From NCBI GenBank assembly GCA_963855995.1, contig OY979724.1:1895858-1959857 (forward strand): a stretch of 64,000 nucleotides of DNA, in the 5' to 3' direction. The notes under the pieces are model-generated. The model was not told the origin of the DNA and did not search any database. It saw nothing but the letters and a program-made list of their open reading frames with translations. The stretch is from Muricea muricata (Eukaryota > Cnidaria > Anthozoa > Malacalcyonacea > Plexauridae). The translations under genes were made by a program, and so were the position numbers. Positions 1 to 64,000 of this stretch are shown piece by piece (the stretch's first letter is position 1; each line of letters opens with the position of its first letter).

Positions 1-904
1 ACACTTACCATGTGTGTGGTTAATGAAAAGATTAATCATTGTGTGGTAAGAAAAGAAAATTGCGTGACCCCAGTTGTGACGTATCATGCATATCCACAAA
101 TATCCAAGATGGTGGACAACTAAAGATTTCAAGTCAAAATATCTCACCAAATAAGGCAGATATAAAAATTCCGTAATAGACTTCTATATATTATATCTAT
201 ATAGATATCTATTGTTTTGGAGTCTCTTTCAAATAAGACGATAAAAATTTTTGTTGCCATTTCCCTTTAAGAGCGTGAAGAATTTTAGTGTTGATTTGGA
301 TGATTTTGAGAAAAAATAGCGGCGTTTTTTTGTCTTGTTGCTAACAGCTCATATCTTGAGTTTACAAGATGTTGTTCTTCGGTGTATGTTTTTTCTTATA
401 TATTTTATTAAATTGTCTGCTGGTAAAGGTTTTATATAGCTACTATAATTTCGTCATTTTCATTCTACCTGTGGTATAATTTGAAAACATTACAGTTAAG
501 TTCACAATGCAAAACGTTCATTAAAGTCAGTTAAATTAAATCAAAATATATACCTGATACTTTTCAAGAAATATCCACCAAAATAAATCCTACAAAGATG
601 GAAATTTTAAGACCTTTGGGTGAGAGGTCTATAGTCATGTATTAACAGTAAACGCCGAGAAAGACCGGACGCGATTTGACAACGCGACGCGAATTTTCGA
701 TTTTCAACGTCCTTTAACTTTAACCCTTTTCTCCAATCTTCGGAAGGACTTCAGCAATTTAAGCTATTTGGTGCACATATCTAGCCAAATTTCTTTCCGT
801 TGATGGTTTTATTTGCTTTTAAACATCGAAAAATCGCGTCTAGTCTAAGGTACCAAATGTTTTTGGTCACAACAAGTCGAGAAAATTTGACATGACTTAA
901 AACA
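1..904. other. No gene recognised
   Basis: AT-rich sequence without a convincing exon. A weak hairpin lies at 5-53 (CTTACCATGTG ... TGTGGTAAG). The remainder shows short homopolymers only. Confidence 0.5.
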
Positions 905-1265
905 AGTACCTGGACAACAGCTTGCGAGGGACGACTAAGGAACATCCGTTTGAACTCTTGTCTGAACCCAGGCTAAAAACAAATGTTGGTTCATCACTTG
1001 TTGTAGGAAAGCAGGATACGTTCGCATGGCTTGCGACAGATTGTTGACAACAAGTCTGTTGCAAGTTGTCAACAGACTTATTGAAAGTTGACTGTCAAAA
1101 CTTGTTATCAAGTTGCTGCAAGCTGTTTCTACAAGAACTTTGTAACAAATCTGCAAATGACAAGTTGTAACAAGCTTGTTGAAACTTGTGCCAAGTTTGT
1201 CCACAACAAGCTTGTTTGCAACAAGGCGCGGTAAAATTGACAACTTGCAACAAGTCCGTGGCGTT
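905..1265. repeat. CAAGTTGT-rich palindromic repeat (dispersed family)
   Basis: Dense alternation of ACAAGTTG, CAACTTGT and TTGTTGCAAG words, many mutually complementary, gives a foldback-prone block. Similar blocks occur at 14865-15180, 15860-15955, 16320-16505, 39705-39895, 47265-47575 and 52778-52968. This is likely one MITE family. Its frames on both strands are repeat artefacts, not genes. Confidence 0.6.
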
Positions 1266-1811
1266 TTTTTGCCATGTGTAGAACTACAAACGGTTCAGTT
1301 TGGATTTTTCAGGAAATGAAGTGGTCTATATGTTATTATGTTAACCGTTTTGTACACTTGCTACAAGTCGACTCTTAAAACCCCTAGCAAGTTGAGCTAA
1401 AACCGTTTTTTACTACCTCCGGAAACAATATTTCAAGATTTACTCAGTATACGCTATTCTTACTTTCTTCAAGAGATCTTTTTGAGCACGGGTGACAATG
1501 TTTAAGATGTCTCTCGCTGATAGACCCGCGGGCAACGGAGTTAATTCGTCTGCATTGAAGCCAGGGAATGTGTGCAACTAAACATTAAAAATAATTTGAC
1601 AAGAAATATATGAAAATAAGCTCTAAAAAGATAAGATTTAATATGATATTAATATACTTTATGATCGTCTTTATCCTACGCGAGAACTTCATCACAGCCC
1701 CACAAAAGGTCTATTAGACTAAGCTCTTAACTGTCACAGAAAGGCACAAAAAGCAATGATACCAGAAATATTGAACTCGCAAGAGATAAAAAGTGAATTT
1801 AACTCAAAACA
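1266..1811. other. No gene recognised
   Basis: Unique-looking AT-rich sequence; no exon with splice sites or family resemblance was found. Confidence 0.4.
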
Positions 1812-2110
1812 ACGAATTTTTCGTTGTTCTCTGCAGTGTCAGATCAATATGAATCTTGTTGTTCACATCTCTGAGGATGGTTCTGAAATAGAATCGAAAC
1901 ACTGCGCGAAAATATTTCGTACACTTAAATTGGATAAGACTCGCTACCAATCCCAGTTGACTCGATAGCTCAATTGGTAGAGCGGCGGTCTAGAAACCTG
2001 AAGATGCGAGTTCGAATCCCGCTCGAGACAACGAATTTCTCGTTGTTCTCTGCAGTGTCAGATTAATATGAATTTAGTTTTTCATATCTCTGAGGATGGT
2101 TCTGAAATAG
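1812..2110 (+). repeat. Direct repeat pair flanking the tRNA-like sequence (candidate SINE)
   Basis: An approximately 80-bp unit occurs at 1812-1892 and again at 2031-2110. Both contain TTCTCTGCAGTGTCAGAT and CTCTGAGGATGGTTCTGAAA with few differences. The second copy directly follows the tRNA-like segment, so that part could be the SINE body with the other copy a second insertion or a duplication. Confidence 0.5.
1959..2029 (+). ncRNA. tRNA-like sequence, probably a SINE head or tRNA pseudogene
   Basis: A 71-nt segment has a tRNA plan. The D arm is GCTC / GAGC with AATTGGTA between. The T loop is TTCGAAT between GCGAG and CCCGC (one mismatch). The acceptor arms GACTCGA / TCGAGAC pair at 6 of 7 positions. 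The anticodon stem is poor (a loop with AGA would read serine). The bad stem and its place between two copies of an 80-bp repeat argue against a working tRNA gene. Confidence 0.5.
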
Positions 2111-2372
2111 AGTTAATAACGCTATTCCCCTATCGTACAACCGACCTCTAAGGCCGATTGCACAAAGGCGTAAATAGCGCTATTCACTGGACAGTGATTT
2201 CTTTCAAACTTTCTAAACATGTTCATTAACTGGTAAACACACATGAAAGTTCAGCATTTTCGAGTAAAGTCACTTTTTATCTCTTGCGAGTTCAATACCC
2301 ATGTGTAACTGCTTTTAACGGCTTTGCCCTTGAAAAACTCGCTGCCCATCTTTCGTACAACCGACCTCTGAT
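2111..2372. mobile_element. Degenerate GGTTGTACGAAAGG-family MITE
   Basis: Contains two copies of CGTACAACCGACCTCT (near 2134 and 2354) around a GCGCTATTCACTGGACAGTG core. The same terminal words and core recur at 5409-5863 and 32390-32618. Element borders are not sharp here. Confidence 0.5.
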
Positions 2373-3161
2373 CGCTGATTCGTTTGACCACTCGTGAGAG
2401 TTAAGTATTTAAACGTTCTTCACTTTAAGATATTAATAATGAAATCTTGATATATACCTCAACAAGCACAGGTTTTTTGGAGACACTTGGTTGTTTTTTG
2501 TGAATCTAAATTGACAAATAACACATGTAATAGTTATACCAAATTAAGTAACTTTTGTACTGCTTAGATTTCGCGGACAGAATAGTTGTGCCTGGAAAAG
2601 AACCAGCACCTTTCTAAAACGTTTTTCTTTTTGTCCTTCAGGACGTTTTTGGGCGCCAATATCGAGAGGGTTAGCATTCTTTTCCATGACTAGATAAAGA
2701 AAATGAAATCAAATATCCATATCCAATATCCATAAATTTTTAAAATAAATTCGTTGGGAAACAAGTTTGAATAGTATAACAGTGCTTTTAAAAACGAATA
2801 TGAGAGTTTTCATTGTCTTCATACATACATATATATGTACGCAATGCATCTACCTGTTCTTAAAGAGTAAACTCCAGCGAACTTGTTCATATCTTTTTTC
2901 TCCTTTTCTACACAAAATACATGACATAAATCTGACCTTCCGTAAATGTTGATCATTATAATACAGCTACATCGCTACACTCAACCACAACATCCAGAAG
3001 CAATCACAACAATTTTAGAATTATCGACAGCCAATGGCGTGCTTTGTTTGGTATAGATCATGATCACGTCAAATGGCGTAGTACTAACGTCTTTTCGTCG
3101 CACTACAAAGCTTATTTTGGCAAAATTTTTCACATTTTTATTATATGAAACAAATAGATAG
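2373..3161. other. No gene recognised
   Basis: AT-rich; short open frames only, with no family resemblance. Confidence 0.4.
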
Positions 3162-3326
3162 CATTTTGCCGTTGTCTGTTCAGTTATAGATGCATGGTAG
3201 ACGTCATAATGTGGTAAGAACATCAGCGACCCACTCGCCTAGGCGGCTCGTGAGCCACTTTTTTGTTCTTACCACATTATAACGTCATACTGTGTATCTA
3301 TAACTGAACAGACAAGGGCAAAATGT
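3162..3326. repeat. Hairpin MITE with about 62-bp arms
   Basis: The left arm (GTCTGTTCAGTTATAGAT ... AATGTGGTAAGAAC) and right arm (GTTCTTACCACATTAT ... CTGAACAGAC) are reverse complements with a few mismatches, around a spacer of roughly 40 bp. A related GTGGTAAGAA word occurs at 44-53. Confidence 0.65.
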
Positions 3327-3421
3327 AATCTGTTTGTTAATTATTTTCAATTTGAAGTTGCATGACCACTGAGACCTGAAATATCATGTTAATGACACCT
3401 ATCTTATAAAAACAAACCAAC

Positions 3422-3649
3422 CTATAGTGGCGATGCTGGATCGTCTTGTTGCTTGTTTTGGGACACGATAATCAATCTCAAGGTTGCCGAAACCAAATGC
3501 TTTCTCGTCATTGCCAGTTGACGAGGTTTGTACATCTATGTAACTGTCAATAACGAGCTCCTTGTCTGGACAGAATGAGATCAAGTCCGAGCCCAAGGTC
3601 ATTATCTTTTTACTGATGGAATCAATCGAATCCACTCTCCCTGTCGGGG
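3422..3649 (-). other. Candidate orphan coding exon of an unidentified gene
   Basis: On the minus strand a 228-nt open stretch reads as ordinary protein (includes MTLGSDLISFCPDKELVIDS and GFGNLEIDYRVPKQ). It ends at a plausible donor (ATAG before GTTGGT) and is preceded by an AG acceptor (upper end 3649; an alternative AG lies about 9 nt further in). I do not recognise it and see no partner exons between 1 and 7095. It lies beyond the RADIL stop, so it probably belongs to a gene continuing left of the window, or is a chance frame. Confidence 0.35.
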
Positions 3650-5408
3650 CTACATGTCATTAAAGTCAAGGCATTACCGGTATACTAATCTAGATAGACT
3701 ATTCATTATGCATTAAGTTGTAGAGTGAAGAGTTGGGAGCGATTTTGATCCAGTGGGTTTGGGGGATGGTCTATGTAGTGCCTGCAGAGCATAATATGAA
3801 GCGGGGGGGTCAAGAATCAGGAGCCATCTGGAGGGTTTTGGTGACAATGGAACTTGAGTGATTTCCTATAATTTGAGCATCTGGAATGGGTGTTGGAGAA
3901 ACCTATGCAATGTTACAGCTGCTTTAGGGAATTGTATCAAAAATGTGAAGTCCTAAGAGCGCACCAAGCACTCTCGCGCGCTTGCTACTTTTGTAGCTGA
4001 TCTCTATACATGACTGTACTAAAAGCACATAAAGCGCCTGGGTACGAGGCTAGGATCAAAGAAATTGTGATAAAACAAAGAATGAAGTTGTTGAATTGGT
4101 AAATTATAGACACTGTTTACTAGTGCTGCAGGTGCATAGTTGTGAAGTTTCTATCAAGAAAACATGTTATATTATATTATACTATTCTAAACGTTCAAAA
4201 ATTTGTGAAGTACTTTATATTACGTTATAAGGTATTGATCTGCCTAAAATCTCACGTTCACACGCTGGTGACTGTAAAAAAATTCAAGAAATGTCAATTT
4301 TGTACATATTATTACTTCAGTCTTTTTATTAACTCTTTCTATAAGAAACCAATTTATAGCTTAACGAGATTTGGCCAGATTGAAAGGTCAAATTATTGAA
4401 ATGTAATGTTGAATAAACATCTCATATTTTATTGAAAAGCCATGAAAAATTAATCGATAAAAGGATACATGACAATGATGGACTTCGTTCATCAAATTCG
4501 TCAGTCAAACCATTCAAACCAAACGACTGGGACATTTTGGCAAATACAAAATTACCTTTTCTTGTTCATTTCAATCCGCCATATTTGATGTCTTAATAAA
4601 GCAGTTGCCAGGAGCAACAATGGATTCCGTACGGCGGAAATTATGCAAATTATATACATAGTACTAGAAGTTACTATCGCAAGGAAAGTGCTGCCTTACG
4701 ACCTATGCCTTCATTATACTAATCTTTTAACATAATTTTACCACAGCATAGTTAATAGAAACACAGTCACACTGTATGAATGAATTTAATTTGTTTAAAA
4801 TAGTTGACAGTTAAAACGTGCCATATAGTGCACTGTGAATTACATTACTTTGTGTAATGTCATGTGATTCTTGGTGCCGATAATAATTCTAAATTGCCAT
4901 TAAACGTGAATAGAAGTCATGCTATTATTTCAGTCTTCAAGACGTCATGAAGGAAATATGTCCTTCAAGGTGTTAAATAAGTTCTTTCTTGGAATATTAT
5001 TTCTAGGTAGTTTATGATAGTCCATTTATGAGCTGCTCTATCAGTTTTACGAGGAGAGTTTATGGGAGTTTTTGAGGGTTAGTTGGCTGGCCATGACAGT
5101 TAAATTTGTATTTAATTGTAAGGCGGTTAGAACAATAGAATCCAGTTTTTGTTAAAACTTGAGTAGGTCAATAATTTCAAAAAATTCTCATCCTGCATTG
5201 ATAAGAGAAAAAAACTTACTGTTATATGGAGGCTCTCACCTTCCAACTGTCATACTAGCGACCATTATATACACATAATACGAAATAACCATAAGAGAAC
5301 TCAGCCGTGTCAACTTTTAGGCAGTTTTCAGGCCAGTATAACATGTCCGCACAGCTTGCTAGTTTGCAACTAGAATCTGAGCAGGCTTTCTGTTCATTTC
5401 GACTTCTG
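3650..5408. other. No gene recognised
   Basis: No exon-like frame with splice signals was found. The longest frame (4142-4399) is AT-driven and shows no domain. Confidence 0.4.
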
Positions 5409-5863
5409 GGGCCGGTTGTACACAGCAAAAAACGCACAACCTGTTCTGACCTGATGAAAACAGCATTGAACAATGTTTTGCTGCCCACATTGTTCAAGGT
5501 TGTCAACAATATTGTTCAACATTGTTACACCGGATTGCAGGCTAATTCAGGCTCATCAACTTGTTCAGTATTGTTGACAACATTGAACAATGTGGGCAGC
5601 AAAACATTGTTCAATGCTGCTTTCATCAGGCCAGAACAGGTTGTTCATTTTTGGCTGTGTACGAAAGGTGAATAGCGCTATCCACCGGATAGTGATTTTT
5701 TAAAACTTTCTAAAAAAAAGTTCAGCATTTTCGAGTTGAAGTCACTTTTTATCTCTTGTGAGTTGAATATCCCTGGTGTCATTGCTTTTTAGGCCTTTCT
5801 GCGGCAGTTGAAAAAATCACTATCCAGTGGATAGCGTTATCCCCCTTTCGTACAACCGGCCCC
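5409..5863. mobile_element. GGCCGGTTGTACGAAAGG MITE containing a nested palindromic element
   Basis: The outer ends GGGGCCGGTTGTAC and GTACAACCGGCCCC are inverted. The interior right of 5663 has complementary GGTGAATAGCGCTATCCACCGG and its inverse near 5825-5850. A second inverted repeat sits inside the left terminus at 5421-5661 (arms ACAGC...TTGAACAATG). The host resumes with ACGAAAGG, so the inner element interrupted the outer one. Confidence 0.65.
5421..5661. mobile_element. Inner palindromic MITE (TTGAACAATG family)
   Basis: Arms of about 95 bp, containing CAGCATTGAACAATG and TGCTGCCCACATTGTTCA and their reverse complements, surround a short spacer. The two long opposite-strand frames here are consequences of the palindrome. 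Confidence 0.6.
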
Positions 5864-7095
5864 TGTGCTTCAGTTTTGTTTTGTTTTTCTTCCGTTTACC
5901 AACGTTAAACATCAAACACTTCCTACAAATTACTCATATCATTGCCTGACTTTATTTTACAAATTTCATGATACCACTTACATACAATACAAAAATATAT
6001 CTTGCAGTCGAGGCACTGTGTACAAACGTTAGAGAAAATAAAATCATTACAGTTCAGCTCTTAGTCTAAGACGCTGTTGTATAAAATCTTCGTCGCACTC
6101 TATGCGGTTAAATAAACGTACGTTAGCTTCTAATTCACAATCATAAATAAATACTCAATCCAACCTTTTACAACAGATTCGGCAAGAGTGCTCGATCTTT
6201 AAAAAATACAGGACAACGATAGTCTGTTTAAAATCTTGCTACGTGTTTGTACGATAAACTGCGTATGTATTAGTGTAAAATTTTGTGTAGAAATACCATA
6301 TTGCTTGTAACAAATTAATATACAGATTGTAAGAGGATGCAGTATAAAATTAAAGATCAAATGTTTCAATTTGCGTAAAAGTTTTAGGTAAAAATTTTAG
6401 TATGGGTATAGATTTCGTTAAACATTTGTTTCCAACCGGCGCACAATTATTAAGGCCGGGTAAAAGGAGAATGAGAGTTGGTATTGACGAATTGGGGCAT
6501 TTTGTAAGGTGAAATTAAATTTGTGCCAAACAAAAGTGTGCACAATGAGACTGCGCACATTGTGCGAAACTGTATATTTGGATCAATCGATTCATCTTCA
6601 GCAGAAATTAACAGGATAAATTGACGTGTAAGTATTTTGTAAGCTGTTGTAAATTGCTGCTAAAAATGAATTGAAAATAAATCGATTCAAAATATAGGTT
6701 TATAATTATATACAGTTTTAAATTGTGTAAGGTCTCATTATGTATTATAACTTTGATTTTATAGTTGCTGAAATCATGATCAGCCGGTATAGAATATCTT
6801 GAAATATGTTTTTGCTAAATAAAATACGTGATCGGGTCAGGAAAGTATCAACGACAGCGGCTAGCCAACACCGCGGGACTGAGAGTTCACTGCGGCCAAC
6901 CCTCATCAACTTTCATCCTCGTTTGACCCGGCATTCAGACCGAGATTATCATCGTTTTATTTGAACTTTGAGAGCCAATAATAATGGACCACATTCTTCT
7001 TTCGGCCAATCCGATGTTCGGAAAATTCACCACGTTAAAAGGCATTTCTTTCGAAAAATAAATGCAAGCTTCTTCCTTTTTTACTTCTTCGGTTG
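5864..7095. other. RADIL 3' flank; no other gene recognised
   Basis: Downstream of the RADIL stop on the minus strand. An AATAAA on that strand near 6956-6961 could serve RADIL polyadenylation. The rest is AT-rich without exon-like sequence. Confidence 0.4.
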
Positions 7096-10000
7096 CTAAC
7101 AGCTTGACGCAGTTATTTTCATGGCAACATGTTGGTCTGACTTCGCTACGAGGAACGTCAAGTGGTTGCCAGCATTTCGAATCAACTTCATAGCACTGAA
7201 AGAACACCAAAAACAGTTCAACCTTTTTTGCACAAGGATTTGTTCAAAACAAAACTGCAAGTAGCATAATACCTTTGGTAATCCGCACCGACCAAACTTG
7301 TTCCATTGACGGCCAGAATCCTATCGCCCAGTCTGAGACGACCATCCTAAAAAAACAGAAGTCATGTTACAGTATAAGTACTAGCGATTACAACAAAACG
7401 TCACTTGGATGACTCAAGGAGCTGCTCATATCAACAAAAGGTGCACGGGAACTCTACGTCGCGTATTCGAAAACAGGAATTATTTATAGCACATAACAGC
7501 CATGAATAACGTTGGTTGCAAAGTATTTTAAACGCATCCTTAATTTCTGCATTACACGCTGACCTCACGGGGTAGAAACTTTATAGTCATTTGGCTTTTA
7601 AAAAGTGAAGCTAAAGATCCCGGAAATTGTGGGAGCTATAAGACGTCAATCCAAGCTCTACGCGCTGATAAACAGAAAGCTACCTTGGCAGCAGGTCCTG
7701 TAGACACCAACGTTCTCACGTATATTCCGTTTGATTTCAAAGGCGTATACTAGAAAAAATCACAACAACAATAAATTGCAGAGCATCCCCCTCCCTCTCA
7801 ACTAAACTAGCAGACAGACGTTTCTAAACACTAAGTAACTAACGACCCAAGAACGATTGTGAGTCGTATCGAGTTGCGTGTGGAGTGTGGACAGCCAAGA
7901 ATTCCGTAAGTCGATAACGATCCGAGATCGATTTAAAGTAGGCCAGTTCGAGAGGTGGTCTCCCATTGATCCAAGTTTAAGGTAGATCGATGCTTTTTTG
8001 TTCAGTACCCTGCGAGTAAAATCGCTCAACTCAATGAGGTTTTTGTGTAAATTTGGAAACTCCTCGGAATCTAAATTAGATCCAAGTGTGAATGGTCAGG
8101 TCTCAAACGACTCAAAGTTGCATACTAACCTTGTGGTCAAAGTATCATTTAGTACAAAAATAGTAAGACTAATGTATCACTGTAAACTGAACTAATACAT
8201 AAACGGTATCTGAAACTGTACGATAGTCTTACCAAACCATCAATAAGACCAACACCAATCCCAGAATCCCCTTTATCCAATTCTACAACGAAGACGTCAT
8301 CTTGCGCGTCACTTTCTCTTCGGAATGCGTTGCCATCCGAATCCTTATGTACTTCGTTAGGCAGCTCTTCCGGTTTCTGCCCTGCGTCACGTGATTTCCG
8401 CCCCCTGCCTGACGTTCCGTTGCTATTTGGAATGTTCCCACATGACGCGCTCTTGGAAACGCCATTTACTAAAATATTGATAATTTGAATGCGTGTTGGT
8501 TAAGCGCACTGATCTCATGATAGACTGGATATAGCTTCTGTGGATATCAAAAGTGAAGCCTAATTATACAATACGAAATTCACTTCCGGGGACCACTTGT
8601 GATGTAAACTTGTCACAAACAACTTTGTTTACTGCAACAATGTTGATAAATAATTGCAGAGTGCTTAAAATATTACAAAATTGTACATTCTTGCTCTTTT
8701 TCCACCAAGTATTCCTTTACAAATTTGTATCACACGGACTCTGTGGTCCCCGGAAGTGAAATTTGCATGTAAAATTAAGCTTCACTTTTGATATCCATAG
8801 AAGCTATATCCAGTCTACTATGAGATCAGTGGTTAAGCGATTCTCATCGATTCAGCTTTCCTGTCGAAGTTCTATAAACTTGCCTCCTGAGGGCCAGTTG
8901 TTCAAAGCTAAGTTAGCACTAACCAATAAAGGTTAAAGTTAAACCACAACTACTATTGATTCAGACAAGATTTCTGAGGAAATATTTCTAATCTTCCGAA
9001 TGAGCTGCTGAGAAATTTCTCTTGGATCCGACCTTAACCCAAAATTAAGCAAACTTTTGAACAACTTACCCTTGCAGGCCTAGCAAGGATCATCTCTTAC
9101 TGAAATCAAACTAATTTTACTGATACTAGTTAGCTCTATCAATTCTATACTGTTCTTCCAAGAAGTTCAAAAAGGATAATCTCTTATTGATCCAGTGTTA
9201 TACAGGAGGAAGCCTATACTAAACTAACTTTATTTATACTGGATAACTCTATCAGTTCTAAACAGTTCTTTCTAGAGGTTCAATAAGGATAATCTCTTAT
9301 TGGTCCAGTGTTATACAGGAGGAAACCTAAACTAAGCTATCTTTATTTATACTGGATAGCTCTATCAGTTCTAAACTGTTCTTCCTAGAGGTCCAGTAAG
9401 GATCATGTCTTATTGATCCAGTGTTACTACAGGAGGAAACCTAAACTAAACTAACTTCTTATTGATCCGGTGTTAGTAAAGGAGTAAAGCCAATGATAAA
9501 CTAACATTTTAACACTTGATAGCTGCATTACCTCCACCCAACATTAATTCTTTCTCATTTCTTGTATCACTTACCTTGACTCTTTAAACGGTTGCTCAGA
9601 CGGTTCGGATCGACATTATTCAACGTCGGATCACTTGAGCTAAACGTCTGCGCAAGTTTTCTTGGGCTCGCTGCCGACGAGTTTGGTGGACTGGACCGGA
9701 CTGATGAAGCTGGCGTGGAATGTCGGGAAGGAAAATCCGAGCCGGGGCCTTCGACCACCACTTGTGGATTTCTCACAGTAGATGCTGTTAACGTGGCATC
9801 GTTGCTGTTCCCAAACGATGACTTGATGGCATCTAAGGTCTTTTTCACCACGGGATGAGGAGTATCTGCCTCAAGCTCGAGCAGGTAATCGGAGGTTGGG
9901 AACAAGAATGGCGGATGGCTTGAAAAGCTCTCCAGTATTTCTTCTGTATTGAGAAAAATAAATCATTGGGTCAATTACGAGCAAAATATCTCTGATTCGC

Positions 10001-13000
10001 TTCGTCTAAAGTAATCTAAGAAGTATATTTAGATTACGGATCCCTTATTTTTGGATTTCGGATCTCTCCTGTAGGATTTTGGATTTCACTACGTAGATAC
10101 CGGATTACTGGGGTTAGTTTTTCAAGCTGGGTTAGCGCGTCAAAGTCAAGCCTAGGTTAAAGTCCCCCGTCTTATTTTATGTAATTTCTACGCGTCTGTT
10201 TATTTCAAAGCTTCAGATACCAAAACTACTATTGATCCTGATTTTACTGTTCGGATTACGGATTCCAACCCGCAGGATTCCGGATTCACGGCTAATGTAA
10301 AGCCGGAATCTACAACTTAGATTACCTAACATCGTAGTTAATAGAAGAGATGGCTTGGAAACTCATTAGAATTACAATATAAGTCCTTATCTATGTTTAT
10401 GGAAAGCCATAGCTGTCTTAAGTGATAAAACGTCATTTTATTAGGTGCTTTATACATTATATACGGTGCTTTAAACATGACATGCGGTGCTTTGAGTATT
10501 ATACGTTATACGCGGTGGTTTCAGCGTCATTATACTCAGTGAGCCAGTACCTTTGGTCAGCGTTGTGGAATGTTACACGATTCTGCTATACGTCATGTCA
10601 TCAAAAATATCTAAACACTCATCATATATTCATAGGGTGATTACGTGTCATTTCCTGCTTCGAAATTTACAAGTTGAGCGCAGTTATAAAACGGTAAAAT
10701 ATATAAGACTTTTCTGGCGTTTTAAATCGAAAGTAAACCCGGGGGGTTGAAATATCGAACAAATACTGCAATCTTTAAATTTGGGGACTTTGCGTGGCCG
10801 ATTTGAAGCACAGTGAATAGAACCGCAGGAAGTTTTAAATTTAATGGGAAATTTTGAAAAATTTTGGGAAAAAATTTTGAAAAAAAAATTTGGGAAAAAA
10901 AATTTGAAAAAAATTCGGGAAAAAATTTATAAAAAAATTTGGAAAAATTTTGAAAAAAAATTTGGGAAAAATTTTGAAAAAAAATTTGGGAAAAAATTCT
11001 GAAAAAAAATTTGGGAAAAAAATTTGAAAAAAAATTTAGGAAAAAGTTTTGACAAAATTTTTTTTCCCAAATTTTTTTTCAGAATTTTTTCCCAAATTTT
11101 TTTTTCAAAATTTTTTTCCCAAAATTTTTTCAAAATTTCCCAAGAAAATTTGGGAAAAAATTTTGGGAAAAATTCTGAAAAAAAAATTTGGAAAAGGGGT
11201 TTAAAAAAATTGGGAAAAAATTTGGAAAAAAAAATTGACAAAAATATTACGGAAAATTTTGAACAAAAAATTTGGGAAAAAATTTTGAAAAAAGTTTGGG
11301 AAAAAAAATTTGAAAAAAAATTCTGGAAAAAATTTTGAAAAAAATTTGGGAAATTCATGAATAATCATGAATATTCATGAATATTCATGAATAATTCATG
11401 AATATTCATGATTTTTCAGGAAAATATCTTGAAAAATTCAGGAAAAAATGTTGAAAAAGAAATTGGGAAAAATTTTTTTGTCAAAACTTTTTCCTAATTT
11501 TTTTTTCAAATTTTTTTCCCAAATTTTTTTCTCCCAAATTTTTTTTAAAAATTTTTTCCCAAAATTTTTTTTTAAATTCTTTTTCCAAATTTTTTTTCAG
11601 AATTTTTTCCCAAATTTTTTTGGGAAATTTTGAAAAAATTTTGAAAAAAAAATTTGGGAAAAAATTCTGAAAAAAAATTTGGGAAATCATGAATAATTCA
11701 TGAATATTCATGAATAATTCATGAATAATTCATGAAAATTCATGAAAATTCATGAATAATTCATGAATTTTCCAGGAAAAAATCTTGAAAAAAAATTCAG
11801 GAAAAAATTTTGAAAAAGAAATTGGGAAAAAAATTTTTGTGAAAACTTTTTCCTAAATTTTTTTTTCAAATTTTTTTCCCAAATTTTTTTTCAGAATTTT
11901 TTCCCAAATTTTTTTTGAAAATTTTTTTCCCAAAATTTTTTCAAAATTTCCCAAGAAAATTTGGGAAAAAATTTTGGGAAAAATTCTGAAAAAAAAATTT
12001 GAAAAAGGGGTTTAAAAAAATTGGGAAAAAATTTGGAAAAAAAATTGACAAAAATATTACGGAAAATTTTGAACAAAAAATTTGGGAAAAAATTTTGAAA
12101 AAAGTTTGGGAAAAAAAATTTGAAAAAAAATTCTGGAAAAAATTTTGAAAAAAATTTGGGAAATCATGAATAATTCATGAATATCATGAATAATTCATGA
12201 ATAATTCATGAAAATTCATGAAAATTCATGAATAATTCATGAATTTTCCAGGAAAAAATCTTGAAAAAAAATTCAGGAAAAAATTTTGAAAAAGAAATTG
12301 GGAAAAAATTTTTTGTGAAAACTTTTTCCTAAATTTTTTTTTCAAATTTTTTTCCCAAATTTTTTTTCAGAATTTTTTCCCAAATTTTTTTCTCCCAAAT
12401 TTTTTTTAAAAATTTTTTCCCAAAATTTTTTTAAAATTCTTTTTCCAAATTTTTTTTCAGAATTTTTTCCCAAATTTTTTTGGGGAATTTTGAAAAAATT
12501 TTGGGAAAAAAATTTTGAAAAAAATTTGGGAAAAAATTCTGGAAAAAAATTTTGGGAAATTCATGAATAATTCATGGTGTTTCATGAATAATTCATGAAA
12601 ATTCATGAATAATTCATGAATGATTCATGAATAATTCATGAATTTTCCAGGAAAAAATCTTGAAAAAAAGTTAAGGAAAAATTTTTAAAAAAGAAATTGG
12701 GAAAAATTTTTTTGTCAAAACTTTTTCCTAAATTTTTTTACAAATTTTTTTCCCAATTTTTTTTTCAGATTTTTTTTCAAAATTTTTTCCCAAATTTTTT
12801 TTCCCAAATTTTTTTTCAAAATTTTCTCCCAAAATTTTTTTTAAATTCTTTTTCCAAATTTTTTTTTCAGAATTTTTTCCCAAATTTTTTTTCAAACTTT
12901 TTTCCCAAATTTTTTTGGGAAATTTTGCAAAAATTTTGGGAAAAAAATTTTGAAAAAAAAATTTGGGAAAAAATTCTGGAAAAGAAATTTGGGAAAAAAA

Positions 13001-16000
13001 TTTGGGAAATTCATGAATAATATCATGAAATCATGAATAATTCATGAATGATTCATGAATAATTCATGATTTTCCAGGAAAAAATCTTGAAAAAAAGTTC
13101 AGGAAAAAATTTTGAAAAAGAAATTGGGAAAAATTTTTTTGTCAAAACTTTTTCTTAAATTTTTTTTCAAATTTTTTTCCCAAATTTTTTTTCAGAATTT
13201 TTTTTTCAAAATTTTTTCCCAAATTTTTTTCAAATTTTTTTTCCCAAATTTTTTTTCAAAATTTTTTCCCAAAATTTTTCAAAATTTCCCATTAAATTTA
13301 AAACTGCCTGCGGTTCTATTCACTGTGCTTCAAATCGGCCACACAAAGTCCCCAAATTTAAAGATTGCAGTATTTGTTCCATATTTCAAACCCCCCGGGT
13401 TTACTTTCGATTTAATACGCCAGAAAAGTCTTATATATTTTACCGTTTTATAACTGCGCTCAAGTTGTAAATTTCGAAGCAGGAAATGACACGTGATCGC
13501 CTATGAATATTCGATGAGTGTTTAGATATTCTTGATGACATGACGTATAGCAGAATCGTGTAACATTCCACAACGCTGACCAAAGGTACTGGCTCACTGA
13601 GTATAATGACGCTGAAACCACCGCGTATAATGCTCAAAGCACAGCATATAATGTTCAAAGCACCGCTTATAATATTCGAAGCACCGCATATAATGTTTAA
13701 AGCACCGCATATAATGTTTAAAGCACCGCATATAATGTTTAAAGCACCGCATATAATGCTTAAAGCACCGCATATAATGCTCAAAGCACCGCATATAATG
13801 TTTAAAGCACCGCATATAATGCTCGAAGCACCGCATATAATGTTCAAAGCACCGCATATAATGTTTAAAGCACCGCATATAATGTTTAAAGCACCGCATA
13901 TAATGTTTAAAGCACCGCATATAATGCTCAAAGCACCGCATATAATGTTTAAAGCACCGCATATAATACTCAAAGCACCGCATGTCATGTTTAAAGCACC
14001 GTATATAATGTATAAAGCACCTAATGAAATGACGTTTTATCACTTAAGACAGCTATGGCTTTCCATATATGTTCCTGTTCTGCTTTATGCAGAAATAAGG
14101 TTCTTCATCGTCAGGTACGTATTACATTCTCGCTAAACTAACCAATTCCTTTAACGTTTTAGGAAAGTTAGCCTTCCTCAATATGAACCATTCGGCAATT
14201 CAAGAATTGCTCTTGGCGGATTTGGCAAAAACAGAATGCATATCTCAGAATCTCACACAATATAACTTATTTGTATATGTCCCTTTCTAGGACGATTGCG
14301 CTATGTCTCATAAAGCCTTATCGCTCTACTACATCTTACCATCTTTCAAAGCGGCGTCAACTTCGTCAGCCGTCGGTCGCCACTCGGCTGGCCGTGATTT
14401 CCCGGCCCCAACTTGATATTCTGTTAGAATCTTATGAAGCTGAGCGGCGTTCAGTACTGGAAAGTCATGACGCAAACTTTGCCAATCAGCCTGACGAAGA
14501 AAAAAAACATTGCAGGAGGGAAATTGAAAGAGCACCTGCGGCCATCCTACCGTAATTTGAAACACGCCCATTTATTAATGATGTCTAACCTTTCAACGAC
14601 TGACCAATCACAGCGCATTCTATTATTAGGCCGGCGAGATAATTATACATTTCGCGGGAGAACGTGTTTACAAAAATAATAACCATTGTGTTACAAAAAT
14701 AATGCCCCTTGTTAATTAACTACAATCGTCTCAACCGGCCAATGGGAAAATACGGGCGGATGGCGGCAGGCGCTCTTTTAATTTCCCCCTTTACGCCCGA
14801 GAGCGCCTGCTTCGCAGGCGATACATGCCTGGGTCGCGCCTCCGAGATCGTTTACCCCAGCTAGCCATGCAAAAACCCAGCAAGTTTCAGTACACTTGTT
14901 ATCGACAAGCCGATATCAGAATTGGTTGGCAGAGCTTGCGACAGCGTGATGATGACAAGTGTATGATTGTCAACAGACTTGCTGGCAAATTGATGATCAA
15001 AACGTGTCATCCACAGGCTTGCCTCAAGATATTTCAGCAAGTTGTAACACATGTCAAGTTACAGGAATCCTGATTTTGACAGACTGATGGCTACTTCATG
15101 AAATCTGATGAAGTTTCTTAACAAGTTGAAATAAGTCGGTCAAATTGAAAACTTCAGTGCAACAAGTCTGTTACATTTTTGGTTGTGCAGCACAAACCGC
15201 CACCAGTAGCGAAGCCAGCCCGACATTTGGTCACGCAAATGCAAATTTTTCAGTGTTTATAGAACGTATAAGGAATGAATTTCTACAGAAATGAATAATG
15301 ATAATGATTTAAATTTGCATAGCATAACCAAATTGTCGGGCTGGCTTCGCCACTGACCGCCACAGTCCTACTCACCTGTAATAACTGTACTTTGGGTGTA
15401 GCTATGACATCAGCAGCAGACGAGAGTTTCCGTAGGTAGTCAGTGGCTTCCTCCTGGAGGCCAACCTCTGACGCCCAACCTTCTAACATATCGAGATTAC
15501 CGCGAATCTGCGCACCTGGAAAGACAAAGAAACCAATGAGTCTCTTGTGCCTCTCTAAAGAGGAACATGAATTGTTACACACACGTAAACATTCTAAAAC
15601 TTGTAGCATTGAAGTCTATAGATGTGATCGCACCGCACGTCCCAAGTCGCCAAGAAGTTGGAACAACTTGTTCTTGGAATGGGACAGAAGTCCCTTCTAG
15701 TTTAATAAGGTCTGCTCCACTGTGCTCACGATGGACAATAAGACCTTTTCTTACTTAGGATACGACTTATTTTTACTAGTTCTTATTCCTATTGATAAAA
15801 TTCGTGCCACAATTATAGATTTCATAGTTTCTAATGTTTAAAAAAGATAATAATGAAATAATACTTGTTACAAGGTTGTCCTAACCACACCGACACAGAT
15901 TTGTTGCAACAAGGTTGTCACAAAGTTGACAACACAAGGTTGTAACAATATTCTTACGTCACGACCATAGATTAAGGATACATAGATGTGCAACTCGGGG

Positions 16001-19000
16001 TATTTCTTCTCTTACGTGGATGGCTTGGGTACGTCATACGCACGCTCATTTCTGGCAAGTACACATGGGATATTTTATGAAGAACTAGAGAGGGAAATGT
16101 CTAATAGACGGCGATTTTAAGAGAACTTTCCACTAGATTGTCTTGGTGCATAGAAAGATATAAAAAGAAGTTGCCCTGTATATTTCAAGCAACAAATATT
16201 TCATAGCAACAACAAGCTATGTTTTTGTCCTGGTCGCTTATAAAACGGCAGAAACAATTTTTCTGCAATACATTTATATTGAAATTTTAACAAATGTACT
16301 TGCCAGACATGCGAAGAATCCCCAGTTGCAAATATCAGTCTCGTTCGAACAACCTTGTAACAAGTCTGACAATGTCATCAAGCTTGTTACAAGTTGTTAA
16401 AAGCTTGTTTCAAACTTGTTCCAAAAAACACGGAACAAGCAGCGCGAACACAACTTGTTGACAACTTGTGAACAGACTTGTTACATCTTGTTTGCAGGTT
16501 AGTTCTGGCTTGTGCGCATTGTTGTACAACACATACCTTTTGCCCAGCGGTAAAATTTCCCGCCAGCACCTCGGTCCATCAACGTGTTGAAGAGCGACGC
16601 GTTCGTGAAGAAAAAGAGATACGCGAAAAGTTGACGAATGATTTGCGGGTGAACATGAAAAGATGTGATAAGGTCGTAGACGGTTTGAAAAATTTGAACA
16701 ACTATTTCGGCGCCTTCTAGTTCGTCGCCATCTCGGCTTTCATCGTCTTCCAACTTTTGAAATGGATTGGTGTCCAATATGAGCGGCAGGGCGACGTAGA
16801 GAACCTTAAGATAGAAGTACTGGTTGCATCACGTGAACAAAATGAAAGATCACGTGAAATAACCCGACGATCACGTGAAAAAACCTGCCTGTTTTCCTGC
16901 ACAAAATGAACGATTTCGCATACAAAATGAATAACCAGAAGTAGATCATGATAGAAACGGGACAAAAAATCACGTGAATGACACGGATGATCACGTGAAC
17001 AACACGGACAATCCACTTACCTTAGTGAGATGATAAACAGTTTGTTGAAAAGTGAACATTGCGACTTCCTCTAAGACATTCAACAACTCTTCATCAGCGT
17101 TCGCCAAAGCTTCTTCTTCCGGGTCGTTCGACGCACTGTTCACGTGAAACGCGCCTGGTAGGTACGTGGACAAATTGTCCTGGAGGAAATGTAACATTTC
17201 CAAGGCATTGCTCATCCAGAATAAAATCTGTTTGAGATCAGGAATAATCTCGTTCAAAGACTTCAGTGGATCCACCTCGCTAAAAGGAATAGCAAAAATT
17301 ATTACCACTGATTCTGCATTTTCTAAAGTCTATTGAGAGAAGTCTTACTGAACAGCAGTCTTGAAGTAACACCGAAACCTAGGCGTAGCTTTTGGCCAAA
17401 ACCAAACTAGGCAATATTTTGGTGGCAAAATTTTTTGTCCTATCACGGTTTAACCAACTCTGGAAACGTTTCGGAAACAAAATTTGATTCCCAGGATAAA
17501 AAATCTTTCACAATTAATTCCAGAACACTTAGTTCAAGAACAGAAGTTATGTCACACAAAATAAAAAGAAATAAATACCCTTCCACGTTTGTTTCTGTAA
17601 TTCCCTTTGTCTTTTCCTAAAAAAACCAACAAAAAACACTGAATGGGGAGTCATTCCGGAACAGTAAACATAATGATATGATTCGCCCGTTATGTTGCAC
17701 TGGATCAACTGGACTAGGTTTCCTCCTGTAGTAACACTGGATCAATAAGAGATGATCCTTACTGGACCTCTAGGAAGAACAGTTTAGAACTGATGGAGCT
17801 ATCCAGTATAAATAAAGTTAGTTTAGTTTAAGTTTCCTCCTGTAGTGACACTGGATCAATAAGAGATGATCCTCACTGGACCTCTAGGAAGAACAGTTTA
17901 GAACTGATAGAGCTATCCAGAATAAATAAAGTTAGTTTAGTTTAGGTTTCCTCCTGTAGTAACACTGGATCAATAAGAGATGATCCTTACTGGACCTCTA
18001 GGAAGAACAGTTTAGAACCGATAGAGCTATCCAGTATATTAATAAAGTTAGTTTCGTTTAGGTTTCCTCCTGTAGCAACACTGGATGAATAAGAGATGAT
18101 CCTTACTGGACCTCTAGTAAGAACAGTTTAGAACTGATAGAGCTACCCAGTATAAATAAAGTTAGTTTAGTTTAGGTTTCCTCCTGTAGAAACACTGGAT
18201 CAATAAGAGATGATCCTTACTGGACCTCTGGGAAAAACAGTTTAGACATGATAGAGCTATCCAGTATAAATAAAGTTAGTTTAGTTAAGGTTTCCTCCTG
18301 TAGTAACACTGGATCCATAAGAGATGATCCTTACTGGACCTCTGGGAAAAACAGTTTAGAAATGATAGAGCTATCCAGTATAAATAAAGTTAGTTTACTA
18401 TTCTTACCCACGCCACTGCCTGTATCACGTTAGTGACTTTCAGTATAAGCCTGCGTGTATCAACATCAGTGTGGTTAAACGCCGAGTACTCTATGGCGAG
18501 TATGAACAGATACGAAGCAACAAGCTCAAAATCTTCGTCTCGCGATGGCTCACAAATCGTCACAAAATACTCGAGCAAGCGATCCTCGTCGTCCAATTCG
18601 TACGCCAGAATTAATCGATTTGGATTTCTTGCGACCTGTTGCATTTGAATCACTTTAGCTTTACCATGCGAGCTCGGGTAACCATTAACAGCCAGGCCGG
18701 GCAACCAGTCGAATACCAAGTTGGCATCCGAGATGCGGATGGGGTCCTTATACAAAAACACATAATGCAAGCCGATCTGCAAAAGATCGCCTGGCGTAAG
18801 TAGGATCGCTTCGGTAACTGTTCTGCCATTAACCATTACTTCACAGTTCGGGAATGGCTCGAGGAACACTTGTTCGAGTCCATCTTCGGATTCAGCAACG
18901 CTTTCGTTGTCGGCTGGCAGTTTTTTAAACAATTGGCAATGTTGGGTTTGTAGGTCGTCGCTGTACAGGGGAATGTCGGGGTGTTTTTGACCAATAGCTG

Positions 19001-22000
19001 GTCGCCCGATGACCATTTGGTCGTCGTCCAAGCGATGCAGCAAGTAATCCTCGGCTATACCGCAGCCTCGCAACAGAAGAAGATAAGGAACATCGACTGC
19101 GGTGCTTACATTAAATGTCAGATTGGAATGGCTTATGCTTCCTTCGTCAATGCGCGACCTCTGCGGCGAATCCATGCCCGTTTCGCTGCACTCGGACTGG
19201 CTGCTTACACTGATCTTCTTCTTAAGCAGGGCTAAGTCTGGCGGCTCGCTCGCAATGGTCGCTTTCTTACGTGCAACACCATTGGTGATCGGGCTAGGTG
19301 CTGGCCCGTCTACCTGGCTACCCTTGCGATGAATCTCAAACCTTCGTAACCGATTGCCAGATGGTTGCCAAAGTGACTGTAAAACCAGCGGCCTCTCGTT
19401 TTCTCCAACCACTCTGGCATATTCTGTCACCCATTGCATCTGGCCATCCTTGGCCTTGTCCTTTTGCGTGCTCTCGGTAACCTTCCGAAAATGCCCGACC
19501 ACATCGCAAAGAACAAAATCGTTTGAATCCGCTGAATCTAGCTTATACTTTCCAAGGGCTTGTTTAACAATCGAATCTGCATCTGACGTGTTGGTAACTT
19601 TGACGCTTTTATAATTTGAATCGGCTGAAATGCCAGCACCAAACACTTTAAGCACTCCAGGAACCATCTGGTTGGTCGAGAGCTCAGAACCCCGTTGAAG
19701 GGAGCGATTTTTCTTTGGTAGTTTCAAAACGGCCCCTAAAGTTCGGCCTTTTGGCCTGTTTCCTTGGCCTTTTTTCGGCTTGGCCGAACTAGTTTGAGCT
19801 TTTTTATCATAAACTGCACCAGCTGTCATTTTTATGCTCTTATCACGACCAGCGTACATGAAATCATAAACTCCCCCACTCATGGGCCTATCTCGATTAT
19901 CCGACTTCCCGCTGTTTGGACGTAATAGAACATCTACACCTAACTTGTTTGTTGTCAAAGTCGTTTCGGCATTTTCCGAGCCATTCACGACTGGCTGTTC
20001 ATCTTTGTTGATCCGCAAAACAAAACGAATTGGCTTGGTTGCATTAAGTGCAATGACCAGCGGCCATTCTGTTTGATCCAAGCAAATCTCATCTGAAATA
20101 AATGCAAGACCTGTTATGGCAGGGTCCTGAAGTATTGAGGGGGTATCCTATCACCATTTGGCAGCCAAAATTTTGCCTACATATAAATCCCATTGCCCAA
20201 GCGCACATATCTCATTCTCCTAGTGACCGCCTTACACAAATCAATGCCATCCCCATTTTCTATTGTTTTTTAACAATTAATTCCAGCCCCTGTGCATGGA
20301 AACCTATCTTCCCAGCAAAAAATAGACAATTCCCAGTTCCCATTTTAGGTTCCCTTCTGAGCACCCTCTTACAAGATATGATGGCTAATTGGCCCATTTA
20401 AATTGGATAAACAATACCTAAATGGGTAATGCATAAACATTCAATAATATCTAATACAACTACCATATTCTGATCAGGTTTATGAATCATAGTATAGCCA
20501 TACTCTTTTGGAATTGGCCAGTTTTATGGACAATATACCTTTAACAGCATCTTAAATTGCCACTGACACAGTAATAGTTAAGTGCAGTGCAGCAAGTGTT
20601 TGAATCACTCATCTGGTGGTTTGAACACAAAATTGTATTGTGAACTTAAATCACTATGTGTATATCTGAAATTGATATGCAATTAAAAAACATTCATATT
20701 CTTGATTGTTTTGACTGGAAAATGAACAGTATTGTACCATGATGTCCTTACTTGGATGTAAACCTCTCATATAAATGACTAAGCATAAATGACCAATATA
20801 TGTTGTACACATCAATAGTGCATAGTCATTTAACAGCAAAGGAATACATAATAGCTTTGGGTCATCAATACTCAATGAAATCCTCAAAATACTATGTAGA
20901 AAGCAAAAATAGACATTTGAGTTGCATTTCTGTTGAGAACGTTTTGATTCAAATGTCTGGGGATTTTTGTAAGCACAAGAGCTAATGTTACCAATAATCT
21001 TGCACATGTCTTTTATTTTATATTGCACTCATTGATCACTTAATGATGTATCATCATTACGAGTGCTGTTTGCTTAATTTTTTGGCCAAAAAAGCGTTTT
21101 TTTGTTGGCCAACTTTTGAGCTGCTGTCAAAAAGGTGAAGTTTACAATGCCTTTTTAATTAGTACATGTCCTAAAGCTATCCCAATTTGGCAGTTATGCA
21201 AGTCAAATGTAAATAAAGAGCCTCACAGGCGTGATGATATTGTCTCTAGAAAGTCACAGAAAACATCCGAATATATTTTACAAAAACACAAGACGAAATT
21301 CTTCGACAAAACTTTGCAATTTAACTTTATTACACAGACTATGCGAAGTTCTATTCTTATAAACTGTTTTAAAGAAAGGAATGCTCTAGATAGACAAAAA
21401 AAAACTCCAAGCGGAAGAATTTGCACAAAGATTAACGAAAAATTTACATGACAATTGATCAAAGACCATATGTTGTTATAATCACGGGAGAAATCAAAGG
21501 TTGAATGCTCATTTTACTATAAGCACTATTACATTCAAAACTCGACCAGAAGAAAAACGCATTAAAACTAAATCAATTGCTCTGACCTTGCTCTTGAACT
21601 GCATAAAGTTTGGAAAAATCAACAAGCTCATTCTCCAATCCTGGCCGAAATTTCTCGACCAGTGATGGCAAAAGTTCTTTCACCGTAGTTCGGTTGTTTA
21701 GCTTCACCGCTTTCGTAAGCTCTTCCCCATTGTCCACAAAATAAAACCTCAACGCTCCTTCGTAGTTCAGATTCTAAAAAAATCAAAACAAACTTAATTT
21801 TGTCACAAAAAAGTTTAAACAGATTTACCACAAATTGTACAAAACATAAACTCGGTGAAGAATATTACTTTAACTCGCGTATTAGCAATACAATTCACGT
21901 TACAAGTTTGCGACAATTTTGAATTTTTGACGGTCTAATTGCGCTTTAATGGCAATTTGGAATGTGCGAAAGTGTAAACACAGCCGTCTCGTCAATCTCA

Positions 22001-22750
22001 CATTATTACAAATCGTAAAATGGACATTAGGCATTTATTTAAGGACAGTTTTAATAACAAACTGCCCAACTGATTACCAAAATTAGATTACTTGGACAAA
22101 GCAAGACTATATTTGAATAGATTTGCTAAACATTTGAGGTTAAATCTGTGCCGCGGAGCAACGAATACGTCAAATGGGAACTCTGTTGACATTTATTCCA
22201 CACGATCTTAACGAGCTTTCAGGCACAAGAAATCAGAGTTGCCAAATTTATTATCTGCCAAGCAGCGTTTGCCGGCTGGGACACGATTTTATATTGAAAA
22301 TAAGGCCAAGTACGATGCATAAAAGAAAGAAATATATTATTATTTTTGGCAAAAAAGAAGGCAAATTTGAACAAGTCGCAATGCGAATGTAAATCGTCTG
22401 GCTTGGCCACCACTAATAGTGAAGCGAAAATTACACCCCCCGTAGGCTGTTCCTTTGTGATCTTTTGCCTTTAACATGCTGCATCAAAACCAACACACCT
22501 CTCTTGTCAATATCTTGAACGCTCCCAACTGATTCCGCTTGTTATAAGCGGTGATTTTGTCGTACAAGTCGCGTTGTTGGTTCTCCAGATCCGTCTCGTC
22601 GCTTTCTGGCTGTTCAGCCAGGCTTTCCTGACGAGCCTCCTGCGCCACGATTCGCAAATGTTGTAAAATCCGAGGATCTGATAGGATATTTGAACTGGAT
22701 CGCTTCGAGAACAAGCCTTCTCCCTCCTCCAAGTCGAGTCTCAAGTCCAT
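7096..22750 (-). CDS. RADIL: RADIL orthologue: Rap-effector scaffold with RA-RA-FHA-DIL-PDZ domains, 13 exons
   Basis: Coding exons, 5' to 3' on the minus strand: 22499-22750, 21587-21773, 18408-20092, 17579-17616, 17021-17279, 16537-16804, 15376-15515, 14340-14490, 9575-9943, 8233-8468, 7684-7749, 7273-7346, 7096-7195. All junctions are GT-AG, phases agree, and the total is 3825 nt (1274 aa plus stop). Domains by residue: afadin-like RA1 about 90-175 (GALRFYF, EKFRPG); RA2 about 290-400 (GVLKVFGAG, YKSV, FVLCDVVG, ENERPLVLQ); FHA about 480-590 (VIGRP, PGDLLQIG); DIL about 640-1120 (HPQIIRQLFAYLFFFTNASL, LNAAQLHKILTEYQ); PDZ about 1165-1262 (GIGVGLIDGLYTPL, DGRLRLGDRILAVNG, FLVAKSD). The RA2, DIL and PDZ wording fits RADIL/RASIP1 better than afadin. 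Known family role: a Rap effector at membranes controlling integrin adhesion and cell migration. The start is the first ATG of the first exon. Introns hold a 3.7-kb inverted-repeat element, a 114-bp minisatellite and MITEs. A 38-nt micro-exon (17579-17616) is needed to keep frame. Confidence 0.93.
8507..8831. mobile_element. 325-bp MITE with 8-bp target duplication GTTAAGCG
   Basis: Inverted arms of roughly 90 bp (CACTGATCTCAT ... GATATCAAAAGTGAAGC and complement). GTTAAGCG lies directly on both sides (8499-8506 and 8832-8839). An 8-bp target duplication is typical of hAT-type transposition. It lies in a RADIL intron. Confidence 0.8.
9150..9530 (-). repeat. 114-bp minisatellite, 3 or more units, inverted orientation
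   Basis: Units repeat every 113-114 bp, marked by TACAGGAGGAAACCTAAAC at about 9201, 9314 and 9428. This is the reverse complement of the unit at 17.7-18.4, 36.3-36.5 and 48.9-49.4 kb. It is intronic in RADIL. Confidence 0.85.
10850..13290. repeat. Low-complexity core of T-tract/A-tract tandem units
   Basis: Alternating TTTTTCCCAAATTTT and complementary blocks are interrupted by five clusters of ATGAATAATTCATGA palindromes (near 11353, 11692, 12163, 12560 and 13010). This makes roughly 340-470-bp higher-order units, each followed by TTTCCAGGAAAAAATCTTG. Long Phe/Asn/Lys frames here are compositional artefacts. Confidence 0.85.
13625..14020. repeat. 21-bp tandem repeat, about 17-18 copies
   Basis: The unit GCACCGCATATAATGTTTAAA (in 20-base form CACCGCATATAATGTTTAAA) varies by T/C at two sites. 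The left arm of the same element (10440-10530) has only about four degenerate units, so the expansion occurred after the inverted repeat formed. Confidence 0.9.
14865..15180. repeat. CAAGTTGT-rich palindromic repeat
   Basis: Same word composition as 905-1265 (ACTTGTTATCG, CAACAGACTTGC, CAAGTTGTAACAC). It abuts the hAT MITE at 15204 and is intronic in RADIL. Confidence 0.5.
15204..15355. mobile_element. hAT-type MITE, 152 bp, target duplication ACCGCCAC
   Basis: Ends CAGTAGCGAAGCCAGCCCGA ... TCGGGCTGGCTTCGCCACTG, with perfect 8-bp duplication ACCGCCAC at 15196-15203 and 15356-15363. Same family as 37120-37283. It lies 20 bp from the RADIL exon 15376-15515. Confidence 0.9.
16320..16505. repeat. 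CAAGTTGT-rich palindromic repeat
   Basis: Contains CTTGTTACAAGTTGTTAAAAG and related words (18-20-base family words such as ACTTGTTGACAACTTGTGAA). It lies directly downstream of RADIL exon 16537-16804, close to its splice donor. Confidence 0.5.
17715..18400 (+). repeat. 114-bp minisatellite, 6 units
   Basis: TCCTCCTGTAG recurs at 17721, 17835, 17949, 18065, 18179 and 18293 (periods 114, 114, 116, 114, 114). The unit includes ATCAATAAGAGATGATCC and TATCCAGTATAAATAAAG. The array stops at the donor of RADIL exon 18408-20092. Confidence 0.92.
20102..21586. other. RADIL intron 2; no other gene recognised
   Basis: AT-rich intronic sequence; frames such as 20654-21028 show no domain or splice context. 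Confidence 0.4.
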
Positions 22751-24191
22751 TCGGACCCAGCTACGCTCAAAAATACGATTTCTTCGCCATCACCATGTCA
22801 CGTTTCAAAACATCTTTATATATTTTGAGTTACAAGCGATGGAATGGTAAACACAAGCTGAATTGTGGGACATCGACTGTGTGATTATCATTATGGGCGT
22901 GGTTTAGTCTAGTTAATGTCATTGGTTAATATTTAATCTAGCCAAACACGATTGGTTATTAAATATACAACAGAATAATTTGTATGATTCACGCGAGCAT
23001 CAGAGAGCGCGCACGCAACATGTGAATTCTCACATGTTTGGATGCCCCGCTGAGATATTTTCAATAGACTTTTCAAAGTTATTCAATCTTTAATCAGCTG
23101 CTAGGAAACAACCGGGAAATGTTGTTGGCCAGCACTGGAAACTTCCGTATAAAACAGTGTGCCATAACAACGGGCAAGTTAGGACCAAAGAACGAGCCTA
23201 TACGTTGTAAGGGCTATTTATATCAGCCGGCCATAACGGACGTAACCGGTAACATTAGTACACGAAAGGTGTATGTTCTTTCACTACTTACAACGATAAA
23301 GTGAAAATCGATGTCTTGAACGAAGGCCTTTCGTCTTAAAGCCGTTACGTCGATTTTTACTATTAATGTTTTAAGGAAGTGAAAGAATCTATAAGTTTCG
23401 TATACCATCATTAATTGCACAACCCAGACTGGCGCTGGCAGTTGGTAATAATGACAATAATGCAAAGCCATCAATGCATGCAATTTTTTCTGATAAGGGA
23501 AAGTATTCGACAAAAAAAACAACATAATTTTTCTGTTTCGAAAACAACCACAATTTGCAAATGGCATTTTCTAATCTAAATGCTTTAAAATAATATATAC
23601 AGGGTGAACAACACAGCTGATCTCAAATTTTAAAACAAGGAAACAGTATAACTGAATTGTGTCTAATAGGTACGAATTGGGATTCTATGTTAAATGCTAC
23701 AAACTGATAATCATGTCGCCAGACATGACTTGTTGAGTCGAAAACAATGAGCTCTTTCAAACGAGAATTGAATACTTTGACCTTAACTAAAGCATAGCTT
23801 CAGGGTTCATAGAAAAAAGTGACACTATACAAATGATACCATTGTTCAAATTTGAATACTTCTGAATTTTGGCGTTTATAGAATTTCCTTTTGTCACAAA
23901 AGTAAAATTACACGTTATTCATACGACAAGTCGGAGTAAGACTAATGGTTCGATAAACTACAATGCAACGGGTATTTGCAATACCATGCAGTTATCCTAC
24001 AACACAGAATGTAATTTGATCATGAATGGCTGGCACGGAAAAAGTAACATGGTAATGTTGAAAAAAGAGTTGATAAACTTTATTTACACTTATTTAAAAA
24101 TTTAGTAATGTTCCATAGCTAAATTTTCTTTGCACAAGTTCTTGTTTCTTTCTATCTAGTTGATCTGAAAACACGGAAAAGTACGGGCATT
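22751..24191. promoter_or_regulatory. Upstream region of RADIL and distal 3' flank of RNPS1
   Basis: The gap between the RADIL start (22750) and the RNPS1 end. The RADIL promoter and 5' UTR must lie just right of 22750. I see no TATA box I would trust. No extra exon was recognised. Confidence 0.3.
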
Positions 24192-24368
24192 AGCTGTCAA
24201 ATAGAAATCCATTTTTCGATCCAAATTATCAAATTTCTCATGAAATATAATTTACTTTGTTTGTAAATTTCTGGAAGACACAGTTACCAAGTTTCAACAA
24301 GATTCGCAAAAGAAAACAAAAGATATAAGTGATTAGAAACAGCAAAATGGATTTCTATTTGGTAGCTA
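24192..24368. repeat. Inverted repeat in the RNPS1 3' flank
   Basis: AGCTGTCAAATAGAAATCCAT at the left (first 20 bases shown as GCTGTCAAATAGAAATCCAT) is mirrored by ATGGATTTCTATTTGGTAGC at the right, about 180 bp apart. Probably a small MITE. Confidence 0.6.
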
Positions 24369-24379
24369 GTTCCAGGCAT

Positions 24380-24551
24380 TTTACTAATGGTGAGATCAGC
24401 TGGATAAGAATGGACAAGCAAGCAAGATTTGTTTCCAATGAAGTATGGTTATTCGTGTGACGTATTTTACTCATGGTCAGATCAGCTGGATAAGAATGAA
24501 GAAGCAAGCAAGATTTGTTTTCAATAAAGTATGGTTATTCGTGCGACGTAC
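24380..24551. repeat. 86-bp tandem duplication in the RNPS1 3' UTR or flank
   Basis: Two adjacent copies, 24380-24465 and 24466-24551, share CAGATCAGCTGGATAAGAAT or GAGATCAGCTGGATAAGAAT and end in TGTGACGTA or TGCGACGTA. They differ at about 10 sites and lie about 90 bp beyond the RNPS1 stop. Confidence 0.8.
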
Positions 24552-24638
24552 TGGGATGTCAAACGAAGGAGATTCCCAGTTGTTTAAAAGTTGGAAAAGA
24601 TACAAACACACGCGTGTTCTTGTCAATGTAAGCTTTCT

Positions 24639-27600
24639 TCAGGTTGATGATGAGCTCGAGCTTGATGAACGACGTTTGAAGTTTCGCCCTTTTAGAGGTG
24701 ACCGGGAGGGGGATCGCGAAGACGATGACCTTGCTTTACGCCGGGGGGAGCGGGAACGCGAGTGAGACTTCCTGCGATTGCCTGGTGGTCTGTACGATCG
24801 TGGCGGTGATCTTCGTCCGGGCGGAGATCTGCCACCTGGCGGAGACCTTCTTCGTATAGGGGATCTTCTTCCTGGTGGAGGTGACCTGTTACAATGAAAT
24901 TTTTAATTGAAATTTGTGAATAAGGCTCTATTTCTTGAATTCATAGCAAGAACTTTTGATAGCGGCAAAGAGTAAAGACTAGAAACAGAGACAGGTACAC
25001 ACGAAAAATACCATAAGATGTTCGTCATTGTCGCCATGTTCTTCGCCAGTGCCCTAAACGTCCGCCATAGCCAAACTATGCAACACTGCACAAAAACATC
25101 ACAAATGACAAATTTGAAGTTTGAATCAAGGCCTCTCTCGCTTACCTCCGTCCTGGAGATCTTCGAACGGGGGATCGACGAACGGGGGACCTTCTCGGAG
25201 GTGACCGACGGGGCGGGGAACGACGCTGGGGGGACCTTCTGGGTGGAGAGCGTCTCCACGAGGGCCGTCTGCGTTGTGGGCTGTTCTTCCGCGGGCGGAT
25301 CTCTCGCTTCCGCTGGTCGAGTACAAACTGTGCAAGGACCTCCTGCCCGTCGATTTGGCCTCCGTTCATATGCTTCATTGCCTTCTCACAATCTGCGAAG
25401 TCTTCGTATTCTACGTACGCATACCCGGGATGGACAAAGTTCCTACTGGTAGGAAGATCGACGCTGGCGACTTTGCCGTATACGCTGAATATCTCCAATA
25501 TGTGGTCGCGGGTCACGTTTCGCGATAAACGGTTCACGCACAGCTTTTTTGTCTTCGGACTTGGGCTGCGCCGTTTCCGCGGCGATTTTGAACGCGACGC
25601 TGATCTGGACCTGATAATAATTATATTTATTATATGGTTATAGGTGCTTTACCGTAAACTAAAAACACTGGTACTTTCCATATTTTCACCAGTGAAGATA
25701 TGAAAAAACATGTAACGCGTGAAAAACGCGAGTGTTTTCCCGCGGGATTTATATGTTCTCTGTTCGCTTGTTCCGACTTCTGACCATATAATAAAAAGAA
25801 AAATCTCGTGTTGAAAACAATGTTTTCACCACTCCAAAATAATATTATATTATTAGAAGAAAAAAAACATTCATATTCTTTATCGATATTTTGTGTAATT
25901 CTGTTAATTAGTATAAAATCATTTTCAACAAGGAGAATTACTTTTGCTGTGGTACATTCAGTGAACATTAGACAGTCTCAAACTACCCATGTGGCAGCAA
26001 ATTATGTCCATTTTTGGAGCATCTCAAAATGACCACTTGCGCTAAAATTGTTCCTGTGGTCTTATCACTTGCTTCAAGTAGACAAGGAATGCCTTGTTCG
26101 GAAGGCAAATGAACAAGCCATAAGACAAGAAAATAGTCACTTTATATGATCAGGTTTTCATTCAGCAATCAATCTATGAAGTCGGACTCCGTTTTTTGGG
26201 ACACCCTGTACAAATAATACCACACGCACCTTGACCTCGAGTCTGACAGCGAACGAGTACGATTCCTCGCCCCAGGGCTTGAAGATCTCGACCGTGACCG
26301 ATACTGTCTCGGTGGTTTGGGGCGTTCGGTAAAGGCAGGTCTGATACGCTCATTCGATGCCGAACGGGAACGCGATGGAGCCACTTTCGGCTTGGGAGGG
26401 GGTGTTTTTTCTCTAGGGGGAGAGGGTGATGGTCTTTTTACGGTTGGTGCTGGAGGAGGTGTGGGGGACTTCTTGGGAGGTGGGGAATATTTGGGTTCAG
26501 GCTTGGGGTCTGGTTTAGCTTGTACTGGCTCTGGTTTCTTTTCCGGGGTTGGGTCCGGTTTGAGTTCGGATTTTTTCTCGATGACTTTTTCTGGTTTCTT
26601 TGTTTCTTTTGCTGGAGCTTGTTTTGCTGATGACTTAGTCCGTGCTGAAGTGGATAACAGTTTGTGTAGGACTAATTACTCAAGCTACAAGATCTCTTCT
26701 CACAAAATCACAGTATATGTTACAGCCGATTCCGTTTGACCGTGAAACGACATGCGTTAGCAACGTTCGTTGGGCTATTTAAAATTGACCGTTGCTAACG
26801 GTGAAACGACTTGTTTCTAAGGTGCGGGTCTCACGTTGCTGCATTTTACCTGTGCTTCGTTGACATTGTTATTATCATTTGCGTTCAAGTCTCAAGCGTC
26901 AAGCGATTACCAATATGTATTAAAAGTTTTCCGCTAATATACATGATCTTCCGAGCTTATTTGAATAAGAATTCGAATTACCCATTTGCTGGTTTTGAGT
27001 TTATGATAACAACCACATGAATAATACATATAAATACATGTACAAGTCACCCCAAGCAAAGCGCATGTAAAACGCAGTAGGTTTGAGCTGTCAAACACAA
27101 CAACTATACAAACCAATGTTCAGATGTGTAAAACATGAAACAAACCGTAACCTTGCGGCTTGAACACAAATAGGAATAATAATGTCAACGAAGCACGTGT
27201 AAAGTGCAGCAAAACGGCTTTTATCTAGCATGCCAACGTAAGACCCGCCCCTTAGAAACAAGTCCTTTCACCGTTAGCAACGGTCAATTTTGAATAGCCC
27301 AACGTGCGTTGCGAAAGCATGTCGTTTCACGGTCAAACGGAATCGGCTGTAAGTATAGACCTAAAGTGCTTGTGTATCATGAAAGAAATAGGGTGTTTAG
27401 GTTGGGAAAAATGTTTGGTGGGGATTTTTCTCTGATAGCTTTGAGAGTTTTTTGCTGGACCAAATGTCACTTTGGGCACATGTTGTACAAGAAGCTGGCA
27501 AACACACAAGCAAAATACCGGGATATGCAAAGAACTACGTTGTGATTGTGAAAATAATACAATATGAAGATGATTTAGTGGTTTGAAAAAGTCTTGCAAT

Positions 27601-30600
27601 TACTGCTGACTATCTTTCATGTTTCCGCAATCTTGAAATGGTGTAGACAACAAAATATGAGCATTTTACAATGCTTGAAGAAACAGAGACCAAATTTCTA
27701 TTTCACAGCATTCCAGGAAGAAGATGAACAAATGAATAACAAATATGCTGCTAGCCCCAGTCCATACTCTTCTGGGTATTTTCTCCAAACCTCTGCTCAC
27801 CTCAGGGTTCGAATTAGCAAGGAAAAATTGATGTGCAAACTTTCTTTATGAAAATGTCGAGGAAAAATTTGTTTTGTATAGTGGAAACACTGGCAGCCGT
27901 TTCATTGCAAATTTTGCAAATATTCCTGAAGACATTCTACCTTTTTACACATAAAAAAGCATGCCTAGATCTTCTTTTTGCACATAAACCCTGGCTCACC
28001 TTTAGTTTTCTTTTCTCCCCCACTGGAGCTGGAGCTTGAACTTGATCGGGAACTACTGGATGAATAGCTGCTGCTTGAACTACCACTGCTAGAACTTCTT
28101 GAAGAGCCACTACTAGAGCCACTCGAACTGCTTGATCTTGATGAACCACTGACATTGTATTATGATAAAAACTTTGTTTAGTTTTATGGAAAGGTGGCAT
28201 CAAACAGTTCATAGGCAGAAACTGAGAATTATACATATGCGTTTAAATTATGAAGTTTAAATGCTCCTTGTGTGTTTGCATGCTGACTATTAATCAAAGA
28301 ATAACTTTGTGGAAACACAACGTAAATCTATTATGATCTCAAAGCTTTCAATCTGTTAGCTTGGATCTTCATCAGTGCCAATAATGTGAGCTTACGAACC
28401 GAAATCTCTGCAATAAAAGATTTCCGTGGTGTTTCCACATAATTGTACTTTGAAGTTTTAATGTGTTTTGAATAATTCAAAATTGTTTTTTTTGGCCAAG
28501 AACTTGATTCAGTCATTTTTGTTAAGTTATAAATATTGCCCAAGAATTTTAGAAACTTCCTACTGTAAATTGTGTTTTTAGCTATCAAAATGATTCTTTC
28601 ATGAACCTCAAACTTTATTAAATATCTTCTTATTTTGCATGTTGACCTATTTTCAAATTTTAAATGCAGTATTGTTACCACATAATAAAGTTTCTCAAAA
28701 TGTTCTCTGATCTTGAAATTTATTTAAACACAAGCTCATGTTTAAATAAATTTTACAACCAGAGAACATGTCAGAAGCATTTTTGCAGTTAAAATTTTAC
28801 CCAATGTTAGCCTATGGTGTTTGCAAAATAATACAAAGAAACAAAAATGAGTCACCACATGCTTCTTTTTGACTTATGCAGCAAAATACATCGTTTTTGT
28901 GTAAATTCATATGCAAGTGTTGCGACAGCAACAGAGCATTGGTCATCAAAACTGCAATAATTAGTTGAGAGAATTTGAAAGAAAATATGTTAAAATTTAT
29001 GAACAATTCAGTACAGGCTTTTTTAATTTAACAGTGCAAAAGTTAATTTAACTATAGCTAAATTTTTTGAAAACTGTATCAAGCCACCTTAAAATGTGTT
29101 TGCATGGTCAAAAATGACCTTTCTTATCAAAGTAGATTTACTCAATCAGACTTATAGAGTTTCAAGCAGTTTTCAGAGTTCTTGGCAAGTGAACAAAATT
29201 GACTCCAGATACATAGGAAATACTGCTTGTGGAGACTGTAGAAATGAATTTTTTCAAAGCATGTTTTAAGTGGTCAAAAATAATGTTTTTCATGAAAGTA
29301 AACCTATTTGGTCATTTGTGCAGAGGTTCAGAGATTTTGGAACATGATGTTAAGTTACCAAAACTCATTCCAGCTACCATGACAATACCACAAACGACTA
29401 TAGGTGAAATTTTGAAAACTTACTACAATGCGTTTTGATTGGCTAAACAGAATGTTTTTAATGGAACTGAAGAAGTCATATTTGCATGGTCATTTTCAAG
29501 CAGTTTCAAGGCATCATGTAAAGTCATCAAAACTGACCAAGAGACCCAGCTACTGTAAGGCCCAGGCTGCAGAGTATGTCAACAGCAGCCCCAAAATTCT
29601 TTAAAGAAAAAATTAGCACACCCAAGGGTCTTCCTTTTCACAGTTTTTGCACTTCAATCTGCCACCAAAGCTCTAATTTTCATTGTTTTTAACACATATT
29701 CTGCTATTTTTGTTCCTAAACTCACTTATGATCATCTCGTCAAAAACTCCACACTCTGCAGTCTGGTATAGGACGACCATCGTCTATCACCAAACAAGTA
29801 ACCTCTAAAGTGCCAACCATGGACTGTCATGGGCCAGACTGCAGAGTATGACAGTTTTCAATGAGATCTAGGGTGCGGCGAGGCCAGGAATCATAGGTGC
29901 GGATGCGCAAAGCAGTTGTGAAGTGCTGATTGTGAGTGAGTTAAGGGGCAAAAGTAACAAAATGCATGTTAAAAGAATGAAAATTAGAGCATTGGGTGCA
30001 GATTAAAGCGTTAAATCTGGTAAAAGGAACGTTCTTTGTACAAAAAATCTCGGGGGTACTGTTGACATACTCTGCAATCTGGGTCATGGGTGACATTTGG
30101 CAAATGCTTGTACAGTACGAGTAGGCATATGGTCAAACAACATTGTCTCAAGAAAGCGGTCATTCACTTGAAGCTTCAAACAGTTCTGACGTTGTCGACT
30201 CATGCCTTTCAAACACGTGGTCTATGATGACAATTGACAAATTATTGGACAAACAGAAAAAAATATAAACATACCTGCTTGAGGACACTTTTCTCTTTTT
30301 AGTCTTTGCATCATTCTTACTTGATTTCTTCGTGGGACTGCGTCCTCTGCTTAGCTTCTTGTCAGCCTTGGTACTCTTTGTTTTGCTTTTTGTAGCTTTA
30401 CCTTTCGGTGTCACAGATCGACTGCGTCCCTTAGCCCTGCAAAAGTGCGTTGAATTTATATCGATTTATTTGGCCAAATTTAAACATATTTTACAAAGAA
30501 TGATGGGCTATTAAGAAACGTGTATTACACTATGCATTTTAGTTAAAAAGAGCTTGAACATGACAATAAATAGCAAGGATTGATATGGATTTACTTACAT
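24639..30600 (-). CDS. RNPS1: RNPS1: RRM protein of the exon-junction/ASAP complex with SR-rich tails, 6 exons
   Basis: Exons on the minus strand: 30599-30600 (the AT of the start codon), 30275-30436, 28000-28148, 26230-26644, 25146-25610, 24639-24885. They sum to 1440 nt (479 aa plus stop). The ATG is split by intron 1: AT, donor GTAAGT, then G. The N terminus is Lys/Ser-rich. Exon 3 encodes almost only Ser, Gly and Arg. Exon 4 is a Pro/Lys/Glu-rich linker ending in RS dipeptides. Exon 5 carries the RRM (about 266-345) with LCVNRL, GYAYVEYE and HMNGGQIDGQE, very close to vertebrate RNPS1, then repeated RRSPP motifs that continue in exon 6. Known role: a nuclear splicing activator joining the exon-junction and ASAP/PSAP complexes. 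At 479 aa it exceeds the human protein (about 305 aa), mostly through the exon 4 linker. Retention of the last intron would add a stop right after RSPGRR, a possible alternative end. Confidence 0.93.
26721..27351. mobile_element. 631-bp inverted-repeat MITE in an RNPS1 intron
   Basis: The ends TACAGCCGATTCCGTTTGAC and GTCAAACGGAATCGGCTGTA are perfect inverses. Similarity continues for about 150 bp (CGTTAGCAACG, GAAACGACTTGTTTCTAAGG and complements). No coding frame is evident. Confidence 0.85.
28331..29558. other. RNPS1 intron 2, unique part
   Basis: Long AT-rich intron sequence between exon 3 and the MITE pair; nothing recognised. Confidence 0.4.
29559..29774. mobile_element. MITE, CCAGGCTGCAGAGTATG family, copy 1
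   Basis: Ends GGCCCAGGCTGCAGAGTATG and ACACTCTGCAGTCTGG are inverted. The interior matches the inverse of copy 2 at 29829-30085 (for example CTCTAATTTTCATT against AATGAAAATTAGAG). Confidence 0.65.
29829..30085. mobile_element. MITE, CCAGGCTGCAGAGTATG family, copy 2 (opposite orientation)
   Basis: GGGCCAGACTGCAGAGTATG at the left and CATACTCTGCAATCTGGGTC at the right. Head-to-head with copy 1 inside RNPS1 intron 2. Confidence 0.65.
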
Positions 30601-30802
30601 TGTTTTAGAAAATAACAAACGAGAATGCAAGATGGCGGCGTGTTGCGCCGGCAATACTAAGCGGTTGCTGCCGAGTTAATTATTACCATTTAGCGCTTTG
30701 CGCTTTGACAAAATTTAATAATGTTCTCAAATGTTCACGCTACAAAAATTGTGGGTTTTTCGTGAAAATATTGAGCTAAAGGACAGATAAAAGAACTGCC
30801 GA
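30601..30802. promoter_or_regulatory. Shared bidirectional promoter interval of RNPS1 and EEF2KMT
   Basis: Only 202 bp separates the RNPS1 start codon (minus) from the EEF2KMT start codon (plus). The interval includes the most GC-rich local stretch (GATGGCGGCGTGTTGCGCCG) with several CpGs and GATGGCGGC, which resembles a YY1 site. Both transcripts must start here, so a common promoter is likely. Confidence 0.6.
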
Positions 30803-33800
30803 ATGGCAGATTTAAACGGGACATTACACTCGGTGCAAAAACAGTATTTCCAAGCCATAGGAATGAAGCATTTTTATTGGGGAAAATTGGGAAGTGTTAG
30901 TGAATCGGACACCGAACAAATTGCACTGTTAAATGCAGTATGTAAATTTTTAATATATTGAAGACATTTTGAGTAAAAGTGTCTGGATTTTCTTTCTTGG
31001 GATGATGTCTAGCATAGCATCTTTCAAATATGTCAGGAAAACAGATTTTTACTGCCCATAACTTTAACTATTCTCCCTCTCATGAACCCTCCCCCCCCCC
31101 CCTCACCCCTTGTGCCTTACGATTTCGAAAATAGAGGCTTCCCATTGCGTCCGTGCTCCTATTTTTCATCTCTTTTTCTCAGACAGTTTTGCATCCACTA
31201 AGTCAGAAATATCCTCCATCAAATGCCTGTAAGCTCTCATTCTTGAAATCAGCACTGGCCCTGTATGAAAAGCAAAACAAAGAAGTGTGTGATGAAATGT
31301 ATAGCTTGATAGCTAACCTCATGGCTGAAAAGAAAAGTCTGCAAGATGACTTTGTTTATAAGTCCTATATTCTGGTAAGGAAAACAATATACAAGCCCCC
31401 CCCCAAAAAAATTATGCATTCTTTCCTCAACTCCCACTCACCTCTTAGTTTCGTCATCAGACCCTGTTTATCAAAATGAGCGACCCCCCAGATATTTCTT
31501 CACAGGGATGAGTGGCTTAACAGTTGGGTCAAAATAACAGTCAATCAATTCAAAAAGCTTCTTTACTGACCGCAGTAACTTATGAACAGTTTATTGATCA
31601 AGTGCAATCCAGTAAGGCTAAACCTTAGGTTTAAAATCTGCGTTGAATTTATTAAATGCTTCCTCACATCCACATTTTTTTCTTCATCCTGTTCGCAAGC
31701 CGTGTGGACAAGCAATGACGCTTTGTGAATCAGCTCAGTTTGTGTCACAAGGAACCACTGGACTTAACACTTGGCAAGTAAGTTCGAGTAGACTTCGACG
31801 TAATCTAGGCTAGATTCATGGTAAACTTTTAGTAGGGATGACTACATCCAGATATGTTACTGAATCAGACAAAACACGGTTTTATACGCCTGGAAAATCT
31901 TTTTTGCGCGCTTAAAAAACCCCGGAAAATTTTGTGTATGTGCTTCACGAAAAGTCAGTGTACATGCAGTTAAATAAACCTAGCTATCCCGACATTCAGA
32001 AGACCAACTCATTGCTAATTTTTTCACACCAAAATGGAAGAAAATTGAAAAAAAAAACATTTTGTGACGGATTGGACTCGCAAATTTATAATCTCTGAAG
32101 TCCGAGATCCTTGTCTTCATTAATTGATAACTGTTCTTTTATTTTGTCTCTTAGGCAGGAATGTACCTCAGCAACTGGATTATAGACAATAAATCTATAC
32201 TAGAAGGAAAGTATGTAAAGTATAAATCAGTGAAATAGATATAAACAAGCTCAAACGAAACTGACATGCTCGAACATTTTACATTGTTCCGCGTAATATT
32301 AGAAAGATTAGCCGATAATGTTGGATTATGATGTCAAATTGTAGAAATTAACACACAAAGTCCATACGCAAGATGTCCTGGGTTCGCTTGTACGAAAGGT
32401 GGATAAATTTATCCACCGGATAGCGACTTTTTCAAACGTCCTAAAATTGTTGATTTACCGGAATGGTCGAATCTAACATTTAGCATTTTAAAGTTGAAAC
32501 GGGAACTGGCTAAAGTATATAAAGTTTTATTGCATTAAAAAGCATTTTTAAGACAGGATAAAAAATCACTATCCAGCTATGAATAGCACTGTCCATCTTT
32601 CGTTCAACCGACCCCTGTAGTTTTGAGTGCTTTCGACTGCACAGCTGGCAGCATCAGAAACAGCCTTCTGAAGCAGTCAGTCAAGAACTCGAAACATTAT
32701 CAGCCAGTTAAGCAGGGTTTCCTCACGATTACAAATTTCTCTTTTCAAGGAGTGTGTTGGAGTTGGGTTGTGGTGTCGGCCTTACGGGACTGGTAGCATT
32801 GCATTGCTGTCGTCCTAAAACATACGCCTTTACTGATTGCCACGAAACAGTCTTGAACAGAGTGAGGCAAAATCTCCAAATTAATAACTTTAGTACTTGC
32901 GAGAAAACTCGAGAGAGACCACGCGAAACTTGTTTTGAAGAAATAACGGGCGTTTCAGAGAACTTTAAAAGTTCATTGGTTTCTCTAAGTGCGGCGGAAT
33001 GTAGGACTTGTTCTGTGTGTAAGACTGGTGTTTCAACAGAGCTATGCAGTGCTTCGGTTTTTCAGCTCGATTGGGAAACTTGTGGCATAGAGGGAATGGA
33101 AAGACATAATCCAGATATTATTCTTGCTTCGGGTAAGCGAAAATTAGAATACGACATTCTTGCAAGCTAGCAGGCTAAGACCAAGGCTTGTTTTTTAGTC
33201 ATAAAACAAAATCCTAGTAAATATAAAGTTATTTCATAGCACTTGTTTCTCAGGCAGATACTGATAAAACAAAATACAATATTTTGTCAACTACAAAACA
33301 CCTGCAATAGAATTGTACTCACAATAGAATTGGCCAGACAAGAATAGCTGTCCTGGACATTATAGATGTTGCTACCAATCTTCACAGCGATTCAAGGCAC
33401 GGTATTCGTCTCAATTTCAGATGTAATTTTTGATCCTCGACTAATTGAAGCGCTTGTGAATGTCATAAAAATTCTTCTAAGGTGGGTCGAAACATTTGGA
33501 AATTGTTATTTAACAAGACCTGTAACTTACTTGTGTTTGCTCTTTGAAGAGAGACTACAGGTTACTACAGTACCTAGGGTCACTACAACCTTTGTAAGTG
33601 GTTGTTCATCACAATTTAGCGCTCTCCATTAAATTGTAAAGTTGACATTTTCACTCCCCAACTTTCTATAGTCGCAAAGTCAAGGACCAAAAATGTCATC
33701 CTGTCGCTTACATCGCATCAACAATCAGAAACATTGAAACCCAGGAGAGATTTCTTACGGCTCTGGGTGAGTATAAAACAAATGTGAAAGCCCAATGTTT

Positions 33801-34071
33801 ACAAATTGTCCGTGTCTGAACTACCTGAAAAAGATACCTCAAATATGGTGGTCCAGTGTGGGTAGTATTCTACAATAAGCTGTCTTGGTTTGTGTCTGAA
33901 CTATCTCCATATCTCGAACGCGGTAGTCAAGTGTAGGTATGCTGGCCCTAACAATAATTTTCTATTTCAGATAAATCTGGTATAAAAAGGAATCAAGTTC
34001 AGTCAACTCCAAACAATTTTATCTTGTACGACATGACATCTGAGATTATCTTACTTCAACTAGAACTTTAA
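30803..34071 (+). CDS. EEF2KMT: EEF2KMT (FAM86 family): eEF2 lysine methyltransferase, 8 exons
   Basis: Exons: 30803-30937, 31183-31374, 31700-31777, 32155-32210, 32750-33132, 33421-33481, 33672-33766, 33971-34071. The total is 1101 nt (366 aa), with every phase matching. The N-terminal FAM86 region (HFYWGKLGS, HPLSQKYPPS) precedes the class I SAM-binding core: SVLELGCGVGLTG is motif I, and YAFTDCH, FQLDWE and DIILASDVIFDP follow. The strand ISTIRN-like segment (YIASTIRNIETQERF) is the family's conserved TVRNPET region. Known role: SAM-dependent trimethylation of a lysine in elongation factor 2, in the cytosol. Exon 5 contains a Cys/Ser-rich stretch of about 45 residues (roughly 200-247) that I do not recall in the vertebrate enzyme. 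Exon 3 uses an AAG acceptor after a pyrimidine tract. An AATAAA lies just after the stop (about 34079). It is divergent from RNPS1, so they probably share a promoter. Confidence 0.93.
32390..32618. mobile_element. GGTTGTACGAAAGG-family MITE in an EEF2KMT intron
   Basis: CTTGTACGAAAGGTGGATAA at the left; ATCTTTCGTTCAACCGACCC at the right. Inner complementary words ATCCACCGGATAGCG and AATCACTATCCAG. Upstream of EEF2KMT exon 32750-33132. Confidence 0.65.
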
Positions 34072-35185
34072 CTGTACCAATAAATTATACTCGTAAAAAA
34101 TACAATGGAACATTCTGATGAAACACAGAATCATGACTGTATGACATGGAGAGCAGTGAGATGTTCAAAACAATGAAAACACGATGGAACATTCTGATCA
34201 CTGGATCATAACTGGATGACATAGGGAACAGTGACATTTTTTAAAACAAGGAAGAGATGGAGTTAAGTGTTGTACAATGAAATGTATGGACTGAGAACCG
34301 AAATTGAACGGAAATGACTAAAGACACATTAGATATTTTTGAACGCTTAACATAAATTTATTTAATATCTACTCTATAATACTTTAAATATATTTTCTTT
34401 ATTCATAAAATACAAGCTATGTTTATTTAATATTCTCTACACAACGTTTTCCTAAAATTTTCAGATTTAGACAATTTGATCATTTCGGCTTTTGGTGAAC
34501 TTGCCAACTTAATTTCAACACAAAGAGCCGCTTATTCAAAAGGCGGTCAACTTAACAACCCCAGGTTAAAAACAAATATCCCTATCTTTTTGTGGTTATG
34601 AGATAAACCTGTATCATAAATACCACAAACTCGATCAGGGCGTGATAAATTTAATCCAGGATTAGTGCTTAATCCACCTTTGAACAAGCAGCCAAAGTTC
34701 CCATTACTGTATAATTTGTATTTACAATTAACAATAACAACAAAAGCCACTTAATTGAAAAGAACCAAATTGTCTTCGTCAAACGAATTACTACGACATG
34801 GTTATTGGTCAGTACACGTTTTTTAATCAAGACCGCAAAGCATGCATGCATTGTTTGGAGGGACAGTGTGATAGAGAGCAACAGTCATTTGACATGGAAC
34901 GAATAGTGCAACCGTTGAAGCTTAGAGATAATGAGGCATCTTTTATATTCTCCCCTTGCTCTATTTTAAATTTTAAAGTTTCTCACGTCGCTTTGCGTTG
35001 TCTATCCAAACAATCCATGTATATTTTACTGTTCTCGATTAAAAAATGGTTAATTCAGTGTGCTTTCGACTGAACAAGTGTATGAACAATTCGACATTCT
35101 TTTGAATTGAGTGCCTTCATTAGTCTTTCCTCAGTTAAATACTAGTTCTACCAACCTATAATTGTATTTCGATTCGTCGCTTCAA
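34072..35185. other. Convergent intergenic region between EEF2KMT and TEX2
   Basis: Contains AATAAA at about 34079 for EEF2KMT and an imperfect tandem duplication (about 34107-34190 and 34191-34260; ATGGAACATTCTGATGA and ATGGAACATTCTGATCA). No gene recognised. Confidence 0.45.
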
Positions 35186-38100
35186 CTAGGACGGTGGAAA
35201 TTTGTCCTCCAGGCCACTGTCCATAATTCGTATGGTCAGATCTTCCATATTGGGTAGAACGAACATTGACTAAAATAAAAACATAATGTGAATATTAACA
35301 AAATTTGTTTCCCAAGCTGGGAGACCAGGGTTCAAAGCCTTGGTTAGACCTTCACTCAAGATCTTAAAATAATAAAGAAAGGGTAATTCTATGGCGTCTT
35401 CTCGGATAAAGAGGTTAAACCGCAGGTACATCGGATCCCTCAATTGGAAATTAGCCTGTTCGGTAAGTCTATTTATTGTAAAGCTTTATTGTGGATAAAT
35501 TAAACCAAACCCAAACGGCACGAGTGCAAACGGGACTCGAAGACCCGTGCGAGGCACTCTACCTTTTATACACACAATATAAATTACTTCTACTAAATAG
35601 ATTATACATGCAGCAGTTAATATCAACACATGCCAATTGCTTGGAGCTCAGACAAAGGTGATTAAATTCATACTATTTCGAAGCTATTTACACACCAGCA
35701 TAATCCCAAAAAGGGACAATATGGTTAAAGAACGACGACTGAAAAGAACACGACGGCACTTTAAGTGCGAGAGAAGGATTTTTACAGTAAAGTGTTACGA
35801 GTACGATTATGACTAACAAATATTATTATGACACATAGTTGCATATTATGACACAAAGTTACATATATTTAAATCGTAAAAACCGTTCAGCAGTTTAAAG
35901 AAATATGTCAAACCCTTCATCTCTCTGTCGTAAGACAACGGAGAGAGGCTTAGCATCTTTAAACGGTCTTTATAGGAAAGGTCCCGCGTTTGGAGGATCT
36001 ATCTTGTGGCGCACCTTTGAACTCTCTCCAACTTTATTCTGTTGATGTAGTCACCCAATAGTCTGGAACACTATTAATCAGAAATGACAATCGAAAATAC
36101 ACGTTACCTTGAATTCTTGTTTTAGTTTGTATTCTATCCATTCTGTCACGTGAGTGAGTCGGACATTGCGCTCTCCAAGTTTTGGCCTCGCAATCAGACT
36201 TAATAATGGGTTGGTATGGAAACCCAGCCTAAACCAAACAGAATGATTATTACCTTGAAATTATCGCTTCCTAGATCTTGAAATGATTAGATTAGAATTG
36301 TGGAAAAATAGTAACACTGGATCAATAAGAGATGTTCCTTACTGGACCTCTAAGAAGAACATTTTCAGAACTGATAGAGTTATCCAGTATAAATAAAGAT
36401 GGTTTAGTTTAGGTTTCTTCCTGTATTAACACTGGATCAACAAGAGATGATGATCCTTATTGGACCTCTATGAAGAACAGTTTAGAGCTGAGAGAGCTAT
36501 TCAGTATAAATAGACGGTTCAGTTTATTTTCCCTCCTGTAGTAACACTGGACAAGAGCCACTCACTACAATATTAGAAATTCTACCATTCTTCTATCTTA
36601 CCACAATCTGTTAGAAGGAGGTGGCGGTATGTTCGCTGCCAAGGTACCCCGCAGCCTCACGACTTCAACACTCAACTCAATGGGAAGATTGGAAAACTTC
36701 TCAACAGCTCTCTGCACGACTTTCGTTTCGGCGGCTTTCTGGACCCATTTTGACTTTGCCACCTTCTCCAGCATGTTCAGAATCTTCTTGCCTTTTGGAT
36801 TCTTCACCTTGCCTGCCCATCCCTGGTTCTCCTGCTCAGAGGTCGGCGATGAACTCGATGCAATAGATCTAGGCAAACAGACCATGAACATTAAATACAA
36901 AATGCCTGGCTAAAGTTTTATTTACCAGATCGTACTGGCCAAGAAGAGTAAAATTCGAAGACAGATTTAAGGACGATTTTTATGAGTCTCAGTGTTATGT
37001 ACTCTGGTGAAAATCATGTTTTTGGTGTTACTTGAGTTCATTTCCAAACCGGGCAAGCTGAAAATATGCCTGATCTACGGCGGGAATCGAACTTACGACC
37101 TTTGGAATGCTAGCCCAATCAGTAGCGTAGCCAGCCCGACGATTCAGTCCCGCTACGCAAATATTTTCATGTTCGTTGATTGCGAAAACAATGAATTTCC
37201 AAAGAAATTAATACTTACAACAACTTGAAAATAACTTGAAATTTGCATAGCGGGACTAAATTGTCGGGCTGGGTACGCCACCTAGCCCAATGCTCTGCTA
37301 ACTGAGCAACGCGGTCATGGTCACGTCGGTTCGAGTATGTGTTATTTCAAAAATAAATCTAGTTTCTTCGATATGAATGCAATCTTGAGTGTAAGCATTT
37401 TAAAATATATATCCACTTTATAAAATATATATATGCACTAATTTGTATCTTAGCACGGGCATCCTCAATTTATACAACGTTGTTAAGGCTGGATGCTATG
37501 TATGAACTGTATCTGTATTACTTATAGCCTACCGCACACGAGAGTTGTACATCGGATGAGCAAAAGTTACTCGAGGATCTTAGCTCAGCCGATAGGCACG
37601 AGTAACCTTTGCTTTCGTACTGACCTTCGTTCACCATCAATCTCCGTATCAGAGCTCGTATTCTCCGCGCCACTTGCAGAACCTTCACTGGACTCGCTCT
37701 GACTACGATGATCCTCAAAAGACACCGGAGCATCATCCCATCCTTCGTCGACGTCACTTTCCGCGCTGCTGACGTCACTATAGCTGCTGTCTTCGCGGCT
37801 AAATTTAAGTATGACCTCATCGCCGTCACTTTTTCCTTGATCTGTGAGTCGCTTAAGGTAATACTCCAGGTTGATCATGGTTTCGATTGTCAGCATGATT
37901 CCACCCTCGTAATCGACGTCTAAGTCGACCCAGATCCCACGGTTATCTTGGTGTAGGTTGTGAGCGCGTTGGATTGTGGGCAGGGCGTGACCCAACTTCA
38001 TTTCTGTCACCTGAAACAGAATCGTGGAATACAGCGTGTCTCGGACAAAATATGTCAATGTGACAAAATAAGAAATAAAATCACTTTTGTTTGAAGCACA

Positions 38101-41100
38101 ACTTGAAGATTGATGAAACAAGAAGTTGGCAATGTAGCCTAGCCTCCCTGCAAATGTCGACTGCTTTCGTTTAGATACGACAGAGAAATAAAGGTTTTAA
38201 TTCATGCTTCAAAAATGCTGGAATCTCAATACGAGCAAAATGAAATGCACTCCGCATATACTCTGCATGTCAAAAACTCAATTTTGGTTAAGAAAGTTAC
38301 ATTTAAAATGCAGTTATTTGTTTTATACCAACATGGTTTGTGGTCATTTCGCTACTGAGGATGGTGCACATGTCGAATAAGAATTAAAGTTGATGAGAGT
38401 TGGCAGTCACATCTTGGTTAGCTGCTTTACTTGATGCTTTCCGAACACAATCATGTATTTTATTGAAGTGAATGAAAACATACTCAAAATACTTATCCTT
38501 TTATTTTGCAAGTGCGATGTTTAAAAAGTCCCCTTTGATAATTCGTGAATGCCAACTCTCATCAAAGTTTGACTCGTTCTTAACTTCTATCAAGCTCGCT
38601 AACCTACCTTGAGATAGCGAATGAAAGGCGGAAGTTTCATACGGGATATTTTATTCTGTATCCGGTTCTTGACCTTGTTGTTCCAGTATTCGCTTTTCCA
38701 TACATCCCAGAACAGTCGCCCTAGTAACGTGTTGACCCACGTCAGCTGCGCCTGCGATGAGGGCTCACGGTCAGCGCCGATCAACCTTGTCATGTATTGA
38801 GGAAAGCTGATCTGAGGGTTAAAGATGCTTTCGATGTCATGGGAATGTGTAGGAGGCTTCAGCACTCTCTCAATACGATAATACCTGGAAAAAGCCATGC
38901 ACTCAGTAAACGATACAGTGTATAGAAGAAAAACGAAGAGTAAAGCCAGGGCGGGCAGAGTAGGGGACCTGTATCTAAGGAGCGGACATGTACAAATTTG
39001 GCACAACAGGGGGGTGGTGTTGGGGGTGGGGTTGGGGGGGTGAATTGCGTCCTCGTTTGATCAGGGCTTAAGAGTGAAAGGATGTTTTCTCCGCAGTGGT
39101 AGAAACGACCATCGCTGTTATTAACGAAGCCAATTTTTACGTGTCACGTACAGAATCCATACTGGTGTCTACTGAATTTTTTTTTAGATCAGTGATTACG
39201 TACCATTCCTCCTTTGCCCGACCTGTAGGGCTAAATAGGAACATTCCTTCGGTAACAGAAGGAAGAACAAATGTATCCTCGGATCCCACGGCATCCCCAG
39301 CAGTCTTGTCCTCGTTTGGTTTCTCGAAAAGTTTCAAATAAATAGGATACTTCTTTGCCCAAAGCCGTTTCAAAGTCATTGTTTCAGGTACGAGTTCGAT
39401 CTCCCCGCCATTCTTCAGGTCGTATTCCTTGGATTCGCTGAATTTTACGCTGTCATTTTGTCCAAGCATGCTGCTTCGTTTGATTTTTGGCAGTTCGTCT
39501 TGTCTCGGCGAGTAGAACGTCATGGTGTGACCCGACAGGTTGACGTAAACTGGTCGAATTTGATCGACATCGCTAAAGTCGACCGGTTCAAGGGAGTTGT
39601 AATGAGACGTCTTGAAAAACCATCCCTGTTAAACAAGACAAATTTAATACCTCTTTACCCACATAGACTACAAGGCCAATTGTTGTCATTTTGCAAAAAT
39701 ACGACTTGTTATCAATGAGCAGATATCGGCATGGCTTGCGACGGCTTGTTGACGACAAGTTTGTTTCAAGTTGACGACAAGTCTGTTGCAAGTCGATTGC
39801 CAAACTTTGCTATCTACAGGCTTGCTCCAAGTTGTCGTCACAAGTCTGCGGCAAATGATAAGTTTCAGCAAAGCCTGATTGACTTGGGTTGCAAAGCTGT
39901 CACCAAAGCCAACTAAACGAAGCCTGACCGCCGCAGTTTTAAAACCAATTTCTTAGATTGTATTGGATTGAACTACACGAACAAAAACAGACTACGCAAC
40001 AACGTGACTGAGATATTAATATTTTGTATTTGTAGAGTTTATAATGATTATACTAATTACGATAATTAATGTTCAGTATGTTGGAATAAAAACATTTTAA
40101 ACCTGTTAATTTTTGTGTGATTTAAGACAATGTGGGTAAAATCTAAAGAATTCTTTAAATAGTCTAAGGAATTGAAAAATCTAATTGTGAGGGTCGCAAA
40201 CCTAACTATACAAACAGCAGCCGTGATGTCATTGTTTATATGAATCTGACTAAGGAGAGGGCAAGACTGAACTCTATTTTCAATAGCTACAGCTATATTG
40301 TCTTTCTTTGCAAATTGATAGATGTTAGATTCTTCTGGTGAAAACCGTGGGGAAATTCTCTACTTAATACAAACAGAATTTGGACGTTTTGAAGCGATAG
40401 CCATTCAGCGGCGGAAGTTAGTAAGTGAGAGGGTGAGAGCAAGCCTTAATTGCCTCGAAAGGTCGACTGTTTATTGTCTTAATCGTTTAGCTGGTGAAAT
40501 ATTCCAAAGTTTTGACTGCTTTACAGTCAATCTCCATTGACAGGAATCACATCAAATAAAACCAAACCAAGTCCAAAGAATTTCATGGTTTCGTTTGAAA
40601 GCTTGGGTAATTCTCGAATCTGCATTGAGTGATAATTAAATCTAAATTTCGTAATATGCTCTGCATGATTTCCGCTATAGAATTTCTCCAAAAGCATCAA
40701 AATTGGTGTATTTCGTTTGCATAGACACGAAAAATACAATCAGCAAAAACCAAGAAGCAAGAAACGGTATTTTGTAATCTTAAACTAAAGGAGAAATCCT
40801 TTTCCAAACCAATTAACGCTCTAGCGACGACCCTGCAAGGGAGACCGACGAAGCGGGAAGTCATCTGATTCTAAAACCGTATCTTTGCTTTCTTTTGTGT
40901 TTGCATCACGCTGTTGTAATGTAAAGACCTGTTCAAACGAAGCCAACATCATGCAACATTGCTGGGCCAACCTACCCCTGCTAAGTACGAATGTCAAGCA
41001 CGCACCCAAAATTTGGGTGCCACGTGACCAGCCTGTGTCAGGGTCTTCGCCGTAGCGCGGGTAGCGGAGGTGAAGACCATGAGAATCAGGTTGATGGTTT

Positions 41101-44100
41101 TGTGTGTTTTTTACTATACCAAGGTAATAGGTATGTAGGTTAATTCAAAATGCAATAATATGCAAGGTATACGAGAGAAACTATTTTTACAAAATCTGAC
41201 GAATTTATTTTATTTACAAACCCCGTCAAACCTGTTTGAATCCGCCCTAATGTCGATACATGACACCATTTGAGGTGGCCTTCTGATACAACAACACAAC
41301 ATTGGGTTATTTTTTATTTCAATACAAAGATGGAAACTCTTAGACAGGGTCGATAAAAACTCGTTTCAACAACAATATTCAAAGCACAGAAAACAGAGAG
41401 AAATGGCGAGTCTAGATTCGTTCGGTGGATATGAAGAAAATAGATTTGAAAGCAAAGTAGACATTAAAAACTGCAGTGCTCGGTAACTAAATTCAATGAC
41501 ATGCAAGGTATACTACACAAATTCTTGTCAGAAAAGTTGCTGAAATTATCCTGTTTATAAACCTGTCAAACCTGTTTGAATCCGCACGATACTCAATACC
41601 ATTTGAGTTGGTCTTATGACATGACAACACACTGTGCCACGTTGCGTTTGACTCATGACTGTTGTTGCAATTATTTGGATGTTATCAGCGCACTTTCTGC
41701 AGAAAGCCAAAGGTATTTTAACGTTACTTTCTTTTAAATTACCTCACGGTAAATATGGTTAACGAGTTCTTTATAAAGATGTATGATTTAGCAAGTCAAA
41801 ATATGCAGACGATTTTTATAGCGTGAACGGTGGGAACAATTTAGTAACGCTAGCACCACAGATCTGTTGCTCATCTCTTGAGTCATTGTTGTGTCGCACT
41901 CATAGTTTTTCTAACGAGTTTCGAAGAAGCTAGGCGCCTTTTAGGTTGATGTTTACGGCTAATCTCAGTCACTGACAAAATCATTGGGCGTGAAATATTT
42001 TACCCATACAATGATTGAAAAAGATTTAATTCACAGCCGGCGCCGTCATGATTATATAGAAATTCTGTATTCACGAGTTTACAAGATTAAGCGGAGAGTT
42101 AGCGGAGAGTTCAATATAAGCGCGAGTTAGTCTTTGGTCTTGGATGGTTTTGCTGTATAAAGCTATAAATTATAACTACAACTAATGGTGCGAAACTAAT
42201 AAGTTGCCTAAAAACAAGACACAGACTACAGAGATAACTGTTGACAGATTAAAAGTACCCCGATTTGTACTCATAGACACGCGCGCGAAAATAGCACACA
42301 TCAACACTTCTAAAAAAGTCTATATTTCTTTCAGGTTTGCTTTGTAAATCTGGTCTATATTCTTCAGCGGGAAAATTGACATGGCAGAGTCGCTAGCTGG
42401 AGCAGCAGCTCAGGGTATAAGCATCAATGTTTCACTGCCAGTTGGTGGTGATATTTCGATCAACATCGACAGTATCAGTGCTACATCGGTGAAAGACCTA
42501 TGTGAAACTGGGCTTAAACTGGGTGCAATGTACGCCGCTTACAGATTGATTGCGAAAGCAATCGATGCCGCTATTTCTCGAACTCTCGGTGGTGAGCGAG
42601 ATGATCAAAGGATTGGAGGCATTAGACCTGGTTCACTGCACGTCTTGCTGCACTGTTTGACGGACCAGAGACTCTTGGAAGTACTAGAGGATTTTGAATG
42701 CGGAACGATGAAAGAACGTTTAGAAAAGGAATTCTTGGAAATTGGAATTAAAGTGGAAGGATTGAAGGTTGAAATTGACAATATTGAAGAAGTCAAGAAA
42801 CGTAAAGAGCAAATGTAAGAAGTTTGCATGATCTATGTAAAATCACTTCAGTTTAGTGGAAGTAAATTAGGTCATAATATTTTCATTTTTTATCATATTA
42901 TATAGTTTGAGTTCCAAAAACGATATGGCTGAAAGTGATGAAACAAGTGAAGAAGCGAAGACAAGTGAGGTAAGCTCGTGCAAATGTGCGTACTTGTTCA
43001 ACGTTCAGGTGGATTCAAATAGCCACATATTTTTTTCTGAAAATCTTTTCTAAAAAATTATTCTTTACTTTCAATATGAAGTTGTCTTATGTTATAGCAA
43101 TATATGATTTTATTTTCTTTCAGAATGAAAATGGAGACAATAAGTCATTCGGCGGATATGAAGAAAAAAGATTTGAAGACAAAGTAAACATTACTAAGTT
43201 CAATTGTTCTGTTTGTCTCAAGGTCTTAAAGGACCCAGTACAATGTCCAAACGAACATTACTTCTGTCGCTCGTGTATTCAAAGAAGTTTGCGGGACAAC
43301 AAAACCTGTCCTATGTGCAAACATCCTCTGACGGAAGAAACCTTGACCAAACTACCGAGAATTGTGAAGGAAATGTGGGAAAATCTCATGATTCGATGCG
43401 ATAACGAAAACCGTGGTTGTGGAGAATTGATCAAACTTGAATTTCTGGATCGTCATGTCAGCAGCTGTGGCTATTCACCAACACGTTGCACGAACGCTGG
43501 TTGTGCTGAAGTGATAAACCGACACGAGAAAGAACGACACGAAAGCGAACTCTGTCAGTTTCGTAAGATCGTTTGCGACGATTGCGGAGAACAATTGATT
43601 TGGAAGTCAAGTCGTCTACACCCGTGCTTCATGCAAAAGCAAATAGACGATTTAGCGAGAAGATTGAACGTTGTTCAGAATGATGTTGGGGAAGTTAAAC
43701 ATGAAGTGAAGCTTACTAAAGAGGAAGTAAAGCTTACTAAAGAGGAAGTGAAGCTGACTAAAGAGGAAATGACATATCTAACAAGAGAAGCGACTGAAAG
43801 ATGTGATTTATTTACTGGCCGCCAGAAGATTTTCGTTTGTGGAGGGTCAGATGACAAGACTTTGCTTAATTCAGTTGAGTCCTATAGCTGGCCCGATAAT
43901 TCCTGGAGACTGGAACCAGCAATGAACGAGAAGCGATCAGCTCATTCAGCATTTGTCCTTGATCGTGAAATATTTGTCAGTGGCGGATGGACTGGAACCA
44001 AGTTCACTGACAGTATCGAGATCTTGAATGTTGACGAGGAGAATTTAAAATGGAAGCCACCACAGACTCCGCAGTCCAAGATGCCAATCAAGGGCCATGG

Positions 44101-45853
44101 GCACAAGATGGTTTATCACGAGAACAGTGTGATTCACACTGGCGGACTTCAGGAGAATGGTCATATTTCCACAGGGATTTACGAAATCAGTCTAAATCCT
44201 CCACACAACACGAAGTTATTGGCCAAGATGCCACAGCCAAGATGTTTCCATGGCTGTGAAATAATTGACAACCAAGTGCTAGTGGCTGGAGGAAAGACAT
44301 CACAATACGTCAAGGACACTAAAAACACTGTGTACGCATACGACCTTAACAACGGTGAACTTAAAACTTTACCACCGCTACCATCTCCTGTTACTGCGAT
44401 GGCTACTGTTAGTTATAAAGGTAATGTAATTTTGATCGGAGGTGTTGATGATGATGGTAAAACACTAAACACAGTCATGATATATAATGTGAAAACAGGG
44501 AAAATTAAAATGCTACCCTGTCTTAATCATAAAAGAGCACTATGTGCAGCAGTTATCACTGGCAATGTAATAGTAGTGATGGGAGGATATGATTATGAAA
44601 CAAACACTCGTCTCAATTCCGTCGAGTTCTTAGACTTAAGCACCAATGTATGGAGAGAACTGTCACCAATGACAACTAAACGAGCGGGTCTTAGTGCAGT
44701 TTTAAAACCAATTGTTTAGATTGTATATTTAAATGAACTGCAGTATGAACAAGAACATCTGGTTAAGTAATAGCATGACTTAGGAATACATATTAATCAT
44801 GATAAGTAATCAATGTTGACGAGCTGTATTCACCAATAATTTACTGAATGTTTAATAAAATTCATCACTTAAAATATTGCGTATTGGAAACTCAATTGAT
44901 CACTTGAAATATTGCATATTGGCAACTAAACAGTTGATGTTCACTTGAAAACTATGATAGAAACAATCCTTGTTCAGATTTATGTCGAACATTCAGGTGC
45001 ATGATGAGCCATCACGATTTGCTACATGAGAAAATATTTCCAAATAATATTACTGAAAATAAATTATGAGAGTATGATAACGTTTATCAAAAACTCAAAA
45101 TATCATGGCTCGTTTTTGGAGACATTATCTGTGGACAAAGAAGTTGGTAAATGCGTATAGGCAGGTAGGTAGGTAGGTAGGCAGGTACAGGTAGGTAGGC
45201 AGGTAGGTAAGGAAGGTAGGTAGGTAGGTAGGTAGATAGGTGGGTAGGTTGGTAGGTAGGTAGATAGGTTGGTAGGCAGGTAGGTAGGCAGGAAGGTAGG
45301 TTGGTAGGTAGGTAGGCAGGCAGGCAGGCAGGTAGGTAGGTAAAACATTATTTAAACACGTTTCCCTCGTCACCCATGGATAATTTTCATGAGGGGCATC
45401 GTCACCCATGGATAATTTTCATGAGGGGCATCACACATATTACATTTTTACTATTAAGATTACAACAAATTAAATATAAAAATAATATCGAATATATATT
45501 AAAATAATATAAAAATCACACATGAGGATAAAGATATTGAGAGCCAACACCATTCCATGCCTGACTCAGACCCACACATTAATGCATCAGATTTTTAAAA
45601 ATGTTTGTAAAATTCATGAATAACTAATCAGCTAATTACTCAATAAATGAACCATATTTATGTCACATATCTTTTTAAACCCCAATACAGGTCAACAATC
45701 TGATAAAGCTATGTCCTAATTAGTATTCTTAACTTTGATACAGCTGTATCCTAATTAGCATGCATTTATTAACTTTATTAAAAAATGTTCCTGATTAATA
45801 TTCGTATATTGGACGCGCACGAAACAAAGCTAATGACACTCCACATTCATTAC

Positions 45854-45885
<32 letters not shown>

Positions 45886-48680
45886 CTTGCGGCAGATCTG
45901 TATGGGGATTTACAATGGCTCACGCTATGCACTCGTAAAGCCCCATACAGATCTGCTGCTCGTATTTTATCTATTACTTAAAGATTCTGTTTGCTTTGCC
46001 TGTGTCTGTTAACTGTTCCAAAAATTCTGATGAGGTTTGTCTTCTTAACTAGTCTAATAATAGAGCATTTTTGCTTCTTTAGAGAATTAGATATTTCATA
46101 AACGGTTTTCAATGGCCATATAGAAAATTCCCATTGATCAATTCTTAATGAGCTTCTATGCCACGGATATGTTGATATAAAGTATACAAATTCATTGATA
46201 TAAAAAGAATATTTTTCGGAAAATAATTACAAAAAGGGACTGGCACTACCTACAAAGCACGGCTTCACCCCCCCCCCCGAGTTATCGTTCCTGTATACTT
46301 AGAGTTCTTAGAGTTCACTAGTATATCCTTATATGTACATATCCTTATATGATTTGCATTAGTCTTAGTCATGTAAATTAGCCATGCTTACTATATTTCA
46401 ACTTACTGCATTTGAAAGTAGACAAGTTACTGTAGATTATAACATGTATCTCATTATGTCTAATGTTCTTCTGCTTTATCAATAAGAAAATAGCTTCCCT
46501 CCCCCCCCCCCCCCCCCCATCTGTCTTGGGTGAAAGAGTTGCACTCGTTCACTCCTTTAGATATTTTTATTCATATAGCAACAGGTTTGGCCACCTGTGT
46601 GCTATTTGCCTGTGATGTCCACATTGTTTTAAAATATCAATCAAATTCATTGTAAAGAACAAGCAATGGGTTACATGACAAATAAGAATGAACACTTAAG
46701 TAAGTTTAAAACATGTGCGCTTTACTTGCAGAGCACTGCCTTACGTGCATTTAATGGACCTAAGGGCTAATAAGATTCCTTGAAATTTCCTTGTATGTAC
46801 ACATATATAAGGAAGTTTCAAGAAATAGCATCAACCCTTAGCCCTTAGGTCCGAAACTTGTTCATGTCAATTAATAATATTTTAACCTGTGTCAAACACT
46901 TCAGAATTACAACTTCAAGGATGTCAGGTCCAGAAAGACGTTAATATGAGGTATTACTCTAAAACTAAAAAAAATACCGCTGTGCACAGCGTGTGCATGT
47001 CACAGTTGCACTATTCGTATTCATATTTGAAGCATTTTAGGACAATAGAGTGAGGATTGAAGTTCTTCGAAAATGAAATCAACTGGGACAGCTTGATTAA
47101 TTGATAGGATCGCATTGTGCCCAAACAAACTGGAATGTTTTACTTTTAAATATTTTCACTGTAATTTTTCTATTTCGATTATTTACCCAAATAAAGTCAG
47201 GTAAACAATACAATTCTTCCAGCAAAAGTCACTGGTCATTTTGACCAGCGAGACAAGGAAATGACTGGACAACTTGATATTCTGTCAGGACATTATCCGT
47301 TGACTGGTTATTATCTGCGCTCTGCATGTGCAACTACACAACCAGCAACGCGCATACACAAATGCAAGACTGTTGACATCTTGCAACTCGTTGCAACAAG
47401 CTGGTATCATTCACAATGCATTCACATGGCTTGCAAGAGCTCGAAGTCTGTCATATGACAGTCCGCAACTGACAAGTTGCAGAAAGCATGATTGTCACAG
47501 ACTTGTTGCAACTTTATGAAGTTAACTGGCGCAACTGACACCTTCGCTGTGTAGTCTGGTTGCAGTTTGTAACCAGTCTGGGTGCTCCACATACAAAATC
47601 AAACCTTCATTCATTACATACCTCTAAGTCCTGTTGCGGATACAGCTGCAGCCGCTGAAGATGTTCACTTGACTCACTCTTCTGCAACATTTGCATCTCG
47701 CGATCGTGTTCCAGGACGTCCCTTTTGTACTTTTCCTCATCGCTCATCTCCGGCGTGAGCAACCACATTAATGCGAACACTAGGAAGAAGGTCAATATCC
47801 CCCCAAACACAAATCCATTCATAAATGACGATGAAGGCAACATAAAATACAGAAATATAACGGCAGATACCAACAGCATGTTGTATAATGGAACTTCGGT
47901 GTATGTTAATACTGGCTTCTCGCTCTTTGCTGACGTTCCAACCTCCGTATTAAAATCCCCCAAACCAATTGGCATGAGCAACTGTGAACTATCAGCAAGG
48001 GCGGATGCTAGAAATCCCTTTGTTTTAGGCACTTCAACATGTCCTTTACCTTCTGGGCTGCTTCCTTTTATACCAAAGTGGGCCCTGTCTTGTACTTCTC
48101 TTTTCAAAAGCGATCTCAGAGATATTGCAGAATGGACAACCGGGTTCTCCTTGCGTCTTGACACGGGCGGGCTGGTCGAGACACGACCGGAGTCGTCAAT
48201 CTCCTTTAGAGAAGCAGGACTGGCGTCGGATTCCTGCTCAAAGTGCGACGTCTTGAAAACAATTTCTCCCATGCTGTTTGGACACGGTTCTTTTTGCGTC
48301 TGCTCCTCGAAACTTGACGCTTCGCTTCCGCTGTTTGAAGTTGGAGTTTTAGGCAGAAACGACAGGTTAAAAGCGGACAAAATCGAGTTTGTCCCAGATC
48401 TGCTTGTCCCAGTTGAGTTGGGCGAAGTCGAGACGCCGTGTTCGCCAGCAGGAGCGTTTTCGCTTTCGCCGTTTGATTCGGACTGGACATCTGGCGGGTC
48501 CTCTTTACGAACTATCGAGATCTCTTCGTCGGATTCATTTGCATCATCACGGCTATACCGGATCGAGAAACGGCCCAAGCTCTTCTGGGTTTCTTCCTGT
48601 TGTTGTTGGCTCGATGTTTCGAGCTTTTTAACCCGTGTAGGCAATGGGGGCCGCGGTGGCCCCGACTTTTTTGATATCAT
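35186..48680 (-). CDS. TEX2: TEX2: ER-anchored SMP lipid-transfer protein, 7 coding exons
   Basis: Coding exons on the minus strand: 47622-48680, 39204-39625, 38608-38884, 37625-38010, 36602-36868, 36108-36228, 35186-35269. The sum is 2616 nt (871 aa). An in-frame TGA precedes the first ATG. Exon 1 encodes a long Ser-rich cytosolic tail, then a two-pass hydrophobic hairpin (about residues 265-315; MLLVSAVIFLYFML and GGILTFFLVFALMWLL). Exon 2 starts a PH-like region (GWFFKTS, TGRAKEEW). Exons 3-7 form the SMP lipid-transfer domain (SFPQYMTRLIG, WVNTLLGRLFWDVW, GIWVDLDVDYEGG, RGTLAANIPPPP, RPKLGER, HVTEWIE, VLPNMEDL). Known role: lipid exchange at ER contact sites. Human TEX2 is longer (about 1127 aa), mainly in the N terminus. 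Intron 1 (about 8 kb) contains the RING-kelch gene on the other strand. Intron 6 holds a LINE end. Exons 2-4 are duplicated at 50.9-52.7 kb. Confidence 0.92.
35490..36080 (-). mobile_element. 3' fragment of a LINE reverse-transcriptase ORF (dead)
   Basis: The minus-strand translation gives GDYINRIKLERVQRCATR, an in-frame TAG, then ILQTRDLSYKDRLKMLSLSP and TYFFKLLNGFYDLNI. This is the C-terminal signature common in RTE/CR1/Jockey-like LINE proteins. It lies in TEX2 intron 6, truncated at the 5' side. Confidence 0.75.
36305..36550 (+). repeat. 114-bp minisatellite, about 2 units
   Basis: AACACTGGATCAATAAGAGA and TATCCAGTATAAATAAAG occur twice with the same spacing as at 17.7-18.4 kb. Intronic in TEX2, ending about 50 bp from exon 36602-36868. 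Confidence 0.85.
37070..37316 (-). repeat. tRNA-like SINE relic split by a hAT MITE
   Basis: Read on the minus strand and skipping 37120-37291, the sequence has a D arm GCTCAGTTAGCAGAGC, an anticodon stem TTGGG / TCCAA (loop with AGC), and a T loop TTCGATT before CCCGC. The acceptor pairing is poor, so it is not a live tRNA gene. Confidence 0.55.
37120..37283. mobile_element. hAT-type MITE, 164 bp, target duplication AGCCCAAT
   Basis: CAGTAGCGTAGCCAGCCCGA ... GTCGGGCTGGGTACGCCACC ends, with AGCCCAAT at 37112-37119 and 37284-37291. Same family as 15204-15355. Inserted in the tRNA-like relic; intronic in TEX2. Confidence 0.88.
39705..39895. repeat. CAAGTTGT-rich palindromic repeat (left duplication copy)
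   Basis: Contains GCATGGCTTGCGACGGCTTG and GACGACAAGTCTGTTGCAAG. Paralogous to 52778-52968. It ends exactly where a RING-kelch 3' tail begins, so the element replaces the body of that gene. Confidence 0.6.
39897..39956 (+). pseudogene. RING-kelch gene relic: last 19 codons and stop
   Basis: Reads LSPKPTKRSLTAAVLKPIS then TAG, matching the ends of the intact paralogues (LSPMTTKR ... AVLKPIV and AAVLRPIC). The downstream sequence is the shared 3' flank (AATTTTTGTGTGAT near 40110). The rest of the gene is gone. Confidence 0.75.
40000..41402. repeat. Shared RING-kelch 3' and 5' flank, left copy
   Basis: Homologous to 53.05-54.28 kb and in parts to 55.9-56.6, 59.1-60.35 and 62.83-63.2 kb. Recognisable words: TTTCTCCAAAAGCATCAAAA and AAACCTGTTTGAATCCGC. 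No gene of its own. Confidence 0.7.
41403..41486 (+). pseudogene. RING-kelch gene relic: first 27 codons, frameshifted
   Basis: Starts like the 54282 gene (MASLDSFGGYEENRFESKVD) but two extra A residues after GACATTAAA shift the frame to a TAA. After CGG the sequence jumps to flank DNA like that at 63181, so a deletion or unequal exchange cut the gene just before its RING. Confidence 0.8.
41487..42380 (+). promoter_or_regulatory. 5' flank of the long-form RING-kelch gene
   Basis: Upstream region closely matched at 63181 to the window end, and partly at 58686-59085 (for example TTAACGAGTTCTTTAT, GGTGGGAACAATTTAG, GAGTTTCGAAGAAGCTA). The shared stretch likely includes the promoter and 5' UTR of this gene type. 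Confidence 0.5.
42381..44719 (+). CDS. Long-form RING / TRAF-zinc-finger / kelch protein with N-terminal TRADD-N-like module, 3 exons
   Basis: Exons 42381-42814, 42906-42969 and 43124-44719 join in frame to 2094 nt (697 aa). Exon 1 (residues 1-145) has a predicted amphipathic segment (LCETGLKLGAMYAAYRLIAK) and then GSLHVLLHCLTDQRLLEVLE followed by a charged helix. I read this as TRADD-N-like, by resemblance only. Exon 2 is an acidic linker. Exon 3 has a C3HC4 RING (194-232; CSVC, CPNEHYFCRSC, CPMC), TRAF-type zinc fingers (about 255-330; CGYSPTRCTNAGC, CDDCGE), a coiled coil with three KLTKEEV-type heptads, and about six kelch repeats (402-697; IFVCGG, FVSGG, VLIGG, VVMGG). RING plus TRAF zinc fingers suggests a ubiquitin ligase; kelch blades would bind a substrate; the N-terminal module might recruit a death or immune adaptor. 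The start has a good context (gacATGG). A translation from the ATG at 42925 alone would omit exon 1. An AATAAA lies near 44853. The gene sits antisense inside TEX2 intron 1. Confidence 0.85.
45164..45342. repeat. GGTA/GGCA tetranucleotide microsatellite, about 180 bp
   Basis: Runs of GGTAGGTAGGTAGGCA with irregular substitutions. Minus-strand frames of repeating Tyr-Leu-Pro-Thr are artefacts. Confidence 0.95.
45873..45972. repeat. Hairpin with 35-bp arms
   Basis: GTACGATAAAATACTTGC plus GGCAGATCTGTATGGGG pair with CCCCATACAGATCTGCTGC and CGTATTTTATC across a loop of about 30 bp. Confidence 0.75.
46501..46518. repeat. Poly-C tract
   Basis: Eighteen or more consecutive C; shorter tracts at about 31088, 46268 and 56103. 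Confidence 0.9.
46756..46852. repeat. Hairpin with about 40-bp arms
   Basis: GGACCTAAGGGCTAATAAGA is mirrored by AACCCTTAGCCCTTAGGTCC; inner arms CTTGAAATTTCCTT and AAGGAAGTTTCAAG. The size and near-perfect stem could be a small MITE or a structured RNA precursor. Confidence 0.65.
47265..47575. repeat. CAAGTTGT-rich palindromic repeat
   Basis: Outer words TGACTGGACAACTTG ... GTTGCAGTTTGTAACCAGTC are roughly inverted. The interior has TTGCAACTCGTTGCAACAAG. It ends about 45 bp from the donor of TEX2 exon 1. Confidence 0.5.
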
Positions 48681-48949
48681 TTTCAATCTAGCAGCGAATG
48701 TCGGTTTTGGCTGTCAGCTCGACAACTGCGCCCTAATTTAGGCATAATAAACAGGATAAAACCACAAAATTTTCGCTAAAACATCACAACCATTGGTCCC
48801 ATTTTCTGTCATTCATGATGAAAGAACGAATTTAGTAAACATTGAGCACGAGGTGAGTCTGTTGTACGACAGCGGAATCATAAATACAGAGCAAGTACTT
48901 CCTCTTGCAGGGATATTGTGGTTACAAGTTTTCTTGTAATGGGTTTGAT

Positions 48950-49385
48950 GGAGCTATTCAGTATAAATAAAGTTAGTTTGGTTTAGGTTTCCTCCTGTAG
49001 TAACACTGGACCAGTGGTAAGAAATAATCTTTCCTGGACATCCAGGAAAAATAGTTTAGAACCGATAACATTACCTATTATAAAAAAAGTTAGTTTAGTT
49101 CAGGTTTTCTCCTTTAGTAACACTGGATCAATAAGAGACGACCCTTACTGGACCTCTAGGAAGAACAGTTTAGAACTGATAGAGCTATCCAGTATAAATA
49201 AAGTTAGTTTAGTTTAGGTTTCCTCCTGTAGTATCACTGGATCAATAAGAGATGATCTTCACTTAACCTCTAGGAAGAACAGTTTAGAACTGGTAGAGCT
49301 ATCCAGTATAAATAAAGTTAGTTTAGTGTAGTTTCCTCACGCAGTAACACTAGATCAATAACGTACTGGACCTCCAGAAAGTATA
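48950..49385 (+). repeat. 114-bp minisatellite, about 4 units
   Basis: Same unit as at 17.7-18.4 kb (TTTCCTCCTGTAGTAACACT, TATCCAGTATAAATAAAG). The first and last units are degenerate. Located about 270 bp upstream of the TEX2 start codon. Confidence 0.88.
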
Positions 49386-49520
49386 GTTCGTTTACAATCA
49401 AAACTTCAGAGAAATACAAGGTTTTACTGCTGTAGGATTTATTATCACTGAATTGAATTACAAAACTAAGTTATATTAAGGAATAAGGATTAGGATAAAT
49501 AAGCATGTTCACGAATTACT

Positions 49521-50549
49521 TTACGCGAGATTGCCTCCAAACCACCAATTTGTCGTAGCAGTCTGGTCGTCAGTACAACGAAAGTTAGGATTTACAAGAC
49601 TATTGTGGCCAAAATTATCTTCTTCGTGAGTTGCGCCTTGTTTGCCATTGAACTGACATGTCAGATAATTGGTGTCTGTATGCAGAAACCAGGTGTTTTT
49701 AGCTGCCCACCACGGTAAAGTGCAACCGGAACAACTGTGGCCACGGATATTCAAGTAATCTGTCTTCTTGCATACGTTAGCCCCCAAAAATGTCATTACA
49801 TCAAAATCTGCGAATTTTCCTCTCACGTAATCGCGATAGTCGACACCATGTGTTGGAAAGCTGCAGGTCGCTCGCCAGTGGGTGGACTGGGCACTAAGGT
49901 CGTTCATCATGCTCAAACTCATTCGGTATTTGTCCCAGTTTGGTAAGCTGTCGTCTACGGGAGAATCTACTGTAAATGGGTTCTAGCTCAGGAGGTGACT
50001 AGTGTCCATGCTTTTCCGCTCTCTGACGTCATATCACAGTAAACAGTGACAAGGTTTGAGTTGGCGTCATAAATTTTGTAGTAACCGTTGGTTTTTAAAC
50101 CTTTTTTCAAATGATCTAAACAACTTCGTGGCTTGGGAGATGAAATCGACTATAAAAAATTAATGAAACAATTAATTTGAACCTTTTGTATGATTCAAGA
50201 TCTAGATAAATACACCCAACTGAATTAAACATCGGTGATGATGCTAAATGGCCTTATTAGTTCTGCGGTGTTCTTCTTAGAAATCAGCTTAAGGCCTTCT
50301 CGCGAAAATTCTGCGTTGTTACATAATTCCTACTGCTAGTTCTAAACTTTTTATTCTGACAAATTTCACGATATGAAAAGAAACTAGCTTACAGAAAGAT
50401 TACAGCTGTCTGTAAACAACTCGATTCTCATTCTTGTGCCAACTTCTGCGAGAAATTCTGACAAATCGTGCTTCGAATGGAGTCTTGAAATAATTTGTTA
50501 CAACACTTTCGTTGTTGCCAATTAATACCTAATAAAATAATTAGAAACA

Positions 50550-50631
<82 letters not shown>

Positions 50632-50915
50632 TAGCAAGTAGATTTTATTTTTCCAAATAATTTTCTGAGCACTGACCTTGGAACCCAGATCTTCATACGT
50701 TTTCCAGTCCTCGCCAGTTTTGCTATACATGATAACGTAGGACTTTGTCCACTGATCTCCAGAGCGACCGCTGACAGGTTAGTCACGTTACCCGAATCAA
50801 TTTGAAGCCACGTTAAGTTATGGTCAGCAGTCGTCGCAGGTATCCATGCGCAGTTGCCGTTCTCATTTCTCAAGCGAGCATAGTGTGCAAAAGAACTGGT
50901 GTCTAGGATGGACGA
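49521..50915 (-). pseudogene. F5/8C (discoidin) plus fibrinogen-like gene, frameshifted
   Basis: Minus strand, 5' to 3'. At 50915-50672 a discoidin-like segment (SSFAHYARLRNENG, CAWIPATTADHNLTWLQIDS) changes frame before GRSGDQWTKSYVIMYSKTGE, so a few codons were deleted. At 50150-49980 a fibrinogen-like start (SCLDHLKKGLKTNGYYKIYD, LVTVYCDMTSESGKAWTLV) is followed by an in-frame TGA. A different frame then continues to 49521 (PNWDKYRMSLSMMN, THWRATCSFPTHGVDYRDYV, EDNFGHNSLVNPNFRCT, WWFGGNLA). I know this secreted or matrix-type domain order from cnidarian proteins. Two independent frame breaks and no signal-peptide exon mark it as dead, unless an undetected tiny intron or a sequence error explains one of them. 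Its 5' end abuts the broken TEX2 duplicate. Confidence 0.72.
50551..50631. repeat. (ATT)27 microsatellite
   Basis: Uninterrupted ATT for about 81 bp inside the discoidin/fibrinogen pseudogene intron. Confidence 0.97.
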
Positions 50916-50922
50916 CGACGTC

Positions 50923-52699
50923 ACTATAGCTGCTGTCTTCACGGCTTAATTTAAGTATGACCTCATCGCTGTCGCTTTTTCCTTGATCTGTGAGTCGCTT
51001 AAGGTAATACTCCAAGTTGATCATGGTTTCGATTGTCAACATGATTCCACCCTCGTAGTCGACGTCTAAGTCCACCCAGATCCCACGGTTATCTTGGTGC
51101 AGATTGTAAGCGCGTTGTATTGTAAGCAGGGCGTGACCCAACTTCATTTCTGTCACCTGAAACAGAATCACGGAATACAGCGTGTCTCGGAAAAAATATG
51201 TCAATGTGACAAAATAAGAAAAAAAATTACTTTCGCTTGAAGTACTTTGCTTGAAGTACAACTTAAAGATTGATGAAACAAGAACTTGGCAATGTTGCCT
51301 AGCCTCCCTGCAAATGTCGGCAAAATGAAATGCGCTCCGCATATACTCTGCATGTAAAAAATTCAGTTTTGGAGAAAGTTACACTTAAAATGCCCCTATT
51401 TCTTTTATACCAACATGGTTTGTGTTCAGTTCGCTACTGAGGATGGTGCACATGTCGAATGATAATTAAAGTAGATGAGAGTTGGCAGTCACATCTCGGT
51501 TAGCTACTTTACTTGATGCTTCCCGAACACAATCATGTCTTTTATTGAAGTGAAAACATACTCAAAATACTCATCCTTTTCCTTTATAAGTGCGATGTTT
51601 AAAAAGTCCCGTTTGATTATTCGTGAATGCCAACTCTCATCAAAGTTTGACTCGCCCTTAACTTCTAATCCAGCTCGCTAACCTACCTTGAGATAGCGAA
51701 TGAAAGGCGGAAGTTTCATGCGAGATATTTTATTCTGTATCCGGTTCTTGACCTTGTTGTTCCAGTTTTCGCTTCTCCATACATCCCAGAACAGTCGCCC
51801 TAGTAACGTGTTGACCCACGTCAGTTGCGCCTGCGATGAGGGCTCACGGTCAGCGCCGATCAACCTTGTCATGTATTGAGGAAAGCTGATCTGAGGGTTA
51901 AAGATGCTTTCGAATTCATGGGAATGTGTAGGAGGCTTCAGCACTCTCTCAATACGATAATACCTGGAAAAAGCCATACACTTAGTAAACGATACAGTGT
52001 ATAAAAGGAAAACGAAGAGTAAAGCCAGGGCGGGCAGAGTAGGGGGCCTGTATCTAAGAAAGAGAGGACACGTGCAAATTTGGATAAACTGGGGGGTGGG
52101 AGTGGGGGGATGGTGAATTGCGTCCTCGTCTGATCAGGGCTTAACAGTGAAAGGATGTTTTCTCCGCAGTGGTAAAAACGAGGATCGCTATTATTAACGA
52201 AAGCCAATTTCTAAGTGTCACGAACAGAATCCATACTGGTGTCTATTGAATTTTATTTTAGATCAGTGATTACGTACCATTCCTCCTTTGCCCGACCTGT
52301 AGGGCTAAATAGGAACATTCCTTCGGTAACAGAAGGAAGAACAAATGTATCCTCGGATCCCACGGCATCCCCAGCAGTCTTGTCCTCGTTTGGTTTCTCG
52401 AAAAGTTTCAAATAAATAGGATACTTCTTTGCCCAAAGCCGTTTCAAAGTCATTGTTTCAGGTACAAGTTCGATTTCCCCGCCATTCTTCAGGTCGTATT
52501 CCTTGGATTCGCTGAATTTTACGCTGTCGTTTTGTCCAAGCATGCTGCTTCGTTTGATTTTGGGCAGTTCGTCTTGTCTCGGCGAGTAGAACGTCATCGT
52601 GTGACCCGACAGGTTGACGTAAACTGGTCGAATTTGATCGACATCGCTAAAGTCGACCGGTTCGAGGGAGTTGTAACGCGACGTCTTGAAAAACCATCC
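50923..52699 (-). pseudogene. Truncated TEX2 duplicate (exons 2-4 only)
   Basis: Exon counterparts: 52278-52699 (422 nt), 51687-51963 (277 nt), and 51156 down to about 50923. The first two keep the exact length, splice sites and reading frame of the working exons, with few amino acid changes (for example VWRSENW for VWKSEYW). The exon 4 copy stops after REDSSYSDV and runs into the discoidin pseudogene. There is no membrane-hairpin exon and no C-terminal SMP exons, so it cannot make TEX2. The intact frames suggest a recent duplication. Confidence 0.85.
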
Positions 52700-52777
52700 C
52701 TGTTAAACAAGACAAATTTAATACCTCCTACCCACATAGACTACAAGGCCAATTGTTGTCATTTTGCAAAAATACGA

Positions 52778-52968
52778 CTTGTTATCAATGAGCAGATATC
52801 GGCATGGCTTGCGACGGCTTGTTGACGACAAGTTTGTTTTAAGTTGACGACAAGTCTGTTGCAAGTTGAATGCCAAAATTTGCTATCCGCAAACTTGCTC
52901 CAAGTTGTCGTAACAAGTCTGCGGCAAATGGTAAGTTTCAGCAAGCCTCATTGACTTGTGTTGCAAAG
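52778..52968. repeat. CAAGTTGT-rich palindromic repeat (right duplication copy)
   Basis: Paralogous to 39705-39895, so the insertion preceded the segmental duplication. Confidence 0.6.
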
Positions 52969-53028
52969 CTGTCAACAAAGACAACTAAACCAAGCCTGAC
53001 CGCCGCCGTTTTAAAACCAATTTCCTAG
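52969..53028 (+). pseudogene. RING-kelch gene relic: last 19 codons and stop
   Basis: ACTAAACCAAGCCTGACC through CCAATTTCCTAG encodes TKPSLTAAVLKPIS and stop, the partner of the 39897 relic. Confidence 0.75.
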
Positions 53029-54281
53029 ATTCTATTGGACTGAACTACACGAACTAAAACAGACTAAGTAACAGCATGACTGAGATATTAATATTTTGTA
53101 TCTGTTTGTAGATTTTATAATGATTATACTAATTATGATAATTAATATTCAGTATCTTGGAATAAAAACATTTTAAACCTGTTAATTTTTGTGTGATTAA
53201 AGGAAATGTGGGAAAATCTAAAGAATTCCTTAACCCTAACTATACAAACAGCAGCCGTGATGTCAACGTTTATATGAATCTGACCAGAGAGAGGGCAAGA
53301 CTGAACTCTATTTTCAAAAGTTACAGCTATATTGTCTTTCTTTGCAAATTGATAGATGTTAGATTCTTCCGGAGAAAACCGCTGGGAAATTCTCTACTTA
53401 ATACAAACAGAATTTAAACGGAAGTCAGTAAGTGAGAGGGTGATTTCTCGAAAGGTCGACGGTTTATTGTCTTAATCGTTTACCTGGTGAAATGTTCCAT
53501 AGTTTTGACTGCTTTACAGTCAATCTCCATTGACAGGAATCACATCAAATAAAACCAAACCAGGTCCAAAGAATTTTATGGTTTCGTTTGAAAGCTTAAG
53601 TATTTCTCGAATCTGCATTGAGTGATACTTGAATCTAAATTTCGTAATATGCTCTGCATGATTTCCGCTATAGAATTTCTCCAAAAGCATCAAAATTGGT
53701 GCATTTCATTCGCATACACACGAAAAATACAATCAGCAGTAACCAAGACGCAACAAACGGTATTTTGTAATCTTACATTAAAGTAAGAAATCCTTTAGCA
53801 ACCCATAATAAAAACTTCTGATCTTTCAAATAAGGTTCATGTCTGATCGTGTAAACTATGTTACTACGATGCAATACAATAATATCCACTACTAACTTCG
53901 CGACAAACGGCCTTCGCTCAAAACGTCAAATTTTTGCTTGAATGGTTTAGACAGTAAAAGAAACCAATGGCTTTGTGTGTTTTGTACTACACCAAGGTCA
54001 CCACTACCTACACTGTCAACTTAATTCAAATGCAAAAATATGTTAGGTATACGAGAGAAACTATTTTTAGAAAATCTGAAGAATTTATTTTATGTACAAA
54101 CCTCGTCAAACCTGTTTGAATCCGCCCTGATGTCGATACTTGACACCACATGGGGTGGCCTTACGATATAACAACACATCATTGCGTTATTTTTATTTCA
54201 ATACGAAGATGGAAACTCTTAGACAGAGTCGATAAAATGTCGTTTCAATAACAATATTCAAAGCAGAGAAAACAGAGAGAA
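53029..54281. repeat. Shared RING-kelch flank, right copy; 5' region of the short-form gene
   Basis: Collinear with 40.0-41.4 kb. The last 250 bp must include the promoter and 5' UTR of the 54282 gene. No counterpart of the TRADD-N-like exon is present. Confidence 0.6.
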
Positions 54282-55817
54282 ATGGCGAGTCTAGATTCGT
54301 TCGGTGGATATGAAGAAAATAGATTTGAAAGCAAAGTAGACATTAAACTGCAGTGCTCGGTATGTCTCAGGGTCTTCAAGGACCCAGTACAATGTCCGAA
54401 CGAACACTACTTCTGTCGCTCGTGTATTCAAACGAATTTGCGCCACAACGCCGAAACCTGTCCTGTGTGCCAACATCCTCTGACGGCAGAAACCTTGACC
54501 AAACCACCGAGAATTTTGACGGAAATGTTGGAGAGTCTCATCATTAGGTGTGATTACGAACTCTATGGTTGTCAAGAATTGATCAAGCTTGAATTTCTTG
54601 ACGAGCATGTCAGGAGCTGTGGCTATTCACCAACACGTTGCACAAACGCTGGTTGTGCTGAAGTGATAAACCGACACGACAAAGAACAACATGAACGCGA
54701 ACTCTGTCAGTTTCGTAAGATCGTTTGCCAAGATTGCGGAGAACAACTAATATGGAAGTCAAGTCGTCTACACCCGTGCTTCATGCAAAAGCAAATAGAC
54801 GATTTAGCGAGAAGATTGGACGTTGTTCAGATTGATATGAGCGAAGTCAAACATGAAGTGAAGCTGACTAAAGAGGAAATGACATATCTTACGAGAGAAG
54901 CGACTGAAAGATGTGATCTATTTAATGGCCGCCAGAAGATTTTCGTCTATGGAGGGTGGAATGGGGAGATTAGCATTAATTCAGTAGAGTCCTACAGCTG
55001 GCCCGATGATACCTGGACATTGGAAGCAGCAATGAACGAGGAGAGATCAGGCCATTCAGTATTTGTCCATGATCGTGAAATTTATGTCGGCGGCGGATTG
55101 ACTGGGACCGAGTGCACTGACAGTATCGAGATCTTGAATGTTGACGAGGAGAATTTGAAACGAAAGCCGCAGTTCAAGATGCCAATCAAATGTAAAGGAC
55201 ACAAGATGGTTTGTCACGAGAACAGTGTGATTCACACTGGCGGACGCTCCGACGATGGCAGTGTTTCAGACGCGATTTACGAAATCAGTCTACAACCTCC
55301 ACACAACACAAAGTTATTGGCCAAGATGCCAGAGCCAAGATGTTTCCATGGCTGTGAAATAATTGACAACCAAGTAGTAGTGGCTGGAGGAATGACATCA
55401 AAATACATCGATGACGCTAAAAACACTGTGTACGCATACGATCTTCACAACAAGGAACTTAAAACTTTAACGCCACTTCCATTTCCTGTTACTGAGATGG
55501 CTACTGTTAGTTATAAAAATAATGTAATTTTGATCGGAGGTGTTGATGATGATCGTAAAACATTAAACACAGTAGCAATGTACGATGTCAAAACGGGGGA
55601 AACTAAAGAGTTACCTTGTCTTAATCATGAAAGAGCAGGGTGTGCAGCAGTTATCACTGGCAATGTCATAGTAGCGATGGGAGGATATGTTTATGAAACT
55701 GAAACTTATCTTAATTCTGTCGAGTTCTTAGACTTAAGCACCAATGTATGGAGAGAACTGTCACCAATGACAACTAAACGAAGAGTGGCTGCTGCAGTTT
55801 TAAGACCAATTTGCTAG
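54282..55817 (+). CDS. Short-form RING / TRAF-zinc-finger / kelch protein, single exon
   Basis: An intact 511-aa frame without introns, clearly paralogous to the 42.4-44.7 kb gene from the RING onward. RING C3HC4 at residues 25-64 (CSVC, CPNEHYFCRSC, CPVC). TRAF-type zinc fingers about 86-165, with the same CGYSPTRCTNAGC and CQDCGE signatures. A short coiled coil carries only one KLTKEEM heptad where the paralogue has three. Kelch propeller about 222-511 (IFVYGG, YVGGG, VVVAGG, VLIGG, VAMGG). Its start (gagaaATGG) replaces the upstream TRADD-N-like and linker exons, for which I find no counterpart in 53.0-54.28 kb. Divergence is concentrated in the kelch loops, as expected if those surfaces bind variable partners. 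Likely role: E3 ubiquitin ligase (inference from domains). AATAAA at about 55961. It is flanked on the left by a truncated TEX2 duplicate and on the right by the foldback element. Confidence 0.88.
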   Translation: MASLDSFGGYEENRFESKVDIKLQCSVCLRVFKDPVQCPNEHYFCRSCIQTNLRHNAETCPVCQHPLTAETLTKPPRILTEMLESLIIRCDYELYGCQELIKLEFLDEHVRSCGYSPTRCTNAGCAEVINRHDKEQHERELCQFRKIVCQDCGEQLIWKSSRLHPCFMQKQIDDLARRLDVVQIDMSEVKHEVKLTKEEMTYLTREATERCDLFNGRQKIFVYGGWNGEISINSVESYSWPDDTWTLEAAMNEERSGHSVFVHDREIYVGGGLTGTECTDSIEILNVDEENLKRKPQFKMPIKCKGHKMVCHENSVIHTGGRSDDGSVSDAIYEISLQPPHNTKLLAKMPEPRCFHGCEIIDNQVVVAGGMTSKYIDDAKNTVYAYDLHNKELKTLTPLPFPVTEMATVSYKNNVILIGGVDDDRKTLNTVAMYDVKTGETKELPCLNHERAGCAAVITGNVIVAMGGYVYETETYLNSVEFLDLSTNVWRELSPMTTKRRVAAAVLRPIC

Positions 55818-56628
55818 ATTGATCTTATTGAACTGTATGAACAAAAGGCAGCTAATGTAACAGCACGACTGATGTAATAAGTATATTGAATTTATGTAGA
55901 ATTTATAATATATTATACTAATTATATAATTAATCAATGTTTATAAGTTAAATGTTGGAATAAAAACCTCTCAAACGTTTTAATTTTTGTGTGATTAGAG
56001 GAAATGTGGGAAAATCTTGGGAAAACCTTAATCAAATGGTCTGGGCAATTCAAAACCGAATTGTGAAGACACTCCCTCCTAACGTCCAGTTATTAATGGA
56101 GCCCCCCCCCCCCCTCCTCCCACCTTTTGTAATATCATTTTACAAGCTACATTTCATGAGAAAGAACAAGAGTAAAACTCACATTTATATCTGAACACAT
56201 TCATGTCATACAGCATGATGTTTTTGCCATATGTTTATAATCTCCCAAATTAACATTGCTTCGAAACACTTCATAACAACAAATAACATATTTCGCCAAA
56301 TACTGAATCTCTCCAAAAACATCAAAATTGATGCATTTTATTTGCACAGACACGAAACACACAATCAGCAAACACCAGCAACAAACGGTATTTTGTCATC
56401 TTAAACTAAAGTGAGAAATCCTTTTGCAACCCATAATCAAAACTTCTGATCTTTTCAAATAAGGTTCATGTCTGACCGTGTAAACTATGATGATATCTAC
56501 CACTAACTTCGCGACGAACGGCCTTCGCTCAAGACATCCAAATTCTGCTTGTAATGTTCAGCTGGTAAAAGAAATAATGGTTATGTCTGTTTTATGCTAC
56601 ACCACCCACACTGGTAACTAAATGCAAT
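55818..56628. repeat. 3' flank of the short-form RING-kelch gene
   Basis: AATAAA at about 55961. The following sequence (AATTTTTGTGTGATTAGAGG; TTTTATTTGCACAGACACGA) is repeated at 40.1, 53.2, 59.1 and 62.9 kb. Confidence 0.65.
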
Positions 56629-57220
56629 TATGGGCGCCATTTGTAAAAAAATTATTTATGTCGAAAATGTGTATTTTTTTATTATTTACCTAAATAATTC
56701 ATTATTTACAAAAAATGCGTTACTGTTTGTTAAATAATCCATAGATTATTTCAAAATAATCCACACATTATTTACAAACAATCTTGGAAACATTTCATTA
56801 TTTGTAAATAAGACAAGGATTGTTCGCAAATAATGCTTCGCTGTTTTATATAATAAATGGATTATTTAATAAATAATCCATTATTTATTTAAATAATAAA
56901 TTGTTTATTTAGACCAAATAAATTATATAACAAATAATCCATTTCACTTATTTATAATAAATGGATTATTTAGCAAATAGTAGATTATTTATTTAAATAA
57001 TAAATGGCTTATTTAGAGCGAAACGAATTATATAATATATAATTTTTTTCACCCTGAACCGCACGCCGCCCGCCAAATATAAAAAAAATATGGCGACCAA
57101 CCAAGTCAGCTGGCCGGTAGTTGTGCAGCCGAAACAAAATACCGGGGGGAGTAAACCAAAGCAAAAATAGCGGGATTTTCTTTCCCGCATCGATCTTCTT
57201 TGTTTGTCGAACACATTATC

Positions 57221-57781
57221 AGGGACCTTACGATTTATAGGACGGCAACGCGACGGCAACGGCGAGAAAACACTTTATGATGTAGCTTAGTAAAGCATAG
57301 AAGTTGTTTATCATCAATCGCATAAATTGAGTTAACACATGTTAACAACACTTTGGACATGAGCTACATGTTTAAAAAGAGTTCTTAACTAGATCGAATT
57401 TAAAACTCCACCAGCTAAATTCAATACGCCTGCGTTCAGTGGTGTAGCCAGCGTCGATAATTGGAGGGACGAATATTCATGTATCATGTTTTGCATCATT
57501 AATTTCTTTTGAAATCGATTGTTTTTAAGGTCTGTGAACACAAATATATGAATATTCGCCCCTCCAATTATCGAAGCTGGCTACGCCACTGCCTGCGTTA
57601 ATACAATAAGTGAAAACATTTCATTTGCCGTCGTCAACAATACGAGAGCCGCTTTTCAAATATTCAACACTACTATAATTATTTATATAATTCACAACTA
57701 TAATTATTCACTTCTTTTCAATTGACTGTTTGTCTTAGGACGTTCCCGTCACGTTGTCGTTCTGTAAATCGTAAGGTCCCT
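57221..57781. mobile_element. 561-bp nested element (AGGGACCTTACGATTTA ends) in foldback copy 1
   Basis: The terminal AGGGACCTTACGATTTA is mirrored by TAAATCGTAAGGTCCCT. It interrupts only one arm of the foldback element. It contains a hAT MITE at 57437-57591. Confidence 0.8.
57437..57591. mobile_element. hAT-type MITE, 155 bp, target duplication CCTGCGTT
   Basis: CAGTGGTGTAGCCAGCGTCG ... GCTGGCTACGCCACTG, with CCTGCGTT at 57429-57436 and 57592-57599. Ends resemble the 15204 and 37120 elements, interior different. Confidence 0.9.
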
Positions 57782-58095
57782 AATGTCGTCAGTCGTCGAA
57801 CGCCGAACTTCAGATATGAATAATTCATCAACATCGCCAACAAATGTCAATCAGGTCTTGAGCCAGATTGCAAGGCTCATTGAAAGTGTAAGCTCTGACA
57901 CTCGGAACAATCCTTCAACGGTTTCAAGCAATCCTGAACCGAGACAGACGGAAGCATCTCGGCCACAATTCCGAGTATCAGAGCTTACACTTTCAATGAG
58001 CCTTGCAATCTGGCTCAAGACCTCATTGACATTTGTTGGCGATGTTGATGAATTATTCATATCTGAGGTTCGGCGTTCGACGACTGACGACAATA
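57782..58095 (+). repeat. Central palindrome with captured coding-like sequence
   Basis: Arms of about 122 bp encode, from either side inward, a plausible protein N terminus (MSSVVERRTSDMNNSSTSPT, VLSQIARLIESVSSDTRN); a spacer of about 60 bp follows. I do not recognise the source gene. The 178-aa frame reading through both arms is a palindrome artefact. Confidence 0.7.
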
Positions 58096-58685
58096 ATGTG
58101 TTCGACAAACAAAGAAGATCGATGCTGGAAAGAAATTCCCGCTATTTTTGCTTTGGTTTACTCCCCCCGGTATTTTGTTTCGGCTGCACAACTACCGGCC
58201 AGCTGACTTGGTTGGTCGCCATATTTTTTTTACATTTGGCGGGCGGCGTGCGGTTCAGGGTGAAAAAAATTATATATTATATAATTCGTTTCGCTCTAAA
58301 TAAGCTATTTATTATTTAAATAAATAATCTACTATTTACTAAATAATCCATTTATTATAAATAAGTGAAATGGATTATTTGTTATATAATTTATTTGGTC
58401 TAAATAAACAATTTATTATTTAAATAAATAATGGTTATTTATTAAATAATCCATTTATTATATAAAACAGCGAAGCATTATTTGCGAACAATCCTTGTCT
58501 TATTTACAAATAATGAAATGTTTCCAAGATTGTTTGTAAATAATGTGTGGATTATTTTCAAATAATCTATGGATTATTTAACAAACAGTAACGCATTTTT
58601 TGTAAATAATGAATTATTTAGGTAAATAATGAAAAAATCTACACATTTTCGACATAAATAATTTTTTTACAAATGGCGCCCCATA

Positions 58686-59085
58686 TTATACTACACAAAT
58701 TCTTGTTAAAAACGTCACTGGATTTATCCTGTTTATAAACCTGTCAAACCTGTTTGAATCCGCACGTTACTTGATACCACTTGAGGTGGTCTTGTGATAT
58801 AACAACACATCATTGCGCTATATACATTGATATTTGTTGCGTTAGATTCAAGATTGTGGTTGCAATTATTTGGATGTTATTAGCGCACTTTCTGCACAAA
58901 GATAAAGGTATCTTAACAATACTTTCTTTTAAATTACCTTACCTTAAATATGGTTAACGAGTTCTTTATATAGATATATGATTTAGCAATTCAAAATACG
59001 CAGACGATTTTTAAAGCGTGCATGGTGGGAACAATTTAGAACGCTAGCTCCACTACTGGCTACGGATCTGCATGTTACTCCTCTG
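58686..59085 (+). repeat. Partial RING-kelch 5' flank (orphan)
   Basis: Matches 41500-41860 and 63200-63590 (CTGTTTATAAACCTGTCAAA, GGTTAACGAGTTCTTTATAT) and then breaks off before any exon, switching to 3'-flank sequence near 59100. Confidence 0.75.
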
Positions 59086-60369
59086 TTTACAAAAGTCACA
59101 TGTTAAAATACAAACATCTTAAACCTTTTAATTTTTGTGTGATGTGAGGAAATGTGGAAAAATCTTCGGAAAGCCTTAACTAAATAGTCTGAAGAATTCA
59201 AAACCTAATTGTGAAGGCACTCCCTTCTAATCTCCACTTATTCATGGAGCCCCCCTCCTCTTCTCACATTTTGTAATATCATTTTACAAGCTACATTTCA
59301 CATTCATGGCCATATGTTTATAATCTCCCAAACTAACACTGCTTCGAAACAATTTATAACAACAAATAACATATTTTGCCAACAATTGAGATACAATGCA
59401 CGGTAGCATTATAATGCACAAATGATACGTCCATTTCTTAGAAATATTTACCGTCGAGACATGGTTGTAAAGCATGAGATTTCCAAGCTTTTACATTTCT
59501 GAGCAATAAGGTATAGATTTTAAAGTGAGCACAAGTGTTCTCAAGGATGTTGTGAAGTTCTATTCCAAGAAAATGTTAAACTCGCCTTCGGCTTTAGTTT
59601 GTATAATATCCCATACAACTATACGATCACTCACGTTGGCACATCAAGTTGCAACAAGCCAAAGTGCACTCGAATTTTAATAGCACAGATTATTCTAAAC
59701 TCTGCTGGTATTAAGTAGAGAATTATCCAACGGTTTTCTCCAGAAGAATCAATTTGCAAAGAAAGACAATATATAGGTATAACTATTGGAAATAGAGTTC
59801 AGTCTAGTCGTTCCTTTAGTCAGATATAAACACAAACATTGACATTTGTGATTTGACAAATGTATAGTCGAAAGCTAGGACGACAGAGCAGCCTTGGCAG
59901 GAACGGTCGACGGTTCAGTGTCCCCACATTAAGAGTTGAATCACGTAAATTTGTGAAATAAAACATATGTTTTTCAGATGTCAACATTTATACCTGACTA
60001 ATGAATGTACAAGACTGAACTCTATTTTCAAAAGTTATAGCTATATTGCCTTTCTTTGCAAATCGATACATACTATATTCTTCCGGAGAAAACCATTAGA
60101 CAATTCTGTGCCTGATACAAACAGAATTCGGACGTTTTGAAGCGATAGCCATTCAGCGGGGCGGAAGTTAGTAAGTGAGAGCTACCTTTGGCTTGAAAGG
60201 TCGACGGTTCAGTGTCTTAATCGTTTAGCTTTAGTGAAATGTTCCATAGTTTTGTGGGCTTTACAGTCGATTTCGATGGACGGAACCACGTCAAATAAAA
60301 TCAAACCAAGTCTAAGAAATTTTACGGATTCGTTTACAGGTGCGAGTATTTCACGAATCTGCATTGAGC
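59086..60369. repeat. RING-kelch 3'-flank duplicate, no gene
   Basis: AATTTTTGTGTGATGTGAGG at 59130 and CATTCAGCGG near 60150 correspond to 40.1-40.6 kb. The gene expected between the flanks is absent. Confidence 0.6.
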
Positions 60370-60510
60370 TTTCAAACTTTATTCAAACAAATACCAATAT
60401 TGGTACATTGAATACCTACATATACATTAGTTACAAAAAAACTACAAGATATAAAAAAGACATTACAGTATATAAACTTACAAATACTTCATTCAGGCTA
60501 ACTCATTCAA
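60370..60510 (-). mobile_element. LINE 3'-end fragment, distal part
   Basis: Sequence between the duplicated flank and the foldback element. Together with 62569-62826 it forms one LINE tail split by foldback copy 2, since ATTCAATATG bridges the two sides. Confidence 0.5.
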
Positions 60511-61414
60511 TATGGGGCGCCATTTGTAAAAAAATTATTTATGTCGAAAATGTGTAGATTTTTTCATTATTTACCTAAATAATTCATTATTTACAAAAAA
60601 TGCGTTACTGTTTGTTAAATAATCCATAGATTATTTGAAAATAATCCACACATTATTTACAAACAATCTTGGAAACATTTCATTATTTGTAAATAAGACA
60701 AGGATTGTTCGCAAATAATGCTTCGCTGTTTTATATAATAAATGGATTATTTAATAAATAACCATTATTTATTTAAATAATAAATTGTTTATTTAGACCA
60801 AATAAATTATATAACAAATAATCCATTTCACTTATTTATAATAAATGGATTATTTAGTAAATAGTAGATTATTTATTTAAATAATAAATGGCTTATTTAG
60901 AGCGAAACGAATTATATAATATATAATTTTTTTCACCCTGAACCGCACGCCGCCCGCCAAATGTAAAAAAAATATAGCGACCAACCAAGTCAGCTGGCCG
61001 GTAGTTGTGCAGCCGAAACAAAATACCGGGGGGAGTAAACCAAAGCAAAAATAGCGGGAATTTCTTTCCAGCATCGATCTTCTTTGTTTGTCGAACACAT
61101 TATTGTCGTCAGTCGTCGAACGCCGAACCTCAGATATGAATAATTCATCAACATCGCCAACAAATGTCAATGAGGTCTTGAGCCAGATTGCAAGGCTCAT
61201 TGAAAGTGTAAGCTCTGATACTCGGAATTGTGGCCGAGATGCTTCCGTCTGTCTCGGTTCAGGATTGCTTGAAACCGTTGAAGGATTGTTCCGAGTGTCA
61301 GAGCTTACACTTTCAATGAGCCTTGCAATCTGGCTCAAGACCTGATTGACATTTGTTGGCGATGTTGATGAATTATTCATATCTGAAGTTCGGCGTTCGA
61401 CGACTGACGACATT

Positions 61415-61975
61415 AGGGACCTTACGATTTACAGAACGACAACGTGACGGGAACGTCCTAAGACAAACAGTCAATTGAAAAGAAGTGAATAATTATAGTT
61501 GTGAATTATATAAATAATTATAGTAGTGTTGAATATTTGAAAAGCGGCTCTCGTATTGTTGACGACGGCAAATGAAATGTTTTCACTTATTGTATTAACG
61601 CAGGCAGTGGCGTAGCCAGCTTCGATAATTGGAGGGGCGAATATTCATATATTTGTGTTCACAGACCTTAAAAACAATCGATTTCAAAAGAAATTAATGA
61701 TGCAAAACATGATACATGAATATTCGTCCCTCCAATTATCGACGCTGGCTACACCACTGAACGCAGGCGTATTGAATTTAGCTGGTGGAGTTTTAAATTC
61801 GATCTAGTTAAGAACTCTTCTTAAACATGTAGCTCATGTCCAAAGTGTTGTTAACATGTGTTAACTCAATTTATGCGATTGATGATAAACAACTTCTATG
61901 CTTTACTAAGCTACATCATAAAGTGTTTTCTCGCCGTTGCCGTCGCGTTGCCGTCCTATAAATCGTAAGGTCCCT
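61415..61975. mobile_element. 561-bp nested element in foldback copy 2
   Basis: Same length, ends and position as 57221-57781 in reverse orientation. Confidence 0.8.
61605..61759. mobile_element. hAT-type MITE inside foldback copy 2
   Basis: Target duplication AACGCAGG at 61597-61604 and 61760-61767, the reverse complement of that in copy 1. Confidence 0.9.
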
Positions 61976-62568
61976 GATAATGTGTTCGACAAACAAAGAA
62001 GATCGATGCGGGAAAGAAAATCCCGCTATTTTTGCTTTGGTTTACTCCCCCCGGTATTTTGTTTCGGCTGCACAACTACCGGCCAGCTGACTTGGTTGGT
62101 CGCCATATTTTTTTTATATTTGGCGGGCGGCGTGCGGTTCAGGGTGAAAAAAATTATATATTATATAATTCGTTTCGCTCTAAATAAGCCATTTATTATT
62201 TAAATAAATAATCTACTATTTGCTAAATAATCCATTTATTATAAATAAGTGAAATGGATTATTTGTTATATAATTTATTTGGTCTAAATAAACAATTTAT
62301 TATTTAAATAAATAATGGATTATTTATTAAATAATCCATTTATTATATAAAACAGCGAAGCATTATTTGCGAACAATCCTTGTCTTATTTACAAATAATG
62401 AAATGTTTCCAAGATTGTTTGTAAATAATGTGTGGATTATTTTGAAATAATCTATGGATTATTTAACAAACAGTAACGCATTTTTTGTAAATAATGAATT
62501 ATTTAGGTAAATAATAAAAAAATACACATTTTCGACATAAATAATTTTTTTACAAATGGCGCCCCATA

Positions 62569-62826
62569 ATTCAATATGTCAAAAGTTCTTAGAATGTTGC
62601 AGCAATATTTTGAAGATAATTTCAGATATTTCTATCTTTCATACCTAATATATAATGGAACAAACTTTGTGTATCAAAATATTTAAATGATTGATTAATT
62701 TTATAAACCGAATTAATAAAATTCTGTCTCAAAAAAGTAAACACTGTGTTACCACATGACATTAGGTAATGTTGTTCATTTCCAACTTCACCCTGATCAC
62801 AAAGTTTACATTTGAGTGATGACATC
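62569..62826 (-). mobile_element. LINE ORF C-terminal fragment
   Basis: The minus-strand frame from 62825 reads MSSLKCKLCDQGEVGNEQHY then LMSCGNTVFTFLRQNF. C-x2-C ... H-x4-C is the zinc-knuckle-like tail of many LINE reverse transcriptases. 5' truncated. Confidence 0.7.
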
Positions 62827-63180
62827 TTGAATCATGCCCTGCGGAGTTTCCGCTACCGAATTTCTCCAAAAGCATCAAAATTGGCGCGTTTTATTTGCAC
62901 AGACACGAAACACACAATCTCGAAAAACCAGGAATGTACAAACGGTTTTTTATAATCTTAAACCAAAGTCAGAAATCCTTTTGCAACCCATAATCAAAAC
63001 TTCTGATCTTTCAAATAAGCTTCATGTCTGATCGTGTAAACTATGATGCAATACAATAATATCTACTACTAACTTCACGACGAACGGCCTTCGCTCAAGA
63101 CATCCAAATTCTGCTTGAAATGTTCAGATGGTAAAAGAAACAATGGTTTTGTCTGTTTTATGCTGCACCATCAACACTGG
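62827..63180. repeat. RING-kelch 3'-flank duplicate
   Basis: TTTCTCCAAAAGCATCAAAA and CTTCGCTCAAGACATCCAAA match 56.3-56.6 and 53.6-53.95 kb. Confidence 0.65.
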
Positions 63181-64000
63181 TAACTAAATGCAATAACATG
63201 CGAGGTATACTACACAAATTCTTGTTAGAAACGTCGCTGGATTTGTCCTGTTTATAAACCTATCAAACCTGTTTAAATCCGCACCAAAGTGGATACTTCA
63301 TACCATTTGAGGTGGTCTTGTGATGTAACAACACATCATTGCGCTATACGCATTGGTATTCGTCAGTTGCGTTTGATTCAAGATTGTTGTTGCAATTATT
63401 TGGATGTATTAGCGGCCATCCTGCAGAAAACTAAAGGTACCTTAACAGTACTTTCTTTTAAATTACCTTACGTTAAATATGGTTAGCGAGTTCTTTATAT
63501 AGATACAAGATTTTAGCAATTCAAAATATGCAGACGATTTTTAAAGCGTACACGGTGGGAACAATTTAGGCTAGCTCCCACTACTAGCTTCAGATCTGTT
63601 ACTCATCTGTTGAGTCTTTGTTGTGTGCACTCCTAGTTTTTCTAGCGAGTTTCGAAGAAGCTAAACGCCTTTTAGGTTGATGTTTACGGCTAATCACAGT
63701 CACTGACAAAATCATCGGGCGTGAAATATTTTACCCAAACAATGATTGAAAAAGATATAATTCACAGCCGTCATGATTACATAGAAATTCTGCATTCATG
63801 AGTTTATCAAAGTAAATTAATATAAAGGACGTTAAGTTTCGCTCGAGTTAGCGGAGAGTTCAATATAAGCGCGAGTTTGTCTTTAGTCTTGGACGGTTTT
63901 GCTGTATAAAGCTATAAATTATAACCACAACCAACGGTGCGAAACTAAGTTGCCCAAAAACAAGCCACAGACAACAGTGATAACTGTTGACAGACTTATT
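63181..64000 (+). promoter_or_regulatory. 5' flank of a further long-form RING-kelch copy (gene beyond the window)
   Basis: Collinear with 41487-42255 upstream of the 697-aa gene (GAGTTTCGAAGAAGCTA, TTTTACCCA-AACAATGATTG, GCTGTATAAAGCTATAAATT, CAGTGATAACTGTTGACAGA). In the left copy the ATG follows about 130 bp after the matching point, so a third gene probably starts within about 200 bp past base 64000. Confidence 0.7.

Follow-up and report, generated by a model that had tools for sequence, protein, structure and literature searches.

Vertebrate TRADD and the RING ligase TRAF2 are separate proteins that are linked by a MATH domain. TRIM E3 ligases carry a RING, a zinc finger and a coiled coil, followed by a beta-rich recognition domain. 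Cnidarian expansions of the TRADD-N domain with variable partners have already been described (Kaur et al. 2021, PMC8195603), and the main text of that paper gives GTPases, TPR and TRIM E3 ligases as partners in the DEDD2/TRADD clade, beta-propellers as partners in other animals, and a Death-like domain, usually a DED, as the neighbor of TRADD-N in the expansions. The same main text notes that MATH domains have not expanded in parallel in the animals in which TRADD-N has (PMC8195603).

The gene considered here lies in a 64,000-nt stretch of a contig of Muricea muricata (the window; Table 1). With a probability of about 0.7, we read it as a genuine lineage-specific octocoral gene of one origin, encoding in order TRADD-N, an acidic linker, a RING, SIAH/TRAF-type fingers, a coiled coil and a kelch propeller. 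An earlier note on this DNA had proposed an undescribed immune or cell-death system, a claim that fails because expansions in which TRADD-N changes partners, with E3 ligases among them, have already been published (main text of PMC8195603). The combination of TRADD-N with a RING-finger-kelch body may be new within this known, changeable family of invertebrate immune-type proteins, since the word kelch is absent from that main text. Searches for literature joining TRADD-N, RING and kelch found none, those for octocorals and TRADD returned unrelated works only, and the exact architecture, the single origin and the one-face variability described below were not found in the literature searched, the main text of PMC8195603 included. 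With the expansions as presented there, the locus shares the TRADD-N fold, the expansion in cnidarians and a constant part with changing partners; it differs in that the partner is a RING-finger-kelch body and that exon 1 gave no Death-like match.

Table 1. Features of the fusion gene and of its surroundings (window coordinates).
Feature	Position	Strand	Remarks
Upstream/promoter region of fusion gene	41482..42248	+	~82% identical to 63179-63994
TATAAA	42156-42161	+	kept in second copy at 63905-63910
Exon 1, TRADD-N domain	42381..42814	+	144 codons + two bases, phase-2 end
Gly84-Ser85 turn, 'uS' motif position of TRADD-N superfamily	42630..42635	+	predicted strands 76-82, 86-92
Intron 1	42815..42905	+	91 nt
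Exon 2, 21-residue acidic linker LSSKNDMAESDETSEEAKTSE	42906..42969	+	in-frame ATG at 42925-42927
Intron 2	42970..43123	+	
Exon 3: RING, zinc fingers, coiled coil, kelch, stop codon	43124..44719	+	
C3HC4 RING finger	43202..43318	+	PF13923 41.8 bits, cut-off 27
SIAH/TRAF-type zinc fingers	43379..43633	+	Sina_ZnF 34.0 bits (cut-off 32); zf-TRAF 25.3 (cut-off 27)
Predicted helical, probably coiled coil	43634..43816	+	low model confidence
Six-bladed kelch propeller	43817..44716	+	Pfam and model; exon 3 residues 232-531
AATAAA, probable polyadenylation signal	44854..44859	+	sequence inspection
RING-finger-kelch gene, own ATG, no TRADD-N, class M	54282..55817	+	
Second copy of fusion-gene upstream region	63179..63994	+	at window end

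The three exons join in phase to 697 aa and a stop, with GT..AG at all borders; the donors are AAAT/GTAAGA (exon 1) and TGAG/GTAAGC (exon 2), and the acceptors ..TATATAG/T (exon 2) and ..TTTCTTTCAG/A (exon 3). That an in-phase join stays open was not accepted as proof of the model, being weak evidence by itself: 28 direct joins across a single GT-AG intron between the same pair of ORFs likewise stay open. On sequence grounds, it is the comparison with relatives that raises the model above chance. These borders and their conservation across relatives confirm the three-exon model first proposed for the locus, and the transcript is presumably spliced in this way in vivo. Read on into intron 1, exon 1 completes one codon (Met) and then meets a stop (42815-42818); intron 1 retention would yield a 145-aa protein with TRADD-N only, possibly a decoy form.

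The first 145 residues had been taken to be TRADD-N-like, and the structural check named for that reading, a model and a Foldseek comparison against TRADD-N, has now been run and leaves it standing. A structure model of exon 1 has a mean pLDDT of 69.9 (the remaining four models, 43-55; residues 2-19, below 50) and forms an RRM-like alpha+beta sandwich that fits TRADD-N structures. In a structure comparison, the TRADD entries 1f3v and 1f2h ranked first and second by Z (11.1 and 7.1), all other chains shown reaching at most 6.7, and Foldseek placed the same two entries at ranks 1 and 11. Members of the TRADD-N superfamily carry a tiny residue followed by Ser or Cys in the beta2-beta3 turn (PMC8195603). 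At the corresponding turn, Gly84 falls in a column with Gly in 59 of 61 aligned rows (60 relatives and the window), and the Ser85 column holds Ser (55) or Cys (6) in all 61, the turn lying between predicted strands and its register with TRADD Ser67 being approximate.

Profile searches of the window's own exon 1 gave no Pfam match and no meaningful NCBIfam match. Across the 61 exon-1 rows, Pfam found TRADD-like_N (PF20694) weakly in 11 (best E 0.0011), Band_7, the commoner, weakly in 15 (best E 0.003) and DUF2095 in three at a better E (0.00075). The TRADD-like_N match in one relative, P0121, scored 20.2 bits against a cut-off of 23.7 and covers residues 103-150 (profile 21-68), on the conserved core. 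An hhalign comparison of the exon-1 alignment with a single human TRADD-N sequence was not significant (probability 0.3%), the exon-1 profile retrieved only the unrelated YebC (E 1.3) among sequences of solved structures, and an exact-pattern scan of viral contigs with a 41-base piece of exon 1 gave no match. Exon 1 might instead have a general ferredoxin/RRM-like alpha+beta fold that does not descend from TRADD-N, which we consider highly improbable: both TRADD entries lead by Z, with 1f3v, aligned over residues 17-145 at 17% identity, standing 4.4 units above the best unrelated chain; the Gly and Ser/Cys of the turn agree with the superfamily motif; and the PF20694 match in P0121 covers that same core.

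A candidate membrane segment at about residues 37-68 was set aside because the modeled helices 47-53 and 55-68 belong to the matched TRADD-N fold. The 25 Pfam families shown, of 37 in all, include no Death domain. Exon 3 is filled by the RING, fingers, coiled coil and kelch, with no C-terminal Death domain as in a TRADD orthologue; Pfam finds no Death-like domain in exon 1, where TRADD-N begins at about residue 17 of the annotated exon. Unlike vertebrate TRADD, to which its aligned part is 17% identical, the predicted protein thus has no Death domain that we could find, and its ligase sits in the same chain and is not recruited through MATH.

Searching with exon 1 gave 189 relatives at E<=1. 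In 51 of the 56 closest, the exon end reads Met followed by a stop (21) or by Tyr (30), as expected from a GTAAG/GTGAG or GTATG donor in phase 2; the other five comprise one Thr-Tyr, two with Ile before the stop or Tyr (incompatible with the donor G), one Ile-Asp and one unaligned. The exon end is compatible with a phase-2 donor (../GTA or ../GTG) in 52 of these 56. At the aligned site in the best 120 of the 189, 64 have a stop or Tyr, 55 another residue and one is unaligned, the 55 being mostly a more distant group in which many show Arg-Tyr a few codons on. Five long relatives carry the TRADD-N module, each with a different partner (vWA-like, at 22.4 bits against a cut-off of 23.8; IRG GTPase; TPR; VLIG/URGCP; DUF4559), a constant module with changing partners within one lineage; a RING or kelch is present in none of the five. 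The junction in the vWA-like protein P0122, KEII-VSSKK, compares with KEQI-LSSKN in the window gene. The five are octocoral gene models; in those of Paramuricea the added domain follows an exon end of this type.

On the other side of the junction, the RING-kelch relatives (best 120 of 253) split by their 5' ends. Class M genes have their own Met shortly ahead of an FGGYEE stretch. Class N, with 11 members among the 120 listed including the window's, begins ..FFQ/NENGDN.. or nearly so without a Met, and all 11 ORFs share a leader of a pyrimidine-rich acceptor and then the exon start. Class N forms a single clade (SH-aLRT 99) nested among class M genes, in a quick tree of 117 of 121 rows in which 49 of 114 inner branches have support below 80; P0238 was left out for a motif mismatch, and P0149, P0182 and P0232 under a 450-residue length rule. 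Among the matches listed (the best 120 of 189 for exon 1 and of 253 for RING-kelch), four of the five exon-1 relatives of at least 90% identity lie on contigs bearing class N exons, contig identity being inferred from equal size. The fifth, P0060, with 62% coverage, has exon 1, the intron and exon 2 consecutively in a copy that looks degenerate, and no RING-kelch match is listed for its contig. More distant exon-1 relatives share contigs with class M, with falling frequency (in 17 of 49 cases and, farther out, in 1 of 66, among the matches listed), and for the class N contigs of 589047, 19665 and 882023 bases (the last the window's own) no exon-1 match of at least 90% was among those listed. 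Matches are 90%-identity clusters represented by their longest contig only, so copies on other contigs may be hidden. The exon-1 alignment drew on 60 of its 120 listed relatives plus the window, and the RING-kelch alignment on 48 of 120 plus two window ORFs.

These data bear on whether the locus is two adjacent genes, a 145-aa TRADD-N protein ending at the stop in 'intron 1' and a RING-kelch gene starting at the exon 2 ATG (42925). Exon 1 is indeed open to a stop directly after the donor, the exon 2 ATG is in frame and in fair context, class M shows RING-kelch ORFs that do without TRADD-N, and many exon-1 relatives are ORFs of about 150 aa, though most of these were probably predicted with splicing ignored. 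We nevertheless regard two genes as unlikely. Because intron 1 is just 91 nt, a separate promoter for the second gene would have to sit in exon 1; the exon ends of 52 of the 56 closest relatives suit a donor; the exon 2 Met is Thr in P0060, albeit a degenerate-looking copy; and Paramuricea models, from an annotation for which RNA-seq was among the inputs (PMC7467007), run from a like exon end into other domains. Exon ends, class N leader, clade and contig co-occurrence together support, indirectly, the fusion of TRADD-N to RING-kelch that the earlier note had put forward.

The domains proposed for exon 3 are borne out by Pfam, where RING and kelch exceed the curated cut-offs, and by the AlphaFold2 model (mean pLDDT 75.8), in which the six-bladed propeller is mostly above 90, the RING/finger part is weaker and the helical linker is of low confidence. 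The finger scores, Sina_ZnF above and zf-TRAF just below its cut-off, come from the post-RING part scanned alone. All eight zinc ligands of the C3HC4 RING are present without exception in the 50 aligned rows (48 relatives and two window ORFs), as in an E3 ligase, and the protein would probably act as one. Two class M relatives outside this alignment, P0229 and P0240, each lack one ligand Cys, and certain RING-kelch copies may thus be inactive as ligases. Within the predicted coiled coil, a 21-nt repeat (43696-43772, 3.7 copies) encodes seven-residue units; the gene at 54282 lacks two of these, and the length of this part varies between copies.

The series RING, TRAF/SIAH-type fingers and coiled coil is that of the TRAF family, the coiled coil being here a low-confidence helical stretch, but the kelch propeller stands in place of the MATH (TRAF-C) domain that defines TRAFs. 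The proposal that adaptor and ligase form one chain is supported as to the domains, TRADD-N, RING, fingers and kelch, whereas TRADD recruiting a TRAF within that chain is an analogy only, because the usual TRAF partner surface, MATH, is absent. TRIM E3 ligases share the working parts of RING, zinc finger, coiled coil and beta-rich recognition domain; here no B-box is among the Pfam matches shown, kelch replaces SPRY, and TRADD-N is added in front. Class M, with PDZRN3/NRDP1-like names in Paramuricea records, shares the RING-finger-coiled coil-kelch body (67-82% identity in aligned rows) but has its own ATG just ahead of the RING part and an ORF without TRADD-N.

The kelch is the most variable part of class N copies, and its variability is concentrated in the strand 2-3 and 4-1 loops: these make up 128 of 300 positions and contain 33 of the 40 most variable ones. 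Variability on this face is 0.58 bits, against 0.17 in the loops of the opposite face and 0.20 in the strands; in class M the figures are 1.05, 0.72 and 0.64. A circular-shift control was as high in 14 of 299 shifts for class N and 23 of 299 for class M. No positive selection on the variable face was found in the single testable pair (dN/dS 0.63, against 0.49 elsewhere in the propeller). KEAP1-type propellers grip their ligands with the 2-3/4-1 face, and this precedent, with the variability of the same face, leads us to read the propeller as the probable target-binding part.

The tandem array said to lie behind the gene is real in that a related gene is present at 54282-55817 (83.6% DNA identity over 1.6 kb), but this is the one further intact copy in the window. 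A second fusion gene may lie just beyond base 64000, its exon 1 about 130 bases past, because the window ends in a copy of the upstream region and P0131, a further class N ORF, is on a contig equal in size to that of the window. At 41094-41485 stand a class M upstream region and the first 83 coding bases (41403-41485), 89% identical to 53967-54362; the fragment ends at 41485, where the fusion-gene upstream region starts, with GGTA common at the break, and would be a recombination relic in the array. It forms the end of a segmental duplication (37771-41485 and 50917-54362, ~90% identity, ~13 kb separation) whose copies hold minus-strand ORFs ahead of each RING-kelch start; the three such ORFs of the first copy match no Pfam family over cut-off. 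A near-perfect inverted pair of 2,056 nt (56632-58687 and 60509-62564), with smaller inverted repeats in each arm, looks like a foldback-type mobile element. Its left arm splits one more copy of the fusion-gene upstream region, the third, into 56301-56628 and 58687-59087, parts that are near-adjacent within the 62854-63611 copy. Farther off, a dense minisatellite block with inverted flanks (12-13 nt periodicity; flanks 90%) spans 10735-13401, and 13543-14109 is a 21-nt array.

Such surroundings could suggest that the fusion transcript is real but recent, neutral and non-functional, a product of an unstable tandem array. The class M gene cut after 83 nt adjoins the fusion upstream region, segmental copies and the 2-kb inverted element are close by, and P0060 looks degenerate. 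This reading is quite improbable in our judgment, as the eleven class N ORFs (534-568 aa) are open, RING ligands and many propeller residues are invariant in the alignment, and exon 3 has a dN/dS of 0.47 against its class M neighbor. The four closest exon-1 relatives among the matches listed keep 93-97% protein identity, against ~82% DNA identity for the upstream copies in the window, a contrast that is suggestive only because the pairs compared differ.

Returning to a genuine gene, its simplest and most likely history, from the sequences compared, is a single origin of the fusion and then copying. In one event, a first exon encoding TRADD-N, which ended in phase 2 and brought its own promoter, would have been joined to a class M body that had its own ATG, and the fused gene would later have been copied, with further breaks. 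Retrotransposition has been proposed for TRADD-N partner joins (Kaur et al. 2021, main text of PMC8195603); the flanks here look more like segmental recombination.

We propose a model where the kelch propeller would bind its target through the variable face, the coiled coil would multimerise the chain, TRADD-N would serve as an adaptor or switch tying it to an immune or cell-death complex, and the RING would ubiquitinate the bound target or complex in the manner of TRIM and TRAF ligases. For other proteins, the main text of Kaur et al. suggests that propellers could trigger the TRADD-N switch and that ligase partners point to ubiquitination of invader proteins (PMC8195603). The fusion gene would unite propeller trigger and ligase on a single chain. 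More tentatively, and rather less likely than not, class N genes could be a self-contained recognition system that combines a ubiquitin ligase with a TRADD-N switch and, in the kelch, a diversifying sensor. The phase-2 TRADD-N exon would then be a plug-in cassette that octocorals splice onto varied immune effectors, and the class N proteins might be germline pathogen or self/non-self receptors with a ubiquitination output.

Beyond these possibilities, a gene that places adaptor, ligase and variable propeller in one chain makes gating of the ligase by TRADD-N testable, and poses the question of whether the propeller face selects the target. The fusion apparently has one origin in one lineage, and the unfused gene lies 11 kb off.
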